Assembly: GCF_002362255.1 (NCBI RefSeq)
Contig: NZ_LPVV01000010.1
Span: forward strand, 62,001-126,000
Length of the DNA: 64,000 nt
Direction of reading: 5' to 3'
Origin: Microbacterium sp. SZ1
GTDB taxonomy: Bacteria; Actinomycetota; Actinomycetes; Actinomycetales; Microbacteriaceae
In this document: piece after piece, positions 1 to 64,000 of the stretch
Layout: each line of letters starts with the position of its first letter
How positions within the stretch are numbered: the stretch's first letter is position 1
Notes under the pieces: model-generated
Told to the model about the DNA's origin: nothing
Seen by the model: the letters and a program-made list of their open reading frames with translations, nothing else
The model's database searches: none
Made by a program: the position numbers and the translations under genes

Positions 1-107
1 AGATGGGAGGCCTGGGCTTCCAGCACGGCGATCTGGCGCCGGGTCTCCAGCCACGCGTCGAGCAGACCCGAGTGAGGGTCGATGTCGATCGTCGAGGTGG
101 AAGCCAT
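1..107 (-). CDS. DUF222 (13E12 family) protein, N-terminal fragment
   Basis: Only the first 35 codons are in the window; the gene runs off the left edge. The start is MASTSTIDIDPHSGLLDAWL, followed by a predicted helix (ETRRQIAVLEAQAS). This is the usual opening of actinobacterial DUF222/13E12 proteins, which commonly end in an HNH nuclease domain; that domain would lie outside the window. On the reverse strand a -10-like TAAACT (114-119) stands exactly 6 nt before the ATG, so the mRNA is probably leaderless. Family assignment rests on a short N-terminus and is moderate. Confidence 0.55.
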   Translation of the reverse strand, partial: MASTSTIDIDPHSGLLDAWLETRRQIAVLEAQASH

Positions 108-252
108 GCCTCGAGTTTAGTATTTTTGTTCGAATAGTGAGCAGAACATCGGAATGGAGCGAAGAACATATGACGGTCGCACACAACGGATCGTTGCGGT
201 CCTGTGAAGAAGACGCAGACAACTGGCAGGGCACCGCTGGCAGACTGGACGC

Positions 253-702
253 ATGGTGACGTTGCTGCTGGACCAGACGCAACTCGAGGTCGTGCTCTCG
301 CCGATCGAACGAGCCGCGAGCTTCCACCGTGACAACCTGCGGATCGTGCGGGAGACCATCACCAAGGTCCAGCTGACCGACGACGCCTGGACCTGGTTGC
401 GCGGTGTGCCGAACCCCGGAACGCACATCCCGGGGATCCTCGCCGCCGGAACGTGGAAGGCCGCGGGCAGCACCGATTTCGTGCTCATCCGCCGCCACCG
501 TCCGAGCGTCGTGATCGACCTCGACGGCGACGAGCACTTTCGCCGATTGATTCTCACGACGCGCCACGGACTCTCTCTCACGCAGGCGCTGCGACTCCCC
601 GTCTCCGAGGAGCCCGCCGACGTCGAGGAGATCGTCGCCACGGCGCCCACGCCGGTGTCGAAGCCGCGCAAACGTCCGGTCATCCGCCCTCGTCCGGCCT
701 GA
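253..702 (+). CDS. Conserved hypothetical protein, possibly PH-like fold
   Basis: 149 residues starting at ATG 253, with no signal peptide or membrane segment. The first ~110 residues alternate short strands (LLLDQTQLEVVLSP, DFVLIRRHRPSVVIDLDG) and end in a helix. This resembles small bacterial proteins of pleckstrin-homology-like architecture, but I do not recognise the family with certainty. The last ~30 residues are Pro/Lys/Arg-rich (SKPRKRPVIRPRP) and probably disordered. The gene is monocistronic, divergent from the DUF222 gene and convergent with the ABC ATPase gene. No function is proposed. Confidence 0.6.
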   Translation: MVTLLLDQTQLEVVLSPIERAASFHRDNLRIVRETITKVQLTDDAWTWLRGVPNPGTHIPGILAAGTWKAAGSTDFVLIRRHRPSVVIDLDGDEHFRRLILTTRHGLSLTQALRLPVSEEPADVEEIVATAPTPVSKPRKRPVIRPRPA

Positions 703-717
703 TGGATTTGGATACAG

Positions 718-751
718 GAATGCCTCCCCGCTGATCGGCGGGGAGGCATTC
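718..751. terminator. Perfect inverted repeat between convergent genes (bidirectional terminator)
   Basis: Arms GAATGCCTCCCCGC (718-731) and its exact complement (738-751) enclose a 6-nt loop. The repeat lies between the stop codons of the convergent genes ending at 702 and 776. No strong T-tract follows on either strand, as is common in high-GC actinobacteria. Confidence 0.75.
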
Positions 752-775
752 GACTGTCACGCGTGTCTGGAGGGC

Positions 776-2515
776 TCAGCCGTGACGGTGCTCGTGCTCG
801 CCCTCGTGGTGCTCGTGCTCGTGCTCGTGCTCGCCCTCGGGCTGGTCGCCCGGCTGCTCGCCCGCGTGATGCTCGAGCTCACCCTCCTGCTGCGCGCCCT
901 CGCTCTCACGTCCGGCTTCGGCATCCGCGTCCTCGCTCGGCGCCCAGGCCGGAACCTGATCGATCACGCCGGTGGCCGCGACGGACCACTGCGTGTCGCC
1001 GTCTGCGGCGCCGCTGCGCTCCTCCGAGGTGGACGCATCGCCGTGCGGGTAGTCCCGCGGCTCGTCCTCGTAGTACGCGCGCGCTGCCGCCGCGAGCATC
1101 GAGCTCACCGCAGCCGAGCGTGGGTCGGTGTCATCATCGGGCTGCTCGCCGGACCTGTCGTTCCCCTGCTCGCCGGACTCGTCGTTCCCCTGCTCGTCAG
1201 GCGCAGCGGCAGCGGCGACGTCGTCCGAATCATCCGTCGCGTCGAGGCCTTCGAAGACCTCGACGCCCGATTCGCGAGAGTCGTCAGCGGCGTCGTCTCC
1301 CGCCGCATCCGCCTCGATCTGCGTCGATCCGGCGCCGAACAGGATGTCGTCGAACGACGGACCGCCCTCGGCGGGCGCGTCGGGCGTCGCATCGGCATCC
1401 CTGCCATCGGTCGCGTCCGCCCCCTCCGCGACGTCCGCGGAAGCAGGCTCGGCATCCGCGCTCGGCTCGGCATCCGCGACCGGCTCAGCCTCCGCGAACG
1501 CCGCGACATCGTCGGCAGCGGGCTCGGCATCCGCGACCGGCTCAGCATCCGCGTCAGCGCTGCCGGCGACCTCATCCGCGACGACGTACTCGGACGCCGC
1601 CACGGCGGCGCGCGGTTCGAGAGTGCCGCCGCGCACGAGTTCGATGAAGACGTCTTCGAGGGTCGGGCCGCGCTGAACGAGCGTGGTGAGGGCGATCCCG
1701 GCGGATGCGGCGACCGCGCCGACCCTGGCCGCGTCACCCCCGCGCGCGCGGAGTCCCGAGCGGAGTACCTCGATCTGGAACCCCGCCTCGAGCAGTGCCG
1801 TCCGCAGCGCCCCACGGTCGGCGGCGTCGACGACCACCGAGCCGGCCGACGGATCCGCGAGCTTCTCGATGCCGCTCGAGAGCATCAGATGCCCCTTCGA
1901 GAGGACGAGCACGTTGTCGGCGACCTGCTCGACCTCGCTCAGCACGTGCGACGAGACCAGCACGGTGCGCCCCTCGTCGGCCAGACGGCGCATGAGGAGG
2001 CGCATCCAACGGATGCCCTCGGGGTCGAGTCCGTTGGCCGGCTCGTCGAAGACGAGGGCGCCGGGGTCGCCGAGCAGAGCATGGGCCACGCTGAGGCGCT
2101 GTCGCATGCCGAGGGAGAAGCTTCCGACGCGCCCCTCGGCCTCGTTCTCGAGACCGACGAGCGCGAGCACTTCGCCGACGCGGGCGAGAGGGATGCCGTT
2201 GGCCTTCGCCGCCATCGTGAGCAGCCGCGCTGCGCTGCGCCGAGGGCGGTACGACGTCTCCTCCAGTACGGAGCCGATCGTGCGCAGCGGGTGGCGCAGC
2301 TCCGAGTAGGCGACGCCGCCGACGGTGGCCGTGCCGCTCGTGGCGCGGACCTGGCCGAGCAGGATGCGCAGCGTCGTGGTCTTCCCGGCGCCGTTCGGGC
2401 CGAGGAAGGCCGTGACGGCTCCCGGCTCGATCCGTGCGGAGAAGTCGGACACCGCCGTCACGTCATTGAAGCGCTTCGTCACGCGCGTGAACTCGAGCAC
2501 CTGTCCGTCGGGCAT
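776..2515 (-). CDS. ABC transporter ATP-binding protein with long acidic, His-rich C-terminal tail
   Basis: 579 residues. Residues 1 to ~300 form a complete ABC-2/CcmA-type ATPase: Walker A GPNGAGKTT at 39-47, signature SLGMRQR near 134-140, Walker B ALVFDEP near 153-159 and switch His near 190. From ~310 the chain becomes a low-complexity tail dominated by Ala, Asp and Glu (repeated ADAEPVADAEP-like units) and ends in a run of His/Glu (GEHEHEHEHHEGEHEHRHG). Typical members have about 300 residues, so the tail nearly doubles the length. No permease gene is adjacent on either side, so its membrane partner is unknown. The tail could bind divalent metal; that is inference from composition only. 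Confidence 0.85.
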   Translation of the reverse strand: MPDGQVLEFTRVTKRFNDVTAVSDFSARIEPGAVTAFLGPNGAGKTTTLRILLGQVRATSGTATVGGVAYSELRHPLRTIGSVLEETSYRPRRSAARLLTMAAKANGIPLARVGEVLALVGLENEAEGRVGSFSLGMRQRLSVAHALLGDPGALVFDEPANGLDPEGIRWMRLLMRRLADEGRTVLVSSHVLSEVEQVADNVLVLSKGHLMLSSGIEKLADPSAGSVVVDAADRGALRTALLEAGFQIEVLRSGLRARGGDAARVGAVAASAGIALTTLVQRGPTLEDVFIELVRGGTLEPRAAVAASEYVVADEVAGSADADAEPVADAEPAADDVAAFAEAEPVADAEPSADAEPASADVAEGADATDGRDADATPDAPAEGGPSFDDILFGAGSTQIEADAAGDDAADDSRESGVEVFEGLDATDDSDDVAAAAAPDEQGNDESGEQGNDRSGEQPDDDTDPRSAAVSSMLAAAARAYYEDEPRDYPHGDASTSEERSGAADGDTQWSVAATGVIDQVPAWAPSEDADAEAGRESEGAQQEGELEHHAGEQPGDQPEGEHEHEHEHHEGEHEHRHG

Positions 2516-2624
2516 CCGCGACCTCTCGTTTGCAATGGGCAGTTCCGTCTATCCTGCCGGAAAAGCCGTCCGATCGCGTATTTACCGCACGATCCTGTGC
2601 GAAGGCAAGCGGGAATCGAACGGG

Positions 2625-2630
2625 TAGCCT
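2625..2630 (+). promoter_or_regulatory. -10 box of a leaderless promoter (TAGCCT)
   Basis: TAGCCT ends 7 nt before the GTG of the 3-hydroxyisobutyryl-CoA hydrolase gene and no Shine-Dalgarno sequence lies between them. The -35 region is not obvious. Confidence 0.5.
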
Positions 2631-2637
2631 GGCACGC

Positions 2638-3699
2638 GTGAACGATTCCACCGCCGCCTCCCGGGTCCTCGTCCGCACGGAGGGGGCGCTGGGACGGCTC
2701 ACCCTCAACCGCCCCGAGGCGATCAACGCGCTCGACCCCGGAATGATCGATCTGCTCACCGAGGCGCTCGAGGCGTGGCGCCATGACAGCGACGTGCAGA
2801 TCGTGATGATCGACGGTGCGGGCGAGCGCGGGATGTGCGCGGGCGGCGACATCCGTGCCCTGTACTCCCAGATCGTGGGCGGCGACACCGACGTCACGGC
2901 GGAGTTCTTCCGTTCTGAGTACGCTCTCGACGCGCTGATCGCGGAGTACCCGAAGCCCGTCGTGACCATCGCCGACGGAATCACCATGGGCGGCGGCATC
3001 GGCCTCTCCGGGCACGCGGCGATCCGCATCGTGACGGAGCGCTCGAAGCTCGCGATGCCGGAGACGCGCATCGGTTTCACGCCGGACGTCGGCGGGACCT
3101 GGTTGCTCAGCCGTATGCCGGGTCGGCTCGGCGAGTACTACGGTCTGACCGGCTCGACGATGGATGCCGCGGACGCGGTGCTGCTCGGATTCGCCGACCA
3201 CATGGTCCCCTCCGACCGCCTCGACGCCCTACGCGAGGCCCTCGCCTACCGCGCCGACCCGACCGGCCCGTCCGAGATCGTGCTGCTCTTCGACGAGACT
3301 CCCGAACCTTCGCCGGTGCCGGCGTCGCGCGCGTGGATCGACGACGCGTTCGCGGCAGACACGGTCGCCGGGATCGTGGAGCGCCTGCGGGCGCGTGACG
3401 AGCAGGATGCCGTGGCCACGGCCGACCTGCTCGAAGGTCTCGCGCCGACCGCGCTGGCCGTGACCCTGGACGCCGTGCGGGAGGCGCGGGCGATGAACGG
3501 TCTGCGGGACGCCCTCGCGGGCGAGTACCGCCGGGTCATGTGGTTCGTCATGCGGCATCCCGACCTCGTCGAGGGCATCAGAGCCCAGGTCGTCGACAAG
3601 GATCGCAACCCGCAGTGGCGGCCGGCGTCGATCGCGGAGCTCCCGCCGGACGCGGGAGCCGATGCGCGTGCATACACCCCGGAGCGCGCACTGTTCTGA
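2638..3699 (+). CDS. 3-hydroxyisobutyryl-CoA hydrolase (crotonase superfamily)
   Basis: 353 residues from GTG 2638. The oxyanion-hole segments are GMCAGGDIRA (about 66-75) and GITMGGGIGLSGHA (about 114-127). The catalytic segment PETRIGFTPDVGG (about 141-153) carries the Glu and Asp typical of 3-hydroxyisobutyryl-CoA hydrolases, and the length fits that group rather than enoyl-CoA hydratases (~260 residues). The expected role is release of 3-hydroxyisobutyrate from its CoA ester in valine breakdown, in the cytosol. The reading frame stays open 36 codons upstream, but a TAGCCT -10 box at 2625-2630 lies 7 nt before this GTG, supporting a leaderless start here. It is divergent from the ABC ATPase gene. 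Confidence 0.85.
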   Translation: MNDSTAASRVLVRTEGALGRLTLNRPEAINALDPGMIDLLTEALEAWRHDSDVQIVMIDGAGERGMCAGGDIRALYSQIVGGDTDVTAEFFRSEYALDALIAEYPKPVVTIADGITMGGGIGLSGHAAIRIVTERSKLAMPETRIGFTPDVGGTWLLSRMPGRLGEYYGLTGSTMDAADAVLLGFADHMVPSDRLDALREALAYRADPTGPSEIVLLFDETPEPSPVPASRAWIDDAFAADTVAGIVERLRARDEQDAVATADLLEGLAPTALAVTLDAVREARAMNGLRDALAGEYRRVMWFVMRHPDLVEGIRAQVVDKDRNPQWRPASIAELPPDAGADARAYTPERALF

Positions 3700-3897
3700 G
3701 CGCCTTCCCTGTCGGCGCTTGTTCGCCGGGGTGCAACAAATCCGCGGCGTCGGTCGACCGGTTCGCTGTGAGCGAAGGTCCTCCCGGAGGGGGATACGAA
3801 TGTCCGCGGTTCGTGGCACTCTTGCTTGTGCGCGATCGTCGGCCCGCGTCCGCCCGCCGGGAGATCCGCCGCGTCATCCTTCCTAGAAAGTCCGCCT

Positions 3898-5625
3898 GTG
3901 CTGGGAAAAATACTCGTCCGCTATCTGTCGCGATATAAGTGGCTGCTCCTCGTCGTGCTGGTGTTCCAGTTCGCCAGCGCTCTGGCCACGCTCTATCTGC
4001 CGCGCCTGAACGAAGACATCATCAACAAGGGCGTCGCCCTCTCCGACACCGGCTACATCTGGCGCACCGGCCTGTTCATGCTCGCGGTGTCGCTCGGTCA
4101 GATCATCGCCTCGATCATCGCGACCTACTTCGCGGCCCGGGCGGCCATGGGCGCCGGTCGCGACATCCGCTCCGACGTGTTCGGCAGGGTCAGCGGGTTC
4201 TCCGAGCGCGAGGTGTCGCAGTTCGGCGCCGGCTCCCTGATCACCCGCAACACCAACGACGTGCAGCAGGTGCAGATGCTCGCGATGATGGGCGCCACCA
4301 TGCTCGTCACCGCTCCGCTGCTCGCGATCGGCGGCATCATCTTCGCCATTCAGACGAACGTCGGGCTGAGCTGGCTGATCGCCGTCTCGGTGCCGCTTCT
4401 GCTCATCGTGGCCGGTCTGGTCGTCAGCCGGATGGTGCCGCTCTTCCGCAGCTACCAGGGCAAGCTCGACGCCGTGAACCGGGTGATGCGCGAGCAGCTC
4501 ACCGGGGTGCGGGTCGTGCGCGCCTTCGTGCGCGAGCGCATCGAAGAGGAGCGCTTCCGCGGGGCGAACACCGACATCATGGTGGTCGGTCGCAAGGTCG
4601 GCTCGCTGTTCGTGCTGCTGTTCCCGCTGTTCATGCTCATCCTGAACGTGACGGTCGTGGCCGTGATCTGGTTCGGCGGCATCGAGGTCAACGCGGGCAC
4701 GGCGCAGGTCGGCACGATCTTCGCTTTCATGCAGTACATCGGTCAGATCATGGGCGGCGTCATCATGGCCAGCTTCATGGCGATCATGATCCCGCGCGCC
4801 GCCGTCTCGGCGGAGCGCATCGGCGAGGTGCTCGAGACCGAGTCGAGCATGTCGCGGCCCGTCGACGGGGTCACGGCGTTCGCCGAGCCGGGTGCGGTCT
4901 CCTTCGACGACGTGTCGTTCACCTATCCGGGAGCCGACGCACCTGTGCTCTCGGGCATCAGCTTCGGTGCGCGGCCCGGCGAGACCGTCGCGATCGTCGG
5001 TTCGACCGGCGCCGGCAAGACGACCCTCGTCTCGCTCATCCCTCGGCTGTTCGATGTCTCCGGGGGTGCGGTGTATGTCGGCGGCGCGGACGTGCGGGAA
5101 GCCGACGTCGAGTCGCTGTGGGCATCGATCGGCCTGGTACCGCAGCGTCCGTTCCTGTTCACGGGCACGGTCGCGTCGAACCTCCGCTACGGCCGCGAGG
5201 ACGCCACCGACGAGGAGCTCTGGCAGGCGCTCGAGATCGCGCAGGGTCGCGACTTCGTCGAGGACATGCCCGACAAGCTCGAGTCCCGCATCTCGCAGGG
5301 CGGCACGAACGTGTCGGGCGGTCAACGTCAACGCCTCGCCATCGCTCGGGCGATCGTGCGGCAGCCGCAGATCCTCGTGTTCGACGACTCGTTCTCCGCT
5401 CTCGACCTCACCACGGATGCGAGGCTGCGGCAGGCGCTGTGGCGAGAGCTGCCGCACGTGACGAAGATCGTCGTCGCGCAGCGCGTGTCGACCATCACCG
5501 ACGCCGACCGCATCGTGGTCCTCGAAGGAGGAACGATGGTGGGTGTCGGCACCCATGAGGAACTGCTCGAGACGAGCGACACGTATCGCGAGATCGTCGA
5601 GTCGCAGCTGGGGGTGGACGCGTGA
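3898..5625 (+). CDS. ABC exporter half-transporter, degenerate-site subunit
   Basis: 575 residues from GTG 3898: an N-terminal six-helix exporter domain (~1-310) fused to an ATPase domain. Walker A GSTGAGKTT is at ~368, signature VSGGQRQRL at ~472. The residue after the Walker B Asp is Asp497 (VFDDSFSALD) instead of the catalytic Glu, and the switch His is Gln528 (VVAQRVS). These changes mark the non-catalytic ATP site subunit of heterodimeric exporters such as LmrCD, BmrCD and TM287/288. Its stop overlaps the GTG of the next gene by 4 nt, so the two are translationally coupled. The substrate is not deducible; lipids or drugs are typical. The frame is open upstream to 3826, but the start at 3898 gives the normal N-terminus. 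Confidence 0.9.
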   Translation: MLGKILVRYLSRYKWLLLVVLVFQFASALATLYLPRLNEDIINKGVALSDTGYIWRTGLFMLAVSLGQIIASIIATYFAARAAMGAGRDIRSDVFGRVSGFSEREVSQFGAGSLITRNTNDVQQVQMLAMMGATMLVTAPLLAIGGIIFAIQTNVGLSWLIAVSVPLLLIVAGLVVSRMVPLFRSYQGKLDAVNRVMREQLTGVRVVRAFVRERIEEERFRGANTDIMVVGRKVGSLFVLLFPLFMLILNVTVVAVIWFGGIEVNAGTAQVGTIFAFMQYIGQIMGGVIMASFMAIMIPRAAVSAERIGEVLETESSMSRPVDGVTAFAEPGAVSFDDVSFTYPGADAPVLSGISFGARPGETVAIVGSTGAGKTTLVSLIPRLFDVSGGAVYVGGADVREADVESLWASIGLVPQRPFLFTGTVASNLRYGREDATDEELWQALEIAQGRDFVEDMPDKLESRISQGGTNVSGGQRQRLAIARAIVRQPQILVFDDSFSALDLTTDARLRQALWRELPHVTKIVVAQRVSTITDADRIVVLEGGTMVGVGTHEELLETSDTYREIVESQLGVDA

Positions 5626-7853
5626 GCGATCAGAAGCCGCAGAGGACGCGTCGTCAGCGCGGTGCCGCGTCGACCGCGCCGGTGGTGGAGCGGGAACTCA
5701 CCGACGAGGAGAAGTACGAGGCGGAGCTCGCCGAGAAGGCCCGTCAGGACGGCGGCGGCTGGGACAGCGTCGCGCCGGGCAAGGCCGACAACTTCGGCAA
5801 GAGCTTCGGACGGATGATCGGCCTGCTCAAGCCATCGGCCGTCTGGTTCGTCTTCGTGTCGGTGCTCGGCGCGATCGGCGTCGTGTTGACGGTGGCAGCA
5901 CCCAAGGTGCTCGCCGAGGCGACGAACCTCATCTACACCGGGTTCATCGCGAACCAGCTCGGCCAGTCGCAGGGCGATTTCCCGGGCTTCCCCGCGGGGA
6001 CGCCGAAGGCGGAAGTCGTCGAGCAGCTGCGCTCGTTCGGGCAGGACGACTTCGCGAACCAGGTCGCTGCCCTGCACGACTTCCAGGTAGGCGCTGGCAT
6101 CGACTTCGACGCGCTGCGATGGATCATCGCCGCGGTGCTCGCGATCTACGTCACCGCGGCGTTCCTCAGCTGGGTGCAGGGGTACGTGATCAACGTGATC
6201 ATGGTCCGCACCATGTGGCGCCTGCGCGAGCGGGTCGAGGCGAAGATCAACCGGCTGCCGCTCTCGTACTTCGACAAGGTGCAGCGCGGTGACCTGATCT
6301 CGCGCGTGACGAACGACATCGACAACATCACGCAGACCATGCAGCAGTCGCTGTCGGGTGCGCTCACCGCGGTCCTGACCGTGGTCGGCGTGCTCGTGCT
6401 GATGTTCTCGATCTCCTGGCAGCTCGCGCTGGTCGCTCTCGTGGCGCTGCCGCTCATGGGAGTGATCTTCGGCGTGATCGGTCCGCGTTCGCAGAAGGCC
6501 TTCGGCACGCAGTGGCGCAAGGTCGGACGCCTCAACGCCCGCGTCGAGGAGTCGTTCTCGGGTCACGCGCTCGTCAAGGTCTTCGGCCGCGAGCAGGACG
6601 CGCTGCAGAAGTTCAAGGACGAGAACGAGGAGCTCTTCCAAGCGAGCTTCAAGGCGCAGTTCCTGTCGGGCATCATCATGCCGGCGATGACCTTCGTCGG
6701 CAGCCTCACCTACGTCGGCATCGCGGTGCTCGGCGGCCTCATGGTCGCGAGCGGGCAGCTCCGCATCGGCGACGTGCAGGCGTTCATCCAGTACTCGCAG
6801 CAGTTCACGCAGCCGCTCTCCGAGCTCGGAGGCATGGCTGCGGTCGTGCAGTCCGGCACGGCGTCTGCCGAGCGGGTGTTCGAGCTCCTCGACGCCGACG
6901 AGCAGGAGGCGGATGCGCAGGACGCGCCGCCGTTCCAGGAGGGCAAGGGCGTCATCGAGTTCGAGAACGTGCAGTTCTCCTACACGCCGGAGCGGCCGCT
7001 CATCACCGACCTGTCGTTCCGCGTCGAGCCGGGACAGACGGTGGCGATCGTCGGTCCGACCGGGGCCGGGAAGACCACCCTGGTGAACCTCATCATGCGG
7101 TTCTACGAGCTCAGCGGCGGGCGGATCACCCTCGATGGCCAGGACATCTCGGAGATCACCCGCGACGAGCTGCGCTCGCGCACCGGGATGGTCCTTCAGG
7201 ATCCGTGGCTGTTCGCGGGCACGATCCGCGAGAACATCCGGTACGGCCGCTCCACGGCGACCGACGAGGAAGTGCTCGAGGCCGCGAAGGCCACGTACGT
7301 CGACCGGTTCGTCCACGCGCTCCCCGAGGGCTATGACACCGTGCTCGACGAGGACGCCTCGAACGTCTCGGCGGGTGAGCGTCAGCTGATCACGATCGCG
7401 CGAGCGTTCGTCGCCCAGCCGTCGATCCTCATCCTCGACGAGGCGACATCGGCGGTCGACACCCGCACGGAGCTGCTGCTGCAGAACGCGATGGCGGCGC
7501 TGCGTCAGGGGCGCACGTCGTTCGTGATCGCCCACCGTCTGTCGACCATCCGCGATGCCGACCTCATCCTCGTGATGGAGCACGGCGACATCGTCGAGAA
7601 GGGCACGCACGACGAGCTGATCGCGGCGCAGGGCGCATACTGGCGTCTCTACCAGTCGCAGTTCGAGCAGGCGGCGACCGACATCGACGCCGAGGACGCT
7701 CTCACGGGCTCGACGCCGGTCGTGGTCAGCGGCGAGGCGGAAGAGGTCACGGCCGCGCAGGTCGGCGCGACCGTCGGTGCACAGCAGCCTCTCTCCGAGG
7801 TCGCTGCCGCCAAGGCGGTCGTCGAGAGGCCGGACGGCGAGTCCCAGGCCTGA
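5622..7853 (+). CDS. ABC exporter half-transporter, catalytic subunit
   Basis: 743 residues. A charged N-terminal extension (~70 residues) precedes a six-helix exporter domain (ETFX-type coupling regions visible) and an ATPase domain. Walker A GPTGAGKTT is at ~478. Walker B ILILDEATSAVD has the catalytic Glu at ~607, and the switch His is present at ~638 (VIAHRLS). The signature is altered to VSAGERQ (~582). Canonical Walker B and His here, against Asp and Gln in the upstream partner, is the division of labour of a heterodimeric exporter. Between helices 1 and 2 there is a long insert (about residues 105-165) that is probably extracellular. The ~70 residues after the ATPase domain are Ala/Val/Glu-rich. 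Confidence 0.9.
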   Translation: MSDQKPQRTRRQRGAASTAPVVERELTDEEKYEAELAEKARQDGGGWDSVAPGKADNFGKSFGRMIGLLKPSAVWFVFVSVLGAIGVVLTVAAPKVLAEATNLIYTGFIANQLGQSQGDFPGFPAGTPKAEVVEQLRSFGQDDFANQVAALHDFQVGAGIDFDALRWIIAAVLAIYVTAAFLSWVQGYVINVIMVRTMWRLRERVEAKINRLPLSYFDKVQRGDLISRVTNDIDNITQTMQQSLSGALTAVLTVVGVLVLMFSISWQLALVALVALPLMGVIFGVIGPRSQKAFGTQWRKVGRLNARVEESFSGHALVKVFGREQDALQKFKDENEELFQASFKAQFLSGIIMPAMTFVGSLTYVGIAVLGGLMVASGQLRIGDVQAFIQYSQQFTQPLSELGGMAAVVQSGTASAERVFELLDADEQEADAQDAPPFQEGKGVIEFENVQFSYTPERPLITDLSFRVEPGQTVAIVGPTGAGKTTLVNLIMRFYELSGGRITLDGQDISEITRDELRSRTGMVLQDPWLFAGTIRENIRYGRSTATDEEVLEAAKATYVDRFVHALPEGYDTVLDEDASNVSAGERQLITIARAFVAQPSILILDEATSAVDTRTELLLQNAMAALRQGRTSFVIAHRLSTIRDADLILVMEHGDIVEKGTHDELIAAQGAYWRLYQSQFEQAATDIDAEDALTGSTPVVVSGEAEEVTAAQVGATVGAQQPLSEVAAAKAVVERPDGESQA

Positions 7854-7917
7854 GCGCACGCACGAGCGCCGCGTACCCTCCGGGGCGCGGCGCTCACGTG
7901 TGTGCGGGGCACCGGCC

Positions 7918-7969
7918 GGCGGCTCTCAGCGGCGGCTCTCAGCGGCGGCTCTCAACGGTGGCGCTCAGT
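7918..7969. repeat. 13-bp tandem repeat, four copies
   Basis: The unit GGCGGCTCTCAGC starts at 7918 and 7931. A third copy with one change (7944-7956) and a weaker fourth (7957-7969) follow and run directly into the first 53-nt palindrome. The repeat is intergenic and non-coding. Confidence 0.8.
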
Positions 7970-8019
7970 TGGCACCCGATGCCGCAATTCGCGCGAGATT
8001 CCCGCAGCAGGTGCCAACT
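7967..8019. repeat. 53-nt palindromic repeat, copy A1
   Basis: Terminal arms AGTTGGCACC and GGTGCCAACT are perfect complements, and the core is an imperfect palindrome around GCAATTC/GAGATTCC. It lies between the convergent exporter and carboxypeptidase genes and could form a cruciform or a bidirectional terminator. It shares length and arms with five further copies in the window. Confidence 0.85.
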
Positions 8020-8062
8020 CAAAGGGCAGGACGCGTCTCGTCGGGCTCGCAGCTCACCGTCG

Positions 8063-8115
8063 AGTTGGCACCTGATGTCGCAATTCGTACAGAATTCCCG
8101 CAGCAGGTGCCAAGT
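8063..8115. repeat. 53-nt palindromic repeat, copy A2
   Basis: Second copy in the same convergent gap, 43 nt after A1. The left arm is AGTTGGCACCTG; the right arm ends GCCAAGT, one change from perfect pairing. The core contains GCAATTC and GAATTCC. Confidence 0.85.
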
Positions 8116-8139
8116 CAAGCACAGCGCGACGACGGGCCG

Positions 8140-9660
8140 TCAGCGCTGTGCTTCGCTGATGCCGAACAGCTCGAACGGGTGCGTGAGTCGCCACCACGGA
8201 TCCGGTCCCTCGACGTCGGCCTCGAGGGCGAGCGGCGTGACGACCGAGTCGAGAGGGCCTGCCACCAGCAGTGTCCCGACCGCGTCTCCGTCGCCACGGT
8301 GGTCGCCGAGATCGAACGTGGGGGTGCTCTGCGCGCCCGCGCCGTTCCACAGCACGACGTCGGAGTCCTGCGCGGTGACGATGTCGATCGTCGTGCCCCA
8401 CAGCGTCGTGACGGTGCCGACGACCGTTCCCTTCGGCACTGCCGGCTCCTGGGCGGTGAGGGCGGCCTCGACCTGGGCGAACAGCGCCCGCGTCTCAGCC
8501 AATCGCTGCTCGTCGTCGGCCTGTCCGAGCACGGCGGCGTACATGCGCACCGTGGTGTCGTCGACCGTGATGTCCTTGGCCGTCAGCAGGTTCCAGCTCT
8601 CGCCGAGGGTTCCCGTCTTCACGCCGACGACTCCGGCATCCGCCAGCATCCCGTTCGTGTTCACGACGGTCCCCGCGCCGGGCAGGTCGACCGACGTCGT
8701 GCTGACGATGCTCGCGAACACGGGGTTCTGCATGGCGCGCTCCGCGAGGGCGACGAGCGCCTCGGGGGTCGCGGTGTTCCGGGCGTCGAAGCCCGAGGGG
8801 GTGACGACGGTGATGCCCTCCAGGCCGCGGTCGCGCAGCCACACCTGCGCGGCGGAGGCGAAGGCAGCCTCCGATCCCCAGATCTCGCGCGCGAGCCGGT
8901 CGATGTAGTTGTTGGCCGACCCCATGAGCGTGCCCTGCAGGAGCTGGTACTCCGTGAGCGTGCCGCCGACCGGCACGTCGAGCGCAGACTGATCCGAGCG
9001 CCGATACTGCCAGTACGAGAGGTTGTCGGCGCGGGTGAACGCGAACTCGGGTCCCTGCTCACCGGGCTGCAGCGGCATCTTGTCGAGCACCATGAGGCTC
9101 GACACGACCTTCGTCACGCTCGCGATCGCGGCGGGGTCCAGCGTCGACGCGGTCGTGTTGATGCCGCCCACACCGACCGCGGCGCTTCCCTGCGCAGGCC
9201 AGAGGATGCCGGCGGCCGGCGCGGCCGTCGACGCGAACTCCGTGGCCTGCACGGTCGGGGGGACCTCGTGCAGCGGCCACAGCATCGTCGCCCCGGCGTA
9301 CGTGCCGACGAGGCCGACGAGCACGCCGATCGGCACGAACACCCCCGCGGAAGCTGCCCGGGGGCGGAGGCGTGCGCCCCTCATGATCGTGCTCGCCGCA
9401 TCCGGTTCGGCGTCCGCGGTCAGCGACGGCACCGTCGTCGCGTCCGCGACGGTCGACGCGTCGACCCAGGTGAGCGCGGTGGCGGCGGTTCCGTCCTCGG
9501 CCCAGCGCGCTTCCGGACCTCCGTCGATGTCTCGCATGCCGAGCTCGTCCATGCCGTCGCGATCCGCCGGCGGGGCGGGGCGCGTCAGAGCAGGGGTCGC
9601 CTCGTTCGTGGTCGCGGACGGTGCGACAGAGGTGGCCTCGGCGGAGTCTGGAGCGGTCAC
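8140..9660 (-). CDS. D-alanyl-D-alanine carboxypeptidase (S11 family), membrane-anchored
   Basis: 506 residues starting at GTG 9660. About 105 cytoplasmic residues rich in Ala, Thr and Asp precede one membrane segment (VFVPIGVLVGLVGTYAGATM, ~107-126) and an extracellular penicillin-binding domain. All three active-site motifs are present: SVTK at ~181-184 (nucleophile Ser, general base Lys), SAN at ~248-250 and KTG at ~348-350. It should trim the terminal D-Ala of peptidoglycan stem peptides outside the membrane. The long cytoplasmic N-terminus is unusual for DacA-type enzymes, which normally carry a cleavable signal peptide. A TACCGT box at 9667-9672 lies 6 nt before the GTG (leaderless). 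Confidence 0.88.
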   Translation of the reverse strand: MTAPDSAEATSVAPSATTNEATPALTRPAPPADRDGMDELGMRDIDGGPEARWAEDGTAATALTWVDASTVADATTVPSLTADAEPDAASTIMRGARLRPRAASAGVFVPIGVLVGLVGTYAGATMLWPLHEVPPTVQATEFASTAAPAAGILWPAQGSAAVGVGGINTTASTLDPAAIASVTKVVSSLMVLDKMPLQPGEQGPEFAFTRADNLSYWQYRRSDQSALDVPVGGTLTEYQLLQGTLMGSANNYIDRLAREIWGSEAAFASAAQVWLRDRGLEGITVVTPSGFDARNTATPEALVALAERAMQNPVFASIVSTTSVDLPGAGTVVNTNGMLADAGVVGVKTGTLGESWNLLTAKDITVDDTTVRMYAAVLGQADDEQRLAETRALFAQVEAALTAQEPAVPKGTVVGTVTTLWGTTIDIVTAQDSDVVLWNGAGAQSTPTFDLGDHRGDGDAVGTLLVAGPLDSVVTPLALEADVEGPDPWWRLTHPFELFGISEAQR

Positions 9661-9736
9661 CCCCTCACGGTAACCGAATCACCGACGAGAACCGTGGTGC
9701 GTAGGACGGAGACGACACAAGTGTCGGCCGACTCGG

Positions 9737-9742
9737 TAAGAT
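9737..9742 (+). promoter_or_regulatory. -10 box for the TPP riboswitch transcript (TAAGAT)
   Basis: TAAGAT is followed about 7-12 nt later by the first base of the riboswitch aptamer, the spacing expected for a start near the 5' edge of the aptamer. The -35 region (around 9714-9719) is weak. Confidence 0.5.
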
Positions 9743-9753
9743 CGACAGCACAA

Positions 9754-9842
9754 CCACGGGAGTCCGGCGAGCCGGGCTGAGAGGGAGCGAATCGCGCTTC
9801 GACCGTCGAACCTGATCTGGGTCATGCCAGCGCAGGGAGGAG
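9754..9842 (+). ncRNA. TPP riboswitch (THI element)
   Basis: The conserved core is present in order: CACGGGAGTCC (9756 on), GGGCTGAGAGGG ending near 9785, then AACCTGATCTGGGTCATGCC and AGCGCAGGGAGG (9809-9840). These are the hallmark segments of the thiamine pyrophosphate aptamer. The GGGAGGAG at its 3' end (9835-9842) is also the Shine-Dalgarno for the ATG at 9849, so ligand-stabilised pairing would directly hide the ribosome binding site. It controls the ykoE-ykoD-ykoC operon and confirms a thiamine-related substrate. Confidence 0.95.
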
Positions 9843-9848
9843 CATTCA

Positions 9849-10502
9849 ATGAGCACATCCACGTCCGGATCCACCACCGGATCCGCCGCCACCGCACCCG
9901 CGAAGGGGCTCGGCCGCCCGGGGCTCTGGCGCTGGCGGGTCGTCGACATCGTCGTCGCCAGCGTCATCGCCGTCGCCTGCGCCGTGATCTTCCTGCTGTG
10001 GAACGTCGGGTACGAGGTTCCCAGCAGCCTGCTCAAGCCGCTCCTGCCGGGCGTGCAGGGTCTGCTGGCTGGACCCTGGCTGATCGCCGGAGTCCTCGGC
10101 GGACTCATCATCCGCAAGCCCGGTGCCGCGCTCTACACCGAGCTCGTCGCCGCGGTCATCTCCGCCCTGGTCGGCAACGCATGGGGGCCGCTCACGATCG
10201 TGTCCGGCATCGTGCAGGGCCTGGGGGCGGAGCTGATCCTCCTCGTCTTCCTCTACGGCGTCTGGCGGCTGCCGGTCGCAATGCTCGCGGGCGCGGGCGC
10301 CGGTCTCGCCTGCGGCATCAACGACCGCATCCTCTGGTACGCGGGTGCCGACACTCTGTTCACCGTCGTCTATATCGTGTCGACGACCATCTCAGGCGCG
10401 GTCATCGCCGGTCTCGGCGGCTGGTTGATCGCGCGAGGGCTCGCCGCCACGGGAGCCCTCGGTCGGTTCGCCGCTGGCCGCGAGGTCACCGCACGGGTGT
10501 GA
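9849..10502 (+). CDS. ykoE: Thiamine/HMP ECF transporter substrate-binding membrane protein YkoE
   Basis: 217 residues. A Ser/Thr/Ala-rich N-terminus (~30 residues) is followed by five to six hydrophobic segments, beginning RVVDIVVASVIAVACAVIFL. The GNAWGPLTIVSGIVQGLGAE region resembles YkoE, the substrate-capture (S) component for thiamine or its hydroxymethylpyrimidine precursor. It is the first gene after the TPP riboswitch and overlaps the next gene by 4 nt (GTGTGA arrangement). Function follows from family plus riboswitch; thiamine versus HMP cannot be separated from sequence. Confidence 0.9.
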   Translation: MSTSTSGSTTGSAATAPAKGLGRPGLWRWRVVDIVVASVIAVACAVIFLLWNVGYEVPSSLLKPLLPGVQGLLAGPWLIAGVLGGLIIRKPGAALYTELVAAVISALVGNAWGPLTIVSGIVQGLGAELILLVFLYGVWRLPVAMLAGAGAGLACGINDRILWYAGADTLFTVVYIVSTTISGAVIAGLGGWLIARGLAATGALGRFAAGREVTARV

Positions 10503-11959
10503 CGAGCCCCGTGCAGCCGGCCGCGCTCGAGGCGCGCGGCTGGGGGTGGCGCTACGCCACGAGACGTCGCTGGGTGCTCCGCGATGTCGAGCTGCGCATC
10601 GAGCCGGGAGAGCACGTGCTGCTGCTCGGCGCATCCGGCTCGGGAAAGTCCACGCTGCTGCAGGGCTTCGGCGGCGTGCTCGGCGGAGCGGACGAGGGCG
10701 AGACCCTCGGCGACCTGCTCGTTGACGGGCGGGCGCCGGTCGACGCGCGCGGACGAGTCGGCATGGTGCTGCAGGACCCCGACACCCAGACGATCCTCGC
10801 CCGGGTCGGCGACGACGCCGCGTTCGGCTGTGAGAACCTCGGCATCCCGAGAGACGAGATCTGGCCGCGGGTGCGGGAGGCGCTGGATGCCGTGCAGCTC
10901 GACGTCGCGCTCGATCGCTCGACCGCGGCTCTGTCGGGCGGACAGAAGCAGCGTCTCGCGCTGGCCGGCGTGCTCGCGATGCGCCCTGGCGCGATCCTGC
11001 TGGACGAACCCACCGCGAACCTCGACCCGGACGGGGTGAGGGAGGTGCGGGATGCCGTGGGCGCGGCGCTCGACCGCACCGGTGCGACGCTCGTGGTCAT
11101 CGAGCACCGCATCGACGTCTGGCTTCCCCTTGTGACCAGGGTGATCGTGCTCGGCGCGGGCGATGACGGCACGGTCGTGCTGGCCGACGGCAGCCCCGAG
11201 GTCGTGCTGGGGGAGCGAGGCGCCGAGCTCGCGGCATCCGGCGTCTGGGTTCCGGGCCACCCGCCTGTGCTACCGCCTGCGCCCCTCTCCGCGCCCGGCG
11301 AGCCGCTCGTCGAGGCGCACTCCCTGCAGGTGTCGCGCCGGCGAGGGCTCCCGGTGGCGGGCCCGTTCGACCTCGCCGTACGCGCGGGCGAGGTGCTGGG
11401 CATCACCGGACCGAACGGCGCGGGCAAGTCGACCCTCGGACTCACTCTGGCCGGGCTGATCCCCGCCGAAGCGGGCGTCGTGAGAGCGACGCCGACCCTC
11501 GCAAACGGCGAGACGCCCGATCCGCTCCGATGGTCGTCGCGGGCGCTGCTGACGCGCATCGCGACGGTGCTGCAGACCCCCGAGCACCAGCTGCTCGCGA
11601 AGACCGTGCGTGAAGAGCTCGCGGTCGGCCCCCGCGCCCTGCGGCTCCCGTCGGACGAGATCGCGGCCCGCACCGACGACCTCCTCGTTCGGCTGCGGCT
11701 CCGGGCCCTCGCGGACGCCAATCCTTACACACTGTCCGGTGGGGAGAAACGGCGGCTGACGGTGGCCGCGGCGATCGCCACACGCCCGCGGATGCTCGTG
11801 CTCGACGAGCCCACCTTCGGTCAGGATGCCGTGACCTGGGGCGAGCTGGTGGCCCTGATCGCCGCTCTCCGCGACGAGGGCACCGCGATCGTCGCGATCA
11901 GTCACGACGAGGCCGTGCTCGACGCCCTGCATGCTCGGCGGATCGAGGTCGGCCGATGA
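10499..11959 (+). CDS. ykoD: ECF transporter duplicated ATPase YkoD
   Basis: 486 residues from GTG 10499, made of two fused ABC ATPase domains. First domain: Walker A GASGSGKST at ~44, signature ALSGGQKQRLALAG, Walker B AILLDEPTANLDPD. Second domain: Walker A GPNGAGKST at ~304, signature TLSGGEKRRLTVAA, Walker B MLVLDEPTFGQD. Both have Q-loop and switch-His regions. This replaces the EcfA/EcfA' pair and powers uptake together with YkoC and YkoE. Start and stop both overlap the neighbours by 4 nt, giving tight operon coupling. The frame is open far upstream inside ykoE, but the GTG at 10499 gives the normal N-terminus. Confidence 0.93.
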   Translation: MTSPVQPAALEARGWGWRYATRRRWVLRDVELRIEPGEHVLLLGASGSGKSTLLQGFGGVLGGADEGETLGDLLVDGRAPVDARGRVGMVLQDPDTQTILARVGDDAAFGCENLGIPRDEIWPRVREALDAVQLDVALDRSTAALSGGQKQRLALAGVLAMRPGAILLDEPTANLDPDGVREVRDAVGAALDRTGATLVVIEHRIDVWLPLVTRVIVLGAGDDGTVVLADGSPEVVLGERGAELAASGVWVPGHPPVLPPAPLSAPGEPLVEAHSLQVSRRRGLPVAGPFDLAVRAGEVLGITGPNGAGKSTLGLTLAGLIPAEAGVVRATPTLANGETPDPLRWSSRALLTRIATVLQTPEHQLLAKTVREELAVGPRALRLPSDEIAARTDDLLVRLRLRALADANPYTLSGGEKRRLTVAAAIATRPRMLVLDEPTFGQDAVTWGELVALIAALRDEGTAIVAISHDEAVLDALHARRIEVGR

Positions 11960-12753
11960 TCGACCCGCTGACCGCCCGCGTCGAGCGCACAGGAACCATC
12001 GCGCCGCGCTCGGCGCTCGCGAAGCTCGCCGCCGCGCTGCTCATCGCACTGCCGCTCGTGCTGACAATCGATGTCGTCTCGGCATCCGTCGCCCTCCTGC
12101 TGGAGATCCCGCTGCTGATGCTCGCCGGGCTACGGGCCCGGGAGTTCTGGCTCCGCACCGCGGTGCTGTGGGTCGCCGCACCCCTGAGCGCGGTCACGAT
12201 CGCGCTCTACGGCGCGACGAGCGGCACCGTGCACTTCGAGTGGCTCGTGATGCGCGTCAGCGACGGATCGCTCGCGCTCGCCGCCGCGACCGCGGTGCGC
12301 GTGCTCGCGATCGGTCTGCCGGCCGTCGTGCTCTTCGTAACCGTCGATCCGACCGATCTCGCCGACGACCTCGCCCAGCGACTGCGCCTGCCGGCTCGGT
12401 TCGTGGTCGGTGCTTTGGCCGGGATGCGGATGCTGGGCCTGCTCGCCGACGACTGGCGTGCCCTGGCCCTGGCCAGGCGGGCGCGCGGCGTGGCCGATGA
12501 AGGCAGGGTGCGCCGCGCGTTCGGCATGGCGTTCGCACTGTTCGTGCTGGCGATCCGGCGCGGTTCGTCGCTCGCCACGGCGATGGAGGCGCGAGGATTC
12601 GGTGGCACAGGCGCGCGTTCCTGGGCGCGCCCGTCGCGGTGGGACCGACGCGACACCGCGCTCGTCGTCGTGGCGGCTGTCATCCCCGTCGTCGCGATCG
12701 GCGTCGCCGTGCTCTCGGGGGCGTGGAACTTCATCCTCGGCCCGACGGCCTGA
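11956..12753 (+). CDS. ykoC: ECF transporter transmembrane component YkoC (EcfT/CbiQ family)
   Basis: 265 residues beginning with ATG that overlaps the ykoD stop (ATGA). The N-terminus (SALAKLAAALLIALPLVLT) is followed by four to five membrane segments. The EcfT coupling region is seen as ALARRARGVADEGRVRR (~170-186), where the A-R-G type motif contacts the ATPases. It couples ATP hydrolysis by YkoD to movement of YkoE. It is the last gene of the thiamine-type operon. Confidence 0.9.
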   Translation: MIDPLTARVERTGTIAPRSALAKLAAALLIALPLVLTIDVVSASVALLLEIPLLMLAGLRAREFWLRTAVLWVAAPLSAVTIALYGATSGTVHFEWLVMRVSDGSLALAAATAVRVLAIGLPAVVLFVTVDPTDLADDLAQRLRLPARFVVGALAGMRMLGLLADDWRALALARRARGVADEGRVRRAFGMAFALFVLAIRRGSSLATAMEARGFGGTGARSWARPSRWDRRDTALVVVAAVIPVVAIGVAVLSGAWNFILGPTA

Positions 12754-12848
12754 CCGCCGCCCGCCCACCGCGCACAGCACCGCACAGCATCCCGATATTC
12801 AGCTTTCTCATAGCGAGCGCATCCGCGGATTCGCTAGCATCGAGGTAA

Positions 12849-12944
12849 CCCAAGGGGAGTACTCCGCCACGGGCGGCTCGTCATTACGGATGTCCCTGCA
12901 TCCCGGGTCCCCGGTCCTCGTTCGAGGATGGAGAAGACCTTGGC
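12849..12944 (+). ncRNA. yybP-ykoY (manganese) riboswitch
   Basis: The motif AAGGGGAGTA (12852-12861) is followed by a paired GC stem, CGTCATTACGG (about 12889-12899 on the leader) and a second hairpin (GGTCCTCGTTCGAGGATG). It closes with GAAGACCTTGG; CCAAGG at 12850-12855 pairs with CCTTGG at 12938-12943 as the basal stem. This is the yybP-ykoY layout, which senses Mn2+. It precedes a terC family gene, one of the gene types most often controlled by this riboswitch. Confidence 0.85.
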
Positions 12945-12978
12945 GTAGACCCTGTCGCGCCATCTCTCGGAGACCCCT

Positions 12979-14019
12979 GTGAACATCACTCCCCTGGTCT
13001 GGATCATCACGATCCTCGTCACGATCGCCTTCTTCGTGTACGAGTTCTTCGCGCACGTCCGCAAGCCGCACGAACCGACGGTCGGCGAGTCCGCCCGCTG
13101 GTCGGCCTTCTACATCGGCCTCGCGCTGCTGTTCGGCGTCGGCATCGGCATGGTCTCCGGGTGGGAGTTCGGCGGCGAGTACTTCGCGGGCTACCTCACC
13201 GAGAAGGCCCTGTCGATCGACAACCTCTTCGTGTTCCTCATCGTGATGGCCGGGTTCGCGGTGCCCAAGATCTACCAGCAGAAGGTGCTGATGATCGGCA
13301 TCGTGATCGCGCTCATCATGCGCGGCGCGTTCATCGCCGTGGGCGCCACGCTGATCGAGAACTTCTCCTGGATCTTCTACCTGTTCGGCGCCCTGCTGCT
13401 CGTGCTCGCATACCGGCAGGCCTTCGTCAGCGGCGACCACAACCCTGCCGACGGACGGTTCATGCGCTTCGTGCGCCGCATCCTCCCCGTGAGCGACGAG
13501 TACGACGGCGACCGTCTCACGGTCGTCAAGGCGGGCCGCCGCTTCGTGACGCCGATGTTCCTCGTCATCATCGCGATCGGCTTCGTCGACCTCATCTTCG
13601 CTGTCGACTCAATCCCCGCGATCTACGGTCTGACGGAGGAGGCGTACATCGTCTTCACCGCCAACGCCTTCGCCCTCATGGGTCTGCGCCAGCTGTACTT
13701 CCTCATCGGCGGTCTGCTCGAGCGCCTCGTGTACCTCGCGCAGGGTCTCGCCGTCATCCTCGCCTTCATCGGCGTCAAGCTCGTGCTCCACGCGATGCAC
13801 GTCAACGAGCTGCCGTTCATCAACGGCGGCGAGCCGATGCTGTGGGCTCCCGAGATCCCGATCTGGTTCTCGCTCGTGTTCATCGGCGCGACGATCGCCG
13901 TCGCGACGGTCGCGAGCCTCGCCAAGACCCGCCGCGACGACCGCCGCGCCGCCCTCGACTCCTCCTCCGCAGGCACTCCCGCCGACACCACCCCTCGCAC
14001 AGACAAGGAACCCTCGTGA
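12979..14019 (+). CDS. TerC family integral membrane protein (probable Mn2+ exporter)
   Basis: 346 residues from GTG 12979. About eight to nine membrane segments are visible. The TerC signature is GYLTEKALSIDNLFVF (~71-86) and the second half has GFVDLIFAVDSIPAIYGLTE (~199-218); the acidic residues in these two segments are the presumed metal ligands. Alx/YceF-type TerC proteins export Mn2+, and control by the preceding yybP-ykoY riboswitch agrees. The C-terminal ~35 residues are hydrophilic and Thr/Ser/Asp-rich. An alternative is a general tellurium-resistance TerC; the riboswitch favours manganese. Confidence 0.9.
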   Translation: MNITPLVWIITILVTIAFFVYEFFAHVRKPHEPTVGESARWSAFYIGLALLFGVGIGMVSGWEFGGEYFAGYLTEKALSIDNLFVFLIVMAGFAVPKIYQQKVLMIGIVIALIMRGAFIAVGATLIENFSWIFYLFGALLLVLAYRQAFVSGDHNPADGRFMRFVRRILPVSDEYDGDRLTVVKAGRRFVTPMFLVIIAIGFVDLIFAVDSIPAIYGLTEEAYIVFTANAFALMGLRQLYFLIGGLLERLVYLAQGLAVILAFIGVKLVLHAMHVNELPFINGGEPMLWAPEIPIWFSLVFIGATIAVATVASLAKTRRDDRRAALDSSSAGTPADTTPRTDKEPS

Positions 14020-14110
14020 ACAAGTCGCGCCGCTCCGACGCGTCCGCAGACCCTGACAGACCCGGCGCCCGAATGACCTCGGGCACCCCCGGACCGCAGA
14101 GGTCGACCCG

Positions 14111-15424
14111 ATGATGGGCGACCTGCTGTGGAACATCGCTCTCGTCCTCGTCTTCGTGCTCGTCGGCGGCGTCTTCGCCGCGACGGAGATGGCGTTGGTG
14201 ACGCTGCGCGAGAGCCAGATCAACGCGATCGCGGCCCGCGGGCGCCGCGGCGCGAAGGTCGCGGGCCTCGCGCGCAACCCGAACACGTTCCTCTCGGCCG
14301 TGCAGATCGGCGTCACCGTGGCCGGCTTCGCGTCGGCCGCCTACGGCGCCACCTCGATCGCACCGTCGGTCGCGCCGCTCCTGCAGTCGCTCGGCCTCGA
14401 CGAGCAGCTGTCGTTCACTCTCGCGACGGTCATCCTCACCCTGCTGATCGCGTACCTGTCGCTCGTGCTCGGCGAGCTCGTGCCCAAGCGTCTGGCGATC
14501 CAGCGCAACGCGCAGTTCGCCTACGCCGTGGCCCCGGTTCTCGACGGCTTCGCGACCGTGATGCGGCCGGTCATCTGGCTGCTCTCGGTCTCGACCAACG
14601 CCCTCGTGCGTCTGCTCGGCGGAGATCCGCACAAGACGGCCGACGAGCTCAGCGAAGAGGAGCTGCGCGACATCGTCGCGACGCACCAGAGCCTCCCCGA
14701 TGACGAGCGCCGCATCCTCGACGACGTGCTGTCGCTGCGCGACCGCCAGGTCAGCGAGGTCATGCGCCCCAGGCCCGAGGTCGTCGCGCTCGACGGCACC
14801 GCCACGATCGCCGAGTCGATGGCGCAGGTGACCGAGCTGCCATTCTCGCGGTACCCGGTGGTCGACGCCTCGATCGACGATATCGTGGGCTTCGTGCACG
14901 TGCGCGACCTGTTCGAGGCCGCTGCGAGCGATGCGTCGCGGACCGTCGACAGCCTCGCCCGACCGGTCGAGTACCTGCCGTCGACCGCGCGGGTGCTGCC
15001 GACGCTCACCCGCCTGCGCGCGGCGGGCCACCACATCGCGGTCGTCGTCGACGAGTACGGCGGCACCGACGGCATCGTCACCCTCGAGGACCTCGTGGAG
15101 GAGGTCGTCGGCGAGATCTTCGACGAGTACGACACGGAGGACCGCATTCCCGCCGCCGGCGGCTCGCTCGACGGTCGCCTCAACCTCGGCGACTTCGCCG
15201 AGATCACCGGTATCGCTCTGCCCCGCGGCGCGTCCGACACCGTCGCGGGCTTCGTGACGGAGATGCTCGGCCGCCTCGCGGTCGTGGGCGACGCGGTCGA
15301 GGTGCCAGGCGCGACGATCCGGGTCACGGCCGTCGACCGCCGGCGCATCTCCGAGATCAGGGTCGTGCTGCACGACGAGTCCGACGCGTCCGGCGAATCC
15401 TCCGCCGAGAACGCTCCCGTCTGA
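14111..15424 (+). CDS. CNNM/CorC family protein with CBS pair (hemolysin-C-like)
   Basis: 437 residues; a second ATG at 14114 is equally possible. The N-terminal CNNM membrane domain (~1-190) opens LLWNIALVLVFVLVGGVFAA and contains GELVPKRLAIQ. A tandem CBS domain (~205-330; VMRPRPEVVALDG, RYPVVDASIDDIVGFVH, VVVDEYGGTDGIVTLEDLVE) and a C-terminal CorC/HlyC transporter-associated domain follow. Family members are linked to Mg2+/Co2+ homeostasis or efflux. It lies 91 nt after terC on the same strand, so the Mn riboswitch transcript may extend into it; that is inference. Confidence 0.88.
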   Translation: MMGDLLWNIALVLVFVLVGGVFAATEMALVTLRESQINAIAARGRRGAKVAGLARNPNTFLSAVQIGVTVAGFASAAYGATSIAPSVAPLLQSLGLDEQLSFTLATVILTLLIAYLSLVLGELVPKRLAIQRNAQFAYAVAPVLDGFATVMRPVIWLLSVSTNALVRLLGGDPHKTADELSEEELRDIVATHQSLPDDERRILDDVLSLRDRQVSEVMRPRPEVVALDGTATIAESMAQVTELPFSRYPVVDASIDDIVGFVHVRDLFEAAASDASRTVDSLARPVEYLPSTARVLPTLTRLRAAGHHIAVVVDEYGGTDGIVTLEDLVEEVVGEIFDEYDTEDRIPAAGGSLDGRLNLGDFAEITGIALPRGASDTVAGFVTEMLGRLAVVGDAVEVPGATIRVTAVDRRRISEIRVVLHDESDASGESSAENAPV

Positions 15425-15440
15425 TCCTGCTCGACCGCTG

Positions 15441-15473
15441 CCGGCGGCTCAGGTCTCGTTCCAGAGCCGCCGG
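15441..15473. terminator. Inverted repeat at convergent gene ends
   Basis: CCGGCGGCTC (15441-15450) and GAGCCGCCGG (15464-15473) pair perfectly across a 13-nt loop. The repeat overlaps the last codons and stop of the reverse-strand kinase gene (15449) and follows the CNNM gene stop by 16 nt. Confidence 0.65.
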
Positions 15474-16174
15474 TAGTAGTCGATTCTCGCGCGGTCGGGC
15501 TCCACGCCGTACGCCTCGATGAGTGCGTCCTCCCACCCCGGGCCGAAGTTCCACTGTGTGCTCATCGACGCGACCGCGATGTCCGCCCAGCGGTCAGCGA
15601 CGCCCAGCGCCGCGAGGTCGACGTGGCCGAGCGGGCGGCTGTCGTCGTCGAGCAGGGTGTTCGGCATGCAGGCGTCGCCATGGCACACGACGAGCACGTC
15701 GACGGGCGGGGGAGTCCGCAGATCGTCAGGGACGCGGATGCCGCGCACCGCCGCGTTCGCCATGCGCGACGCCGGGTCCCACGACCACGGGCACTCAGCC
15801 ACCGGAAGCGCGTCGTGCAGTTCTCGGAGGCCGCGACCCACGGCCCGCACCGCCGTCTCCGGATCGGCGATCCACCGGGGGTCGACCGCACTGCGTCCGG
15901 AGAGAGCCGCCGTCACGAGCCACTCGTGCCCGGCATCCCGTCCCTGCTCCAGGACCTCGGGACCCGTCGTCCAATGGCGCGCCCATCGCATGCGCTCCGC
16001 CTCGTCGCGCATGTTCGCCTCGAGGTCGTGCGGTCCCCACTTGATGTCCCGGCCGTCGTCGGTGCGGAAGGTCACGCCGCCGAGCGCGTTCCGCCAGACG
16101 GGCGTGAGCGCGGCGCCGGCCGCGAGCGAGCGGACGATCTCGGGCACCGGCAGCGCCGCCTCGGGGATGCTCAT
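15449..16174 (-). CDS. Aminoglycoside phosphotransferase-family kinase
   Basis: 241 residues from ATG 16174; the frame is open 33 codons further upstream but the family-like N-terminus begins here. The catalytic loop is CHGDACMPNTLLDD (His-Gly-Asp and Asn in place), followed by the metal-binding segment GHVDLAALGVADRWADIA. The Lys-containing N-lobe segment RDIKWGP aligns with the ATP-binding lysine. The size and HGDxCxPN form match APH(3')-like enzymes. Such proteins phosphorylate aminoglycosides, but chromosomal relatives often have unknown small-molecule substrates, so resistance should not be assumed. Confidence 0.8.
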   Translation of the reverse strand: MSIPEAALPVPEIVRSLAAGAALTPVWRNALGGVTFRTDDGRDIKWGPHDLEANMRDEAERMRWARHWTTGPEVLEQGRDAGHEWLVTAALSGRSAVDPRWIADPETAVRAVGRGLRELHDALPVAECPWSWDPASRMANAAVRGIRVPDDLRTPPPVDVLVVCHGDACMPNTLLDDDSRPLGHVDLAALGVADRWADIAVASMSTQWNFGPGWEDALIEAYGVEPDRARIDYYRRLWNET

Positions 16175-16324
16175 GCGTCCATCCTCGCGGTCGCGCCGGA
16201 AGCTCGGATCCGCCGCGCCGGGTGTCGTAGGCTCGGAGCGATCGATGGCGCGACGCCGCGATCCGGATGACACCGGGAATCAGTTAGGCTGAGACCGAGT
16301 CGCACACGTTCGAAGGAGAACCGC

Positions 16325-17086
16325 ATGCAGATCCAGGGATCCGGCGCTCTCGTCACCGGTGGCGCATCAGGCCTCGGCCTCGCCACCGCCCGGGCGCTCG
16401 CCGCCGAGGGAGCCGTCGTCACGATCCTCGACCTCCCGTCGTCGTCGGGCGCGGAGATCGCCGAGGACCTCGGGGGCGCCTTCAGTCCCGGCGACGTGAC
16501 GAATGCCGAGGATGCCGCGGCCGCGGCCCGCGTCGCACAGGAGAGCGCCCCGCTGCGGATCGTCGTGAACTGCGCAGGCATCGCCCCGCCGGCCAAGGTG
16601 CTCGACCGCGAGGGAAACCCCGCCGTGCTCGCCGACTTCGAGCGCATCGTGCGCATCAACCTCGTCGGCACGTTCAACGTGCTCTCGCAGGCCGCAGCCG
16701 TGATCGCGAAGAACGACCCGACCGAGAGCGGCGACCGCGGCGTCATCGTGAACACCGCGAGCGTCGCCGCGTTCGACGGACAGATCGGACAGCCGGCCTA
16801 CTCGGCCTCGAAAGGCGGGGTGCACGCGATGACCCTCCCCGTCGCGCGCGAGCTCGCCCGCTACGGCATCCGGGTCTGCACGATCGCCCCGGGCATCATG
16901 GAGACGCCCATGCTGATGGGGCTGCCGCAGGAGGCGCAGGACTCTCTCGGCACGCAGGTGCCCTACCCCTCGCGGCTCGGCCGACCCGACGAGTACGCAT
17001 CGCTCGTGCGCCAGATCGTCGAGAACGGCTACCTCAACGGCGAGACGATCCGCCTCGACGGCGCGATCCGCATGGCGCCGAAGTGA
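16325..17086 (+). CDS. Short-chain dehydrogenase, 3-hydroxyacyl-CoA dehydrogenase type-2-like
   Basis: 253 residues; GAAGGAGA lies just before ATG 16325. The NAD-binding TGGASGLG is at ~12-19, NNAG is replaced by NCAG (~81), the catalytic Ser lies in NTASVAAFDG and YSASKGG (~159) supplies Tyr and Lys. The SGDRGVIVNTASVAAFDGQI block is typical of HSD17B10-type 3-hydroxyacyl-CoA dehydrogenases. It probably oxidises 3-hydroxy(methyl)acyl-CoA in fatty-acid or branched-chain breakdown. A second SDR gene follows 38 nt downstream, so they are probably co-transcribed. Confidence 0.85.
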   Translation: MQIQGSGALVTGGASGLGLATARALAAEGAVVTILDLPSSSGAEIAEDLGGAFSPGDVTNAEDAAAAARVAQESAPLRIVVNCAGIAPPAKVLDREGNPAVLADFERIVRINLVGTFNVLSQAAAVIAKNDPTESGDRGVIVNTASVAAFDGQIGQPAYSASKGGVHAMTLPVARELARYGIRVCTIAPGIMETPMLMGLPQEAQDSLGTQVPYPSRLGRPDEYASLVRQIVENGYLNGETIRLDGAIRMAPK

Positions 17087-17124
17087 CCGGCGGCGACGTG
17101 ACCGCACGCATCGAAGGAGAACCC

Positions 17125-17955
17125 ATGTCCCTCGCAGGCAAGACCATCCTCATGTCGGGCGGGAGCCGCGGCATCGGCCTCGCGATCGCCCTGCGCGCCG
17201 CGGCCGACGGCGCGAACATCGCGATGCTCGCGAAGACCGACACCCCGCATCCGAAGCTCGAGGGCACCGTGCATACCGCGGCCGAGCAGATCCGCGCGGC
17301 GGGCGGGCAGGCGCTGCCGATCGTCGGAGACGTGCGCGACGACGACGACATCACCGAAGCCGTGCTGAAGACCCAGGGCGAGTTCGGCGGCATCGACATC
17401 GTCGTCAACAACGCCAGCGTGATCGACCTCTCCCGGTCGCTCGAGCTCGGCGCCAAGAAGTACGACCTCATGCAGGACGTCAACGTGCGCGGCACGTTCA
17501 TGCTGTCGCGCGCAGCGATCCCCATGCTCAAGGATGCCGAGAACCCGCACATCCTCTCGCTGTCGCCGCCTCTGAACCCGACGCCGAAGTGGCTCGGCGC
17601 GCACACCGGCTACACGCTCGCGAAGTTCGGCATGACCATGGTCACGCTGGGCCTGGCGGCGGAGTTCGCGCGCGACGGCATCGCCGCCAACACCCTCTGG
17701 CCGCGCACGACGATCGCGACTGCCGCGGTGCAGAACCTCCTCGGCGGCGATAAGGTCATGGCCGCGAGCCGCACCGCCGACATCTACGCCGACGCCGCGT
17801 ACTCGGTGCTCACCAAGCCCGCCCCCGACTACACCGGACAGACGCTCATCGTGGAGGACGTGCTCGAGGCCGACGGCGTCACGGACTTCTCACGGTACGC
17901 GGCGATTCCCGGCACGCCTGACGACCGCCTGTTCCCCGACATCTTCCTGGACTGA
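17125..17955 (+). CDS. Short-chain dehydrogenase, HSDL2-like
   Basis: 276 residues from ATG 17125, chosen because GAAGGAG precedes it; an in-frame GTG/ATG further upstream would extend the protein into the preceding stop region. The nucleotide-binding motif is MSGGSRGIGLAIALRAA. Asp-rich VGDVRDDDDI and NNASV follow, and the catalytic residues lie in SLSPPLNPTPKW and YTLAKFGM. Long SDRs with PHILSLSPPLN are related to the peroxisomal HSDL2 group. The substrate is unknown. It is the partner gene of the preceding SDR and convergent with the TauE-like gene. Confidence 0.82.
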   Translation: MSLAGKTILMSGGSRGIGLAIALRAAADGANIAMLAKTDTPHPKLEGTVHTAAEQIRAAGGQALPIVGDVRDDDDITEAVLKTQGEFGGIDIVVNNASVIDLSRSLELGAKKYDLMQDVNVRGTFMLSRAAIPMLKDAENPHILSLSPPLNPTPKWLGAHTGYTLAKFGMTMVTLGLAAEFARDGIAANTLWPRTTIATAAVQNLLGGDKVMAASRTADIYADAAYSVLTKPAPDYTGQTLIVEDVLEADGVTDFSRYAAIPGTPDDRLFPDIFLD

Positions 17956-17978
17956 CGGGGCTCGCGGGGGCCCGTCAG
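17952..17978. terminator. Hairpin spanning both stop codons of a convergent pair
   Basis: CTGACGGG (17952-17959) and CCCGTCAG (17971-17978) are exact complements across 11 nt. The TGA stops of both convergent genes lie in the two arms, so the terminator is built into the coding ends. Confidence 0.65.
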
Positions 17979-18724
17979 AGCAGCAGGTAGACCGCGCCGA
18001 CCACCGTCAGGGTGATCACGATGCGGTCGAACAGCGCCTGATCGAGTCGCCTCGCCACGAGCAGGCCGATCAGTGCGCCGATCACCACGAGCGGCGCGAG
18101 TGCGGCATCCATCCACAGCACCGGCGGATGAAAGAGGCCGAGCCCGGCCAGGAACGGCACTTTCGTCACGTTGATGATCGCGAAGAACCACGCTGACGTC
18201 CCGAGGAACACCTGCACCGGCGTGCGAGTCGCGAGGAAGTACATCGACATCACGGGGCCGCCCGCGTTCGCGACCATGGTGGTGAAGCCGCCGAGCGTGC
18301 CGTAGGTGCCGGCGAGGAGGATGCCGCCGTGCGGCGTCTCCTGCACCTCCCGCCGACTCTGGCGCCAGCGCCGCCACAGGGTCACCGCGATCATGAGCAG
18401 CAGGATCACGCCGATCGCCCGGCGCACGATGCCGTCGCCCGCGACCGCGAGGAACGCGAACCCGACGAGGAGTCCCGCGACGACCGCCGGGGCGAGGCGC
18501 AGCAGAGTCGGCCAGTGGGCGTGACGCCGGTACGCGAGGATCGCGAACACGTCACCGACCATGAGCAGCAGGAGCATCGCCGCGGTCGACGTGCGCGCAG
18601 GGAGCACGGTCGCGAACAGCGCGATCGCGAGGATGTTCGCCCCGGGCAGCGCGGTCTTCGAGATGCCGATCGTGACGGCGGCGACGCCGAGCGCGACCCA
18701 CGCCCAGGGGTCGAGCGAGGGCAC
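17975..18724 (-). CDS. TauE/SafE family anion exporter
   Basis: 249 residues from GTG 18724, with about eight hydrophobic segments. It opens SLDPWAWVALGVAAVTIGIS; GTYGTLGGFTTMVANAGGP (~137-155) is the family's conserved loop and FFAIINVTKVPFL a further marker. These proteins move sulfite, sulfoacetate or other organic sulfonates and carboxylates across the membrane. It starts 25 nt after the stop of the KDPG aldolase gene on the same strand, so both are probably one operon under the GntR-type operator at 19433. An upstream in-frame extension overlaps eda and is rejected. Confidence 0.82.
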   Translation of the reverse strand: MPSLDPWAWVALGVAAVTIGISKTALPGANILAIALFATVLPARTSTAAMLLLLMVGDVFAILAYRRHAHWPTLLRLAPAVVAGLLVGFAFLAVAGDGIVRRAIGVILLLMIAVTLWRRWRQSRREVQETPHGGILLAGTYGTLGGFTTMVANAGGPVMSMYFLATRTPVQVFLGTSAWFFAIINVTKVPFLAGLGLFHPPVLWMDAALAPLVVIGALIGLLVARRLDQALFDRIVITLTVVGAVYLLL

Positions 18725-18749
18725 CGTCAGGCCCCGGCCGTCGGACGGG

Positions 18750-19388
18750 TCAACTCCGCGCGTTCGCGAGAGACGAGGCGAAGCGCGTCGCGCGCTGCTC
18801 GAGGTCGGACCAGTCGGAGTCCTTGATCGAGGCGGCGTTCGCGAGGTCGCCGCCGGCCCCGACGGCCACCGCCCCCGCGCGGAACCAGTCGGCGAGGTTG
18901 TCGGGGGTGACTCCGCCGGTCGGCATGAGCGGTGCCTCGGGGAAGGGCCCGCGCAGCGCACCGAGATAGGAGGGGCCGCCGAGCGAGGCGGGGAAGATCT
19001 TCACGACGTCGACGCCGAGTTCCAGCGCCCCCATGACCTCGGTCGGGGTCATCGCCCCGGTCATCACCACGCGACCGGTGTCGAGCATGGTGCGCGTGAG
19101 GGCGGGAAGCGTGCCAGGGCTCACCAGGAACTCGGCACCCGCGTCGGCCGCGGCGGTCGCCTGCTCGGCCGTCGTGACGGTGCCCGCTCCCACGTAGGCG
19201 GCGTCGCCGTGGCGGGCGATGAGCTCGCGGATGACAGCGGGGGCGTCAGGAGTCGAGAACGTGACCTCGATGCCGGTCACGCCGCCGCGGATGATCGCCT
19301 CGGACGCCTCCAGTGCGAGCTCGGGGGAGGGGGCGCGGAGAACAGCGAGGACGCCGGTGGCGCGGGCGCGGTCGAGACGGTCGGGCAT
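18750..19388 (-). CDS. eda: 2-dehydro-3-deoxy-phosphogluconate / 4-hydroxy-2-oxoglutarate aldolase
   Basis: 212 residues from ATG 19388, which follows GAAGGAG; a TTG directly before it is the alternative. Class I aldolase: Schiff-base lysine in VVKIFPAS (~130) and the catalytic Glu in GIEVTF (~41), with phosphate-binding GGVTPDN near 160. KDPG aldolase gives pyruvate plus glyceraldehyde-3-phosphate; relatives cleave other 2-keto-3-deoxy acids. The promoter region carries the same palindrome (19433-19446) found upstream of the sugar transporter, the transaldolase and a six-gene catabolic operon. This points to a sugar-acid role rather than central Entner-Doudoroff metabolism. Confidence 0.88.
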   Translation of the reverse strand: MPDRLDRARATGVLAVLRAPSPELALEASEAIIRGGVTGIEVTFSTPDAPAVIRELIARHGDAAYVGAGTVTTAEQATAAADAGAEFLVSPGTLPALTRTMLDTGRVVMTGAMTPTEVMGALELGVDVVKIFPASLGGPSYLGALRGPFPEAPLMPTGGVTPDNLADWFRAGAVAVGAGGDLANAASIKDSDWSDLEQRATRFASSLANARS

Positions 19389-19432
19389 CAAGGCTCCTTC
19401 GGTGGGGGTGCGTCCATTCTCTCGGACGGCTA

Positions 19433-19446
19433 CTTGTCGTTACAAG
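19433..19446. promoter_or_regulatory. Predicted GntR-type operator upstream of eda
   Basis: CTTGTCGTTACAAG has perfect 5-bp arms and a 4-bp centre, and reads CTTGTAACGACAAG on the eda strand. It is 45 nt upstream of the eda start and overlaps the stop codon of the next upstream gene. It matches the YTGTAAYRACAR pattern shared by five other sites in the window. Confidence 0.65.
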
Positions 19447-19940
19447 CTCGGCGCGGGAGGCCAGGCGTCGATCGCGTCCTTGGAGTCCTTGAGACCCAGG
19501 CCGCTGTGCTCGCGAAGGAGCTTGATCGCCGCGATCGGCTGCTCGGTCGCGACGAGGCGATCGATGTCGGAGGCGACGGATGCCGGCAACGACGAGCGCA
19601 GCGCAGCGGCATCCGTCGGCGACGGTCGCGGCACCCGGATCGCGGTGGTCGCGGGTGCGGAACCGACCACCCAGCGATCGATCGCGCCCTTCGCCTCGCG
19701 CAGACTCACGTCGGTGTGGTCTCGGTAGACCTTGATCGCCTGGATCTTCTGCTCCGCGGCGACCAGCCGGTCGATCTCGGTGACGGCATCCGGCGGGAGG
19801 GAGACGGCAGCGCCCGGGCGTCCGGCCGCCGAACCGGGCGCGACCGGCACCCGCGGCCGCATCGCGCGGAACGCGCGTGACAGCACGGCGACGACGATCA
19901 GGGTAGCTACGACGATTCCGATGATCCAGACGAGGTCCAT
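19440..19940 (-). CDS. Membrane-anchored protein with two ribosomal L7/L12 C-terminal-like domains
   Basis: 166 residues from ATG 19940. One N-terminal membrane segment ([19 protein letters not shown], ~3-21) is followed by a short linker. Two related units follow: [20 protein letters not shown]...[12 protein letters not shown] (~51-93) and [20 protein letters not shown]...[12 protein letters not shown] (~118-160). The I-K-x-x-R-x-x-x-x-x-x-L-x-x-x-K-x-x-I pattern resembles the L7/L12 C-terminal domain, which in ribosomes recruits GTPase factors. What a membrane-bound tandem version binds is unknown. A TAGACT box at 19948-19953 is 7 nt before the ATG (leaderless). Confidence 0.75.
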
Positions 19941-20013
19941 AGTCGTCAGTCTAAGAAGGGTCCGGCGCTGCTCCCCAGCCGCCTCCCACCCGCCCGCCGG
20001 TACCCTGGAGGGT

Positions 20014-21300
20014 ATGACCGAGAATCCCCGCACGCGCGAGACGCGCCCCGCGACCGCGCCCGCCCGTTCGGGGACCGCGATCCGCTCGACCGGCGGCACG
20101 CAGGTGCGCCCGGCGACCGAGGGATGGACGCAGCAGAAGGATGCCGAGGGCCGACCGCTCCTGCAGTTCGCGAGCCCGAAGCGCGGCAAGCCGCCGGTGC
20201 ACCTCGCCGACCTCACCCCGGCCGAGCGCATCGAGAAGGTGAAGGAGCTCGGACTCCCCGGGTTCCGCGCGAAGCAGCTCGCCACCCACTACTTCCGTCA
20301 CTACTCGTCCGACCCTGCGGACATGACCGACCTCCCCGCCGGCATCCGCGACGACCTCGTGGCGGGCATGCTGCCTCCGCTCATGACCGAGGTCCGTCGG
20401 CTCGAGACCGACCGCGGCGACACGATCAAGTTCCTCTGGCGCCTGCACGACGGCGCGCTCGTCGAGTCGGTGCTCATGCGCTACCCGGGCCGCATCACGC
20501 TGTGCGTCTCATCGCAGGCCGGATGCGGCATGAACTGCCCGTTCTGCGCGACCGGCCAGGCCGGGCTCACCCGCAACATGTCGACCGCTGAGATCATCGA
20601 GCAGATCGTCCGAGCCAACCGCGCGATCGCGAACGGCGAGCTGGGCGGCAAGCGCCGCGACGACCACTCGATGGAGCGCGTCTCGAACATCGTCTTCATG
20701 GGGATGGGCGAGCCGCTCGCGAACTACAAGCGCGTCATGGACGCGGTGCGCACCATGGTCGCCCCGCAGCCCGACGGGCTCGGCATGAGCGCGCGCGGCA
20801 TCACCGTCTCGACCGTCGGCCTCGTGCCGGCGATCAAGAAGCTCGCCGACGAGAACATCCCCGTGACGTTCGCGCTGTCGCTGCATGCGCCGGACGACCA
20901 TCTGCGCGACGAGCTGATCCCGGTGAACTCGCGGTGGAAGGTCGACGAGGCCCTCGACGCCGCGTACGACTACTACGCCAAGACCGGCCGCCGCGTCTCG
21001 ATCGAGTACGCGCTCATCAAGGACATGAACGACCACGCGTGGCGCGCCGACCTGCTCGCGGAGAAGCTCAACGCCCGCGGGCGGGGCTGGGTGCACGTCA
21101 ACCCGATCCCGCTGAATCCGACGCCCGGCTCGATCTGGACCTCGTCCGAGACCTCCGTGCAGAACGAGTTCGTGCGCCGGCTGAACGACGCCGGCATCCC
21201 GACGACCCTTCGCGACACCCGCGGCAAGGAGATCGACGGCGCCTGCGGTCAGCTCGTCGCCACGACGGAGGATGAGGCGGCCTCGGCCGCGATGGCCTGA
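20014..21300 (+). CDS. rlmN: 23S rRNA (adenine2503-C2)-methyltransferase RlmN
   Basis: 428 residues from ATG 20014 (GGAGGGT upstream; TACCCT box 7 nt before). Radical-SAM motif CGMNCPFC places the three cluster cysteines at ~171, 175 and 178. The C-terminal Cys (DGACGQL, ~411) is the residue that forms the methylated-protein intermediate. The ~50-residue Thr/Arg/Pro-rich N-terminus is longer than in E. coli RlmN. It methylates C2 of A2503 in 23S rRNA and A37 of some tRNAs. It stands alone and is divergent from the L7/L12-like gene. Confidence 0.95.
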
Positions 21301-21373
21301 TCCGCCGGTTCTCGGGCCTCGAAGCTGAGGGCGTTCAAAGCCTTCTTCCAACGGATGCTCAGGCGACCTTTCG

Positions 21374-21379
21374 TAGATT
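21374..21379 (+). promoter_or_regulatory. -10 box of a leaderless promoter (TAGATT)
   Basis: TAGATT ends exactly 6 nt before the ATG of the DUF4407 gene. No Shine-Dalgarno is present. Confidence 0.6.
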
Positions 21380-21385
21380 GTCGGG

Positions 21386-22990
21386 ATGCCCTATTCCGCT
21401 CACCGTCCAGGACGGTTCGATTCTCAGGGCCGGATCATCCTCGACAGCGACCCGAACGCTGACACGGACGACCTGGACTTCCTGCGCGCCTACGAGCCGA
21501 GCGGCGCCGACCGGAATGCCGATGCGCAGCCGACCGCGCCGATCGACGACCAGGTAGTGCCGACGGACGAGACGGATGCCGCGGCATCCGCTCCTCGCAA
21601 CCCGAAGCCGCGCCGCAAGCCCCGCGAGCGCAAGCCCCGGGTGCCGGGATCACGGCTGCGCGCCCTCGCGATCCTCGGCGGTGCCGAGGGCGAGATCCTC
21701 GACAGGGTCCCCGGCGAGACCCCGCGCTTCGTGCAGATGTTCTTCGTGCTCGCAGGCACCGCACTCGTCTCCGCGATCTCGATGCTCTTCGCCCTCACGA
21801 CCGGGGTCCAGGCCGCGATCTGGCTGGCCGTGCCGCTGGCCGTCGTGTGGGCGCTCATCATCTTCAACCTCGACCGGTTCCTCACCTCGACCATGACGTC
21901 GACCCGCAACGTGTGGAAGCTCATCGGCCTCGCCATCCCGCGCGTCATCATGGCCGCGATCATCGGCTTCGTCGTCGCCGAGCCGCTCGTGCTGCAGATC
22001 TTCCACAACGACATCTCCCGCGAGGTCGCCGCCACGAACATCACGCAGGCGCAGTCCGATCAGGAGGCCCTGGAGACCGGACCCGAGAAGAAGGCCCTCG
22101 ACGCGGCATCCGATCGCGTCGCCGAGCTCGAGAACCAGGCCGCGACGGGCATCGTGGCCGGGACCGAGTCGTCGTCGGCGACCGAGTCGGCCGCGCAGGC
22201 GACGGTCGATGACCTCACCGCCAAGATGACCGCGCAGCAGGCCGTGATCGACCAGGCGCGCCTGCTCTACCAGTGCGAGCTGACCGGCGAGGGCGCGGGC
22301 ACCGTGCCCGGCTGCACCGGCGTGAACGGCGAGGGTGCGAGCTCGGATGCCGCGCAGGCCCAGCTTGCCGAGGCGCAGCAGACGTACGACGCGCTCGCCG
22401 CGCAGCTGCGCACCGCGAACGAGGAGCTCGCCGCCGCCGGCACCGCCGCGAAGGAGAACACCTCGACGTCGGAGGCGCAGAACCGCGAACAGGCGCAGGA
22501 CCAGCTGCCGGCCGCCCGCGACACGTACGAGTCGGCGCTCGCCGCCTACAACGCGCGGGCCGAATCCGTGGCGTCCGGCAACGCCAGGGCGACCGGACTG
22601 CTCAGTCAGATCAGCGGCCTCAACCGGCTCAGCGAGAAGGAGCCCGCGATCCTCTGGGCGCACATCCTCATCGCGGCGCTGTTCTTCATGATCGAGCTGC
22701 TGCCCGTGCTCGTGAAGGTGCTCACCTCCTACGGCGACCCCTCGCTGTACGAGCGGGCCGTCGCGATCCGCAAGCAGGTCGCGCTCGATCGTGTGACGGC
22801 CGAGGGGTTCCGCGATCGGGCGTCGATCGTGAACGAGCAGTCGACCGGCATCCAGGCCGAGACGGATGCGGCGGCACCGCAGACCCGGGCCGAGCGGCGC
22901 GAGGCGGAGCAGGAACGAGAGCGCACCGACCAGCGCGCGCAGGCGCAGACGCTGGAGGAGCAGGAGCGGATGCTGCAGTCGCAGGCGTGA
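21386..22990 (+). CDS. DUF4407 family membrane protein
   Basis: 534 residues. About 90 hydrophilic N-terminal residues include a basic stretch (PKPRRKPRERKPRVPGSR). Two membrane helices close together (~112-165), then a third (~175-197; VIMAAIIGFVVAEPLVLQIF) follow. A long, predicted coiled-coil outer region (~200-430) rich in Ala, Gln and Glu contains one Cys pair (YQCELTGEGAGTVPGC). A fourth helix (ILWAHILIAALFFMIELLPVLV) precedes an Arg/Gln/Glu-rich coiled coil at the C-terminus. This is the DUF4407 layout; its function is unknown. Confidence 0.82.
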   Translation: MPYSAHRPGRFDSQGRIILDSDPNADTDDLDFLRAYEPSGADRNADAQPTAPIDDQVVPTDETDAAASAPRNPKPRRKPRERKPRVPGSRLRALAILGGAEGEILDRVPGETPRFVQMFFVLAGTALVSAISMLFALTTGVQAAIWLAVPLAVVWALIIFNLDRFLTSTMTSTRNVWKLIGLAIPRVIMAAIIGFVVAEPLVLQIFHNDISREVAATNITQAQSDQEALETGPEKKALDAASDRVAELENQAATGIVAGTESSSATESAAQATVDDLTAKMTAQQAVIDQARLLYQCELTGEGAGTVPGCTGVNGEGASSDAAQAQLAEAQQTYDALAAQLRTANEELAAAGTAAKENTSTSEAQNREQAQDQLPAARDTYESALAAYNARAESVASGNARATGLLSQISGLNRLSEKEPAILWAHILIAALFFMIELLPVLVKVLTSYGDPSLYERAVAIRKQVALDRVTAEGFRDRASIVNEQSTGIQAETDAAAPQTRAERREAEQERERTDQRAQAQTLEEQERMLQSQA

Positions 22991-23038
22991 GCGCGCAACC
23001 CCGCCCAGCATGCCGGTATGCGCGAGTAGCGTAAGACC

Positions 23039-24052
23039 ATGGTCAACTATCGCTATCTCGGCAACAGTGGTCTCAAGGTCTCGGAGATCACCTACGGCAA
23101 CTGGGTCACCCACGCATCGCAGGTCGAAGACGACGCGGCCGTCAAGACGGTCCACGCCGCTCTGGATGCCGGCATCACCACGTTCGACACCGCCGACACC
23201 TATGCCAACACCGCGGCAGAGGTCATCCTCGGCAAGGCTCTCGAAGGGCAGCGTCGCGAGGGTCTCGAGATCTTCACGAAGGTGTACTTCCCGACCGGCG
23301 AGAAGGGCCCGAACGACACCGGTCTCAGCCGCAAGCACATCATGGAGTCGATCAACGGCTCGCTGAAGCGCCTCGGCACCGACTACGTCGACCTCTACCA
23401 GGCGCACCGCTTCGACTACGAGACCCCGCTCGAGGAGACGTTCCAGGCGTTCGCCGACATCGTTCGCCAGGGCAAGGCGCTCTACATCGGCGTCTCGGAG
23501 TGGACAGCCGAGCAGCTGCGCGACGGTCACGCGCTCGCGAAGCAGCTCGGCATCCAGCTCATCTCGAACCAGCCCCAGTACTCGATGCTGTGGCGCGTGA
23601 TCGAGGGCAAGGTCGTGCCGACCTCGGAGGAGCTGGGCATCTCGCAGATCGTGTGGTCGCCGATGGCGCAGGGCGTGCTCAGCGGCAAGTACCTGCCAGG
23701 GCAGCCGCTGCCCGAGGGTTCCCGCGCGACCGACCCGCACAGCGGCGCCGACTTCATCAAGAGCTTCCTCAAGGACGACATCCTCGAGGCGGTGCAGAAG
23801 CTGAAGCCGATCGCCGAGCAGGCCGGCCTCACGATGCCGCAGCTCGCGATCGCCTGGGTGCTGCAGAACCCGAACGTGGCCGCCGCGCTGGTCGGAGCCT
23901 CGCGCCCCGAGCAACTCGCCGACACGGTCAAGGCGTCGGGTGTGAAGCTCGACGACGACACCCTCACCGCGATCGATGAGGCTCTCGGCGACACGGTCAA
24001 CCGTGACGCCGAGCGCACGTACGAGACGTCGCCGAAGACCCGCCTGGTCTGA
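23039..24052 (+). CDS. Aldo/keto reductase (KCNAB/YghZ-like)
   Basis: 337 residues. The catalytic tetrad is visible: Asp50 and Tyr55 (TFDTADTYAN), Lys81 (EIFTKVYF) and His123 (LYQAHRFD). The C-terminal coenzyme segment is ALVGASRPEQL. The LGNSGLKVSEITYGNW start and the YSMLWRVIEGKVVPTSEELG segment resemble the voltage-gated K+ channel beta-subunit-like branch, which reduces aldehydes such as methylglyoxal with NADPH. TAGCGT at 23027-23032 is 6 nt before the ATG, indicating a leaderless mRNA. Physiological substrate not predictable. Confidence 0.88.
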   Translation: MVNYRYLGNSGLKVSEITYGNWVTHASQVEDDAAVKTVHAALDAGITTFDTADTYANTAAEVILGKALEGQRREGLEIFTKVYFPTGEKGPNDTGLSRKHIMESINGSLKRLGTDYVDLYQAHRFDYETPLEETFQAFADIVRQGKALYIGVSEWTAEQLRDGHALAKQLGIQLISNQPQYSMLWRVIEGKVVPTSEELGISQIVWSPMAQGVLSGKYLPGQPLPEGSRATDPHSGADFIKSFLKDDILEAVQKLKPIAEQAGLTMPQLAIAWVLQNPNVAAALVGASRPEQLADTVKASGVKLDDDTLTAIDEALGDTVNRDAERTYETSPKTRLV

Positions 24053-24098
24053 CTCCCCGGCTGTCGGGCCGCGCGCTGCGCCCTCGCCCTTCACGCCA

Positions 24099-24177
24099 AG
24101 ACCCACCTCGAACGCCGAGACCCACCACTGCCGATGTCGGCGGGGGTGGGTCTCGGCGGTTCCGATGGGTCTCGGCG
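24099..24177. repeat. Nested palindrome B between convergent genes
   Basis: Inner arms CGCCGAGACCCACC (24113-24126) and GGTGGGTCTCGGCG (24145-24158) are exact complements, with a small CCGA/TCGG hairpin in the loop. Outer half-copies AGACCCA (24099 on) and TGGGTCT (to about 24172) extend the symmetry. It lies in the 139-nt gap between the aldo-keto reductase and the sugar permease stops and is probably a bidirectional terminator. Confidence 0.75.
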
Positions 24178-24191
24178 CAGGTGGGGGCGCG

Positions 24192-25109
24192 CTACTCCTT
24201 CACCGCACCAGCGGTCAGACCCTGCACGATCCAGCGGCTCGCGAGGGCGAACATCGCCATCGTCGGCAGGATCGTCAGCACGGCGGCCGCGCTCATCGAG
24301 CCCCAGTCGATGTTGAACGTCGAGATGAAGCCGTTCAACGCGGAGGGCACCGTGCGGTTCTCGTCGGTGTTCATCAGCACCACCGACAGGAACAGCTCAT
24401 TCCAGCAGTTGACGAAGTTGAAGATGAACGCCGCGATGATGCCGGGCGTCATCACCGGGACGAGCACCCGGAACAGGGCGCCGAAGCGGGAGCATCCGTC
24501 GATCATCGCCGCCTCCTCCAGCGCGTCCGGCACGTTCTCGAAGAACCCGCGGAGCATGACGGTGGAGAACGGGATGCAGATCGCGATGTACACGAGGATG
24601 AGACCGGGCTTGGAGTCGACCAGGCCGAGGTCGGTCATCATCGAGTACAGCGGCCCGAGCGCGATGAATGCGGGGATCATCTGCGTGAGCAGGAACGCCA
24701 CGAGCACCGTGCCCTTGCCGCGGAACTCGAACCGCGCGATCACGTACGCGCTGAGCAGGGCGATGAGCGTCGCCACGGCGCCCGCGACCACGGCGACGAT
24801 CGCCGAGTTCGCGAGGAACACCCCGAACGAGCTCTGCTCGAACAGGCTCGTGTAGTTGTCGAGCGACGGCTCGCTCGGCCAGTACTCGATCGGGAACCGG
24901 TTGATCGTGCCGGGCGACTTGAACGACGTCAGCGCGATCCAGTACAGCGGGAACAGCGTGATGAGCAGCCACAGTCCGAGGCCCACGACACGCACGACGC
25001 CGCCGACGGTGATGCGCCTCTGCGTCGAGCGCGGCGCCTTCGCGGCATCCGGCACCGTGATGCGGCGCGTCTCGGTGATGGTGGTTCCGGTGGGGGTGGT
25101 GATGGTCAT
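24192..25109 (-). CDS. Carbohydrate ABC transporter permease, MalG type
   Basis: 305 residues from ATG 25109. A ~35-residue hydrophilic N-terminus precedes six membrane segments. The EAA loop reads DALEEAAMIDGCSRFGALFR, with the conserved Gly, and contacts the ATPase. It belongs to the CUT1 family of sugar importers together with the two genes upstream. No ATPase gene is present in this cluster, so a shared MsiK-like ATPase from elsewhere would be needed, as is common in actinobacteria. It overlaps the preceding permease stop by 4 nt. Confidence 0.9.
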   Translation of the reverse strand: MTITTPTGTTITETRRITVPDAAKAPRSTQRRITVGGVVRVVGLGLWLLITLFPLYWIALTSFKSPGTINRFPIEYWPSEPSLDNYTSLFEQSSFGVFLANSAIVAVVAGAVATLIALLSAYVIARFEFRGKGTVLVAFLLTQMIPAFIALGPLYSMMTDLGLVDSKPGLILVYIAICIPFSTVMLRGFFENVPDALEEAAMIDGCSRFGALFRVLVPVMTPGIIAAFIFNFVNCWNELFLSVVLMNTDENRTVPSALNGFISTFNIDWGSMSAAAVLTILPTMAMFALASRWIVQGLTAGAVKE

Positions 25110-26053
25110 CGCTGGGCCCTCCGCATCGCCATCAGGTAGAACGCGCAGAACACGAACAGGAAGGCGACGACGATGAGGCCGATCGCACTCGCGATGCCGT
25201 AGTTGCCCTGCTGGGTGTAGTTGATCATCCAGGTGGTGACGATGTGCGTCTGGTTCGCCGGCCCGCCGTTCGTCATCGCGTAGATGATGTCGGGGAAGTT
25301 GAAGATCCAGATCACGCGCAGCAGGATCGTCAGCAGCAGCGTCATCGAGATGTACGGGATGATGATCGAGAACAGCTGGCGTACCTTGCCGGCGCCGTCG
25401 AGGCTCGCGGCCTCGAGCATCTCGTCGGGCACCGACTGCAGAGCCGCGAGGATCATGATCGCGAAGAACGTCACTCCGTACCAGATGTTCGCCACGATGA
25501 CCGCGAACATCGCGAGCTTCGGGTCGGCCAGCCACGGCAGCGGCGCGTCGATCAGGCCGGCCTTCATGAGCAGATCGTTGACGACGCCGAACTCGGCGTT
25601 GAACATCCAGCGGAACAGCATCCCGATGAGGAAGCCGGAGACGGCCCACGGGAAGAACACGAGCGCCTGGTAGAGCCCGCGGAACGTGAAGCGCTTGCGC
25701 AGGGCGAGCGCGATGAGGAACCCGATCACCAGCTGCGGCACGAGGGAGCCGACGACCCAGAGCACCGAGTTCCAGGCCACGACGGGAAAGGCCGGGTCCT
25801 GGAAGACGGTGACGAAGTTGTCGAAGCCCACCCAGGGCGTGGAGGTGAGGTCCCACAGGTTCCAGTCGTGGAAGGCCATGCGCGCGCCCTGCAGCATCGG
25901 CCAGTACGTGAACCACACGACGAACACGATCGCCGGGGCCATGAAGGCCAGCAGGGTGAGAGCGTGACGCGCCTTGAACGGCCGCCGGCGCGAGCCGGGG
26001 GAGGCCCCGCCGGCGGTGCCGGCGGAGCCTCTCTCACGAAGAGCGGATGACAC
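25106..26053 (-). CDS. Carbohydrate ABC transporter permease, MalF type
   Basis: 315 residues from GTG 26053, two bases after the binding-protein stop; the frame is open much further but those residues shadow the binding-protein gene. Six membrane segments start at HALTLLAFMAPAIVFVVWFT. The EAA loop is DEMLEAASLDGAGKVRQLFS. It pairs with the MalG-type permease to form the import channel. The N-terminal 30 residues are cytosolic, basic and Gly/Arg-rich. Confidence 0.9.
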   Translation of the reverse strand: MSSALRERGSAGTAGGASPGSRRRPFKARHALTLLAFMAPAIVFVVWFTYWPMLQGARMAFHDWNLWDLTSTPWVGFDNFVTVFQDPAFPVVAWNSVLWVVGSLVPQLVIGFLIALALRKRFTFRGLYQALVFFPWAVSGFLIGMLFRWMFNAEFGVVNDLLMKAGLIDAPLPWLADPKLAMFAVIVANIWYGVTFFAIMILAALQSVPDEMLEAASLDGAGKVRQLFSIIIPYISMTLLLTILLRVIWIFNFPDIIYAMTNGGPANQTHIVTTWMINYTQQGNYGIASAIGLIVVAFLFVFCAFYLMAMRRAQR

Positions 26054-26055
26054 GG

Positions 26056-27372
26056 TCAGCCCTTCTCCGCGGCGTACTTCTCGGTCCAGAACGCGTCCCA
26101 CGACTCCAGCAGCTCGCTGGTCGACATGTTGCCGAGGAGCACGTTCTGCACGTCCTGGTCGGACTTCTGGATCCACTCGGTCCACCAGCTGACGCCGCGC
26201 GGCTGGCGCACGTTGACGTACGTCTCCGGGTCCTCGGTCATCGTGACGTAGCTCGTCCACGGGCCGGTCGAGTAGAACTCGTCGTCCGCCGCGTCGGCGA
26301 TGATCGGCACGAGGCTGTTGGCCTGCGCGAACTCGGTCGCGGGCTCGGCCGACGAGAGGAACTCGACGAGCTTGACCGCTGCCTCCTTGTTCTCGCTCTT
26401 CTCGGCGACGCCCCAGCCGGCGACGGCCAGCGGCTGCGCAGCCTTGCCCGACGGGCCGACGAGCAGCGGAGCGGTGTCCCACTGGTCCTCGGTGAGCGAG
26501 GAGTCCTGCACGGTGGCGATGACCTCGGGGTCCTGGAGCAGGAACGCGGTGGTGCCGTTCGTGAAGCCGGCGACCATCTCGGGGTAGCCCCACGACACGG
26601 CCGACGGCGGCGAGGCCTTCTTGAAGAGGTCGAAGTAGTCGTCGACCGCCTCCTGCGCCTCGGGAGCGGCGAAGATCGTCGAACCGTCCTCCATGAGGAA
26701 CGCGTCCTCGGTGTTCAGGCCGTCGATCGTGTAGGCCTCGATCGCGGCGACGACGTTGCTGTTCGCGTTCGCGCCACCTCGGAAGGCGTAGCCGTAGATG
26801 TTGTTCGACGGGTCCTGGATCGCGCTGGCCTGCTCGAGCAGGTCTTTCCAGCTGTGCGGCGGGCCGTCGAAGCCGGCCGCCTCGACGAGGTCGGTGCGGT
26901 AGAAGAGCGACAGGCCGTAGAAGCCGTAAGGCACGAAGTAGCTCTTGCCATCGGCAGCGACCGACGCAGACTGCGCGTTCTCGGTCAGGGCGTCCCAACC
27001 GTCCCACTTCTCGAGGTCGGCGCCGAGGTCGTACAGCCAGCCGTTGTTCGCGAACGGGCCGACCGTGATGTCGCGGACCTCGAGCACGTCGACACCCTTG
27101 CCGGACTGCAGCATCTGCTGGATCTTCTGGTCGGCCTGCTCGGTCGGGGGCGACACGAGCTTGACGGTGATGTCGGGGTTCTCCTCCTCAAACTGGTCGA
27201 GCAGCCCGCGGATCAGCTCGGTGCGGGCCGGGTTGGTCAGGCTCTCGACCATCTGCAGGGTGGTCGTGCCGCCAGCGGACGAGCCGCCGGAGCCGCCGGA
27301 GCAGCCGGTCAGCGCGAGGACGGCGACGGTGCCGAAACCCGCGGCGGCCGTCAAGATGCGGTTCTTCTTCAC
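26056..27372 (-). CDS. Extracellular sugar-binding lipoprotein (CUT1 family)
   Basis: 438 residues from GTG 27372 with GAGAGG upstream. The signal peptide KKNRILTAAAGFGTVAVL ends in the lipobox LTGC (Cys ~24), followed by a Gly/Ser linker. The mature part has the two-lobed binding-protein pattern, e.g. LLDQFEEENPDITVKLVSPP. It captures a carbohydrate outside the membrane for the two permeases that follow. The substrate is not clear from sequence. The class V aminotransferase gene 53 nt upstream on the same strand and a divergent FadR-type regulator complete the locus. Confidence 0.9.
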   Translation of the reverse strand: MKKNRILTAAAGFGTVAVLALTGCSGGSGGSSAGGTTTLQMVESLTNPARTELIRGLLDQFEEENPDITVKLVSPPTEQADQKIQQMLQSGKGVDVLEVRDITVGPFANNGWLYDLGADLEKWDGWDALTENAQSASVAADGKSYFVPYGFYGLSLFYRTDLVEAAGFDGPPHSWKDLLEQASAIQDPSNNIYGYAFRGGANANSNVVAAIEAYTIDGLNTEDAFLMEDGSTIFAAPEAQEAVDDYFDLFKKASPPSAVSWGYPEMVAGFTNGTTAFLLQDPEVIATVQDSSLTEDQWDTAPLLVGPSGKAAQPLAVAGWGVAEKSENKEAAVKLVEFLSSAEPATEFAQANSLVPIIADAADDEFYSTGPWTSYVTMTEDPETYVNVRQPRGVSWWTEWIQKSDQDVQNVLLGNMSTSELLESWDAFWTEKYAAEKG

Positions 27373-27425
27373 GAGGTGCCTCTCAATTTCTGGTGTGGTG
27401 GGTCGGGTAGGGAAGGGATCGGGAG

Positions 27426-28661
27426 TCAGGAGACGATGACGCGGTCGGCGGTGCGGATGCCGGCGCGGCTCAGGATCTGCGGAACGCAGCGGTCGACGAA
27501 GGCCTCGAAGTCGGACTGCTCGGTGTACAGGTGCGCCGACAGGCGGAAGTAGCCGACGCCGCGGAAACTGGTGAACGCGGTCTCCACGCCGACCGCGTCG
27601 AGCAGGTCCATGCGGAGGGCGTCCGCCTCCTCGCGGGAGGCGCCGAGTCCGAGCGGCAGACGCACGAGCCGCATCGACGGCACGGGGGAGGGCAGCGGGG
27701 TCAGGGGGTCCTCGTCGCCGTACGGCCGCAGCGCTTCGGCGATCATCTCGGCACCGGCATCCGCGATCTGCGCCATCGCGATGCGCGCGGCCGCCCAGCC
27801 GAACTCGTTCTCGACGAAGTCGATCGCGGTGGGGGTGGCGAGGTAGGTGGTCGCGTCGATCGTGCCCTGGGTGTCGAAGCGCTCGGGGTAGGGCTCGCGC
27901 GCGGCCCACGAGTCGATGAGGGGCCACAGCTCGTCGCGGTCGGGGGCCGTGGTGACGAGCAGGGCCGATCCGCGCGGGGCGCAGGGCCACTTGTGCAGGT
28001 TGCCGAACCACCAGTCGCCGCCGGCGACGGCCGCCGCGTCGGCGATGAGGCCGGGCGCGTGCGCGCCGTCGACCAGCGTGCGGACGCCGCTCTCGCCGGC
28101 GATGTCTGCGATGCGGCGGGTCGGCAGCACGCGCGCCGTGGGCGAGGTGATCTGGTCGACGACGATCAGCCGGGTGCGCGGGGTGAGTGCCGCGGCGAAG
28201 AGCTCGACGATCTCGTCGTCGGAGGCCAGGAGCGGCAGGGCGACGGTGCGGACGCTCGCGCCGAAGCGGCGGGCCAGGCGCTCGGCGCCCATCGTGATGG
28301 CGCCGTAGCCCTGGTCGGTCACGAGGATCTCGTCGCCCGCTTCCAGCTGCAGGGCGTTGTAGACGACCGTCGCGGCGGCCGAGGCGTTGGGCACGAAGAC
28401 GCTGTCGTCGGCGCGGGCACCCACGAACGGCGCGGTGCGCTCGCGGGCCTCGCGCACCCGCTCCGAGATCCGGGGGAACCACTCCACCGGGCTGAGGTCG
28501 GCCCGCCGACGCAGGGCGTCCTGGTGCGCGACGACGGCGGACGGCACCGCGCCGAACGATCCGTGATTGAGGTGGATCACCTCGGGGTCGAGGGGCCACG
28601 CGTCACGCGCTCGCACGCCGGACTTCAGCGTGAGCGGTGCGGGGAACAGCGGATCGGGCAT
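27426..28661 (-). CDS. Class V PLP-dependent aminotransferase (isopenicillin-N-epimerase-like)
   Basis: 411 residues from ATG 28661. The start IHLNHGSFGAVPSAVVAHQD is typical of the isopenicillin N epimerase branch. PLP lysine lies in FGNLHKWPCAPRGSA (~220) and the Asp that holds the pyridine N in LVDGAHAPG (~193). Enzymes of this group catalyse epimerisation, cysteine desulfuration or transamination, so the reaction is open. It is the first gene of the operon that continues with the sugar-binding protein and permeases. A PLP enzyme leading a carbohydrate importer suggests an amino sugar or amino-acid conjugate; that is inference. Confidence 0.85.
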   Translation of the reverse strand: MPDPLFPAPLTLKSGVRARDAWPLDPEVIHLNHGSFGAVPSAVVAHQDALRRRADLSPVEWFPRISERVREARERTAPFVGARADDSVFVPNASAAATVVYNALQLEAGDEILVTDQGYGAITMGAERLARRFGASVRTVALPLLASDDEIVELFAAALTPRTRLIVVDQITSPTARVLPTRRIADIAGESGVRTLVDGAHAPGLIADAAAVAGGDWWFGNLHKWPCAPRGSALLVTTAPDRDELWPLIDSWAAREPYPERFDTQGTIDATTYLATPTAIDFVENEFGWAAARIAMAQIADAGAEMIAEALRPYGDEDPLTPLPSPVPSMRLVRLPLGLGASREEADALRMDLLDAVGVETAFTSFRGVGYFRLSAHLYTEQSDFEAFVDRCVPQILSRAGIRTADRVIVS

Positions 28662-28687
28662 CGGTCCTCATCGGTGAGTGGGGCGAG

Positions 28688-28698
28688 TTGTTGCACAA
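28688..28698. promoter_or_regulatory. FadR-type operator, site 1
   Basis: TTGTTGCACAA exactly fits the FadR/FCD-subfamily pattern TNGTNNNACNA and extends to a longer palindrome AGTTGTTGCACAACT (28686-28700). It sits in the divergent promoter region between the aminotransferase and the GntR-family gene. Confidence 0.65.
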
Positions 28699-28750
28699 CT
28701 TTGCCACAGTGCCTGCGAATGCGCCATGAAAACGCGAAGATGAAACATAG

Positions 28751-28761
28751 TTGTCATACGA
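28751..28761. promoter_or_regulatory. FadR-type operator, site 2
   Basis: TTGTCATACGA also fits TNGTNNNACNA exactly, 63 nt from site 1 in the same divergent region and nearer the regulator gene. Confidence 0.6.
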
Positions 28762-28808
28762 GTTTTCGCGGTCGGCACATTCCGACAGACTTCACGAGGG
28801 GCGGGGCG

Positions 28809-29519
28809 GTGTCAGAGAGGATGACGATGAGCGCACTGGACACGGCGCTGCACGGGCTGCGTGCTCTGATCGCCGACGGCGCGCTGCGCCCCGGCGACCG
28901 CCTCCCCAGCGAGGGCGAGCTGTGCGAGCGGCTCGGCGTCTCCCGGGGGTCGCTGCGCGAGGCGATCCGGATGCTGGCGGCTCTGGGCGTGCTCGAGACG
29001 CGGCACGGCTCGGGCAGCTACGTCGGCGAACTGCGCGCCGCCGACCTCATCGGCAGCCTGTCTCTCACGGTCGGGCTGCTGCCGATGGCCGGGGTGCTCG
29101 AGCTCACGGAGCTGCGCCGGGTGCTCGAACCGCACGCCGCAGCGCTCGCCGCCGCGCGGATCGACGACGACACCGTGGCGGTGCTCGACGGCATCCTCTC
29201 CGAGATCGAGGCGAGCGATGATTTCGAGGAGCACTCGCGCCTCGACCACGCCTTCCACATGACCATCTCCGAGGTCGCGGGCAACGACGCCCTCACGAGC
29301 CTCATCGAGGTGCTGCGTTCGCGCTCGCGCGCCTATCGCATCCCGGATGCCGATGATGCGGCCGAGCTCAAGCGGAACTCGGATGCCGGACACCGCGCCA
29401 TCCTGCGCGGGCTCGCCGCCGCGGATCCCGTCGCGGCCTCGACTGCGGCGTCGGCGCATGTCGCGGCGACGGAGTACTGGGTGCGGCTGTACACGGAGGG
29501 CGAGGAGGCCTCCGCCTGA
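28809..29519 (+). CDS. FadR-subfamily GntR transcriptional regulator
   Basis: 236 residues from GTG 28809; ATG 28827 (AGAGAGG 6 nt upstream) is a good alternative that loses six residues. The winged helix-turn-helix is PGDRLPSEGELCERLGVSRG through LREAIRMLAALGVLETRHGS (~25-70). An FCD ligand domain follows, with His residues that would bind a metal (RVLEPHAAAL, DHAFHMTISEVAGN, DAGHRAILRG). It is divergent from the aminotransferase/sugar-importer operon and two FadR-type operators lie between them, so it most likely represses that operon and itself. Confidence 0.88.
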   Translation: MSERMTMSALDTALHGLRALIADGALRPGDRLPSEGELCERLGVSRGSLREAIRMLAALGVLETRHGSGSYVGELRAADLIGSLSLTVGLLPMAGVLELTELRRVLEPHAAALAAARIDDDTVAVLDGILSEIEASDDFEEHSRLDHAFHMTISEVAGNDALTSLIEVLRSRSRAYRIPDADDAAELKRNSDAGHRAILRGLAAADPVAASTAASAHVAATEYWVRLYTEGEEASA

Positions 29520-29560
29520 TTCGCAGCTCCGCCTGCTTCGCTGCCCACAACGCGCTGCCA

Positions 29561-29635
29561 ACCCACCCCCTTACGACCGAACCACCCCGGTGTGTTCGGT
29601 ACGCATCGGGGTGGCTCGCGCGGAAAGGGGTGGGT
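29561..29635. repeat. Nested palindrome C between convergent genes
   Basis: Outer arms ACCCACCCCCTT (29561-29572) and AAAGGGGTGGGT (29624-29635) pair with one mismatch. Inner arms CCACCCCG (29582-29589) and CGGGGTGG (29607-29614) pair exactly. It lies between the GntR-family gene stop (29519) and the ACT-domain gene stop (29668). Probably a bidirectional terminator. Confidence 0.7.
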
Positions 29636-29667
29636 CGCGTCTCAGGGAGGGGGAAGGAGGGAGGGGG

Positions 29668-30174
29668 CTACGCGAGCGTGATGTCGACCTGGATCTCGGT
29701 CGCGAGGCGCTCCAGATCGGCGCGGAGCGCGTCGAGATCGACGGACGACGGAACGCGCGCCGCGACCGTGGCCTCGAACAGGCGGCCGCCGGCCATCGCC
29801 GCATCGCGGGTCTCGGTCGACAGTTCCTCGATGCTCAGCGCGTGAGCGTGCAACACGGTCGACACCTCGCGCACGATGCCCGGCCGGTCGTTGCCGAGCA
29901 CGCGCAGCTCCAGCAGCCGGTCGGGCGCGGGGACGTTCTCGGTGCCGGTGCGCACGGCGACCGTGAGCAGGCCGTCGAGCCCGCGCAGCGCCGACTCCAG
30001 TTCCCGGGAGCGCTCGGGCGAGACGGAGACCTCGATGACCCCGGCGAAGGTGCCGGAGAGCTCGGCGAGCTGACTGGTCTCCCAGTTGCCGCCGTGGGCG
30101 TCGACGACATCGGCGACGGCGGCCACGAGGCCCGGACGATCAGCACCCGCGACGGTGAGGATGAGAGTGGTCAT
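29668..30174 (-). CDS. Double ACT-domain protein (GcvR-like)
   Basis: 168 residues from ATG 30174. There are two ACT domains: LILTVAGADRPGLVAAVADV (~4-80) and LELRVLGNDRPGIVREVSTV (~90-165). Both show the Arg-Pro-Gly turn that forms the amino-acid-binding edge. The layout equals the glycine cleavage regulator GcvR and related small ACT-ACT proteins, which sense amino acids and act through protein contacts. TACGCT (reverse strand, 30181-30186) lies 6 nt before the ATG, indicating a leaderless mRNA. Ligand unknown. Confidence 0.82.
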   Translation of the reverse strand: MTTLILTVAGADRPGLVAAVADVVDAHGGNWETSQLAELSGTFAGVIEVSVSPERSRELESALRGLDGLLTVAVRTGTENVPAPDRLLELRVLGNDRPGIVREVSTVLHAHALSIEELSTETRDAAMAGGRLFEATVAARVPSSVDLDALRADLERLATEIQVDITLA

Positions 30175-30190
30175 GCGGCCAGCGTAGCCG

Positions 30191-31249
30191 TCACTCCGCC
30201 CACTCGCCCGTCTCGAGGAAGCGGTCGAGGCGGGTGCGGTGCGGTGCGAGATCCCAGCCTTGCGCGGCGACCCACTCGTCGGAGTAGTAGGTGCCGGCGT
30301 AGCGGATGCCGCTGTCGCAGATGAGCGTGACGACGCTGCCGGTCTCGCCTGCCGCACGCATACGGGCGATCAGCTGGAAGGCGCCGTAGAGATTCGTCCC
30401 CGTCGAGCCGCCGGCGAGATGAAGGGTGCGCTCGCGCAGCATCCGGATCGCGGCGATGGACCCCGCGTCGGGCACCTGGATCATCTCGTCGATCACCGTC
30501 GGGACGAACGACGGCTCGACCTGCGGGCGGCCGATGCCCTCGATGCGGCTCGGGCGTCCGGCCGGCGGGTCGACGGTTCCGGCCCAGCCGTCGTAGAAGG
30601 CAGAGCCCTCGGGGTCGACGACCGCGATCTGCGTGTCGTGGCGGCGGTACTTGACGTAGCGACCGAACGTGGCGCTCGTGCCGCCGGTGCCGGCGCCCAC
30701 CACGATCCAGCGGGGGATCGGATGCCGTTCCTGCGAGAGCTGACTGAACACGCTCTCGGCGATGTTGTTGTTGCCTCGCCAGTCGGTCGCCCGCTCCGCG
30801 TACGTGAACTGGTCGAGGTAGTGACCGTGGCAGTCGCTCGCGAGGCGCCGGGCTTCGGGTGACATGTCCTCGGCGCGGTCGACGAAGTGGCACGTACCGC
30901 CGTAGAACTCGATGAGGTCGATCTTCTCCTGGCTCGTCGATCGAGGCACGACCGTGATGAACGGCAGCCCCAGCATCCGCGCGAAGTACGCCTCGGACAC
31001 GGCGGTCGATCCGCTCGAGGACTCGACGAGCGTCGTGTCCTGCGTGATGCGTCCGTTCACGAGGCCGTAGAGCAGCAGCGATCGCGCGAGGCGGTGCTTG
31101 AGCGACCCGGTCGGATGAACCGACTCGTCCTTGAGGTAGAGGTCGATGCCCCACTCGCCCGGCAGCGGGAACAGGTGCAGGTGCGTGTCGGCACTGCGGT
31201 TCGCGTCGGCTTCCAGCAGGGCGATCGCGGTGCTGGTCCAGTCGCTCAT
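30191..31249 (-). CDS. PLP-dependent cysteine desulfhydrase/cysteine synthase-like (Cds1-like)
   Basis: 352 residues from ATG 31249. The PLP lysine is in [11 protein letters not shown] (~51). The substrate loop is [20 protein letters not shown] and the phosphate cradle [23 protein letters not shown] and the length resemble mycobacterial Cds1 (Rv3684), an L-cysteine desulfhydrase yielding sulfide, ammonia and pyruvate, rather than CysK. Cytosolic. TACGCT at 31256-31261 (reverse) stands 6 nt before the ATG (leaderless). The ACT-domain gene follows 16 nt downstream on the same strand, so both may be co-transcribed. Confidence 0.82.
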
Positions 31250-31270
31250 GCCTCGAGCGTAACGCCCGGT

Positions 31271-32158
31271 CTACTCCTCGAAATAGCCGCCCTCGCCGGT
31301 CTCGCCGTCGTACCGGAAGACCCTGCCCTCTTCGAGCGTGATCTGGATGTCGTCACCGAGGGGCTGCTGAGCGAGCAGCTTCTCCTCGAGCATCGTCATC
31401 CGCTGCTCGTACTCGGCAGCGGTCTTCGCATCGACGCCCCAGATGGTCGCCACCTTCATGTCGGTGAGGAAGTACAGGAACGCGGTGACCGCCGTGCGGT
31501 TGAACTCGGTGTCGGGGATGGTCTGCCACAGCGCGCCGGAGTCGCGGAGACGCTTGTACTCGTCTGCCTTCGCCTGCAGGAGGTCGGCGATCTCGGCCCC
31601 GGCCTCGGCGTCGGGATCGGTCCCTGGTTCGTCGGACGGATCGGACGGTGCAGCCGAAGGGAGCGGCGTGGGTGCCGAGACGCCGGTCGGCTCGGCGACG
31701 GGAGTCTGCGCCCCGTTGACCAGCGCGCCGATGATAACGGCCACGCCCACGACGATCAGCGCGAGCAGACCACCGACCAGGCTGAGCACCAGACCGTTCG
31801 CCCGCGCGCTCGACGGCGCGACCGGCGGAGCGACGGACGAGATCGGGTACCCGCCGTTGGGCTGCGCAGTCCCGTACGGCGGCTGCTGCGGAGTCGCGTA
31901 CGGGGGCTGCTGCGGAGTCGCGTACGGCGGCGGGGGAGTCGCGTGAGAGGGATGCTGCGGGGCGCCGTACTGCAGCGGTGGACCGAGTGGCGGCTGCTGC
32001 GGCATCCCGTACGGCCGGGTCGGCGACGGCTCGCCGTTCAGCGACGGTGCGAGGGGAACCGTGGGCGAGGCGTTCGCCTCCTGCCTGCCCGATCCGGGCG
32101 GAGGCGGCGGTACGACCTGCTCGCCCTGCACCTCGGCATCCTGCTCGTCGTGCGCCAT
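31271..32158 (-). CDS. Proline-rich single-pass membrane protein of unknown function
   Basis: 295 residues from ATG 32158. The cytoplasmic N-terminal ~120 residues are Pro/Gln/Tyr-rich with repeats of the type PPYATPQQPPYGT. A single membrane helix follows (GLVLSLVGGLLALIVVGVAVIIGAL, ~123-147), then a Pro/Ser/Asp linker. The extracellular domain of ~110 residues has predicted helices (EIADLLQAKADEYKRLRDSG, AEYEQRMTMLEEKLLAQQ). Pro-rich tails of this kind are common in actinobacterial membrane proteins. No family recognised. Confidence 0.7.
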   Translation of the reverse strand: MAHDEQDAEVQGEQVVPPPPPGSGRQEANASPTVPLAPSLNGEPSPTRPYGMPQQPPLGPPLQYGAPQHPSHATPPPPYATPQQPPYATPQQPPYGTAQPNGGYPISSVAPPVAPSSARANGLVLSLVGGLLALIVVGVAVIIGALVNGAQTPVAEPTGVSAPTPLPSAAPSDPSDEPGTDPDAEAGAEIADLLQAKADEYKRLRDSGALWQTIPDTEFNRTAVTAFLYFLTDMKVATIWGVDAKTAAEYEQRMTMLEEKLLAQQPLGDDIQITLEEGRVFRYDGETGEGGYFEE

Positions 32159-32233
32159 CGTGTTCCCCCTGATCTGCCGTGCCGGTCTTCGATCAGGCTA
32201 TCCGCGTGCGCCGACCCCCGCGGCGCGAACGGA

Positions 32234-33037
32234 TCAGCTGACCGTGCCTGCGCGAGAAGCCGCGCCGTCGTCGTCGATGTGCAGAAGAGATGCCTGCGAC
32301 TGCTCCTGCTGCAGCTGGAACTCGAACCGTGAGCGGTCGCCGCGGTGGTGCGCCACGAAGTACTCCATCGGGATGCCGTCGGCGCCCCGACTCACGCTGC
32401 GCAGCCGCAGCAGGGCCGAACCCGCGCTCACGCCGAGGTGCTGCGCCTGCTCGTGCGTCGCCACGGTCGCCTCGGCGGAGCGGACGCCGCTCGTCGCCAC
32501 GATGCCGCTCGCAGCGAGCACGCGGTAGAGCGACGCCTCCGACAGGTCCACGCCGAGGGTCACCGCGCCGACGGCCTCCGGCATCCAGGTCGTGGAGAGC
32601 GACCACGGCTCTCCGTCCACGTGACGCAGACGCTCGAGCACCACGACGGGCGTGCCGGGGGCGACCTCGAGCGCGGTCGCGATCTCGTCGTCGGCGAGCG
32701 CCTGCTCGTGCCGGAGGACGTCGCTGTGCACGTGTCCGCCGCGGCGCTCCACGTCGTCGTACAGACCGACCAGCGTGTGCACCAGGCTCTCGCTCGTGCG
32801 CGGGCGCGACACGAACGTGCCCTTGCCCTTGACCCGTTCGACGAGCCCCTCGTGCTCAAGCTGCGCGAGCGCCTGCCGCACGACCGTGCGCGAGATGCCG
32901 TAGCGCTCGCACAGTCGATGCTCGCCGGGGAGCGGATCACCCGGCTGCAGCCCGTCACGCTCTATGCCCTCGATGATCAGCTGCCGCAGCTGGTCGTACA
33001 TCGGCGCTGCGGAGTGCCGGTCGATCGAGTCCTCCAT
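32234..33037 (-). CDS. GntR/HutC-type transcriptional regulator with UTRA domain
   Basis: 267 residues from ATG 33037. The winged helix is at ~14-75 (GEHRLCERYGISRTVVRQAL, GLVERVKGKGTFVSRPR). The ~90-245 UTRA ligand domain contains VVVLERLRHVDGEPWSLSTT and LLRLRSVSRGADGIPMEYFV, and binds a small sugar-type effector. The gene is last in an rbsK-rbsD-gntR operon whose promoter holds two copies of the YTGTAAYRACAR operator. It is therefore the likely sensor for that site wherever it occurs (eda, transaldolase, sugar importer, six-gene operon). This assignment is inference from position and family. Confidence 0.88.
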   Translation of the reverse strand: MEDSIDRHSAAPMYDQLRQLIIEGIERDGLQPGDPLPGEHRLCERYGISRTVVRQALAQLEHEGLVERVKGKGTFVSRPRTSESLVHTLVGLYDDVERRGGHVHSDVLRHEQALADDEIATALEVAPGTPVVVLERLRHVDGEPWSLSTTWMPEAVGAVTLGVDLSEASLYRVLAASGIVATSGVRSAEATVATHEQAQHLGVSAGSALLRLRSVSRGADGIPMEYFVAHHRGDRSRFEFQLQQEQSQASLLHIDDDGAASRAGTVS

Positions 33038-33038
33038 G

Positions 33039-33443
33039 TCAGTACGCCACCCCCGCGTGCAGGATCACGTTGGCGTACGGCGTGAACTCGCCCGACCGTA
33101 CGAAGGCGCGAGCGTTCTGCGAGAGCGCCTTGAACTCGACGTGCGGGATGAGCTCGATCTCGAAATCCTGATCGGCGAATCGCTCCCGCAGCGCCTCGAG
33201 CACCTCGGGACTCTTCTCGGCCACCTCGGCCGACACCGTCGCGCCCTCGACCACCAGCTCGGCGAGCACGGTGTCGAGCACGTCCAAGAACGCCGGAGCG
33301 CCGGGACGGTAGGCGAGATCGATGCGCTCCGACCCGGTGGGGATCGGCAGCCCGGCATCGGTCACGACGATCAGGTCGGTGTGCCCTGTCTCGCTGATGA
33401 CGCGGGAGAGGGCGGGGTTGATGGTCGTGGTGGTCTTGCGCAC
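33039..33443 (-). CDS. rbsD: D-ribose pyranase
   Basis: 134 residues from GTG 33443. The catalytic segment ISETGHTDLIVVTDAGLPIP holds the His and Asp of RbsD, and the C-terminal FVRSGEFTPYANVILHAGVAY matches the family. RbsD interconverts pyranose and furanose anomers so that ribokinase receives its furanose substrate; it also acts on other sugars. It is 50 nt after rbsK and 1 nt before the GntR gene on the same strand. Confidence 0.92.
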   Translation of the reverse strand: MRKTTTTINPALSRVISETGHTDLIVVTDAGLPIPTGSERIDLAYRPGAPAFLDVLDTVLAELVVEGATVSAEVAEKSPEVLEALRERFADQDFEIELIPHVEFKALSQNARAFVRSGEFTPYANVILHAGVAY

Positions 33444-33493
33444 GGTGCTCCTCGACTCGGTGTTCGACTCTGGACGACGGATCGGATGCCGTG

Positions 33494-34444
33494 TCAGGCG
33501 GCTTCGCGGGTGGACAGGAACGCGTCGACCTCGGCACGCAGCGGCAGGCTCGGCGAGGCGCCCTGCTTCGTGACGGCGAGGGCTCCGGCGGCGGTGGCCA
33601 GGCGCACGGCATCCCACAGCGTGCTGCCGTTCGCGAGCGCGGCGCCGAGGTAGCCCGCGTACGCATCCCCCGCAGCGGTCGTGTCGACGGCCTCGACCGG
33701 GAACGGTGGGATGACGGTCGCCCCCTCGGCCGTGACCACGCATGATCCCTGACCCGCGAGGGTGATGACCGCTGCGCCCACGCCCCGGTCGAGGAACCAC
33801 CGGCCGGCCTCCTCGGCCGTGGCTGCGTCGACGACCTCGACGCCGCTCAGCAGCGACGCCTCCGTCTCGTTCGGGGTCACGATGTCGATGTTGCGCCACA
33901 CGTCGTCGGGCAGCGGAGCGGCGGGGGCCGGGTCGAGGATGACGGTCATGCCGTGCTCGCGTCCGCGCGCCGTGATGTGCGCGGTGAGGGCCGACGGGGT
34001 CTCGAGCTGGGTGAGCAGCACCGAGGTGGTCGGGGCGAGGGCAGTCAGTGCGTCGTCGATCTGCTCGGCGCTGAGCGCGGCGTTGGCGAGGGGCACCATG
34101 ACGATGTCGTTCTGCGCCGAGGCGTCGACGCGGATGTGCGCGATGCCGGTCGGCCCGGGCACCGTGCGGAGATGCGCGAGGTCGACGCCCGCATCGCTCA
34201 GCCCGCTCACGACGAGGTCGTGGAAGAGGTCGTCCCCGACGCACCCGACGAAGCTCGTCCTGGCACCCGACCGACCGGCGGCGACGGCCTGGTTCGCGCC
34301 CTTGCCGCCGAGCATGAGCGTGAACTCGTCGCCGAGGATCGTCTCGCCGCGCGCGGGGAGCCTGGTGGAGAAGGTCGTCACGTCGGCGGTGACGCTGCCG
34401 ACGATGACCACGCCCGAACGATCGGCCGAAGTGGCGGGTGTCAT
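33494..34444 (-). CDS. rbsK: Ribokinase
   Basis: 316 residues from ATG 34444 (CAGGAG upstream); the 13-codon upstream extension lacks family similarity. PfkB fold: sugar-binding LMLGGKGANQAVAAGRSGA (~42-60) and the anion hole with the catalytic Asp in DTTAAGDAYAGYLGAAL (~250). It phosphorylates ribose or a related sugar at C5. It is first in the operon with rbsD and the GntR/UTRA regulator, behind two predicted operators and divergent from the transaldolase gene. Confidence 0.92.
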   Translation of the reverse strand: MTPATSADRSGVVIVGSVTADVTTFSTRLPARGETILGDEFTLMLGGKGANQAVAAGRSGARTSFVGCVGDDLFHDLVVSGLSDAGVDLAHLRTVPGPTGIAHIRVDASAQNDIVMVPLANAALSAEQIDDALTALAPTTSVLLTQLETPSALTAHITARGREHGMTVILDPAPAAPLPDDVWRNIDIVTPNETEASLLSGVEVVDAATAEEAGRWFLDRGVGAAVITLAGQGSCVVTAEGATVIPPFPVEAVDTTAAGDAYAGYLGAALANGSTLWDAVRLATAAGALAVTKQGASPSLPLRAEVDAFLSTREAA

Positions 34445-34491
34445 GGGGCTCCTGATCGTCGTCGATCCGCGGTGCTTTGACATCCCCCGCG

Positions 34492-34505
34492 GCTGTCATT
34501 ACATT
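34492..34505. promoter_or_regulatory. Predicted GntR-type operator (rbsK side)
   Basis: Reads AATGTAATGACAGC on the rbsK strand. TGTAATGACA agrees with the other sites, though the left flank is degenerate. It lies 48 nt upstream of the rbsK start. Confidence 0.5.
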
Positions 34506-34518
34506 AGCCGAATCCGAA

Positions 34519-34532
34519 CCTGTAACGACAGG
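34519..34532. promoter_or_regulatory. Predicted GntR-type operator (transaldolase side)
   Basis: CCTGTAACGACAGG has perfect 5-bp arms and a 4-bp centre. It lies 18 nt before the transaldolase ATG and 75 nt from rbsK, in their shared divergent region. Confidence 0.7.
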
Positions 34533-34550
34533 TTGCGCGCAAGGAGATCC

Positions 34551-35213
34551 ATGACTGCGTCGTCCCCCCGCCTCTACGTCGACAGCGCCGATCTCGACCG
34601 GGTCTCATCGCTTCTCGCCACCGGCGTCGTGCACGGTGTGACGACGAACCCGACGATCCTCGAACGCGGCGGGCGCACCGCCGCGGAGATCCCCGATCTC
34701 TACGCGCGGTGGACCGAGGAGGGCGCCCGCGAGGTGTTCTTCCAGACCTGGGGCGGCGACACCGCGTCGTTCCTGCGCAACGCCGACGGCATCCGCGCGC
34801 TCGGCGACCGGGTCGCCGTGAAGGTCCCTGCGACGCGCGACGGCTTCGCCGCGGCATCCGCCCTCGTCCGCGACGGTGCGACGGTGCTCGTCACCGCCGT
34901 CTACTCCGTCGCGCAGGCGCTGACCTGTGCGAGCATCGGCGCCCAGTACATCGCCCCCTACCTCGGGCGGATGCGGGATGCCGGGCTCGACGGTGACGCC
35001 GTGATCGCCGAGATGCAGCAGATGTGCGCCGGCAGCCGATCGAACGTGCTCGCCGCCAGCCTGCGCTCACCCGACGACATCACCGGTCTGCGGCTCGCCG
35101 GCGTGCCGTACTTCACCGCGGCGCCCGACGTGCTCGACGCGGTGCTGTACCACGAGGTGAGCGACAGCTCGGCGGCAGAGTTCGACGCGGCGATGGTGCG
35201 CCTCGGGGCCTGA
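34551..35213 (+). CDS. Transaldolase / fructose-6-phosphate aldolase-like protein
   Basis: 220 residues from ATG 34551 with AAGGAGA upstream. Segments of the small transaldolase family are LYVDSADLDRV (~8-18), GVTTNPTILERG (~29-40), Schiff-base lysine in VAVKVPATRDG (Lys ~91) and the aromatic ISPYLGRM-like QYIAPYLGRM (~130). The length equals FSA/TalC proteins, which perform aldol transfer or cleavage on C6 ketose phosphates or related sugars. It is divergent from rbsK under a shared operator, so it is induced with the GntR regulon. Exact substrate not deducible. Confidence 0.85.
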   Translation: MTASSPRLYVDSADLDRVSSLLATGVVHGVTTNPTILERGGRTAAEIPDLYARWTEEGAREVFFQTWGGDTASFLRNADGIRALGDRVAVKVPATRDGFAAASALVRDGATVLVTAVYSVAQALTCASIGAQYIAPYLGRMRDAGLDGDAVIAEMQQMCAGSRSNVLAASLRSPDDITGLRLAGVPYFTAAPDVLDAVLYHEVSDSSAAEFDAAMVRLGA

Positions 35214-35249
35214 GCTCGGATCGTCGCCGGCGCGGCCGCGGCCGCCCGG

Positions 35250-35927
35250 TCAGGCGGATGCCGCCTGGCGCAGCCACCGCTCGACACCCGCGATGTGGGC
35301 CGTCGCGAGCGATGTCGCGAGAGCGGGGTCGTGCTGCGCGATCGCATCGGCGATGGCCCGGTGCTCCGACAGGGTGCGCTCCGCTGCGCCCCCTTCGGTG
35401 AGGCCGCGCCAGATGCGCGCCCGAACCGTCTGGCTGCTGAGGTGCTCGATGAGGCTCGCGAGATAGGCGTTGCCGGACATGGCCACGATCTCGCGGTGGA
35501 AGCGGATGTCGTGCTCCACCAGCTCCTCGATGCTCACAGTCGCGTCGATCGAGTCGACCTCCTCCTCGATCCGGGCGATCGCGTCGTCGGTGGCGAGGGA
35601 GGCGGCGAGCCCGGTGGCCTGCGATTCCAGCATCCGTCGCACCGCGAAGATCTCGAGCATCGAGTCGTCGTCGTGCATGTCGACGACGAAGGAGATGGCC
35701 TCCAGCAGCAGATGCGGTTCGAGACTCGTGACATAGGTGCCGTCGCCGCGGCGCACGTCCAGGACGCGGATGACCTCGAGCGCCTTCACGGCCTCGCGCA
35801 TCGAGTTGCGCGACAGGCCGAGGCGCTCCGACAGCTCCTTCTCGGGCGGGAGGCGGTCGCCGGGAGCGAGCTCGCCGGACACGATCATCGCCTTGATCTT
35901 CTCGATCGCCTCGTCTGTCACGGCCAT
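35250..35927 (-). CDS. FadR-subfamily GntR regulator of the fucose cluster
   Basis: 225 residues from ATG 35927. The winged helix (PGDRLPPEKELSERLGLSRN, ~21-70) is followed by an FCD domain with metal-ligand-type residues (EHDIRFHREIVAMSGN, LSEHRAIADAIAQHD). It is divergent from the lactonase gene. A TAGGAT box (reverse strand, 35934-35939) lies 6 nt before the ATG, so the mRNA is leaderless. The palindrome CATCCGATG (35946-35954) lies just upstream of that box, suggesting autorepression. A matching palindrome stands in the dehydratase/hydrolase promoter. Confidence 0.88.
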   Translation of the reverse strand: MAVTDEAIEKIKAMIVSGELAPGDRLPPEKELSERLGLSRNSMREAVKALEVIRVLDVRRGDGTYVTSLEPHLLLEAISFVVDMHDDDSMLEIFAVRRMLESQATGLAASLATDDAIARIEEEVDSIDATVSIEELVEHDIRFHREIVAMSGNAYLASLIEHLSSQTVRARIWRGLTEGGAAERTLSEHRAIADAIAQHDPALATSLATAHIAGVERWLRQAASA

Positions 35928-35945
35928 GGCGTCATCCTAGCGATT

Positions 35946-35954
35946 CATCCGATG
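35946..35954. promoter_or_regulatory. Predicted FadR-type operator, regulator/lactonase region
   Basis: CATCCGATG, a 9-bp palindrome with a central C, lies within the -35/-10 spacer of the regulator's own promoter. CATCGGATG at 38831 is the only other intergenic match noticed in this cluster. Confidence 0.5.
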
Positions 35955-35973
35955 TCTGAGGCAGGATGGTCGC

Positions 35974-36942
35974 ATGCGCGTACTCGATTCGCACCTGCAC
36001 CTGTGGGATCCCGAGATCCTGCACTACTCCTGGCTCGAGGGACCGCTCGCCTGGAGGTTCGCCGACACCGAGATCGACCACGCGCGAATCCCCCGCGCGT
36101 CCACGGAGAACGCCGTGTTCGTGCAGGCGGGCACCGACGACGAGGACTTCCTCGCCGAGGTGCAGTGGGTGGCGAGCCTCGCACCCGCGATCGGCGTGAC
36201 CGGCATCGTCGCCGGCGCCCGCCTCGACCGCGGCACCGACACGACCGCGCACCTCGAGGGACTCGAGACCGAGCCCCTCGTGGTCGGGGTGCGGCACATC
36301 CTGCAGGACGAGGCCGACGGGCTCGCCGTCTCCGCCGGATTCATCACCGGAGCCCGTGAGGTCGCGGCCCGCGGCTGGACCTTCGACGCCTGCATCCGCG
36401 AGGCGCAGCTGCCCGAGATCTCGCGCCTCGCCGCAGCCGTGCCCGAGCTCAGGATCGTGCTCGACCACCTCGGCAAGCCCGCCGTCGGCACCGCGGACGC
36501 ACCGGTGGGGCCGAGCCCCGAGTGGGTGCGCGACCTCGACGATCTCGCGCGGCATCCGCAGGTCTCGTGCAAGCTTTCCGGACTGCCAGCCGAAGCCGGC
36601 GGGGACTGGGCGGCCGAGCAGTTCGTGCCGTTCCTCGACGCCGCGGCCGACGCCTTCGGCGGGGACCGCCTGATGTGGGGGAGTGACTGGCCTGTGTCGG
36701 TCATCGGTCCGGCGGAAGAGGGCGACCCGCACGCGCCCGAAGACGGCTCGGCGACCTACCAGCCGCATGCGCGGAACCGCTGGGCGAAGACGGTGATCGA
36801 CTGGGCTCAGGCGCGCGGACACGACCTCGACGCCCTGTTCTGGCGGAATGCCGAGGAGTTCTACGGCCTCGGCGAGCGGCGGTCGGAGGATGCCGACGAG
36901 TCGCCGCGCCGCGGAATCCTGGGCTGGCTGCGCGGGGAGTGA
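35974..36942 (+). CDS. Amidohydrolase-family L-fucono-lactonase
   Basis: 322 residues from ATG 35974. Metal site DSHLHLWDPE (~6-15), GVRHILQDEADG (~103-114), His in LDHLGKPAV (~165) and the C-terminal Asp in MWGSDWPVSV (~233). This is the COG3618 lactonase family, which opens sugar 1,4- or 1,5-lactones. Neighbours encode the dehydrogenase, dehydratase, second dehydrogenase and hydrolase of the non-phosphorylating L-fucose route, so L-fuconolactone is the expected substrate. Cytosolic, no signal peptide. The last ~30 residues are an acidic/basic extension (ERRSEDADESPRRGILG). Confidence 0.85.
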   Translation: MRVLDSHLHLWDPEILHYSWLEGPLAWRFADTEIDHARIPRASTENAVFVQAGTDDEDFLAEVQWVASLAPAIGVTGIVAGARLDRGTDTTAHLEGLETEPLVVGVRHILQDEADGLAVSAGFITGAREVAARGWTFDACIREAQLPEISRLAAAVPELRIVLDHLGKPAVGTADAPVGPSPEWVRDLDDLARHPQVSCKLSGLPAEAGGDWAAEQFVPFLDAAADAFGGDRLMWGSDWPVSVIGPAEEGDPHAPEDGSATYQPHARNRWAKTVIDWAQARGHDLDALFWRNAEEFYGLGERRSEDADESPRRGILGWLRGE

Positions 36943-36947
36943 TCCGG

Positions 36948-37039
36948 GCGCCGTCGAGTTGGCACCTGCTGCGCCGTCGAGTTGGCACCTGCTGCGCCGT
37001 CGAGTCGGCACCTGCTGCGCCGTCGAGTTGGCACCTGCT
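36948..37039. repeat. 23-bp tandem repeat, four copies (amplified palindrome arm)
   Basis: Units of GCGCCGTCGAGTTGGCACC plus TGCT at 36948, 36971, 36994 and 37017, with a single T-to-C change in the third. The unit is the left arm of the 53-nt palindrome plus flank. The fourth unit continues into a full palindrome. Confidence 0.9.
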
Positions 37040-37078
37040 GTCGGAATTCTGCGCGGATTCCGGCACGAGGTGCCAACT
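37026..37078. repeat. 53-nt palindromic repeat, copy A3
   Basis: Perfect terminal arms AGTTGGCACC / GGTGCCAACT; the core carries CGGAATTC and GATTCCGG, which pair. It lies between the convergent lactonase and SDR genes and directly follows the tandem arm copies. Confidence 0.88.
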
Positions 37079-37142
37079 GGACGGCGGGGGAGGCGGGGGG
37101 AGGCGGGGTGACCTGGGGGGTGATGACGGTCGCGCCGGGCGG

Positions 37143-37901
37143 TCAGCTGCCGGCGGGGCGGAGGCGCAGCCGCGCCATGCCGCCGTCGACCTCGATGAAG
37201 GTGCCCGTCGTCGAACCGGCGTCGGGCGAGACGAGATAGGCGACCGCGGCCGCGACCTCGCCCGGCGACACGAGGCGGCCGTGCGGCTGGCGCGCTTCGA
37301 GCGCCGCCCGCTCGGCCTCGGGGTCGGCCGCGGTGTCGAGCAGGCGCCCCACCCAGGGAGTGTCGGCGGTGCCGGGGTTCACGGCATTCACGCGGATGCC
37401 CTCGCGCAGGTGGTCGGTCGCCATCGCGCGGGTGAGCGCCTCGACGGCTCCCTTCGACGCGCTGTACAGCGCCCGCTGCGGGAGGCCAGTGGTCGAGGCG
37501 ATCGACGCCGTGTTGCAGACCGACGCGCTCGGCGACGTCCGCAACCACGGCAGTGCGGCCGCGGTGACGCGGGCGATGCCGGTGACGTTGATCGACAGCA
37601 CGCGCGCCCACTCGTCGTCGTCGTTCGCGGTGATATCGCCCTGCGCGCCGATGCCGGCGTTGTTGACGACGATGTCGATGCGGCCGAAGCGCTCGCCGAC
37701 CGCTGCCACCGCGGCGTCCACCGACGCCCGGTCGGAGACGTCGGCCGTGAACGCGGCGAACGCGGCATCCGCCCCCGAGATGTCGCGGTCGAGCACCGCG
37801 ATCTGCGCTCCGTCGGCGTGCAGCCGCGCGGCGATCGCGGCGCCGAGGCCCGAGGCCCCGCCCGTGACGATCGCGACGAGTCCGTCCAGTGCTCCGCTCA
37901 C
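37143..37901 (-). CDS. SDR dehydrogenase, probable 2-keto-3-deoxy-L-fuconate dehydrogenase
   Basis: 252 residues from GTG 37901 (GGGAGG 8 nt upstream; GTGA overlap with the preceding stop). An ATG five codons earlier is the alternative. Nucleotide-binding TGGASGLGAA (~13), NNAGIGAQGD (~84), catalytic Ser in CNTASIASTTG and Tyr/Lys in YSASKGAVEAL (~151). SDRs beside fuconate dehydratase and FAH hydrolase oxidise 2-keto-3-deoxy-L-fuconate at C4 to the 2,4-diketo acid. This role is inferred from context; L-fucose dehydrogenase is the alternative. Confidence 0.82.
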   Translation of the reverse strand: MSGALDGLVAIVTGGASGLGAAIAARLHADGAQIAVLDRDISGADAAFAAFTADVSDRASVDAAVAAVGERFGRIDIVVNNAGIGAQGDITANDDDEWARVLSINVTGIARVTAAALPWLRTSPSASVCNTASIASTTGLPQRALYSASKGAVEALTRAMATDHLREGIRVNAVNPGTADTPWVGRLLDTAADPEAERAALEARQPHGRLVSPGEVAAAVAYLVSPDAGSTTGTFIEVDGGMARLRLRPAGS

Positions 37902-38758
37902 TTCTGCGCCTCCCATGCCACGAACTCCTGGCGCTGATGCCCGAGTCCTTCGATCTCGATGTCGACGACGTCGCCCGCCGTCAGATAGGGGAACTTCCCG
38001 CCGAACGCGACGCCCTGCGGCGTGCCGGTGAGGATGAGGTCGCCGGGCTCGAGCGTGACGTACTGCGACAGGTGGTGCACGATCGCGCGGACGTCGAAGA
38101 TCATGTCGTTCGTGTTCGAGTCCTGCCGGGGCTCGCCGTTGACCCAGCTGCGCAGCCGCAGCGATCCGACCTCGACCTCGTCGGGGGTGACCAGCCACGG
38201 GCCGGTCGGGTTGAAGCCCGCGGCGATCTTGCCCTTCGACCACTGGCCGCCGGAGACCTCCATCTGGAACGCCCGCTCGGAGACGTCGTTCGCGACGACG
38301 TATCCCGCGATGTGCGCGTCGGCCTCCTCGGGTGAGTCGAGGTACGCCGCGCGTGCGCCGATCACGATGCCGAGCTCGACCTCCCAGTCCGTCTTCTCGC
38401 TGCCGCGGGGAATGGTGACCGCGTCGTTCGGTCCGACCACGGTGTTCGGGGTCTTCAGGAACATGATCGGCACGGTGGGCGGCACGGCGCCCGACTCGCG
38501 GGCGTGGGCGGCGTAGTTCTGGCCGATGCAGATGACGGCGCTCGGGCGCGCGATGGGGGCGCCGATGCGCATCGACGCGGCGTCCTCGAGCTCGGGCAGG
38601 CCGCCGTCGGCGAGCGCGGCCTGCACCTGAGCCTGCACGTCACCGGCGAGGAATGCGCCGTCGACATCGGATGTCACGGCCCGCAGATCAAAATACCGAT
38701 CACCGTCGACGAGGACGGGTATCTCGGCTCCGGGGGCGCCTAGGCGTGCGAACTTCAT
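37898..38758 (-). CDS. Fumarylacetoacetate hydrolase-family protein, probable 2,4-diketo-3-deoxy-L-fuconate hydrolase
   Basis: 286 residues from ATG 38758. The FAH signature runs IGQNYAAHARESGAVPPTVP (~75-94), then the acidic metal ligands in DWEVELGIVIG (~126-136), VVANDVSERAFQ (~155-166) and GDLILTGTPQGV (~240-251). Enzymes of this group cleave C-C bonds of beta-diketo acids; here pyruvate and L-lactate would be released from the fucose-derived diketo acid. It overlaps the SDR gene by 4 nt and is divergent from the dehydratase gene, with which it shares a promoter region carrying a palindromic operator. Confidence 0.87.
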   Translation of the reverse strand: MKFARLGAPGAEIPVLVDGDRYFDLRAVTSDVDGAFLAGDVQAQVQAALADGGLPELEDAASMRIGAPIARPSAVICIGQNYAAHARESGAVPPTVPIMFLKTPNTVVGPNDAVTIPRGSEKTDWEVELGIVIGARAAYLDSPEEADAHIAGYVVANDVSERAFQMEVSGGQWSKGKIAAGFNPTGPWLVTPDEVEVGSLRLRSWVNGEPRQDSNTNDMIFDVRAIVHHLSQYVTLEPGDLILTGTPQGVAFGGKFPYLTAGDVVDIEIEGLGHQRQEFVAWEAQK

Positions 38759-38817
38759 GTCTCTCCTGCTCGGTCGGATCGTCGTCGGTCCGGACCACGT
38801 CGCGGTGGCCCGCCTCG

Positions 38818-38847
38818 TTGACAGTATAGACATCGGATGTTTACACT
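38818..38847 (+). promoter_or_regulatory. Promoter of the fuconate dehydratase operon with embedded operator
   Basis: TTGACA (38818-38823) and TACACT (38842-38847) are separated by 18 nt. The palindrome CATCGGATG (38831-38839) fills the spacer, a position where a bound FadR-type protein would block RNA polymerase. The dehydratase start is 43 nt downstream. Confidence 0.6.
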
Positions 38848-38890
38848 CCAAGGGATCTGCACGGACCCCTGCCGTGCCGGAGAGGAACCC

Positions 38891-40186
38891 GTGAGCCGCA
38901 TCGTCGCCCTCGACACCACCGACATCCGCTTCCCCACCTCGCTCAGCCTGGACGGGTCGGATGCCATGAACCCCGACCCTGACTACTCCGCGGCGTACGT
39001 GATCGTGCGCACCGACGCGAAAGACGGCATCGACGGGCACGCCTTCGTCTTCACGATCGGCCGCGGCAACGACGTGCAGGTCGCCGCGATCGACGCCCTC
39101 GCCGGGCACCTCGTCGGGCGGGAGATCGAACCGCTGCTCGACGACATGGGCACGACCTTCCGTGACATCATCGGCGACTCGCAGCTGCGCTGGCTCGGCC
39201 CCGAGAAGGGCGTCATGCACATGGCCATCGGCGCGGTCATCAACGCGCTGTGGGACATCAAGGCCAAGCGCGCCGGCCTGCCGCTGTGGCAGCTGCTCGC
39301 CCGGATGACGCCCGAGGAGCTGGTCGGCCTCGTCGACTTCCGCTACCTCACGAACGCGCTGACCCCGGCGGAGGCGCTCGACATCCTCCGCGCAGCCGAA
39401 CCCGGCCGCGCCGAGCGCGAAGCGGAGCTGCTCGCGACCGGCTACCCCGGATACACCACCAGCCCCGGCTGGCTCGGCTACTCCGACGAGAAACTCGAGC
39501 GGCTCGCCCGCGAGGCCATGGCCGACGGCTTCACGCAGATCAAGCTGAAGGTCGGAGCCGACCTCGACGACGACATCCGCCGGTTCCGCAAGGCGCGCGA
39601 GGTGTGCGGTCCCGACTTCCCCATCGCGATCGACGCGAATCAGCGCTGGGAGGTGTCGGAGGCGATCGAATGGGTGAACGCGCTCGCCGAGTTCCACCCC
39701 GCCTGGATCGAGGAGCCCACCAGCCCCGACGACGTGCTCGGTCACGCCGAGATCGCGCGGGGGGTCGCCCCCATCCGCGTCGCCACCGGCGAGCACGCCC
39801 AGAACCGGGTGATCTTCAAGCAGCTGCTGCAGGCCGACGCGATCTCCGTCATGCAGATCGACGCGGTGCGTGTCGCCGGCGTGAACGAGAACATCGCCAA
39901 CCTGCTGCTCGCGGCCAAGTTCGGCGTGCCTGTATGCCCGCACGCCGGCGGTGTCGGCCTGTGCGAGGCCGTGCAGCACCTGTCGATGTTGGACTTCGTC
40001 GCGGTCACCGGCACGCGTGAAGGCCGCATGATCGAGTTCGTCGACCACCTGCACGAGCACTTCGTCGTGCCCACCGACATCCGGGGCGGCTCCTACACGG
40101 CGCCCACGGCGCCGGGGGCCGGCATGGAGATGAAGGCCGAGAGCATCGCGGCCTACACCTGGACGGGCGAGCATGTCGCGGTCTGA
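38891..40186 (+). CDS. L-fuconate dehydratase (enolase superfamily)
   Basis: 431 residues from GTG 38891, chosen because [20 protein letters not shown] close to the N-terminus is the normal start of this family; the frame opens 18 codons earlier. General-base lysines in QIKLKVGAD (~215-223). Metal ligands in [10 protein letters not shown] (Asp ~247), [10 protein letters not shown] (Glu ~273) and the ATGEHAQNR segment (~300), with [16 protein letters not shown] near 355. It removes water from L-fuconate to give 2-keto-3-deoxy-L-fuconate. It is the most diagnostic enzyme of the cluster. Confidence 0.92.
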
Positions 40187-41138
40187 TCGGCTGACCGTTC
40201 CCGCGCTCGGCTACGGTGCCGCGAACGTCGGCAACCTGTTCCGCGAGCTCAGCGACGACGAGGCGCTCGCCGTGCTGAACGCGGCGTGGGACAGCGGCAT
40301 CCGCTACTTCGACACCGCGCCGCACTACGGGCTCGGCCTGTCGGAGCGGCGCCTCGGCGCCTTCCTGCAGACGAAGCCGCGCGACGAGTACGTCCTGTCG
40401 ACCAAGGTCGGGCGCCGGCTGCGACCCAACCCCGAGTACGCCGGCGGGCTCGACACCGCCAACGACTTCCACGTGCCCGACGACCTGCAGCGAGTGTGGG
40501 ACTTCTCGGCTAACGGGATTCGCACGAGCCTCGACGAGTCCCGCGAGCGACTCGGCATCGAGCGCATCGACCTCGTGTACCTCCACGACCCCGAGCGGCA
40601 CGACCTCGACCTCGCGGTCGCCGAGGCGCTTCCCGCGCTCGAGCAGCTGCGAACGGACGGCGAGGTCGCGGCGATCGGGATCGGCTCCATGGTGTCGGAT
40701 GCTCTCGCCACGGCGGTCCGCGCGGCCGACCTCGACCTCGTGATGGTCGCCGGCCGCTACACGCTGCTCGAGCAGCCGGCCGCCGAGGACGTGCTTCCGG
40801 CGTGCCGGGAGCGCGGAACCGGCATCGTCGCGGCATCCGTCTTCAACTCCGGCCTGCTCGCATCGAGTGAGCCACGGCGCGACGGCCGGTACGAGTACGG
40901 GCAGCTGCCCGACGAGCTGTGGGACCGCGTCGTCCGCATCGCGGCCGTCTGCGCGAACCACGACGTGCCGCTGCCCGCGGCGGCCGTGCAGTTCCCACTG
41001 CAGTCCGACATCGTGCGGTCGGTCGTCGTCGGAGGCAGCCGACCGGAGCAGCTGCGGCAGAACGCCCAGTTCGCGGCGGTCGACATCCCGAAGGCGCTGT
41101 GGGAGGAGCTGGCGGCGGAGGGGCTCATCCCGGGCTAG
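40173..41138 (+). CDS. Aldo/keto reductase, D-threo-aldose 1-dehydrogenase / L-fucose dehydrogenase-like
   Basis: 321 residues; ATG 40173 overlaps the dehydratase stop by 14 nt. Catalytic tetrad: Asp and Tyr in [12 protein letters not shown] (~48-59), Lys in [10 protein letters not shown] (~78) and His in [12 protein letters not shown] (~133). AKRs with this [16 protein letters not shown] segment oxidise L-fucose, D-arabinose or L-galactose at C1 to the lactone. In this cluster it provides the first step, feeding the lactonase. Its 3' end overlaps the convergent LacI gene by 14 nt. Confidence 0.87.
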
Positions 41139-42150
41139 GGTCGGCGGCTCGACGGCCGACCGTCGACGCCCGCACGACGAGTTCCGCCGCGAACGGCGTC
41201 GGCTCGGGCAGGTCGGCGGTGGGGTCGGCGAGCTGCTGCAGCAGCGCCGCGCCCGCCGCGCGACCGATCTCGTACCCCGGCTGCCGCACGCTCGTGAGGG
41301 GTACGACGGTCTGGTGGGCCTGGGTCACATCGTCGAAGCCCACGAGCGCGATGTCGTCGGGAACACGGATGCCGTGGCGCAGCAGCTGCGTCATCACGCC
41401 GATCGCCACCATGTCGTTGGCGGCGAACACGGCATCCGGTCGTTCCTGCGGCGGCAGGGCGGCGATGCGCTCTCCGATCTCCAGGCCGTCCTCGGTGGCG
41501 AGGTGGACGACGTCGACGACCTCGATCGAGGCATCGCTGCCGTCGAGGGTATCACGGATCCCCTGCAGGCGGTCGTTCGACTGACTGACGGTCGGCGCGC
41601 CGACGAAGAGCAGCCGCCGCCGTCCGATGCCCAGCAGGTGCTCGCCCGCGAGCCGGCCGCCGCCTCGGTCGTCGAACAGCACGGATCCCACCGTCGCCGA
41701 CTCGCGGATCGGTCCGACGACGACCGAGCGGATGCCGCGCTCCGCGAGCTGCTCGAGGCGGGGCACGACGTCGCCCAGCGGATAGATGACGAGGCCCTGC
41801 ACGCGGTGCGCCTCGAACATGTCGATGTTGCGGCGCTCGAGCTCGCCGTCGCGGCTGCTGTTGCTGAAGAACAGCGACCAGCCGCCCTCCCTCGCGACAT
41901 CCTCGACGCCGCGGGAGAGCTCCTGGAAATAGGGGATCCACGCGTCGAGCAGGATCAGCGCGAGCGTGCGGCTCGCCCCCGCGCGCAGCTGTCGGGCGGA
42001 CTCGTTGGGCACATATCCGAGCTGCTCGATCGCGGCGCGGACCCTTTCGGCGCTCTGCGCTCCCAGCACGTGCGGGTGGTTCAGGTAGTTCGACACCGTC
42101 GACGAAGAGACGCCGGCGAGGGCTGCGACGTCTTTGACGCTGGCGGGCAT
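41125..42150 (-). CDS. LacI-family transcriptional regulator
   Basis: 341 residues from ATG 42150 with GAGGAGGAA upstream. N-terminal helix-turn-helix and hinge: SVKDVAALAGVSSSTVSNYL (~3-22) through VRAAIEQLGYVPNESARQLR. A periplasmic-binding-protein-like sensor domain (~60-341) ends in LVVRASTV. Two perfect palindromes TTGGCACGTGCCAA lie between it and the divergent epimerase gene, so it probably controls both. The effector is likely a sugar. Confidence 0.92.
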   Translation of the reverse strand: MPASVKDVAALAGVSSSTVSNYLNHPHVLGAQSAERVRAAIEQLGYVPNESARQLRAGASRTLALILLDAWIPYFQELSRGVEDVAREGGWSLFFSNSSRDGELERRNIDMFEAHRVQGLVIYPLGDVVPRLEQLAERGIRSVVVGPIRESATVGSVLFDDRGGGRLAGEHLLGIGRRRLLFVGAPTVSQSNDRLQGIRDTLDGSDASIEVVDVVHLATEDGLEIGERIAALPPQERPDAVFAANDMVAIGVMTQLLRHGIRVPDDIALVGFDDVTQAHQTVVPLTSVRQPGYEIGRAAGAALLQQLADPTADLPEPTPFAAELVVRASTVGRRAADPSPG

Positions 42151-42217
42151 GCGGTTCCTCCTCGGGTGCGCCGGCGCACGGCATCCGACGGCGGCCGGAC
42201 CAGCCTAGTGCGGCGTA

Positions 42218-42231
42218 TTGGCACGTGCCAA
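42218..42231. promoter_or_regulatory. LacI operator O1
   Basis: TTGGCACGTGCCAA, a perfect 14-bp palindrome with the central CG expected for LacI-family sites. It lies 8 nt upstream of the -35 box of the epimerase promoter. Confidence 0.85.
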
Positions 42232-42239
42232 GAAAGTTC

Positions 42240-42268
42240 TTGACACCCTGGTCCGTCGACCGTAGCGT
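42240..42268 (+). promoter_or_regulatory. Promoter of the epimerase gene
   Basis: TTGACA (42240-42245) and TAGCGT (42263-42268) are separated by 17 nt. The promoter is framed by the two LacI operators. Confidence 0.75.
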
Positions 42269-42284
42269 GGGCCTCCGGATCGGA

Positions 42285-42298
42285 TTGGCACGTGCCAA
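42285..42298. promoter_or_regulatory. LacI operator O2
   Basis: A second exact TTGGCACGTGCCAA; with flanking A and T the palindrome is 16 bp. It lies 67 nt from O1, just after the expected transcription start. Confidence 0.85.
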
Positions 42299-42343
42299 TC
42301 AGATCGAGGCGACGGTGCCGCACACCCGCCTCCGAGGGGTCGC

Positions 42344-43213
42344 ATGAACATCGGATGCCACGGGCTGGTCTGGACAGGACGCTTCGACGCCGAGGGCATC
42401 CGCCTGTCGGTCGAGAAGACGAAGCAGGCCGGCTTCGACCTCATCGAGTTCCCGCTCATGGACCCGTTCGCCTTCGAGGTCGACGCCGCGAAGAGCGCGC
42501 TCGCCGAGCATGAGCTCGCCGTCAGTGCGTCGCTGGGACTCTCCGAGGCGACCGACATCACGAGCGCCGACCCCGCCGTGGCGAAGGCGGGGGAGGAGCT
42601 GCTGCTGAGAGCGGTCGACGTGGTCGCCGAGCTCGGCGGCGAGAACTTCTGCGGCGTGATCTACAGCGCCATGAAGAAGTACATGGAGCCCGTCACCGCC
42701 GAGGGGCTCGAGAGCAGCCGGCGCACGATCGCCCGCGTCGCCGATCACGCGGCGGAGCGCGGCATCGCCGTATCGCTCGAGGTCGTGAACCGCTACGAGA
42801 CCAACGTGCTGAACACCGCGCGGCAGGCGCTCGGCTACCTCGCGGAGGTGGATCGGCCGAACCTCGGCATCCACCTCGACACGTACCACATGAACATCGA
42901 GGAGTCGGACATGTTCGCGCCGGTCCTCGATGCCGCTCCCGCCCTGCGGTACGTGCACATCGGGGAGAGCCACCGCGGGTACCTCGGCACTGGCACGGTC
43001 GACTTCGACACCTTCTTCAAGGCGCTCGGTCGCATCGACTACGACGGGCCGATCGTCTTCGAGTCGTTCTCGTCGGCGGTCGTCGCGCCCGACCTAAGTC
43101 GGATGCTGGGGATCTGGCGCAACCTGTGGACCGACAACGACGAGCTCGGCGCACACGCCAACTCGTTCATCCGCGACAAGCTCACGGCCGTCGAGTCGAT
43201 CCGGCTGCACTGA
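42344..43213 (+). CDS. Sugar 3-epimerase of the D-tagatose/D-psicose 3-epimerase family
   Basis: 289 residues, TIM barrel. The four metal ligands of this family are visible: Glu in VSLEVVNRYETN (~148), Asp in GIHLDTYHMNIEE (~181), His in VHIGESHRGYLGTG (~207) and Glu in IVFESFSS (~242). The GCHGLVWTGRFD start and FPLMDPFAFE also match. It interconverts ketoses at C3 (tagatose/sorbose, fructose/psicose or similar). It is governed by the divergent LacI regulator and followed by a sugar importer; it may feed an imported or derived ketose into a kinase. Confidence 0.87.
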   Translation: MNIGCHGLVWTGRFDAEGIRLSVEKTKQAGFDLIEFPLMDPFAFEVDAAKSALAEHELAVSASLGLSEATDITSADPAVAKAGEELLLRAVDVVAELGGENFCGVIYSAMKKYMEPVTAEGLESSRRTIARVADHAAERGIAVSLEVVNRYETNVLNTARQALGYLAEVDRPNLGIHLDTYHMNIEESDMFAPVLDAAPALRYVHIGESHRGYLGTGTVDFDTFFKALGRIDYDGPIVFESFSSAVVAPDLSRMLGIWRNLWTDNDELGAHANSFIRDKLTAVESIRLH

Positions 43214-43231
43214 TCGACCCACCGTTCTCGA

Positions 43232-43245
43232 CTTGTTATTACAGG
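43232..43245. promoter_or_regulatory. Predicted GntR-type operator upstream of the sugar importer
   Basis: CTTGTTATTACAGG (reverse complement CCTGTAATAACAAG) fits the YTGTAAYRACAR pattern. It is about 140 nt before the ATPase start, in the only promoter region of the importer operon. Confidence 0.6.
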
Positions 43246-43267
43246 CCGTTCCGTTTCGGGCGCCGAG

Positions 43268-43354
43268 TAGATACATTTAGATACATCTTGCGGTGGAGAC
43301 ACCGGAGGACGCAGAATTGATCCGATGTTTCCGGGCCCGACCGGGGACATCGGA
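43268..43354 (+). promoter_or_regulatory. Importer leader: direct repeat and stem-loop
   Basis: TAGATACAT occurs at 43268 and again 10 nt later (43278), one helical turn apart, in an AT-rich patch suited to a -10 region or activator sites. Further on, TCCGATGTTTCCGG (43321-43334) pairs with CCGGGGACATCGGA (43341-43354) with two mismatches. This would make a stem 30 nt before the ATPase start codon. Confidence 0.4.
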
Positions 43355-43384
43355 CACACGACCTTCAAGGAAGCAGGTGAGCAC

Positions 43385-44887
43385 ATGGGTGAGCCCATCC
43401 TCAGAGTCGAGGGGATCAGCAAGGGATTCCCCGGCGTGCAGGCGCTCAAGGACGTGCACCTCGAGGTGCGCCCGGGCGAGGTTCTCGTCCTCGTCGGCGA
43501 GAACGGCGCGGGCAAGTCGACGCTTATGAAGATCCTCTCCGGGATCTACACCAAGGACGAGGGCACGATCACGTTCGAGGGCCGGGAGGTCGAGCTGACC
43601 AGCCCGCTGCAGGCGCAGCAGCTCGGCGTCACGATCATCCATCAGGAGCTCAACCTGATGCCCGACCTCACCGTCGCGCAGAACATCTTCGTGGGCAGGG
43701 AGCCGAAAGTCGGGCCGTTCCTCTCGGAACGCCGGCTCAACTCCCAGACCGCCGAACTGCTGAAGCGCCTCGAGATCCGCCTCGACCCCCGTCAGAAGGT
43801 CGGCGAGCTCACGGTCGCCGAGCAGCAGATGGTCGAGATCGCGAAGGCGCTGTCGTTCAACGCCAAGGTGCTCATCATGGACGAGCCCACCTCGGCCCTG
43901 ACCGACTCGGAGGTAGAGACGCTCTTCGTGCTCATCGAGCAGCTCAAGGCCTCCGGCACCGGCATCGTCTACATCTCGCACCGCATGGACGAGCTGCGCC
44001 GCCTCGCCGACCGGGTCACCGTGCTCCGTGACGGCGCATACATCGGATCACTGGAGAAATCCGAGGTGAGCATCCCGAAGATCATCGAGATGATGGTCGG
44101 ACGCGCGATCGACGAGGGGACTCGCCCGCAGGCCCGCGAGCACGCGAACGACCCGGTGGTTCTCGACGTCCAGGGGCTGTCGACCAAGAGCCTGCTCAAG
44201 GACGTCTCGTTCCAGCTGCACCGCGGCGAGATCCTCGGCTTCGCCGGACTCATGGGCGCGGGACGCACCGAGACCGCGCGCGCGGTGATCGGGGCCGACC
44301 GCCGCGACGGCGGCACCATCACGATCGCCGGGCGCTCCGTGCGCATCTCCCAGCCGTCGGATGCCGTGCGCCACGGTCTCGGGTACCTCTCCGAGGACCG
44401 CAAGCTCCTCGGCCTCATGCTCGAGCAGGACGTGACGTTCAACACCGTTCTCGCCTCGCTCGGCTCCTACGCGAACGCGATCGGGTGGATGGGCGACGGC
44501 AAGGCCAAGAACCGTACCAAGGACTACGTCCAGCAGCTGCGGGTCAAGACGCCCTCGGTGAACCAGGTCGTCAAGCTCCTCTCCGGAGGCAACCAGCAGA
44601 AGGTCGTCATCGCCCGGTGGCTGATGCGCGACTGCGACATCCTCATCTTCGACGAGCCGACACGGGGCATCGATGTCGGCGCGAAGGAAGAGATCTACCG
44701 CCTCATGCAGCAGCTCGCTGACGCGGGCAAGTCCATCATCGTCATCTCGTCGGAACTGCCGGAGATCCTCCGCGTCGCGAACCGCATCGCGGTCTTCGCG
44801 AACGGTCGCATCACCGGAACCCTCCGCAACGAAGACGCCAGCCAGGAGAAGATCATGCAACTCGCAGCACACGGAGAGGAAGACTGA
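43385..44887 (+). CDS. Sugar ABC transporter ATP-binding protein, RbsA/MglA type
   Basis: 500 residues from ATG 43385; the frame is open 20 codons earlier but EPILRVEGISKGFPGVQALK is the normal N-terminus. Two ABC domains: Walker A GENGAGKST at ~38, signature LTVAEQQMVEIAKAL, Walker B VLIMDEPTSALTD; the second half has the degenerate A-loop GLMGAGRTE, signature LSGGNQQKVVIARW and ILIFDEPTRGIDVG. This is the CUT2 arrangement that serves monosaccharides. The operon continues with permease (ATGA overlap) and binding protein. Confidence 0.93.
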   Translation: MGEPILRVEGISKGFPGVQALKDVHLEVRPGEVLVLVGENGAGKSTLMKILSGIYTKDEGTITFEGREVELTSPLQAQQLGVTIIHQELNLMPDLTVAQNIFVGREPKVGPFLSERRLNSQTAELLKRLEIRLDPRQKVGELTVAEQQMVEIAKALSFNAKVLIMDEPTSALTDSEVETLFVLIEQLKASGTGIVYISHRMDELRRLADRVTVLRDGAYIGSLEKSEVSIPKIIEMMVGRAIDEGTRPQAREHANDPVVLDVQGLSTKSLLKDVSFQLHRGEILGFAGLMGAGRTETARAVIGADRRDGGTITIAGRSVRISQPSDAVRHGLGYLSEDRKLLGLMLEQDVTFNTVLASLGSYANAIGWMGDGKAKNRTKDYVQQLRVKTPSVNQVVKLLSGGNQQKVVIARWLMRDCDILIFDEPTRGIDVGAKEEIYRLMQQLADAGKSIIVISSELPEILRVANRIAVFANGRITGTLRNEDASQEKIMQLAAHGEED

Positions 44888-45918
44888 TGAGCGCTCCGCA
44901 GAACGGATCGTCCACGACGACGATCATCCAGACGGCCATCGACGAGAACACCGACAAGCGTGACGTCGTCGGTTTCCTCAAGCGCCAGGTCCAGCAGTCG
45001 CTCGCGTTCGGCACGCTGATCGTGCTCGTGATCTTCTTCTCGATCGCCAGCCCGAACTTCTTCACCTTCAGCAACATCGCGACGGTGCTGCTCTCGACGG
45101 CCGTCATCGGCATCCTCGCCCTCGGCACCACGTTCGTCATCATCACCGGCGGCATCGACCTGTCGATCGGAACCGGCATGGCGCTGTGCGCCGTGATGAC
45201 CGGTGTGATCGTGACGAACATGGGGCTCCCCGTCTGGATCGGCGTCATCGGCGGCGTGTTGACGGGTGTGCTGATGGGGCTCGTGAACGGCATCAACATC
45301 ACGTTCCTGCGACTGCCGCCGTTCATCGCGACGCTCGCGATGATGATGATCGCCGGCGGTCTGGCCCTCGTCATCTCGAACGTCGCTCCGATCTACTTCT
45401 CGACCTCCGCCCCGGACTTCAAGAAGATCGCCCTCGGCGTGATCATCCCCGGCATCCCGAACGCCGTGCTCATCACCGCCGCCCTCGCGATCGTCGCCTG
45501 GCTCGTGCTCTCGAAGACGCTGCTCGGCCGGTACACCTTCGCGATCGGCTCGAACGAAGAGGCCACCCGCCTCTCCGGCGTGAACACGCGCCGCTGGACG
45601 ATCTTCATCTACATGTTCGCCGGCGCCTTCACGGGCATCGCGGGCATCGTCATCGCCTCCCGGCTCGACTCCGCCCAGCCGCAGATCGGCATGGGCTACG
45701 AGCTGCAGGCCATCGCGGCCGTCATCATCGGCGGCACCTCGCTGCTCGGCGGCCGCGGATCGATCCTCGGCACCGTGATCGGCGCGCTCATCATGAGCGT
45801 GCTCGTCAACGGCCTGCGCATCATGTCGATCCAGACCGAATGGCAGAACATCGTCGTCGGCATCGTCGTGCTGCTCGCGGTGTTCCTCGACTCGCTGCGC
45901 AACCGCCAGCACACCTGA
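44887..45918 (+). CDS. Sugar ABC transporter permease, RbsC type
   Basis: 343 residues, first codon overlapping the ATPase stop. About ten hydrophobic segments follow a ~45-residue hydrophilic N-terminus. The family motif ITGGIDLSIGTGMALCAVMT is at ~87-106, and GSNEEATRLSGVNTRRWTIF with INGTSLLGGRG-like IIGGTSLLGGRGSILGTVIG follow. It forms the CUT2 import channel. Confidence 0.93.
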   Translation: MSAPQNGSSTTTIIQTAIDENTDKRDVVGFLKRQVQQSLAFGTLIVLVIFFSIASPNFFTFSNIATVLLSTAVIGILALGTTFVIITGGIDLSIGTGMALCAVMTGVIVTNMGLPVWIGVIGGVLTGVLMGLVNGINITFLRLPPFIATLAMMMIAGGLALVISNVAPIYFSTSAPDFKKIALGVIIPGIPNAVLITAALAIVAWLVLSKTLLGRYTFAIGSNEEATRLSGVNTRRWTIFIYMFAGAFTGIAGIVIASRLDSAQPQIGMGYELQAIAAVIIGGTSLLGGRGSILGTVIGALIMSVLVNGLRIMSIQTEWQNIVVGIVVLLAVFLDSLRNRQHT

Positions 45919-45994
45919 CCCTCCCTCGCAGCACCACGTTCCACAGCACGACCCATCCCGAGAACCACCCACCACAGAGAACAATGGAGTTTCC

Positions 45995-46993
45995 ATGAAA
46001 TTCGGCAAGAAGACCGCGTTCGCGGCACTCGTGGCCGCATCCGCCCTCGTGTTCGCCGGCTGCGCCGGCGGCGGTGACGTCATCGAAGAAGGCGGCAGCG
46101 ACGCAGGCAGCGGCGACGGCGAGATGTACATCGCGCTGGTGTCCAAGGGCTTCCAGCACCAGTTCTGGCAGGCCGTCAAGAAGGGCGCCGAGCAGAAGGC
46201 CGAGGAACTCGGCGTTCGGATCACGTTCGAGGGCCCCGCGGCCGAGACCGAGATCGCGCAGCAGCTCGAGATGCTGACCAGTGCGATCGACAAGAACCCG
46301 AACGCCATCGCGTACGCCGCGCTCGACCCCGAGGCGTGCGTCGCCCCGCTCGAGCAGGCGAAGTCGAAGGACATCCCGGTCGTCTACTTCGATGCACCCT
46401 GCAACGGCGACGTGGGCCTGAGCCTCGCCGCCACCGACAGCAAGGTCGCCGGCGCGCTGGCCGCCGAGCACATGGCCGAGCTGATCGGCGGGTCGGGAGA
46501 GGTCGCGATCGTCGGCCACTCGCAGATCAACTCGACCGGTGTCGAGCGTCGTGACGGATTCGTCGAGAAGATCGAGGCGGACTACCCCGACATCGAGATC
46601 GTCGACATCCAGTACGGCGACGGCGACCACCTGAAGTCGGCCGACATCGCGAAGACCCTCATCGCGGCGCACCCCGACCTCAAGGGCATCTACGGCACGA
46701 ACGAGGGCTCCGCTATCGGTGTCGTCAACGCCGTGAACGAGCTCGGCCTCGAGAAGGGCAAGATCACGATCGTCGGCTTCGACTCCGGCGCAGCGCAGAT
46801 CAACGCCATCAAGGACGGCACGATGGCCGGCGCGATCACGCAGGACCCGATCGGCATCGGCGCGCAGGTCGTCCAGGCCGCGTACGACGCGGCCAACGGC
46901 GACTCGGTCGACGAGTTCTACGACACGGGTTCGTACTGGTACGACAAGTCGAACCTCGAGGACGAGAAGATCGCTGCGGTCCTGTACGAGTGA
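45995..46993 (+). CDS. Sugar-binding lipoprotein, RbsB type
   Basis: 332 residues. Signal peptide KFGKKTAFAALVAASALVF with lipobox FAGC (Cys ~24), Gly/Asp-rich linker, then two Rossmann lobes. Segments typical of CUT2 binding proteins are ALVSKGFQHQFWQAVKKGAE, IAYAALDPEACVAPLEQAKS and GIYGTNEGSAIGVVNAVNE. FxxQFWxxVxxGA resembles binding proteins for pentoses, tetritols and autoinducer-2-like sugars. A strong hairpin terminator follows 8 nt after the stop. Confidence 0.92.
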   Translation: MKFGKKTAFAALVAASALVFAGCAGGGDVIEEGGSDAGSGDGEMYIALVSKGFQHQFWQAVKKGAEQKAEELGVRITFEGPAAETEIAQQLEMLTSAIDKNPNAIAYAALDPEACVAPLEQAKSKDIPVVYFDAPCNGDVGLSLAATDSKVAGALAAEHMAELIGGSGEVAIVGHSQINSTGVERRDGFVEKIEADYPDIEIVDIQYGDGDHLKSADIAKTLIAAHPDLKGIYGTNEGSAIGVVNAVNELGLEKGKITIVGFDSGAAQINAIKDGTMAGAITQDPIGIGAQVVQAAYDAANGDSVDEFYDTGSYWYDKSNLEDEKIAAVLYE

Positions 46994-47001
46994 TCCTCTG
47001 A

Positions 47002-47038
47002 CGAAAGGCCCCTCACCTCCGGGTGAGGGGCCCTTTCG
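47002..47038 (+). terminator. Rho-independent-type terminator after the importer operon
   Basis: CGAAAGG CCCCTCACC and GGTGAGGGGCCCTTTCG pair over ~16 bp with one bulged G and a 4-nt loop. It begins 8 nt after the binding-protein stop and contains a TTT in the closing arm. Confidence 0.85.
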
Positions 47039-47083
47039 CGTGCAGCATCCTCTTCGCCGAGCCACCCCTTTTTCGCGCGCTTC

Positions 47084-47136
47084 AGTTGGCACCTGCTGCC
47101 GCAATCCGCGCGGAATTTCCGCGAGAGGTGTCAACT
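47084..47136. repeat. 53-nt palindromic repeat, copy A4
   Basis: Arms AGTTGGCACC and GGTGTCAACT with one change; the core has GCAATCCGC and GGAATTTCC. It lies between the importer terminator and the convergent ABM-domain gene stop. Confidence 0.85.
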
Positions 47137-47156
47137 GAACGGGGGCGGGGATGCCG

Positions 47157-47453
47157 TCAGACGCGGCGCAGGAACGTGAGCTGCGACGACGGCTCCAGGA
47201 TGAGGTCCTGCAACGCCGCGTTGAACGGGACCCCGACGGGGGAGGCGAGGTGCGCCTGGAACGCGGCCTCGTCGCGGTACACCTCATACACGAAGAAACG
47301 GTCGGGGTCGTCGACGAGGCGGGTCGCGTCGAATACGACGTTGCCCTCCTCGGCCCGCACGCCCTCGGCGAAGTCGGCGAGGAGCGCGGCGACGCGATCG
47401 CCCTCGCCGGGTCGCGCGGTGAAGGTCGCGTGGAGGATGGTCGGTTCGGACAC
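47157..47453 (-). CDS. Antibiotic biosynthesis monooxygenase (ABM)-domain protein
   Basis: 98 residues from GTG 47453. Single ABM ferredoxin-like fold: ILHATFTARPGEGDRVAALL, then VRAEEGNVVFDATRLVDDPD and RFFVYEVYRDEAAFQAHLAS. The EGN..F...D/P..F..YE.Y.D..A...H pattern is shared with LsrG-type isomerases and heme/quinol monooxygenases. It is last in a six-gene operon with a kinase and dehydrogenases, which suggests an isomerase or aldehyde-handling role instead of antibiotic oxidation. That is inference. Confidence 0.78.
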   Translation of the reverse strand: MSEPTILHATFTARPGEGDRVAALLADFAEGVRAEEGNVVFDATRLVDDPDRFFVYEVYRDEAAFQAHLASPVGVPFNAALQDLILEPSSQLTFLRRV

Positions 47454-47494
47454 AGTGTCTCCTTCAGTGAGATGTTCTGCGGGGTGTGGCGCGG

Positions 47495-47523
47495 GTCGTC
47501 TCGCTCCGCTCGCTCATCGACCC
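47495..47523. repeat. Dispersed repeat D, copy at the phosphotriesterase gene end
   Basis: GTCGTCTCGCTCCGCTCGCT (47495-47514) followed by CATCGACCC closely matches the repeat inside the prp regulator gene (56227-56258). The stop codon of the phosphotriesterase-like gene (47514-47516) lies inside it. Confidence 0.7.
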
Positions 47524-48470
47524 GCAGGGAGGGCGAGGAGGCGGGCCGGATTGGCACGCAGCATCCGATCGACGGCCTCGTCGCCGACGGCCGCACGCAA
47601 CCGTGGAAGATACCGCTCGCCGAGGTAGGCGAGACCCGGCATGCCGCCGTACGCGATGTAGCGGGTGCGGCGGGCGACGTCGCCGCCCAGCACCACGCGG
47701 TCGAGGGCCCCCGCCGCGACGACCGCCTCGGTCAGGGCGAGCAGCTCGGCATCCGATCGTGTGCGCGGTCGCGCGAACCCGTCGTATCCGAGGTAGGCGC
47801 CGCGTTCCGCGAGCGAGGCGTGCAGCCCGGGGTCCGGGTCGCGGTCGGCGTGGGCCAGCACGACGCGGTCGGCCGGCACACCCTCGCCCGCGAGCAGGTC
47901 GAGGACCTCGTGCGCGGCGGTGCAGAACTCCAGGTGCACCATGATCGCGGCACCCGTGGCGCGATGCGTCGCGGCAAGGGCCAGCAACGTCGTGCGCTCG
48001 AAGGGACTGATGCGCCAGTAGTCGGTGCCGCCCTTGAGCAGCCCCGCGCGCACGGGGGAGCCGTCGGGTCCGCTCGCACGCTGACCGACCGGGTCGGCGT
48101 CGGCCCGTGGCATCCCCTCGTCGATCTCACGGCTGAACTGCGCGGCGAGCGTCTCGGCATCCGCGGACCGCGTCGGATGGTCATCGGCGTAGTGCGCCTC
48201 GCGGTGCCGTCCGGTCGTCGCGACGATGCGCAGGCGGGTGGAAGCGCTGATCCGCGCGAGTGCCTCGGGGTCGCGGCCGAGCCCGAACGGTGTCGCGTCG
48301 ACCATCGCCGCGAAGCCGCTGTCGCGCAGCAGGGCCGCCTCGGCGCCCGAGCGCTCCTCGTCGTCGAGCTCGTCCCCCTGCAACAGGGGCGACACCTGGA
48401 ACAGGTGCTCGTGATAGTTCGTCGGGCCGAGCTCCGCCGCGTCGATGTCGCCGAGAACCGTGCGGATCAT
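47514..48470 (-). CDS. Phosphotriesterase-family (PTE-like) amidohydrolase/lactonase
   Basis: 318 residues from ATG 48470, overlapping the preceding stop as ATGA; the longer upstream frame shadows the neighbour. N-terminal metal motif is NYHEHLFQ (His-x-His, ~20), middle bridging residue region GLLKGGTDYWRISPFE (Lys), HLEFCTAAHEVLDLL and VVLAHADRDPDP for His ligands, and the C-terminal Asp in VVLGGDVARRTRY (~263). Bacterial relatives hydrolyse phosphorylated or free sugar lactones. In this operon it may open a lactone or phosphosugar intermediate. Its last codons and stop lie in dispersed repeat D. Confidence 0.8.
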   Translation of the reverse strand: MIRTVLGDIDAAELGPTNYHEHLFQVSPLLQGDELDDEERSGAEAALLRDSGFAAMVDATPFGLGRDPEALARISASTRLRIVATTGRHREAHYADDHPTRSADAETLAAQFSREIDEGMPRADADPVGQRASGPDGSPVRAGLLKGGTDYWRISPFERTTLLALAATHRATGAAIMVHLEFCTAAHEVLDLLAGEGVPADRVVLAHADRDPDPGLHASLAERGAYLGYDGFARPRTRSDAELLALTEAVVAAGALDRVVLGGDVARRTRYIAYGGMPGLAYLGERYLPRLRAAVGDEAVDRMLRANPARLLALPAGR

Positions 48471-49411
48471 CGCCGCGCCGACTCCGCAGCCTCGGCCAGG
48501 CGCTCGACGATCTCGGGAGTGAGGTCGAGTTCGAAGACGTCGGCGACCACCTGCGACCAGCCGTGGATGAAGTAGCGCCAGCCGTCGACGACGTGCAGTC
48601 CTCGCTCCGCTTCCTGCGCGCGGGCCTGGTGCAGGAACTCCAGCGAACCGCGGTAGTTGAACTCCCACACCCAGGCGCCCTCGGGGAAGACGACGTCGTC
48701 GGGCAGGGGCGACCCGGGGCGGTCCTTTCCGAGCCCCGTCGCGTTCACGATCAGCGATCCGGCAGGAGCCGCGGAGACCAGGGCGGCGGCGTGCTCGACC
48801 GTGTCGGTGCGCACGTACTCGATGAACCCGTCGCGGGTGCCGTGCTGGCGATGCACGTCGCGCAGGTGCTCGAGCTTCTCGTCGTCGCGCGCGGTCACGG
48901 TCACGGCCGCCGGAGCGTCAGCCCGCTCGGCGAGCGCCCAGCTGAGCGCTGTGCCCGATCCGCCGGCGCCGAGGATGACAACCTCGGCGCCGGTGCGGGC
49001 GAAGTGGTCGTGCGGCAGGAAGTCGTTCAGTGCCAGGTCGACCGTGATCGGGTCCTTCGCGCGGCCGATCAGACGGTCGCCCCGCTTCGAGATGCTCGAG
49101 ATCTCGGCGCACGACACCGCGAACGGGTCGAGCTCGTCGAAGAGGTCGGATGCCGCGGCGAACACGTTCATCTTGTGCGTGGTCACGAGGGCCCCGCGGT
49201 GGTGCGGGTCGTCGCGGATCTGCTCGACCATGGCCCGGTATTGGGCGGGTCCGGCGTCCATGGGAAGGTCGTGTCCGACGAGCTCGGTGGTGGGCAGCCC
49301 CAGCACCTCGGCCCATCGCGGGAACACCTGCATGATCGACGACGAGCCGGTGCTCACGCCGACGAAGCCCATGTAGCCGCCGGTCGTGGTGGGGTTCTCG
49401 GTGATGGTCAT
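48467..49411 (-). CDS. Divergent shikimate dehydrogenase-family oxidoreductase
   Basis: 314 residues from ATG 49411. Lys in VTTHKMNVF (~78) and Asp in GRAKDPITVDLAL (~120) match the catalytic Lys/Asp pair of AroE. NAD(P)-binding VVILGAGGSGTALSWAL (~142) and VNATGLGKDRPGSPLP (~226) follow. The shikimate-carboxylate loop is VSTGSSSIMQVFPRW instead of the usual SLSPxxHN. There is a C-terminal WEFNYRGSLEFL block and the protein is longer than AroE (~275). It sits in a sugar operon, so it is likely a dehydrogenase for another polyhydroxy acid or cyclitol. Coupled by ATGA overlap to the next gene. Confidence 0.75.
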   Translation of the reverse strand: MTITENPTTTGGYMGFVGVSTGSSSIMQVFPRWAEVLGLPTTELVGHDLPMDAGPAQYRAMVEQIRDDPHHRGALVTTHKMNVFAAASDLFDELDPFAVSCAEISSISKRGDRLIGRAKDPITVDLALNDFLPHDHFARTGAEVVILGAGGSGTALSWALAERADAPAAVTVTARDDEKLEHLRDVHRQHGTRDGFIEYVRTDTVEHAAALVSAAPAGSLIVNATGLGKDRPGSPLPDDVVFPEGAWVWEFNYRGSLEFLHQARAQEAERGLHVVDGWRYFIHGWSQVVADVFELDLTPEIVERLAEAAESARR

Positions 49412-49422
49412 GGTCGCGTCCT

Positions 49423-50379
49423 TCAGGGTCGGGCGGAGACGAGGTGGGCGGGCGTCGAGCCGGCGAGGACGGCGAGCACGTCGTCGAGCGACATCGAGCC
49501 CATGTTGTCGACGGCCTGCGTGGTCTGCGCACCGAGGTGCGGCGTGACGGTGACGCGTTCGGCGAGGTCGGCGGCCAGCAGCGGGCTGTCGCTCGCGGCC
49601 GTGTCACCCGAGAGGGTGTCGGCCGCGTAGGCGCCGAGGCGACCGTCGCGGAGCGCCGCGGCCACGGCATCCTCGTCGATGAGATCCGGACGGGCGGTGT
49701 TCACGAGCACGGTGCCCGGTCGGATGCCGTCGAGCCGCGCCGCATCCACGAGGGTCTGCCCGCCCGGGGCGTGCAGCGTGATGATGTCGGCCGTGCGGAA
49801 GAGGTCGTCGAGGGCGATCGGCACGGTGCCGAGCGCGACGATGCGCTCGGGTGCGAGGAACGGGTCGGCGGCGAGCACCGCGCAGCCGAAGCCGGTCAGA
49901 CGGCGGGCGACTCCCTGGCCGATGCGCCCGAAGCCGACGATCCCGACGGTGGCAGCGCCCAGCTCGCGTCCGCGGCGGACACTCCAGTCGCCCCGGCGCA
50001 CGCGACGATCGCCGTCGGCGATGCACCGCAGCGCCGCGAGCATGAGCCCCACCGCGTGGTCGGCGACGGCATCCGCGTTCGCGCCGGGGGTGTTCGTGAC
50101 CGGTATGCCGCGTCGCTCGGCCGCCGCGATGTCGACCGCCTCGGTCCCCACTCCGTATCGCGCGATGACCTTGAGGTTCGGTGCCGCGTCGAGGTGCGCG
50201 TCGGTGACGGGTCCGGTGCCGGCGATCCACCCCTCGGCCGCCGCGAGCAGCGGACCGAGCTCGGTGAGCCCGTGGTGCGCGGGACCGCGGACGATCTCGT
50301 GCCCGGCATCCCTGGCGCGCGCCACGAGGTCGAGGTCGCCGTCGGAGAACGACCTGCTGGTGGCGAGGATCACGCCCAT
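49423..50379 (-). CDS. D-isomer 2-hydroxyacid dehydrogenase family protein
   Basis: 318 residues from ATG 50379. NAD-binding TVGIVGFGRIGQGVARRL (~144-161), catalytic Arg in VNTARPDLIDED (~229) and His in VTPHLGAQTTQAVDN (~279). The position of the catalytic Glu (usually DVFxxEP) reads ADTLSGDTAASDS, so Glu is replaced, perhaps by Asp. The overall form is like 3-phosphoglycerate dehydrogenase without the ACT tail. Substrate is probably a sugar-derived 2-hydroxy acid or its phosphate. Start overlaps the kinase stop by one base. Confidence 0.8.
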   Translation of the reverse strand: MGVILATSRSFSDGDLDLVARARDAGHEIVRGPAHHGLTELGPLLAAAEGWIAGTGPVTDAHLDAAPNLKVIARYGVGTEAVDIAAAERRGIPVTNTPGANADAVADHAVGLMLAALRCIADGDRRVRRGDWSVRRGRELGAATVGIVGFGRIGQGVARRLTGFGCAVLAADPFLAPERIVALGTVPIALDDLFRTADIITLHAPGGQTLVDAARLDGIRPGTVLVNTARPDLIDEDAVAAALRDGRLGAYAADTLSGDTAASDSPLLAADLAERVTVTPHLGAQTTQAVDNMGSMSLDDVLAVLAGSTPAHLVSARP

Positions 50380-51911
50380 CAGACGCTCCCGTCCGCTGCG
50401 GAGGGGGCGGCGGCCGGGGCGGCGGAGAGTGCGGCGGCGAACCACGGCGCGAGCGCGTCGTACGCGGCGGCGAAGCGCGCGTGGCGCTGTGCGTACACGG
50501 CGTGCCGCCCGGCATCCGGAGTGAACTCCGCGGTGACCTCGCTCAGCGCGCGGGCGGCCGAGAAGTCGGCGAGGCCGAGTCCGACGGCGCCGGTCACGGC
50601 GGCGCCCAGGCTGTTGGCCTCCTCGACGATCGTGCGGCGGCGGACCGGGACGCCCCAGACGTCGGCGAGGATGCCGAGCCACACGTCGCTCTGCGCGCCG
50701 CCGCCGACCGCGTCGATGCGGTCGATCGCGGCGCCCGACTCGCGGAACGCCTGGATGCAGGTGAGGAGGTTGAACGCGACGCCCTCGAGCACGGCGCGCG
50801 TGAGGTGCGCCCTCGTGTGGTGGCGGCCGATGCCGACGAAGGCGCCCCGGGCCGATGGGTCCCAGAGCGGCGACCGCTCGCCGAGCAGGTAGGGGAGGAA
50901 GTAGAGGTCCTCGGTGTCGAGGTCGCCGCCGGCGTCGGCGGTCAACCGGGCGGTCTCGGGGTGCGCGGGGTCCGCGGACAGGGCCTCGGCGATCCACTGC
51001 ACCGATGCGCCGCCGGCCTGCATGGTCGCCGTCGGCACGAAGGAGCCGGGCACGACGTTGTCGAAGGTCATGGTGCGCATCAGCGGATCGTGCAGCGGGG
51101 TGAGGCTCGCGAAGGAGATCCACGACGAGGTGCCGAGGCAGACGTACGCGCCGTCCTCGGGCGCTACGACGCCCGAGCCGACCGCCGCGAGCGGACCGTC
51201 GCCGCCGCCCATCACGACCCTGGTCGACGCGGGCAGGCCGAGCGCAGCCGCAGCCTCAGCCGTGAGCGCACCGGCGACCGTCGTCGACTCGAGGATCTCG
51301 GGGAACAGCGCCGGGTCGAGGCCGGCGGCAGCGAGCACGTCGGCCGACCACGTGCCCGCGACCTGGTCGTAGGCGTTCGTGCCCGACGCGTCGGAGCGCT
51401 CGGTCGCCAGACGGCCCGTGAGCCGGAAGACGATGTAGTCCTTCGCGACGCAGAAGTGACGGACTCTGGCGAAGACCTCGGGCTCGTTGTCGCGCACCCA
51501 CATGATCTTCTCGACCGAGTACGTCGGGTTGAGGCGATGCCCGAGCACCCGGTAGGCGGGCTCGGCGCCGAGGCGCTGCTCGAGGGTGTGGGTCTGCGCG
51601 CCCGAGCGGGTGTCGGCCCAGATGATCGCCGGTCGCACCGGCTCGCCGCGCGCATCCAGCAGCACCGTGCCCATCATCTGCCCGCTCACGACGAGGCCGA
51701 CGACCGTCTCGGGGGAGACATCGGCCTTCGCGAGCAGCTTCCTGGTGGCGTCGACGACCGCGCCCCACCAGTCCGCCGGGTCCTGCTCGGCGATGCCGCC
51801 CGCCGCGAAGTGCGCGGGGTACGGGACGGTGACCGCTGTCACGAGGCGCCCGTCGTCGTGGTGCAGCGAGGCCTTGTCGCCCGTGGTGCCCAGGTCGTGA
51901 GCGATGATCAT
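50379..51911 (-). CDS. FGGY-family carbohydrate kinase (xylulokinase-like)
   Basis: 510 residues from ATG 51911. Phosphate-1 loop AHDLGTTGDKASLHHDDGRL (~4-23), IIWADTRSG (~94), the second ATP motif VCLGTSSWISF (~257) and the adenosine motif AVGGGAQSDVWLGILADVWG (~400), with the catalytic Asp in MGGGDGPLAAVGSG (~237). The protein phosphorylates a ketose or polyol; xylulokinases are the nearest recognisable group. It is second in the six-gene operon behind the cupin isomerase. The last ~25 residues are Ala/Pro-rich. Confidence 0.88.
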   Translation of the reverse strand: MIIAHDLGTTGDKASLHHDDGRLVTAVTVPYPAHFAAGGIAEQDPADWWGAVVDATRKLLAKADVSPETVVGLVVSGQMMGTVLLDARGEPVRPAIIWADTRSGAQTHTLEQRLGAEPAYRVLGHRLNPTYSVEKIMWVRDNEPEVFARVRHFCVAKDYIVFRLTGRLATERSDASGTNAYDQVAGTWSADVLAAAGLDPALFPEILESTTVAGALTAEAAAALGLPASTRVVMGGGDGPLAAVGSGVVAPEDGAYVCLGTSSWISFASLTPLHDPLMRTMTFDNVVPGSFVPTATMQAGGASVQWIAEALSADPAHPETARLTADAGGDLDTEDLYFLPYLLGERSPLWDPSARGAFVGIGRHHTRAHLTRAVLEGVAFNLLTCIQAFRESGAAIDRIDAVGGGAQSDVWLGILADVWGVPVRRRTIVEEANSLGAAVTGAVGLGLADFSAARALSEVTAEFTPDAGRHAVYAQRHARFAAAYDALAPWFAAALSAAPAAAPSAADGSV

Positions 51912-51920
51912 GCCCGGAGC

Positions 51921-52523
51921 CTATTCGACGGTTTCGGGAACGGTCGCGGTCGTGTCGTACGGGCGCAGCTCGACACCCTCTGCCGCGCGGTAGGCGCGGG
52001 AGCCCATGCCGTGCTCGAGCACCCATCCGTAGTCGTGGCCGGCGCCGCCCGGGTAGACCGCGAGGAACGCGTAGGGCTCGTCGCCGGTGTTCACCGAGCG
52101 GTGCGCCCAGCCGGGCGGGATGTAGCCGACCGTGCCCGGAAGCATGTCGAGCCACTCGGTGCGCTCGCCGTCGAACATGAGGAGCCCGCCGCGGCCCGTC
52201 AACGCGAGGTAGATCTCGCCCTGGTGGTCGGGGTGCTGGTGGCCCTTCGTCATCCAGAGCTCGCCGGAGGTGTCACCGGGCATGATCGTCGTGATCGACT
52301 GCGGGAGCTCGCGGTCGACCTCGGGGACGGGTGAGCTCGTGACGGTGTATACGACCGGGTTGTCGCCCTCGGCCGCGGCCTGCCAGGCGCCGTGGTCCAG
52401 GAAGAGCCCTTCCAGGTCGGACATTCGACGCGTGAGCGTCGGCCCCTCCGGCGAGAGTGTGAGCTTCTCGGCATCGAACGCGATCGCCATCGGCGCGATG
52501 GGAGGGATGTGGAACTCGGGCAT
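51921..52523 (-). CDS. Cupin-type sugar (phosphate) isomerase
   Basis: 200 residues from ATG 52523 with GAGGAG upstream. The cupin metal motif TKGHQHPDHQGEIYLALTGR (~117-136) has two His and a Glu, and GYIPPGWAHRSVNTGDEPYA (~157-176) supplies the last His. These blocks match archaeal-type cupin phosphoglucose isomerase and related aldose-ketose isomerases. As first gene of an operon followed by an FGGY kinase, it may convert an aldose to the ketose that the kinase uses. Two GntR-type operators lie 38 and 61 nt upstream of the start. Confidence 0.82.
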   Translation of the reverse strand: MPEFHIPPIAPMAIAFDAEKLTLSPEGPTLTRRMSDLEGLFLDHGAWQAAAEGDNPVVYTVTSSPVPEVDRELPQSITTIMPGDTSGELWMTKGHQHPDHQGEIYLALTGRGGLLMFDGERTEWLDMLPGTVGYIPPGWAHRSVNTGDEPYAFLAVYPGGAGHDYGWVLEHGMGSRAYRAAEGVELRPYDTTATVPETVE

Positions 52524-52560
52524 CGGTGCTCCTCGTTGCGGATGCTGCAGTGCATCGCAG

Positions 52561-52574
52561 CCTGTAATGACAGG
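52561..52574. promoter_or_regulatory. Predicted GntR-type operator 1 of the six-gene operon
   Basis: CCTGTAATGACAGG is the most symmetric copy (5-bp arms), 38 nt before the cupin gene start. Confidence 0.75.
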
Positions 52575-52583
52575 TCGAGTGTA

Positions 52584-52597
52584 CCTGTAATGACAAG
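52584..52597. promoter_or_regulatory. Predicted GntR-type operator 2 of the six-gene operon
   Basis: CCTGTAATGACAAG lies 23 nt from operator 1 (about two helical turns), so two dimers could bind the same face. Confidence 0.72.
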
Positions 52598-52643
52598 TAG
52601 TGTCCATTGCTCATCTGCGCGGGGCTCTCCGCACGGATGCGAT

Positions 52644-53624
52644 TCAGGATGCGGCGCGCAACGCCCTCGCGAGATGGGCGCGTCCGTGACGGACGGCATC
52701 GGCGGTCACGGCATCCCACCCCGGGTATTCGGCGTGCCCGGCGGGGAGGACCGCGAGCTCGAGGTCGCGCGCCGCGTTCGCGACGCCGAACTGGCCCGGC
52801 GGCGGCACGTACTGGTCCCACAGCGCGGCCTCGACCCGCACCGGGATCGCCGCGAAGCCCAGGGTGCTGGACGCGTCGAACGGTCGCAGCTGCTCCCGGG
52901 CCTCCGGATGCTCCGTGACGTGCGCGCGGACTACCTCGCCGCTGCCGAGGCAGGGCACGGCCAGGCGTTCGTCGTACTGGCCGAAGCTCGGCACGATGAG
53001 CGTCGCGCCGATGAAGCGGTCGTCCCACGGGATGCCGAGGGCGCCGATGCCGCCGCCGAAGCTCTCGCCGACGTAGTACAGCGGCAGGTCTCCGACGAGC
53101 AAGAGGAGCGTGTCGGCCGCGAGCCAGAGATCCCGCGCGCACATTCCGAGGACGTACCGGTCGGGATCGCCGAGCCCCGCGAGCACGTGCTGCTCGACCG
53201 GTTCCGGTGCGCCGACGCCGGCGTTCAGCGTCGGCAGGCCCCTCGCCACGGGAAAGATCGCCGCCGCGTCGTCCGGCACCCGCGCGAGATCGATCGCGTC
53301 ACGGCCGCCGTAGCCGTGCGAGTGGACGATCCCCACGCGGGCCGCTTCGGTCGCCGGACCCACGAGCCAGGAGCGGAGGCGGATGCCGTCGGCGCCGGCG
53401 TGCTCGACGATCGAGACGCTGCGCCCGTCGACGGTCGTGGTCGAGAGGGTGCGCGGCGCGGCATCCACCGTCCTCGCCTCCGCGCGCCAGCGACGCCAGG
53501 TGTCGGCGAGGCCGGTCGGCGGCGCGACCGGGGGCACTCGACGCAGCGCGTGCTCGTCGAAGCCGTAGGTGCCGTCGAACGCGGCATCCGGGAACCAGGA
53601 GTCGTAGGGCGCAGGGAAGGGCAT
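52644..53624 (-). CDS. Acetylxylan-esterase-like alpha/beta hydrolase (AXE1 family)
   Basis: 326 residues from ATG 53624, no signal peptide. Nucleophile elbow YVGESFGGGIGALG (Ser ~184), an Arg/Gly segment SHGYGGRDAID (~101), the acid near RVEAALWDQYVPPPGQF (Asp ~267) and His in LPAGHAEYPGW (~301). The layout of domain and long cap fits the cytosolic AXE1/cephalosporin C deacetylase family, which removes acetyl groups from oligosaccharides. It is upstream of the six-gene sugar operon on the same strand but separated by operators. Confidence 0.68.
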   Translation of the reverse strand: MPFPAPYDSWFPDAAFDGTYGFDEHALRRVPPVAPPTGLADTWRRWRAEARTVDAAPRTLSTTTVDGRSVSIVEHAGADGIRLRSWLVGPATEAARVGIVHSHGYGGRDAIDLARVPDDAAAIFPVARGLPTLNAGVGAPEPVEQHVLAGLGDPDRYVLGMCARDLWLAADTLLLLVGDLPLYYVGESFGGGIGALGIPWDDRFIGATLIVPSFGQYDERLAVPCLGSGEVVRAHVTEHPEAREQLRPFDASSTLGFAAIPVRVEAALWDQYVPPPGQFGVANAARDLELAVLPAGHAEYPGWDAVTADAVRHGRAHLARALRAAS

Positions 53625-53680
53625 GGTCGGGTCGACGTTACCGCCCGGATCACGACCTTCGCTCGAGATCGGGAGGTTCG

Positions 53681-53723
53681 CCCGAGATCAGGACGATGTG
53701 TCTGCCATGATCCTGATCTCGGG
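53681..53723. terminator. 13-bp inverted repeat (terminator or operator)
   Basis: CCCGAGATCAGGA (53681-53693) and TCCTGATCTCGGG (53711-53723) are exact complements across 17 nt. Two related CGAGATCGGGAGG-like segments lie beside it. It is between two reverse-strand genes, so it may end the CGNR-gene transcript or act upstream of the hydrolase gene. Confidence 0.55.
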
Positions 53724-53770
53724 AGGGGATCCTGTTCTGGGGAGCGCCGGGACGGGCGAGGCGGAGCGGG

Positions 53771-54307
53771 TCAGGCCCGGGCCCGCCGAGCCCGGTACGC
53801 GGCGACGGCGTTGCGGTTCGTGCAGGTCGGCGAGCAGAACCGCTTGGACCGGTTGCGCGAGAGGTCGAGAGCGAGCGCCTCGCACGTGTCGTCGTCGCAG
53901 ACCGAGATGCGCGAACCCTCGTCGGCGCGGATAACGTCGATCAGCGCCATCGCGGTCTCGATCAGCACGCGCTCGGCCAGTGGGCGGTCGTCGGCCACGG
54001 CGTGCAGGTGCCAGTCGGCCTCGTCGTGGCGTACGAGTCGCGGGGTGAGGCGCGCCTCGGCGAGGGCGGCGTTGACGTGCTCGGCCATGTCGTCTCGTGG
54101 CGCGAGCAGCATGGCGCGCAGCCGAGGGCGGATGCCGCGCAGCGCGGCGAGCTCGGCGTCGTCGCGGTCGAGTCGGCCGGAGTAGGGGAACTCGGCGAGG
54201 AAGCGGTGCTCGTCGTCGAGGGTCTCCAGTGTCTCGGGGTCTTCGGCCGAGTTGACGAGCCAGACGGCTGCGCGGAGCGCCTCTTCGGTGTCATCGGTGA
54301 AGATCAT
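53771..54307 (-). CDS. CGNR zinc-finger domain protein (ABATE family)
   Basis: 178 residues from ATG 54307. The N-terminal ~115 residues form the predicted stress-induced (ABATE) domain (EALRAAVWLVNSAEDPETLE). The C-terminal zinc finger has Cys in SVCDDDTCEALALDLSRNRS and KRFCSPTCTNRNAVAAYRAR, i.e. CTNR instead of CGNR. Such proteins are probable DNA-binding regulators. It is divergent from the EamA transporter with only 39 nt between starts, so it may control it. A TTGACA in the shared gap belongs to the forward gene. Confidence 0.85.
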   Translation of the reverse strand: MIFTDDTEEALRAAVWLVNSAEDPETLETLDDEHRFLAEFPYSGRLDRDDAELAALRGIRPRLRAMLLAPRDDMAEHVNAALAEARLTPRLVRHDEADWHLHAVADDRPLAERVLIETAMALIDVIRADEGSRISVCDDDTCEALALDLSRNRSKRFCSPTCTNRNAVAAYRARRARA

Positions 54308-54308
54308 G

Positions 54309-54338
54309 TTGACACCTTACTCCGTGCGCGAGTACCGT
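54309..54338 (+). promoter_or_regulatory. Leaderless promoter of the EamA gene
   Basis: TTGACA (54309-54314) and TACCGT (54333-54338) with an 18-nt spacer. The ATG at 54347 lies 8 nt after the -10 box, at about the transcription start, and no Shine-Dalgarno is present. Confidence 0.7.
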
Positions 54339-54346
54339 CACTTCTC

Positions 54347-55336
54347 ATGAGCACTATCACCGATGACCGCAGGGTTGCTGGTGTGCGCCTCGGCCTACCG
54401 CTGGCGATCGCTGCCGCCTTCTCCTTCGGCATGTCGGGCGCCTGGGCGCGCGGACTCATCGACGCCGGGTGGTCGCCGGGCGCGGCCGTCACCGTGCGGG
54501 TGTGGGTCGCCGCGCTCGTGCTGCTGATCCCCGCGATCATGTCGCTCCGCGGGCGGTGGGGTGCGCTGCGCAAGAACGCCGGGATGGTCGCCGCCTACGG
54601 ACTCCTCGCCGTCGCAGCGACACAGCTCTGCTACTTCCAGGCCGTCGCCGTGATGGACGTGGGCATCGCGCTGCTCATCGAGTACACGGCGCCGATCGCC
54701 GTCATCCTCTGGCTGTGGCTGCGCCGCGGCGAGAGGCCCAGTCGGCGCAGCGTGATCGGAGCCGTGATCGCCTTCGTCGGACTCGTCCTCATGCTCGACA
54801 TCGTCACGGGCGCCGAGGTCAACGTGCCCGGCATCCTCTGGGCGCTCGCCGCGATGGTCGGCGCCGCGACCTACTTCCTGCTCTCGGCGAGAGCCGACAC
54901 GGGGCTGCCGCCGATCGCGCTGGCGGGCGGCGGGCTGCTGCTCGGAGCGGTCGGGCTCACGGTCGCCGGCGTCGTCGGCATCCTGCCCCTCGCCTGGACG
55001 ACCGACGACATCACCTACCGCTTCGGCACCGTGCCCTGGTTCGTCCCCGTGCTCGCGATCGGCCTCATCGCGACCGCGCTCGCCTATCTGCTCGGTATCG
55101 CGTCGACCAGGATGCTGGGCTCGCGCCTCGCCTCGTTCGTCGCCCTGTCGGAGGTCGTCGCGGCGCTGCTGTTCGGATGGCTGCTGCTCGGACAGCTCCC
55201 CGATCTGCTGCAGGCCTTCGGCGGGGCGCTCGTGCTGGTCGGTGTCGTGATCGTGAAGCTGGGCGAGCCCGCGCCGGCGGGTGCGGACTCTCCCGCCGCT
55301 CAGTTGGCACCCGTTGCCGGAATCCGCGAGGAATAG
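54347..55336 (+). CDS. EamA/DMT-family metabolite exporter
   Basis: 329 residues from ATG 54347. Ten membrane segments in two five-helix EamA repeats (first AIAAAFSFGMSGAWARGLID; second ILWALAAMVGAATYFLLSA). Members export amino acids and other metabolites. The last ~12 residues (AQLAPVAGIREE) and the stop are encoded inside a 53-nt palindromic repeat (A5), so the native C-terminus was altered by insertion of that element. Confidence 0.88.
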   Translation: MSTITDDRRVAGVRLGLPLAIAAAFSFGMSGAWARGLIDAGWSPGAAVTVRVWVAALVLLIPAIMSLRGRWGALRKNAGMVAAYGLLAVAATQLCYFQAVAVMDVGIALLIEYTAPIAVILWLWLRRGERPSRRSVIGAVIAFVGLVLMLDIVTGAEVNVPGILWALAAMVGAATYFLLSARADTGLPPIALAGGGLLLGAVGLTVAGVVGILPLAWTTDDITYRFGTVPWFVPVLAIGLIATALAYLLGIASTRMLGSRLASFVALSEVVAALLFGWLLLGQLPDLLQAFGGALVLVGVVIVKLGEPAPAGADSPAAQLAPVAGIREE

Positions 55337-55354
55337 CCGCACGAGACGCCAACT
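55302..55354. repeat. 53-nt palindromic repeat, copy A5, overlapping a coding end
   Basis: Left arm AGTTGGCACC, right arm AGACGCCAACT with one mismatch; the core has CCGGAATCC and GGAATAGCC. It supplies the last codons and the TAG stop of the EamA gene. Confidence 0.85.
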
Positions 55355-55396
55355 GAAAGGGGGCTCGTCTCGCGGTGTGGGGGGTGCCCCTCGTCG

Positions 55397-55449
55397 AGTT
55401 GGCACCTGATGCGGGAATTCTGCGCGGATTGCGGCGTGAGGTGCCAAAT
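55397..55449. repeat. 53-nt palindromic repeat, copy A6
   Basis: Left arm AGTTGGCACCTG, right arm AGGTGCCAAAT with one mismatch; the core has GGGAATTC and GGATTGCG. It lies 42 nt after copy A5 and ahead of the prp regulator promoter. Confidence 0.85.
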
Positions 55450-55495
55450 GAAGGGAGCGGGGCGGGATCCGCGTGGGGCGGGTCGGACGCGTCGT

Positions 55496-55505
55496 GTGTA
55501 TACGT
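55496..55505. promoter_or_regulatory. prp regulator operator, distal half-perfect site
   Basis: GTGTATACGT resembles the perfect site 52 nt downstream (GTGTATACAC). Confidence 0.45.
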
Positions 55506-55547
55506 GAGACACCGCTGCGCGGCATCTGGGGCGAACGAGACCGCTTT

Positions 55548-55558
55548 GTGTATACACT
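55548..55558 (+). promoter_or_regulatory. prp regulator operator overlapping the -10 box
   Basis: GTGTATACAC (55548-55557) is a perfect palindrome. Its end forms the -10 box TACACT (55553-55558), which lies 6 nt before the GTG at 55565, so repression of a leaderless promoter is likely. Confidence 0.65.
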
Positions 55559-55564
55559 GAGGGC

Positions 55565-56383
55565 GTGTCGGTGGTCCAGGTCGAACGTCTGAGCGCGAGT
55601 GAGCGCGCGTATGCGGTCCTGCTCGACGAGATCCAGTCCGGGGCTCTCGCGTCGGGATCCGTGCTCGGTGAGGTCGAGCAGGCCACCCGACTCGGGGTGA
55701 GCCGCACGCCGCTGCGCGAAGCGCTCCGCCGACTCGCCGCCGACGGACTCGTCGTGCAGCAATCACCGCGAGTGACCGTCGTCGCCGACCTCGACGCCTC
55801 CGATATCCGCGCGCTGTTCGAGATCCGTCGCGCGCTGGAGGAGAGCTCGGCGCGCATCGCAGCCCAGCGCGGGGATGCCGAGCTGTTCGCCGCCCTCGCG
55901 CGGGAGTTCGCGCATGTCGAGCTCGACGCGCCGGCGGGACGCGACGACTACTACGCGCTCATCGCCCGCTTCGACGCCGCGCTCGACGCCGCCGTCGCCA
56001 ACGACTACATCGCGTCCGCTCTGCGCACCGTGCGCACGCACCTCGTGCGGGTCCGGCGCATGGCGAAGGACAAGCCCGCACGGCTCGCCGCCTCGGCCGC
56101 GGAGCACCGCACGATCGCCGAGGCGCTCGCGGCGCGTGACGGCGACCTCGCCGCGCACGCGACGCACGTGCACCTGCACAACGCGCTCGCAGGGATCCTG
56201 GAATCGCTGTCGCACGGGGATCAGCGCGTTTCGTCTCGCTCCGCTCGCTCAACGACCCGGGCGGATGCCGCTCGCTCAACGACCCGAGCGGATGCCGCTC
56301 GCTCAACGACCCGGGCGGATGCCGCTCGCTCAACGACCCGGGCGGACTCCGCTCGCTCAACGACCTCTGCCGCCGACCACTGA
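55565..56383 (+). CDS. FadR-subfamily GntR regulator of the methylcitrate operon, with repeat-derived tail
   Basis: 272 residues from GTG 55565. The winged helix lies in VLGEVEQATRLGVSRTPLRE and LRRLAADGLVVQQSPRVTV (~38-75), followed by an FCD domain (EIRRALEESSARIAAQRGDA ... EHRTIAEALAARDG). The usual protein would end near residue 222 (LAGILESLSHGD). The remaining ~50 residues are a tandem of nine-residue units (ARSTTRADA) encoded by 27-bp DNA repeats. The gene heads the prpD-prpB-prpC operon (9 nt gap) and probably senses a propionate-derived acid. Confidence 0.87.
   Translation: MSVVQVERLSASERAYAVLLDEIQSGALASGSVLGEVEQATRLGVSRTPLREALRRLAADGLVVQQSPRVTVVADLDASDIRALFEIRRALEESSARIAAQRGDAELFAALAREFAHVELDAPAGRDDYYALIARFDAALDAAVANDYIASALRTVRTHLVRVRRMAKDKPARLAASAAEHRTIAEALAARDGDLAAHATHVHLHNALAGILESLSHGDQRVSSRSARSTTRADAARSTTRADAARSTTRADAARSTTRADSARSTTSAADH
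56227..56365 (+). repeat. Dispersed repeat D plus 27-bp tandem array inside a coding end
   Basis: Repeat D (CGTTTCGTCTCGCTCCGCTC and following CTCAACGACCC) occupies 56227-56258. The unit starting CGCTCGCTCAACGACCC recurs every 27 bp at 56242, 56269, 56296, 56323 and, partially, 56350. The unit is nine codons, so the frame of the GntR gene is kept. Confidence 0.9.
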
Positions 56384-56392
56384 AAGGCCCTC

Positions 56393-57919
56393 ATGACCGT
56401 CACGCACCACGTCCGCGTCCACCCGAGCTCCGAGAACCTCGCCCGCGAGGACCAGCTCGCCTGGAAGATCGCCGAGGTGGCCGCCGACCCCGTCGAGGTC
56501 GAGCAGCCGGTCGTCGACATGATCATCAACCGCATCATCGACAACGCGTCGGTCGCTGCGGCATCCCTCACCCGCGCGCCGATCGTCGCCGCTCGCGCCC
56601 AGGCGTTCAGCCACCCCGTCTCGACCGGCGGCGCGGGGGCGAACCTCTTCGGCGCGGCGCTCGAGCACCGCACGAGTCCCGAGTGGGCCGCATGGGCCAA
56701 CGGGGTGGCCGTGCGCGAGCTCGACTATCACGACACCTTCCTCGCGGCCGAGTACTCCCACCCCGGCGACAACATCCCGCCGATCCTCGCGGTGGCGCAG
56801 CACACAGGCAAGGACGGCCGGGCGCTGGTGCGCGCGATCGCGACCGGGTACGAGATCCAGATGGACCTCGTGCGCGCGATCTGCCTGCACAAGCACAAGA
56901 TCGACCACGTCGCGCACCTCGGGCCGTCGGCCGCCGCAGGCATCGGCACCCTGCTCGACCTCGACGTCGAGACCATCTACCAGGCGGTCGGCCAGGCCCT
57001 GCACACGACCACGGCGACCCGGCAGAGCCGCAAGGGCGAGATCTCGACCTGGAAGGCCCACGCGCCGGCGTTCGCGGGCAAGATGGCGGTCGAGGCCGTC
57101 GACCGCGCGATGCGCGGCCAGACCAGCCCCGCCCCGATCTACGAGGGCGAGGACGGCGTGATCGCCTGGATGCTCGACGGCAAGGATGCCGCGTACGGGG
57201 TGCCGCTCCCGGCATCCGGCGAGCCGAAGCGCGCGATCCTCGACTCGTACACGAAGGAGCACTCCGCCGAGTACCAGGCGCAGGCGTGGATCGACCTCGC
57301 CCGCCGTCTCGGCACCGCGAACCCACCGCTGCGCGACCCGGCGAACATCGAGAGCATCGTGCTGCACACCAGCCACCACACGCACAACGTGATCGGCTCG
57401 GGGGCAGGCGACCCGCAGAAATACGACCCGACGGCCTCCCGTGAGACGCTCGACCACTCGATCCCGTACATCTTCGCGGTCGCACTGCAGGACGGCGGCT
57501 GGCACCACGTCGACTCGTACACGCCGGAGCGGGCCGGCCGCGCCGACACGGTCGCACTGTGGCACAAGATCACCACGGCCGAGGATGCCGAGTGGACGCG
57601 TCGCTACCACTCCGAGGCCCCCGACGTGAAGGCGTTCGGGGGCCGCGTCGAGTTCCGTCTCACGGACGGCACGACCGTGGTCGACGAGATCGCCGTCGCC
57701 GACGCGCACCCGCTCGGCGCCCGCCCGTTCGCCCGTGAGAACTACATCGCGAAGTTCCGGCTGCTCGCAGGGCCCGTGCTCGAGGCGGCCGAGATCGAGC
57801 GCTTCCTCGAGCTCGTGCAGCGCCTGCCCGAGCTCACCGCCGCGGAGGTCGGCGAGCTGTCGATCATCGCCAAGCCCGGGCTGCTCGATGCAGCCGAGGC
57901 TCCGAAGGGTCTGTTCTGA
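56393..57919 (+). CDS. prpD: 2-methylcitrate dehydratase (MmgE/PrpD family)
   Basis: 508 residues. Characteristic MmgE/PrpD blocks: [40 protein letters not shown] (~103-122), [19 protein letters not shown] and [20 protein letters not shown]. It dehydrates 2-methylcitrate to 2-methylaconitate in propionyl-CoA breakdown. It is the first enzyme gene after the regulator; its TGA overlaps the prpB ATG by one base. Confidence 0.93.
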
Positions 57920-58821
57920 TGCTGTACTCCACGACGACACCCGCCGAGAAGCGGCGGCTGTTCCGCGAGCGCCTCGCCTCGGGGGAGCTGCTGCGCTTCC
58001 CCGGAGCCTTCAACCCGCTGAGTGCCAAGCTCATCGAGCAGAAGGGCTTCGACGGCGTCTACATCTCGGGTGCGGTGCTGTCGGCCGATCTCGGTCTGCC
58101 CGACATCGGCCTCACCACGCTGACCGAGGTCGCCGGGCGCGCGAAGCAGATCGCCCGCATGACCGACATCCCCGCGATCGTCGACGCCGACACCGGCTTC
58201 GGCGAGCCGATGAACGTCGCCCGCACGATCCAGGAGCTCGAAGACGCCGGACTCTCCGGCACCCACATCGAGGACCAGATCAACCCCAAGCGCTGCGGCC
58301 ATCTCGACGGCAAGAGCGTCGTCGACGAGTCGACGGCGATCAAGCGCATCCGCGCCGCCGCCGACGCACGTCGCGACGAGAACTTCCTCATCATGGCGCG
58401 CACCGACATCCGCGCCATTGACGGACTGGATGCCGCGATCGACCGCGCCAAGGCGCTGGTGGATGCCGGGGCCGACGCGATCTTCCCCGAGGCGATGCGC
58501 GACCTCTCCGAGTTCGAGGCGATGGCGAATGCGCTCGACGTGCCGATCCTCGCCAACATGACCGAGTTCGGCAAGAGCGACCTCTTCTCGACCTCGCAGC
58601 TGCAGGCCGCCGGAGTGAGCATGGTCATCTGGCCGGTCTCGCTGCTGCGGATCGCCATGGGCGCGGCGGGCCGTGCTCTCGATACGCTGAACGACGAGGG
58701 GCACCTCACCTCGAAGCTCGGCGAGATGCAGCACCGCGCCGATCTCTACGACCTGATCGACTACGAGTCGTACAACCACTTCGACTCCGGGGTCTTCAAC
58801 TTCACCATCACGAAGGAGTGA
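57919..58821 (+). CDS. prpB: 2-methylisocitrate lyase
   Basis: 300 residues. The active-site loop NPKRCGHLDGKSVV (~116-129) contains the KRCGH motif with the catalytic Cys. Mg2+ ligands lie in AIVDADTGFGEP (~84-95) and THIEDQINPK. It cleaves 2-methylisocitrate to pyruvate and succinate, the last step of the methylcitrate cycle. Confidence 0.94.
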   Translation: MLYSTTTPAEKRRLFRERLASGELLRFPGAFNPLSAKLIEQKGFDGVYISGAVLSADLGLPDIGLTTLTEVAGRAKQIARMTDIPAIVDADTGFGEPMNVARTIQELEDAGLSGTHIEDQINPKRCGHLDGKSVVDESTAIKRIRAAADARRDENFLIMARTDIRAIDGLDAAIDRAKALVDAGADAIFPEAMRDLSEFEAMANALDVPILANMTEFGKSDLFSTSQLQAAGVSMVIWPVSLLRIAMGAAGRALDTLNDEGHLTSKLGEMQHRADLYDLIDYESYNHFDSGVFNFTITKE

Positions 58822-58823
58822 GC

Positions 58824-59957
58824 ATGACCGAGCCGGACATCAAGAAGGGCCTCGCGGGGGTCGTCGTCGACACCACGGCGATCTCGAAGGTCAACCCCGA
58901 GACGAACAGCCTGCTCTACCGCGGCTACCCCGTGCAGGAGCTGGCCGACACCCAGCCCTTCGAAGCCGTGGCCTATCTGCTCTGGCACGGTGAGCTGCCG
59001 ACGCCCGACGAGCTCGCCGCCTTCCGTCACGAAGAGCGCACGCACCGCGCGCTCGCCGAGAACGTGAAGCAGGCCATCGACCTCATCCCGCTCGAGGCGC
59101 ACCCCATGGACGAGGTGCGCACGGCGGTGAGCGTGATCGGGGCTTCCGATCCCAGTGCGGGCGGGTCGGTGCTGAACGCGGGCGGCAGCCCGGAGGAGAA
59201 CCTCCAGCGCAGCATCCGCCTGTTCGCCGCCCTGCCGGCGATCGTCGCCTACGGCCAGCGCCGCCGGCGCGGGCAGGCGATCATCGAGCCGCGCGACGAC
59301 CTCGACTACTCCTCCAACTTCCTCTGGATGACGTTCGGCGAGGAGCCCGACCCCGTGGTGGTCGATGCGTTCAACCGCTCGATGATCCTCTACGCGGAGC
59401 ACTCGTTCAACGCCTCGACCTTCACCGCCCGGGTGATCACGTCGACGCTGAGCGATCTGTACTCGGCTGTCGTCGGCGCCATCGGCGCATTGAAAGGGCC
59501 GCTGCACGGCGGCGCCAACGAAGCGGTGCTGCACATCTTCGACGAGATCGGGTCAGCCGACCGAGTGGGGGAGTGGCTCGATGAAGCACTCGCCGAGAAG
59601 CGCAAGATCATGGGCTTCGGCCACCGCGTGTACAAGAAGGGCGATTCGCGCGTGCCGACCATGAAGGCGGCGCTCGACACGCTCGTCGAGCACTACGACA
59701 AGCCCGAGGTCGCCGCGCTGTACGACGCGCTCGAGTCGGAGTTCGTCGCCCGCAAGGGGATCCACCCGAACCTCGACTACCCGTCGGGCCCCGCGTACAA
59801 CCTGATCGGGTTCGACACGCTCACGTTCACGCCGCTGTTCGTCGCGGCGCGGGTCACCGGGTGGACGGCGCACGTGATCGAGCAGGCGCGAGCGAACGCG
59901 CTGATCCGCCCGCTCTCGCACTACGACGGGGTCGACGAGCGGCACATCGAGAGCTGA
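58824..59957 (+). CDS. prpC: 2-methylcitrate synthase / citrate synthase
   Basis: 377 residues from ATG 58824, with AAGGAG 6 nt upstream (an in-frame GTG two codons earlier is less likely). Citrate-synthase signature GFGHRVYKKGDSRVPTMK (~271-288) carries the catalytic His, and HGGANEAVLHIFDEIGS (~231) the second His. The Asp lies near GFDTLTFTPLFVAARVTGWT. The ~375-residue length fits the short PrpC type. It condenses propionyl-CoA with oxaloacetate. A 2-methylaconitate hydratase gene is not in this operon. Confidence 0.92.
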   Translation: MTEPDIKKGLAGVVVDTTAISKVNPETNSLLYRGYPVQELADTQPFEAVAYLLWHGELPTPDELAAFRHEERTHRALAENVKQAIDLIPLEAHPMDEVRTAVSVIGASDPSAGGSVLNAGGSPEENLQRSIRLFAALPAIVAYGQRRRRGQAIIEPRDDLDYSSNFLWMTFGEEPDPVVVDAFNRSMILYAEHSFNASTFTARVITSTLSDLYSAVVGAIGALKGPLHGGANEAVLHIFDEIGSADRVGEWLDEALAEKRKIMGFGHRVYKKGDSRVPTMKAALDTLVEHYDKPEVAALYDALESEFVARKGIHPNLDYPSGPAYNLIGFDTLTFTPLFVAARVTGWTAHVIEQARANALIRPLSHYDGVDERHIES

Positions 59958-60121
59958 TCGGCGTCGATTTCCGCCCCTACCGGCGCGCGAAAACGATATG
60001 CCGGGATCTTACGTTCGCTCGGCCTCCTTCGCTCTGGCGCACCCCCTGGGCCTGCTGTTAACTGGCGGGGCGTTGCGGCACGGAGCACCGTCGCCGGACG
60101 CCGCGTTCCGGGGGAGGGGCC

Positions 60122-62626
60122 ATGTCATCGAGGGGTCACAGCAGGACGACGGCCTGGTCCTTGCGAAGTCGTACGGGGCGGCGTCGCACATCGCGAAGCC
60201 GCATCGGGCTCTCGCTCACGGGCGCACTCGGGCTCGTCGCGTCCGCACTCGTCGGGGGCATCGGCGGCACCGGCGCGGCGTTCGGGGCTCCCGGCACCCC
60301 GGGCGTCCCACAGCCCAACGCCGTCGTCTTCGCGGAGGACTTCGAGAACGGGCCCGGCACGTCGCCGCAGCTGCTGACCGACTACGTCGGCGACGACGGT
60401 GAGAGGTACACCGCCGACGCCCCCTGGCTGACCGGCTGCAACGGCATCATCGCGAACTTCTCGATCCCTGTCGCGCAGCTCGGCAACTGCGTGCTGCCCG
60501 ACAGTTCCGCGGCTCTGCGTCAGCTCGCCCTGGCGCTGGGCGTGCACAGCGGTGCGGCGGAGCCGAGCGCGAACGACGTCGTGGCCGCGTACACCGAGAA
60601 CAGTCCCGGCGCGGGAGTGGAGTTCGCGACCGTCGACGCGATCGACCTGGCGGGCTCGACCGGACGGTTCCTCACTTTCAGCGTGGATGCCGCGGCGCTC
60701 AACTGCCGCGTGTCGGCGCCGCAGTATCAGTTCGGGCTGGTCGACGAAGACGGAGCGGTGACGCAGGTGGGCGGAACAGTGAACGCCTGCGCCTCGTCGA
60801 GCACCGTGTCGGTTCCCGCGGTCGGGCCCGCGCCCGCCAGGCCGGTCTCGGTGGGCACTTACGCGTCCGACGGCTCGTTCCTCTTCAACGGAGCATCACT
60901 CGGCGTCCGGTTCACGAACGTCAACGGCTCCGGCGCCGGCAACGACGCCGCCTTCGACAACGTGCGCATCCTCGACGTCACGCCGCAGCTCGATCAGTCG
61001 TTCGAGCCTGCGACGACGCTCTCGGGGACGACGTCCGACCTGACCGTGACGGTCACGAACACCGCGGAGCTGGCGGCGAAGAGCGGATGGTCCTTCACCG
61101 AGACCCTGCCCGCCGGACTCACGATCGCTGACGACACCGCGGCCACGACCTGCCCCGACGCCACCCTCTCCGCCGCCGAGGGCGGCACCTCGTTCCGGCT
61201 CGCCGGCGACCTCGACGAGGACCTGGCGTCATGCACCGTCACGCTGCCGGTGACCTCGCCCGTAGCCGGCACCTTCACCAGCGAACCGTCGGACTTCGAC
61301 AGCATCGGGCTCAATCAGCCGGCCGCCGCGAGCGTCGAGTTCGTGGACGCCGCCCCGGCGCTCAGCATTGTGAAGACGGCATCGTTCGCCGCGGGTGAGC
61401 GCTTCGTCGCGGGTCAGGACATCACCTACTCGTTCGAGGTCACGAACACGGGCAACGTGCCGCTGACGAATGTCACAGTGGACGACGCCGGATTCAGCGG
61501 CTCCGGCACACTGTCGGCGGTGAGCTGCCCGCCCGAGGCGGCGAGCCTCGCTCCGGCCGCGAGCGTCACCTGCACCGCGAGCTACACCGCGACCCAGGCC
61601 GACGTCGACGCGGGGGAGATCGTGAACAGCGCCACCGCCTCGGGGCTTCCTCCGGAAGGTCAGACGGTCGAATCCGCCCCCTCGGAGGTCACGCTGACGG
61701 CGACGGCGGCTGCGCCCTCCCTCACCATCGCGAAGACCGCCACCCCCGACACCGTCGCCCGGGCCGGCGATAGCGTCGAATTCTCCTACGTCGTGACGAA
61801 CACCGGGAACGTCACGCTCACCGATGTCGCCGTGAACGAGATCGGCTTCACCGGTTCCGGCCCCGTGCCCTCCGTCGTCTGCCCGCCCGCCACGTCGTCG
61901 CTCGCCCCCGGTGACTCGACGACGTGCACGGCGGCGTACTCGATCACCCAGGACGACGCGGATGCCGGATCGGTGACGAACTCCGCCACCGCGACCGGCA
62001 CCCCGCCCGACCCGTCCGCACCCGCTCCGGTCTCGCCTCCGGATGACGCGATCGTGGCCATCCCCGCGGCGCCTGCGGTGACGCTGGGCGTATCGGCCGA
62101 CGCCGCGGCGCAGCGCGGTCTCGCCGCGGGGCAGACCGTCACGTACTCGTTCACCGTCACGAACACCGGCACGGTCACGCTGCGCGACGTCGCCGTCGAT
62201 GCCGCATCGTTCAGCGGTGCAGGCCCTCTGTCCGGCATCGTGTGTCCGGCTGCAGCGGCCAGCCTCGCACCGGGAGCGCAGGTGATCTGCACCGCCACCT
62301 ACACCGCGCAGGCGGCCGATGTGGCGGCCGGCGCTCTCTCGCTCTCGGCGAGCGCGACGGGGACCCCGCCGAATGCGCAGACGCCCGCACCCGTCTCCGA
62401 TCCCGCGAGCATCGCGGTGCCGACCGCGGCATCCGTCGCGGTTCCGGCTCCTGCGGGCTCCGCTGCTCGCGCCGAGTCTCGCGCCTCGCAGCAGTTGGCC
62501 GACTCTGGTGGAGAGACACCTGTTGCGACCATCGGCCTCGGTGCCGGAGCACTCTTGATCGGCGCGCTGCTCACGACGCGAGCGCTGCAGCGGGATCGCC
62601 GCCGCGTCGGTGGTCAACGCATCTGA
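60122..62626 (+). CDS. Cell-wall-anchored surface protein with DUF7507/DUF11-type repeats
   Basis: 834 residues; GGGGGAGGGG precedes ATG 60122. A basic N-terminus and hydrophobic core (GLSLTGALGLVASALVGGIG) form a signal peptide ending near AAFGA. The region to ~290 is a Thr/Asn-rich domain with Cys pairs. Then comes a DUF11-like unit and three ~120-residue units sharing TYSFEVTNTGNVPLTNVTVD-, LAPGDSTTCTAAYSITQDDA- and VTNSATATGTPP-type blocks (starting near 415, 540 and 655). The C-terminus LADSGGETP, a membrane helix (IGLGAGALLIGALL) and an Arg-rich tail form a sortase signal of LAxTG type with Ser for Thr. Probably an adhesin or wall protein. Confidence 0.82.
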   Translation: MSSRGHSRTTAWSLRSRTGRRRTSRSRIGLSLTGALGLVASALVGGIGGTGAAFGAPGTPGVPQPNAVVFAEDFENGPGTSPQLLTDYVGDDGERYTADAPWLTGCNGIIANFSIPVAQLGNCVLPDSSAALRQLALALGVHSGAAEPSANDVVAAYTENSPGAGVEFATVDAIDLAGSTGRFLTFSVDAAALNCRVSAPQYQFGLVDEDGAVTQVGGTVNACASSSTVSVPAVGPAPARPVSVGTYASDGSFLFNGASLGVRFTNVNGSGAGNDAAFDNVRILDVTPQLDQSFEPATTLSGTTSDLTVTVTNTAELAAKSGWSFTETLPAGLTIADDTAATTCPDATLSAAEGGTSFRLAGDLDEDLASCTVTLPVTSPVAGTFTSEPSDFDSIGLNQPAAASVEFVDAAPALSIVKTASFAAGERFVAGQDITYSFEVTNTGNVPLTNVTVDDAGFSGSGTLSAVSCPPEAASLAPAASVTCTASYTATQADVDAGEIVNSATASGLPPEGQTVESAPSEVTLTATAAAPSLTIAKTATPDTVARAGDSVEFSYVVTNTGNVTLTDVAVNEIGFTGSGPVPSVVCPPATSSLAPGDSTTCTAAYSITQDDADAGSVTNSATATGTPPDPSAPAPVSPPDDAIVAIPAAPAVTLGVSADAAAQRGLAAGQTVTYSFTVTNTGTVTLRDVAVDAASFSGAGPLSGIVCPAAAASLAPGAQVICTATYTAQAADVAAGALSLSASATGTPPNAQTPAPVSDPASIAVPTAASVAVPAPAGSAARAESRASQQLADSGGETPVATIGLGAGALLIGALLTTRALQRDRRRVGGQRI

Positions 62627-62709
62627 CGCAGACCCGTCAGCGCTGTAGCGTCTCGGTCGGCTTCGGGTCAAGCGGTGGCGTGACGCGCGGCCCGGGAGTA
62701 TCACTGATC

Positions 62710-62729
62710 CGGAACGTATCCGCGTTCCG
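62710..62729. promoter_or_regulatory. Palindrome upstream of the MFS gene
   Basis: CGGAACG and CGTTCCG pair across 6 nt, ending 15 nt before the MFS start codon and just ahead of the AAGGAGG ribosome binding site. It is either an operator or a hairpin affecting translation. Confidence 0.45.
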
Positions 62730-62744
62730 CGTGAAGGAGGCTCC

Positions 62745-64000
62745 ATGTCCGCGTCGGATGTCAACGTCAAGGAGGTCCGCTCGCTCGTCCCCGCGCGGAT
62801 GGACCGGCTGCCCTGGGCACGATTCCACTGGATGATCGTCGTCGGACTCGGGTTCTCGTGGATCCTCGACGGACTCGAGGTGCAGATCGTCGCCGCCAAC
62901 GGCTATGCGGCGACCCTCGGGATGGGTCCGGCCGAGGTCGGCCTCGCCGGCACCTGCTACCTGCTCGGCCAGGTCTTCGGAGCGCTCGTGTTCGGACGCC
63001 TCACCGACCGGCTCGGCCGGAAGAAGCTCTTCATCCTGTCGCTCGCGGTGTACCTCATCGGCTCCGCGGTGGCCGGTCTCGCGTTCGCGCCGTGGTTCTT
63101 CTACATCTGGCGCTTCGTGGCCGGAGCCGGCATCGGCGGCGAGTACGCGGCGATCAACTCGGCGATCGACGAGATCATCCCGGCGAAGTACCGCGGACGC
63201 GTCGACATCGCGATCAACGGCACCTACTGGGGAGGTGCGGCCCTCGGTGCCGTCGCGAACCTCTTCTTCCTGAACACGGACATCCTCCCGCAGGACCTCG
63301 GCTGGCGCCTCAGCTTCTTCCTCGGCCCTGTGCTCGGCATCCTGATCATCTGGCTGCGCCGTCACATCCCCGAGAGCCCGCGCTGGCAGATGACGCACGG
63401 CCGCGAGGACGAGGCAGAGCGCAACGTCGACGGCATCGAGCAGCGCATCCGCGAGGAGGGCAAGGAGATCCCGCCCGTCGACGAGTCGAAGGCGATCACT
63501 GTGAAGGAGTACGGCCGCGTGCCATTCCTCGTGATCGCGAAGGTGCTCTTCAAGAAGTACCCGCGGCGCACGCTCGTCGGGATCACCATGATGGTGACGC
63601 AGTCGTTCCTCTATAACGCGATCTTCTTCACCTACGCGCTCGTGCTCGAGAACTTCTACGACACCCCGCCCGCGTCGGCATCGCAGTACTTCATCATCTT
63701 CGCGGTCGGCAACCTCGCCGGGGCGCTCGTGCTCGGACACTTCTTCGACACGTGGGGACGGCGGCGGATGCTGTTCCTCACCTACGTTCTCGCGGGGTCG
63801 ATCCTGCTCGTGAGCGCGTTCCTGTTCAACGCGGGAGTCCTGAACGCGGGCACGCACACCGCGTTCTGGTGCGCCTCGTTCTTCTTCGCCTCAGCCGGGG
63901 CGTCGGCGGCGTACCTCACCGTGAGCGAGATCTTCCCCCTCGAGCTGCGCAGCCAGGTCATCTCGTACGTCTTCTCGATCGGACAGCTCGTCGGTGCGAT
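62745..64000 (+). CDS. MFS transporter (sugar/aromatic-acid type), 3' truncated
   Basis: Open from ATG 62745 (AAGGAGG upstream) to the window edge, 418 codons, no stop. The first membrane helix is HWMIVVGLGFSWILDGLEVQ. The MFS loop 2-3 motif FGRLTDRLGRKKLFIL (~85-100) follows, then GAGIGGEYAAINSAIDEIIP and the mid-protein RRHIPESPRWQM (sugar-porter PESPR). The second loop motif GHFFDTWGRRRM is at ~330. Eleven helices are visible. The DGLE in helix 1 and GGEY motif are shared with AraE/PcaK-type and sialate-type transporters. Substrate open. Confidence 0.88.
   Translation, partial: MSASDVNVKEVRSLVPARMDRLPWARFHWMIVVGLGFSWILDGLEVQIVAANGYAATLGMGPAEVGLAGTCYLLGQVFGALVFGRLTDRLGRKKLFILSLAVYLIGSAVAGLAFAPWFFYIWRFVAGAGIGGEYAAINSAIDEIIPAKYRGRVDIAINGTYWGGAALGAVANLFFLNTDILPQDLGWRLSFFLGPVLGILIIWLRRHIPESPRWQMTHGREDEAERNVDGIEQRIREEGKEIPPVDESKAITVKEYGRVPFLVIAKVLFKKYPRRTLVGITMMVTQSFLYNAIFFTYALVLENFYDTPPASASQYFIIFAVGNLAGALVLGHFFDTWGRRRMLFLTYVLAGSILLVSAFLFNAGVLNAGTHTAFWCASFFFASAGASAAYLTVSEIFPLELRSQVISYVFSIGQLVGA

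Follow-up and report, generated by a model that had tools for sequence, protein, structure and literature searches.

Which compound is degraded by a six-gene operon of Microbacterium sp. SZ1, and which genes outside the operon take part, were the questions raised by a 64,000-nucleotide stretch of its genome (the window; contig NZ_LPVV01000010.1, positions 62,001 to 126,000). The six reverse-strand genes that a sequence-only reading had described at 47157-52523 were all found there, with the strand and the gaps it gave. From upstream to downstream they encode an archaeal phosphoglucose-isomerase (PGI)-type cupin (CUP, 51921-52523; PF06560, with metal ligands and TKGH/GHDYG motifs), a xylulokinase-like FGGY kinase (KIN, 50379-51911; PF00370/PF02782), a D-2-hydroxyacid dehydrogenase nearest to phosphoglycerate dehydrogenase (HADH, 49423-50379; PF02826/PF00389), an oxidoreductase with the shikimate-dehydrogenase fold (AROE, 48467-49411), a phosphotriesterase-family hydrolase overlapping AROE by 4 nt (PTE, 47514-48470; PF02126) and a small accessory protein of the antibiotic-biosynthesis-monooxygenase fold (ABM, 47157-47453; PF03992).

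Two copies of an operator-like motif (CTGTAATGACAG at 52562-52573 and CTGTAATGACAA at 52585-52596) lie upstream of CUP, and the motif also stands upstream of CUP/KIN in relatives; this is the double operator proposed earlier, here a predicted control site. A third copy (TTGTTATTACAG, 43233-43244) precedes a forward-strand CUT2 importer, as had also been noticed, which comprises an ATPase (43385-44887), a permease (44887-45918; PF02653) and a sugar-binding protein (45995-46993), adjoined by a TIM-barrel ketose 3-epimerase-like gene, a possible accessory (EPI, 42344-43213, forward strand; PF01261). Two further copies (34493-34531, the one at 34493 falling outside the strict pattern) lie between two divergent genes: FSA, of the transaldolase/fructose-6-phosphate-aldolase family (34551-35213, forward strand; PF00923, scanned from 34560), and RBK, a ribokinase-like PfkB kinase (33494-34411), which shares the reverse strand with RbsD, of the D-ribose pyranase family (33039-33443), and a GntR/UTRA regulator (32234-33037; PF00392 and PF07702). 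The last copy (TTGTCGTTACAA, 19434-19445) is upstream of a KDPG/KHG-family aldolase gene on the reverse strand (EDA, 18750-19388; PF01081). The motif would thus link the CUP operon to the importer, to the divergent RBK-RbsD-GntR and FSA genes and to EDA, with GntR as the predicted protein binding it, and the earlier view of a probably catabolic operon, unassigned to a substrate and sharing its motif with a CUT2 importer, was borne out.

The strict pattern YTGTNRTKACAR, derived from the window's own sites, occurred at seven places in the 3.45 Mb genome, five of them in the window at four promoters, and the genome scan gave nine strand matches versus three for the pattern read backwards. A loose scan allowing three mismatches was not above chance (19 matches vs a shuffle mean of 17.08). 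Relatives provided an independent test, the window having supplied the pattern: 60 of the 80 loci contained the strict motif, at 111 places in total and each time at a promoter of one of the same genes, versus two for the reversed motif. The strict motif was absent in 20 of the 80 loci and stood at ABCA in only 18/66, which counts against the scheme; "upstream" covers the 350 bases ahead of the tblastn match and the first 20 within it, without reference to the start codon. The genes at 35250-42150 (GntR, lactonase-like, SDR, FAH, enolase-superfamily dehydratase, AKR and LacI) were left out of the set because they probably form an oxidative sugar pathway of their own; the enolase-superfamily dehydratase gene (38837-40186) lies near, but the motif preceded it in 0/41 loci, and the same was true of the other two genes scanned from this group, AKR (0/42) and LACI (0/35). 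No sugar-acid dehydratase was recognised among the motif-linked genes.

The relatives were 80 loci, the best among 133 that were confirmed, and we split them into 42 close (AROE identity 79-97%) and 38 divergent ones (53-77%, one being Microbacterium suaedae). Rather than lying scattered, CUP, KIN, HADH, AROE and PTE were all present in 62 of the 68 loci with room for five genes, and in 64/80 overall, as determined by tblastn in loci spanning about 21 kb at most, several of which are cut by contig ends, so that absences are soft; the gene caller skipped some genes. Chance clustering of the five was ruled out by this conservation together with the motif control. ABM is not part of this core, since it was matched in 23/42 close but only 2/38 divergent loci (25/80 in all). 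This patchiness also bears on the resemblance to an Lsr system, which would import and destroy autoinducer-2 or a related diketone: an FGGY kinase, an ABM protein with weak LsrG similarity and a CUT2 importer do occur together, but KIN scored 176 bits against a cut-off of 528 for the autoinducer-2 kinase LsrK, ABM 33 against 135 for LsrG, and the binding protein 76 against 384 for LsrB, below its 136 bits for the D-allose binding protein. Of the window genes scanned, none was named as LsrF-like, and Lsr has no place for lactonase and AroE-like steps. An Lsr system was rejected on the sub-cut-off scores and the patchy ABM, and we regard it as highly improbable; the earlier interpretation holds in its link between a catabolic operon and the importer, and fails in its likeness to Lsr.

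The system extends beyond the genes first described, through the conserved five-gene core and through EDA. EDA is the sole PF01081 match in the genome and lies 30 kb from the operon, whereas in 25/38 divergent loci it is found directly before AROE, inside the operon. Among 59 Microbacterium genomes, an EDA orthologue (at least 64% identity) was present in 13/13 that carry an AROE orthologue (at least 61% identity; seven further matches at 46-55% were left uncounted) and in 2/46 others (Fisher p = 2.6e-11, a value that overstates the evidence because genomes and loci share kinship). The motif was upstream of 11 of the 12 EDA copies located outside the operon in AROE-bearing genomes, and of neither of the two copies in genomes lacking AROE. 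As the genome's only copy bears the motif, an EDA unrelated to the regulon was ruled out. The regulon partner that was expected to supply the aldolase step is thus present, now as a KDPG/KHG-family enzyme. Glu41 and Lys130, the Schiff-base lysine, were kept in 30 of 31 aligned sequences, the residue alignments being restricted to sequences 0.8-1.4 times the length of the window protein. A GntR/UTRA match was found within 29/38 divergent loci, and in three genomes EDA is fused to GntR/UTRA, which might give a regulator that senses the end of the pathway.

The order of the first two reactions was addressed through CUP and KIN. CUP exceeded the PF06560 cut-off (71.7 vs 20.7) and its closest solved proteins were archaeal-type PGIs; the metal ligands and the PGI phosphate motif were kept in at least 54 of 55 aligned sequences, a second cupin type being excluded from the alignment. 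Because the phosphate motif is retained, CUP likely acts on a phosphosugar, downstream of the kinase, and not on a free aldose as had been supposed; an isomerase and a kinase are both present as proposed, in what is probably the opposite order. KIN scored 396 bits with the xylulokinase model TIGR01312 (cut-off 380.25), a family match from which the substrate is only predicted, and fell under the cut-off of the narrower PRK15027 xylulokinase model (261 vs 912). In the conventional order, CUP would isomerise the free aldose, the ketose phosphate made by KIN would pass through FSA to glycolysis or the pentose phosphate pathway, and AROE, PTE and HADH, controlled by a common regulator, would act on a second substrate such as a lactone or a sugar acid. 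The motif common to FSA, RBK and RbsD agrees with this order, as do two loci (L101 and L128) that retain AROE-PTE and an importer without CUP, KIN or HADH nearby; the joint presence of the five core genes and the phosphate motif of CUP argue against it, and we consider it unlikely. L101 does have a divergent HADH/AROE pair at a distance of 8.5 kb, L128 carries an EDA fusion, and a third locus (L102) has AROE alone; the AROE-PTE pair may therefore belong to an earlier step or to another route.

AROE matched AroE models only weakly (best NCBIfam shikimate model 45.4 bits vs 252; aroE model 38.5 vs 200.2), but its AlphaFold model (pLDDT 93) has the shikimate-dehydrogenase fold, and Foldseek searches with it returned shikimate/quinate dehydrogenases at the top (query TM up to 0.74) as well as 5-ketofructose reductase. 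Lys80, Asp120, Lys229 and Arg254, corresponding to the catalytic Lys/Asp pair and two basic residues, were invariant in 23 sequences. AROE also retains serines that in shikimate dehydrogenase bind a carboxylate, and this counts against the proposed role. 5-Ketofructose reductase is an AroE-related enzyme of the same fold that acts on a sugar (PMC7954740); AROE shares 18-19% identity with such reductases, which reduce a free keto-sugar, while AROE would oxidise carbon 1 of an aldose phosphate. Among the matches listed, the database names of AROE homologues (120 of 7905) and CUP homologues (120 of 4119) were generic labels only, the named AROE homologues being called shikimate dehydrogenase, shikimate 5-dehydrogenase or shikimate dehydrogenase family protein. 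Should the route proposed below hold, a sugar pathway may thus be mislabelled in many genomes.

The best solved match of PTE was 3pnz, which we take to be an Lmo2620-type phospho-furanose lactonase of the PTE family (cog1735). His20, His22, Lys146, His179, His207 and Asp264, presumably the ligands of a binuclear metal centre with its bridging lysine, were present in 79/79 sequences, and a basic residue occupied the positions of 3pnz K244 and R275 in 79/79 each, the presumed phosphate-binding positions of the lactonase Lmo2620. The likeness is limited by the score with the NCBIfam phospho-furanose lactonase model NF045706, far under its cut-off (99 vs 630). The lactone opening that had been foreseen, followed by aldolase/transaldolase steps of regulon partners, is supported. 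For HADH, the best NCBIfam model was PGDH (212 bits, under the cut-off of 454), with Arg230 and His281 conserved in 77/77 sequences and Asp/Glu259 in 76/77.

From the gene set, motif, conservation, families and catalytic residues, we infer each reaction and the reaction order of a route by which this conserved, motif-linked set may degrade a rare sugar through phosphorylated intermediates, a proposal that we hold tentatively, at a little under an even chance. KIN would convert a ketose to its phosphate, CUP would isomerise this to an aldose phosphate, AROE, as a predicted aldose-phosphate 1-dehydrogenase, would yield a lactone phosphate, PTE would open it as a phosphosugar lactonase, HADH would oxidise carbon 2 of the aldonate phosphate, and EDA would cleave the product. 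RBK (TIGR02152, 288.8 bits, cut-off 299.65, in the longer frame 33494-34483; no second match in the genome at E 0.001) and RbsD (PRK11797, 153.7 bits, over the cut-off of 93; the genome's sole RbsD/FucU match) may bring aldoses in at the same point, and FSA would form a side branch. FSA, ABM and an extra DeoC-family aldolase brought by sister clusters are left without a core role, which counts against the scheme.

Since the set contains no recognised dehydratase, an ordinary hexose would give hydroxypyruvate and glyceraldehyde 3-phosphate at the EDA step, whereas a 3-deoxy sugar would give pyruvate. Pyruvate is the normal product of KDPG-family aldolases, which would make a 2-keto-3-hydroxy compound an unusual substrate for EDA. 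A 3-deoxy-ketose, such as 3-deoxyfructose from glycation products, would let HADH make true KDPG, which EDA would split to pyruvate and glyceraldehyde 3-phosphate, giving the aldolase, with Glu41 and Lys130 kept, an ordinary kind of substrate without a dehydratase. Yet EPI, which adjoins the importer, was matched in 49/80 loci and stands in the same gene row as the core in L130, an epimerase would need a 3-hydroxyl, and a GH2-type gene adjoining one sister cluster suggests glycosidic sugars; we judge the 3-deoxy route quite improbable. For an ordinary hexose, the proposed route could amount to a non-dehydrating, phosphorylated Entner-Doudoroff-like pathway, a possibility that we consider doubtful, in which AROE, PTE and HADH would turn any D-hexose phosphate into a 2-keto-aldonate phosphate for EDA; as stereochemistry at carbons 2, 3 and 4 would be lost on the way, a single regulon could serve for the breakdown of several rare hexoses. 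The predicted sequence of aldose phosphate, lactone phosphate and aldonate phosphate, with a KDPG-family aldolase at the end, would be shared with the Entner-Doudoroff pathway, from which it would differ in the lack of a recognised dehydratase in the conserved set, an extra 2-hydroxyacid dehydrogenase, entry through a ketose kinase, and the replacement of Zwf by an AroE-fold enzyme and of 6-phosphogluconolactonase by one of the PTE family.

For the substrate, our leading but weak guess is a hexose of ribo configuration, for example D-allulose or D-allose, the top NCBIfam models being the D-allose binding protein for the binding protein (cut-off 335) and D-psicose 3-epimerase for EPI (165 bits, cut-off 300), both under cut-off. 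The E. coli D-allose (als) and ribose (rbs) systems likewise combine a CUT2 importer with epimerase-like and ribokinase/RbsD-like partners, but their point of entry is fructose 6-phosphate or ribose 5-phosphate, and they involve neither an oxidation nor a lactonase nor a KDPG-type aldolase. To our knowledge, the enzyme lists of the D-apiose, erythritol, L-ascorbate and sulfoquinovose pathways do not match this set, and no published account of the combination was recognised in the literature searched (top-ranked matches for broad queries, most subscription journals lying outside). If the proposed route is true, sugar-phosphate oxidation would be a new role for AroE-fold dehydrogenases, as would the opening of phospholactones for PTE-family enzymes, and the conserved motif with its dispersed aldolase gives a short, testable gene list. 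Zinc alcohol dehydrogenase homologues (in L130 and L089) and an EPI homologue (in L130) were same-strand neighbours, which fits entry through a ketose.

All six reverse-strand genes of the operon (47157..52523) were recovered in the window, in the order and with the spacing described in the sequence-only reading. Counted from the promoter, they encode a cupin of the archaeal phosphoglucose-isomerase (PGI) type (CUP), an FGGY, xylulokinase-like kinase (KIN), a D-2-hydroxyacid dehydrogenase (HADH), a protein with the shikimate-dehydrogenase fold (AROE), whose gene overlaps the next one, a phosphotriesterase-family protein (PTE) and, last, an ABM protein. The nearest relatives were from Microbacterium, with AROE 97% identical to that of M. 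hydrocarbonoxydans P30. Relatives were collected by a contig search with AROE as query, and the best 80 of 133 confirmed loci were kept (42 close, AROE identity 79-97%; 38 divergent, 53-77%); all locus counts given here refer to these best 80 of 133. The loci ranged over Microbacterium, Cryobacterium, Agrococcus, Arthrobacter, Plantactinospora, Actinomadura, Nonomuraea, Saccharopolyspora and Nocardioides. PTE was close to AROE in 77/80 loci, HADH in 75/80, KIN in 69/80 and CUP in 67/80, and all five core genes were found in 64/80. The conservation in relatives on which the earlier reading was to be checked was borne out, the five-gene core being complete in 62 of the 68 loci that extend far enough on either side of AROE to hold it: the gene set is real and conserved. 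An AROE match at E 0.001 was obtained in 19 of 58 relatives, some of these matches being weak; across the phylum, 9 of 396 genomes gave one at E 1e-40, and the distribution of the system is patchy. Directly upstream of the operon, on the same strand, a reading frame (52644-53624) had a relative in 15/80 loci and no match in Pfam or NCBIfam at E 0.001.

The six exceptions among these 68 loci were L093, L095, L100, L101, L102 and L103. L093 had HADH and PTE only, the PTE match being split in three pieces; L095 and L100 carried CUP and KIN of a second type downstream, as well as a DeoC-family aldolase; in L103 KIN was nearby on the opposite strand. L101 had only PTE near AROE, together with the importer, L128 had AROE-PTE and the importer without CUP, KIN or HADH close by, and L102 had AROE alone; these three loci do not fit the scheme proposed below. 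Neither does the DeoC-family aldolase of five sister clusters (L104, L105, L106, L110 and L132), which combine AROE with the second cupin type, this aldolase, an FGGY kinase and a KDPG aldolase, and in some cases an RbsD or GH2-type gene. PTE was not found within the stretch examined of L104, nor in L132, where a metallo-beta-lactamase-fold protein lay near AROE. In Agrococcus and Cryobacterium, a distant L-fucose-isomerase-like protein and a second FGGY kinase adjoin the importer (L087:15897-19028, similarly L084, L088 and L071).

A loose motif scan of the window, allowing 3 mismatches, gave 19 matches against a shuffle mean of 17.08, and 34 of 100 shuffles reached 19, which is not above chance. 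A strict motif, YTGTNRTKACAR, derived from the best window sites, was found at 7 genomic places (9 matches counted by strand, versus 3 for the pattern read backwards), one of them inside a called gene and another between a CUT1-type binding-protein gene and a divergent gene. The double operator upstream of the operon and the site of the same type at the CUT2 importer, both noted previously, were found again as predicted sites at 52562 and 52585 (CUP promoter) and at 43233; further copies lay at the promoter of the KDPG/KHG-family aldolase gene EDA (19434) and of the divergent pair FSA (transaldolase-family) / RBK-RbsD-GntR (34520; RBK, ribokinase-like), and a copy at 34493 did not fit the strict form. 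Among the 80 loci, 111 occurrences were detected in 60, against 2 for the reversed motif, always at CUP, CUP2 (the second cupin type), KIN, ABCA (importer ATPase), FSA/RBK or SBP (binding protein)/GntR, and at none of the 80 upstream of HADH, AROE, PTE, ENOL, AKR, LACI or EST. CUP carried it in 43 of 52 loci and CUP2 in 15 of 17. At ABCA it was seen in just 18 of 66 loci, and in five of them the site is shared with the divergent, ketose 3-epimerase-like EPI. Two features of its distribution do not fit the scheme: it was not detected in 20/80 loci, which include some short contigs, and it is scarce at ABCA. In 15 Microbacterium loci a second cupin subtype is divergent from KIN with the motif in between (15/15), so that the cupin gene was swapped and the predicted control site retained. 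A GntR/UTRA match in 29 of the 38 divergent loci makes this protein the likely regulator of the motif-linked set. An additional genome copy of the motif, at L111:1501-1512, lies between a CUT1-type sugar-binding-protein gene and a divergent gene judged by eye to be ROK-type regulator-like.

A KDPG/KHG-family aldolase gene was present in 27 of the 38 divergent loci (best 80 of 133), directly before AROE in 25 of them. In the window it lies 30 kb from the operon (EDA, 18750-19388), as the genome's only member of its family, with its own motif and 66% identity to the in-operon version of L067. In a survey of 59 Microbacterium genomes, AROE orthologues (identity at least 61%) were found in 13 and EDA orthologues (at least 64%) in 15, including all 13 AROE-bearing genomes (Fisher p 2.6e-11, which overstates the evidence as the 59 genomes are related). 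The two genes were 24-43 kb apart in ten genomes and on different contigs in G030 and G455. In AROE-bearing genomes, 12 EDA copies lie outside the operon, and 11 of these had the strict motif (exception G022); it was absent from both EDA genes of genomes without an AROE orthologue (G023, 83% complete, and G034), from 14/14 more distant EDA-family genes and from the in-operon copy of G369. Three distant genomes encode GntR-UTRA-aldolase fusions in a single protein (L128:7718-9250, L129:5161-6621 and L130:7274-8731); that of L129 has lost both catalytic residues (Lys and Glu) of the aldolase domain, suggesting a sensor. Directly downstream of EDA, on the same strand, is a TauE/SafE-family exporter gene (17975-18730), whose product could export a pathway by-product.

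CUP aligned with archaeal-type PGI across 147 residues, and its metal ligands and TKGH and GHDYG motifs, which we take to bind metal and phosphate in PGI, were kept in at least 54 of 55 aligned sequences. The best solved match of PTE was 3pnz, presumably the lactonase Lmo2620, which acts on pentono-lactone 5-phosphates and has K244, R275 and Y278 at its phosphate site; the 3pnz letters at these positions matched the alignment, and the window residues were R236 (R or K in 79/79), R267 (79/79) and R270 (77/79), with all six metal-ligand positions kept in 79/79. HADH retained its Arg and His in 77/77 and its acid in 76/77. AROE kept the Lys80/Asp120 pair, and Lys229 and Arg254 were invariant in 23 sequences; its model (pLDDT 93) best matched shikimate and quinate dehydrogenases, and also 5-ketofructose reductase. 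PMC7954740 describes such a reductase as related to shikimate dehydrogenases, and hence a precedent for sugar substrates, together with a similar Clostridium pasteurianum protein inactive with 5-ketofructose.

Judged by their residues, CUP and PTE look suited to phosphorylated substrates, which would place phosphorylation by KIN ahead of both. Among the enzymes encoded here, AROE would be the best candidate for converting an aldose phosphate to a lactone phosphate, after which HADH would make a 2-keto acid for cleavage by EDA; RbsD and RBK may form an aldose branch joining a ketose branch at CUP. Since no dehydratase was recognised among the gene set, the EDA step has two readings, with an ordinary sugar giving hydroxypyruvate or a 3-deoxy sugar giving pyruvate. 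EPI matches in 49/80 loci (36/42 close and 13/38 divergent; best 80 of 133), and within the L130 gene row, favour the sugar with a 3-hydroxyl. D-allose/D-allulose is a guess from top matches that all fell below the cut-off, and FSA and ABM do not fit, having no role in the scheme. The gene set probably represents a new form of sugar catabolism, one that recruits unusual enzymes and for which no substrate assignment was found; we rate the proposed reaction order at slightly under an even chance, and our confidence in any particular substrate is low. The neighbouring group at 35250-42150 (GntR, lactonase-like, SDR, FAH hydrolase, enolase-superfamily dehydratase, AKR and LacI), whose ENOL, AKR and LACI genes had no motif upstream, resembles a distinct oxidative pathway of the L-fucose type.
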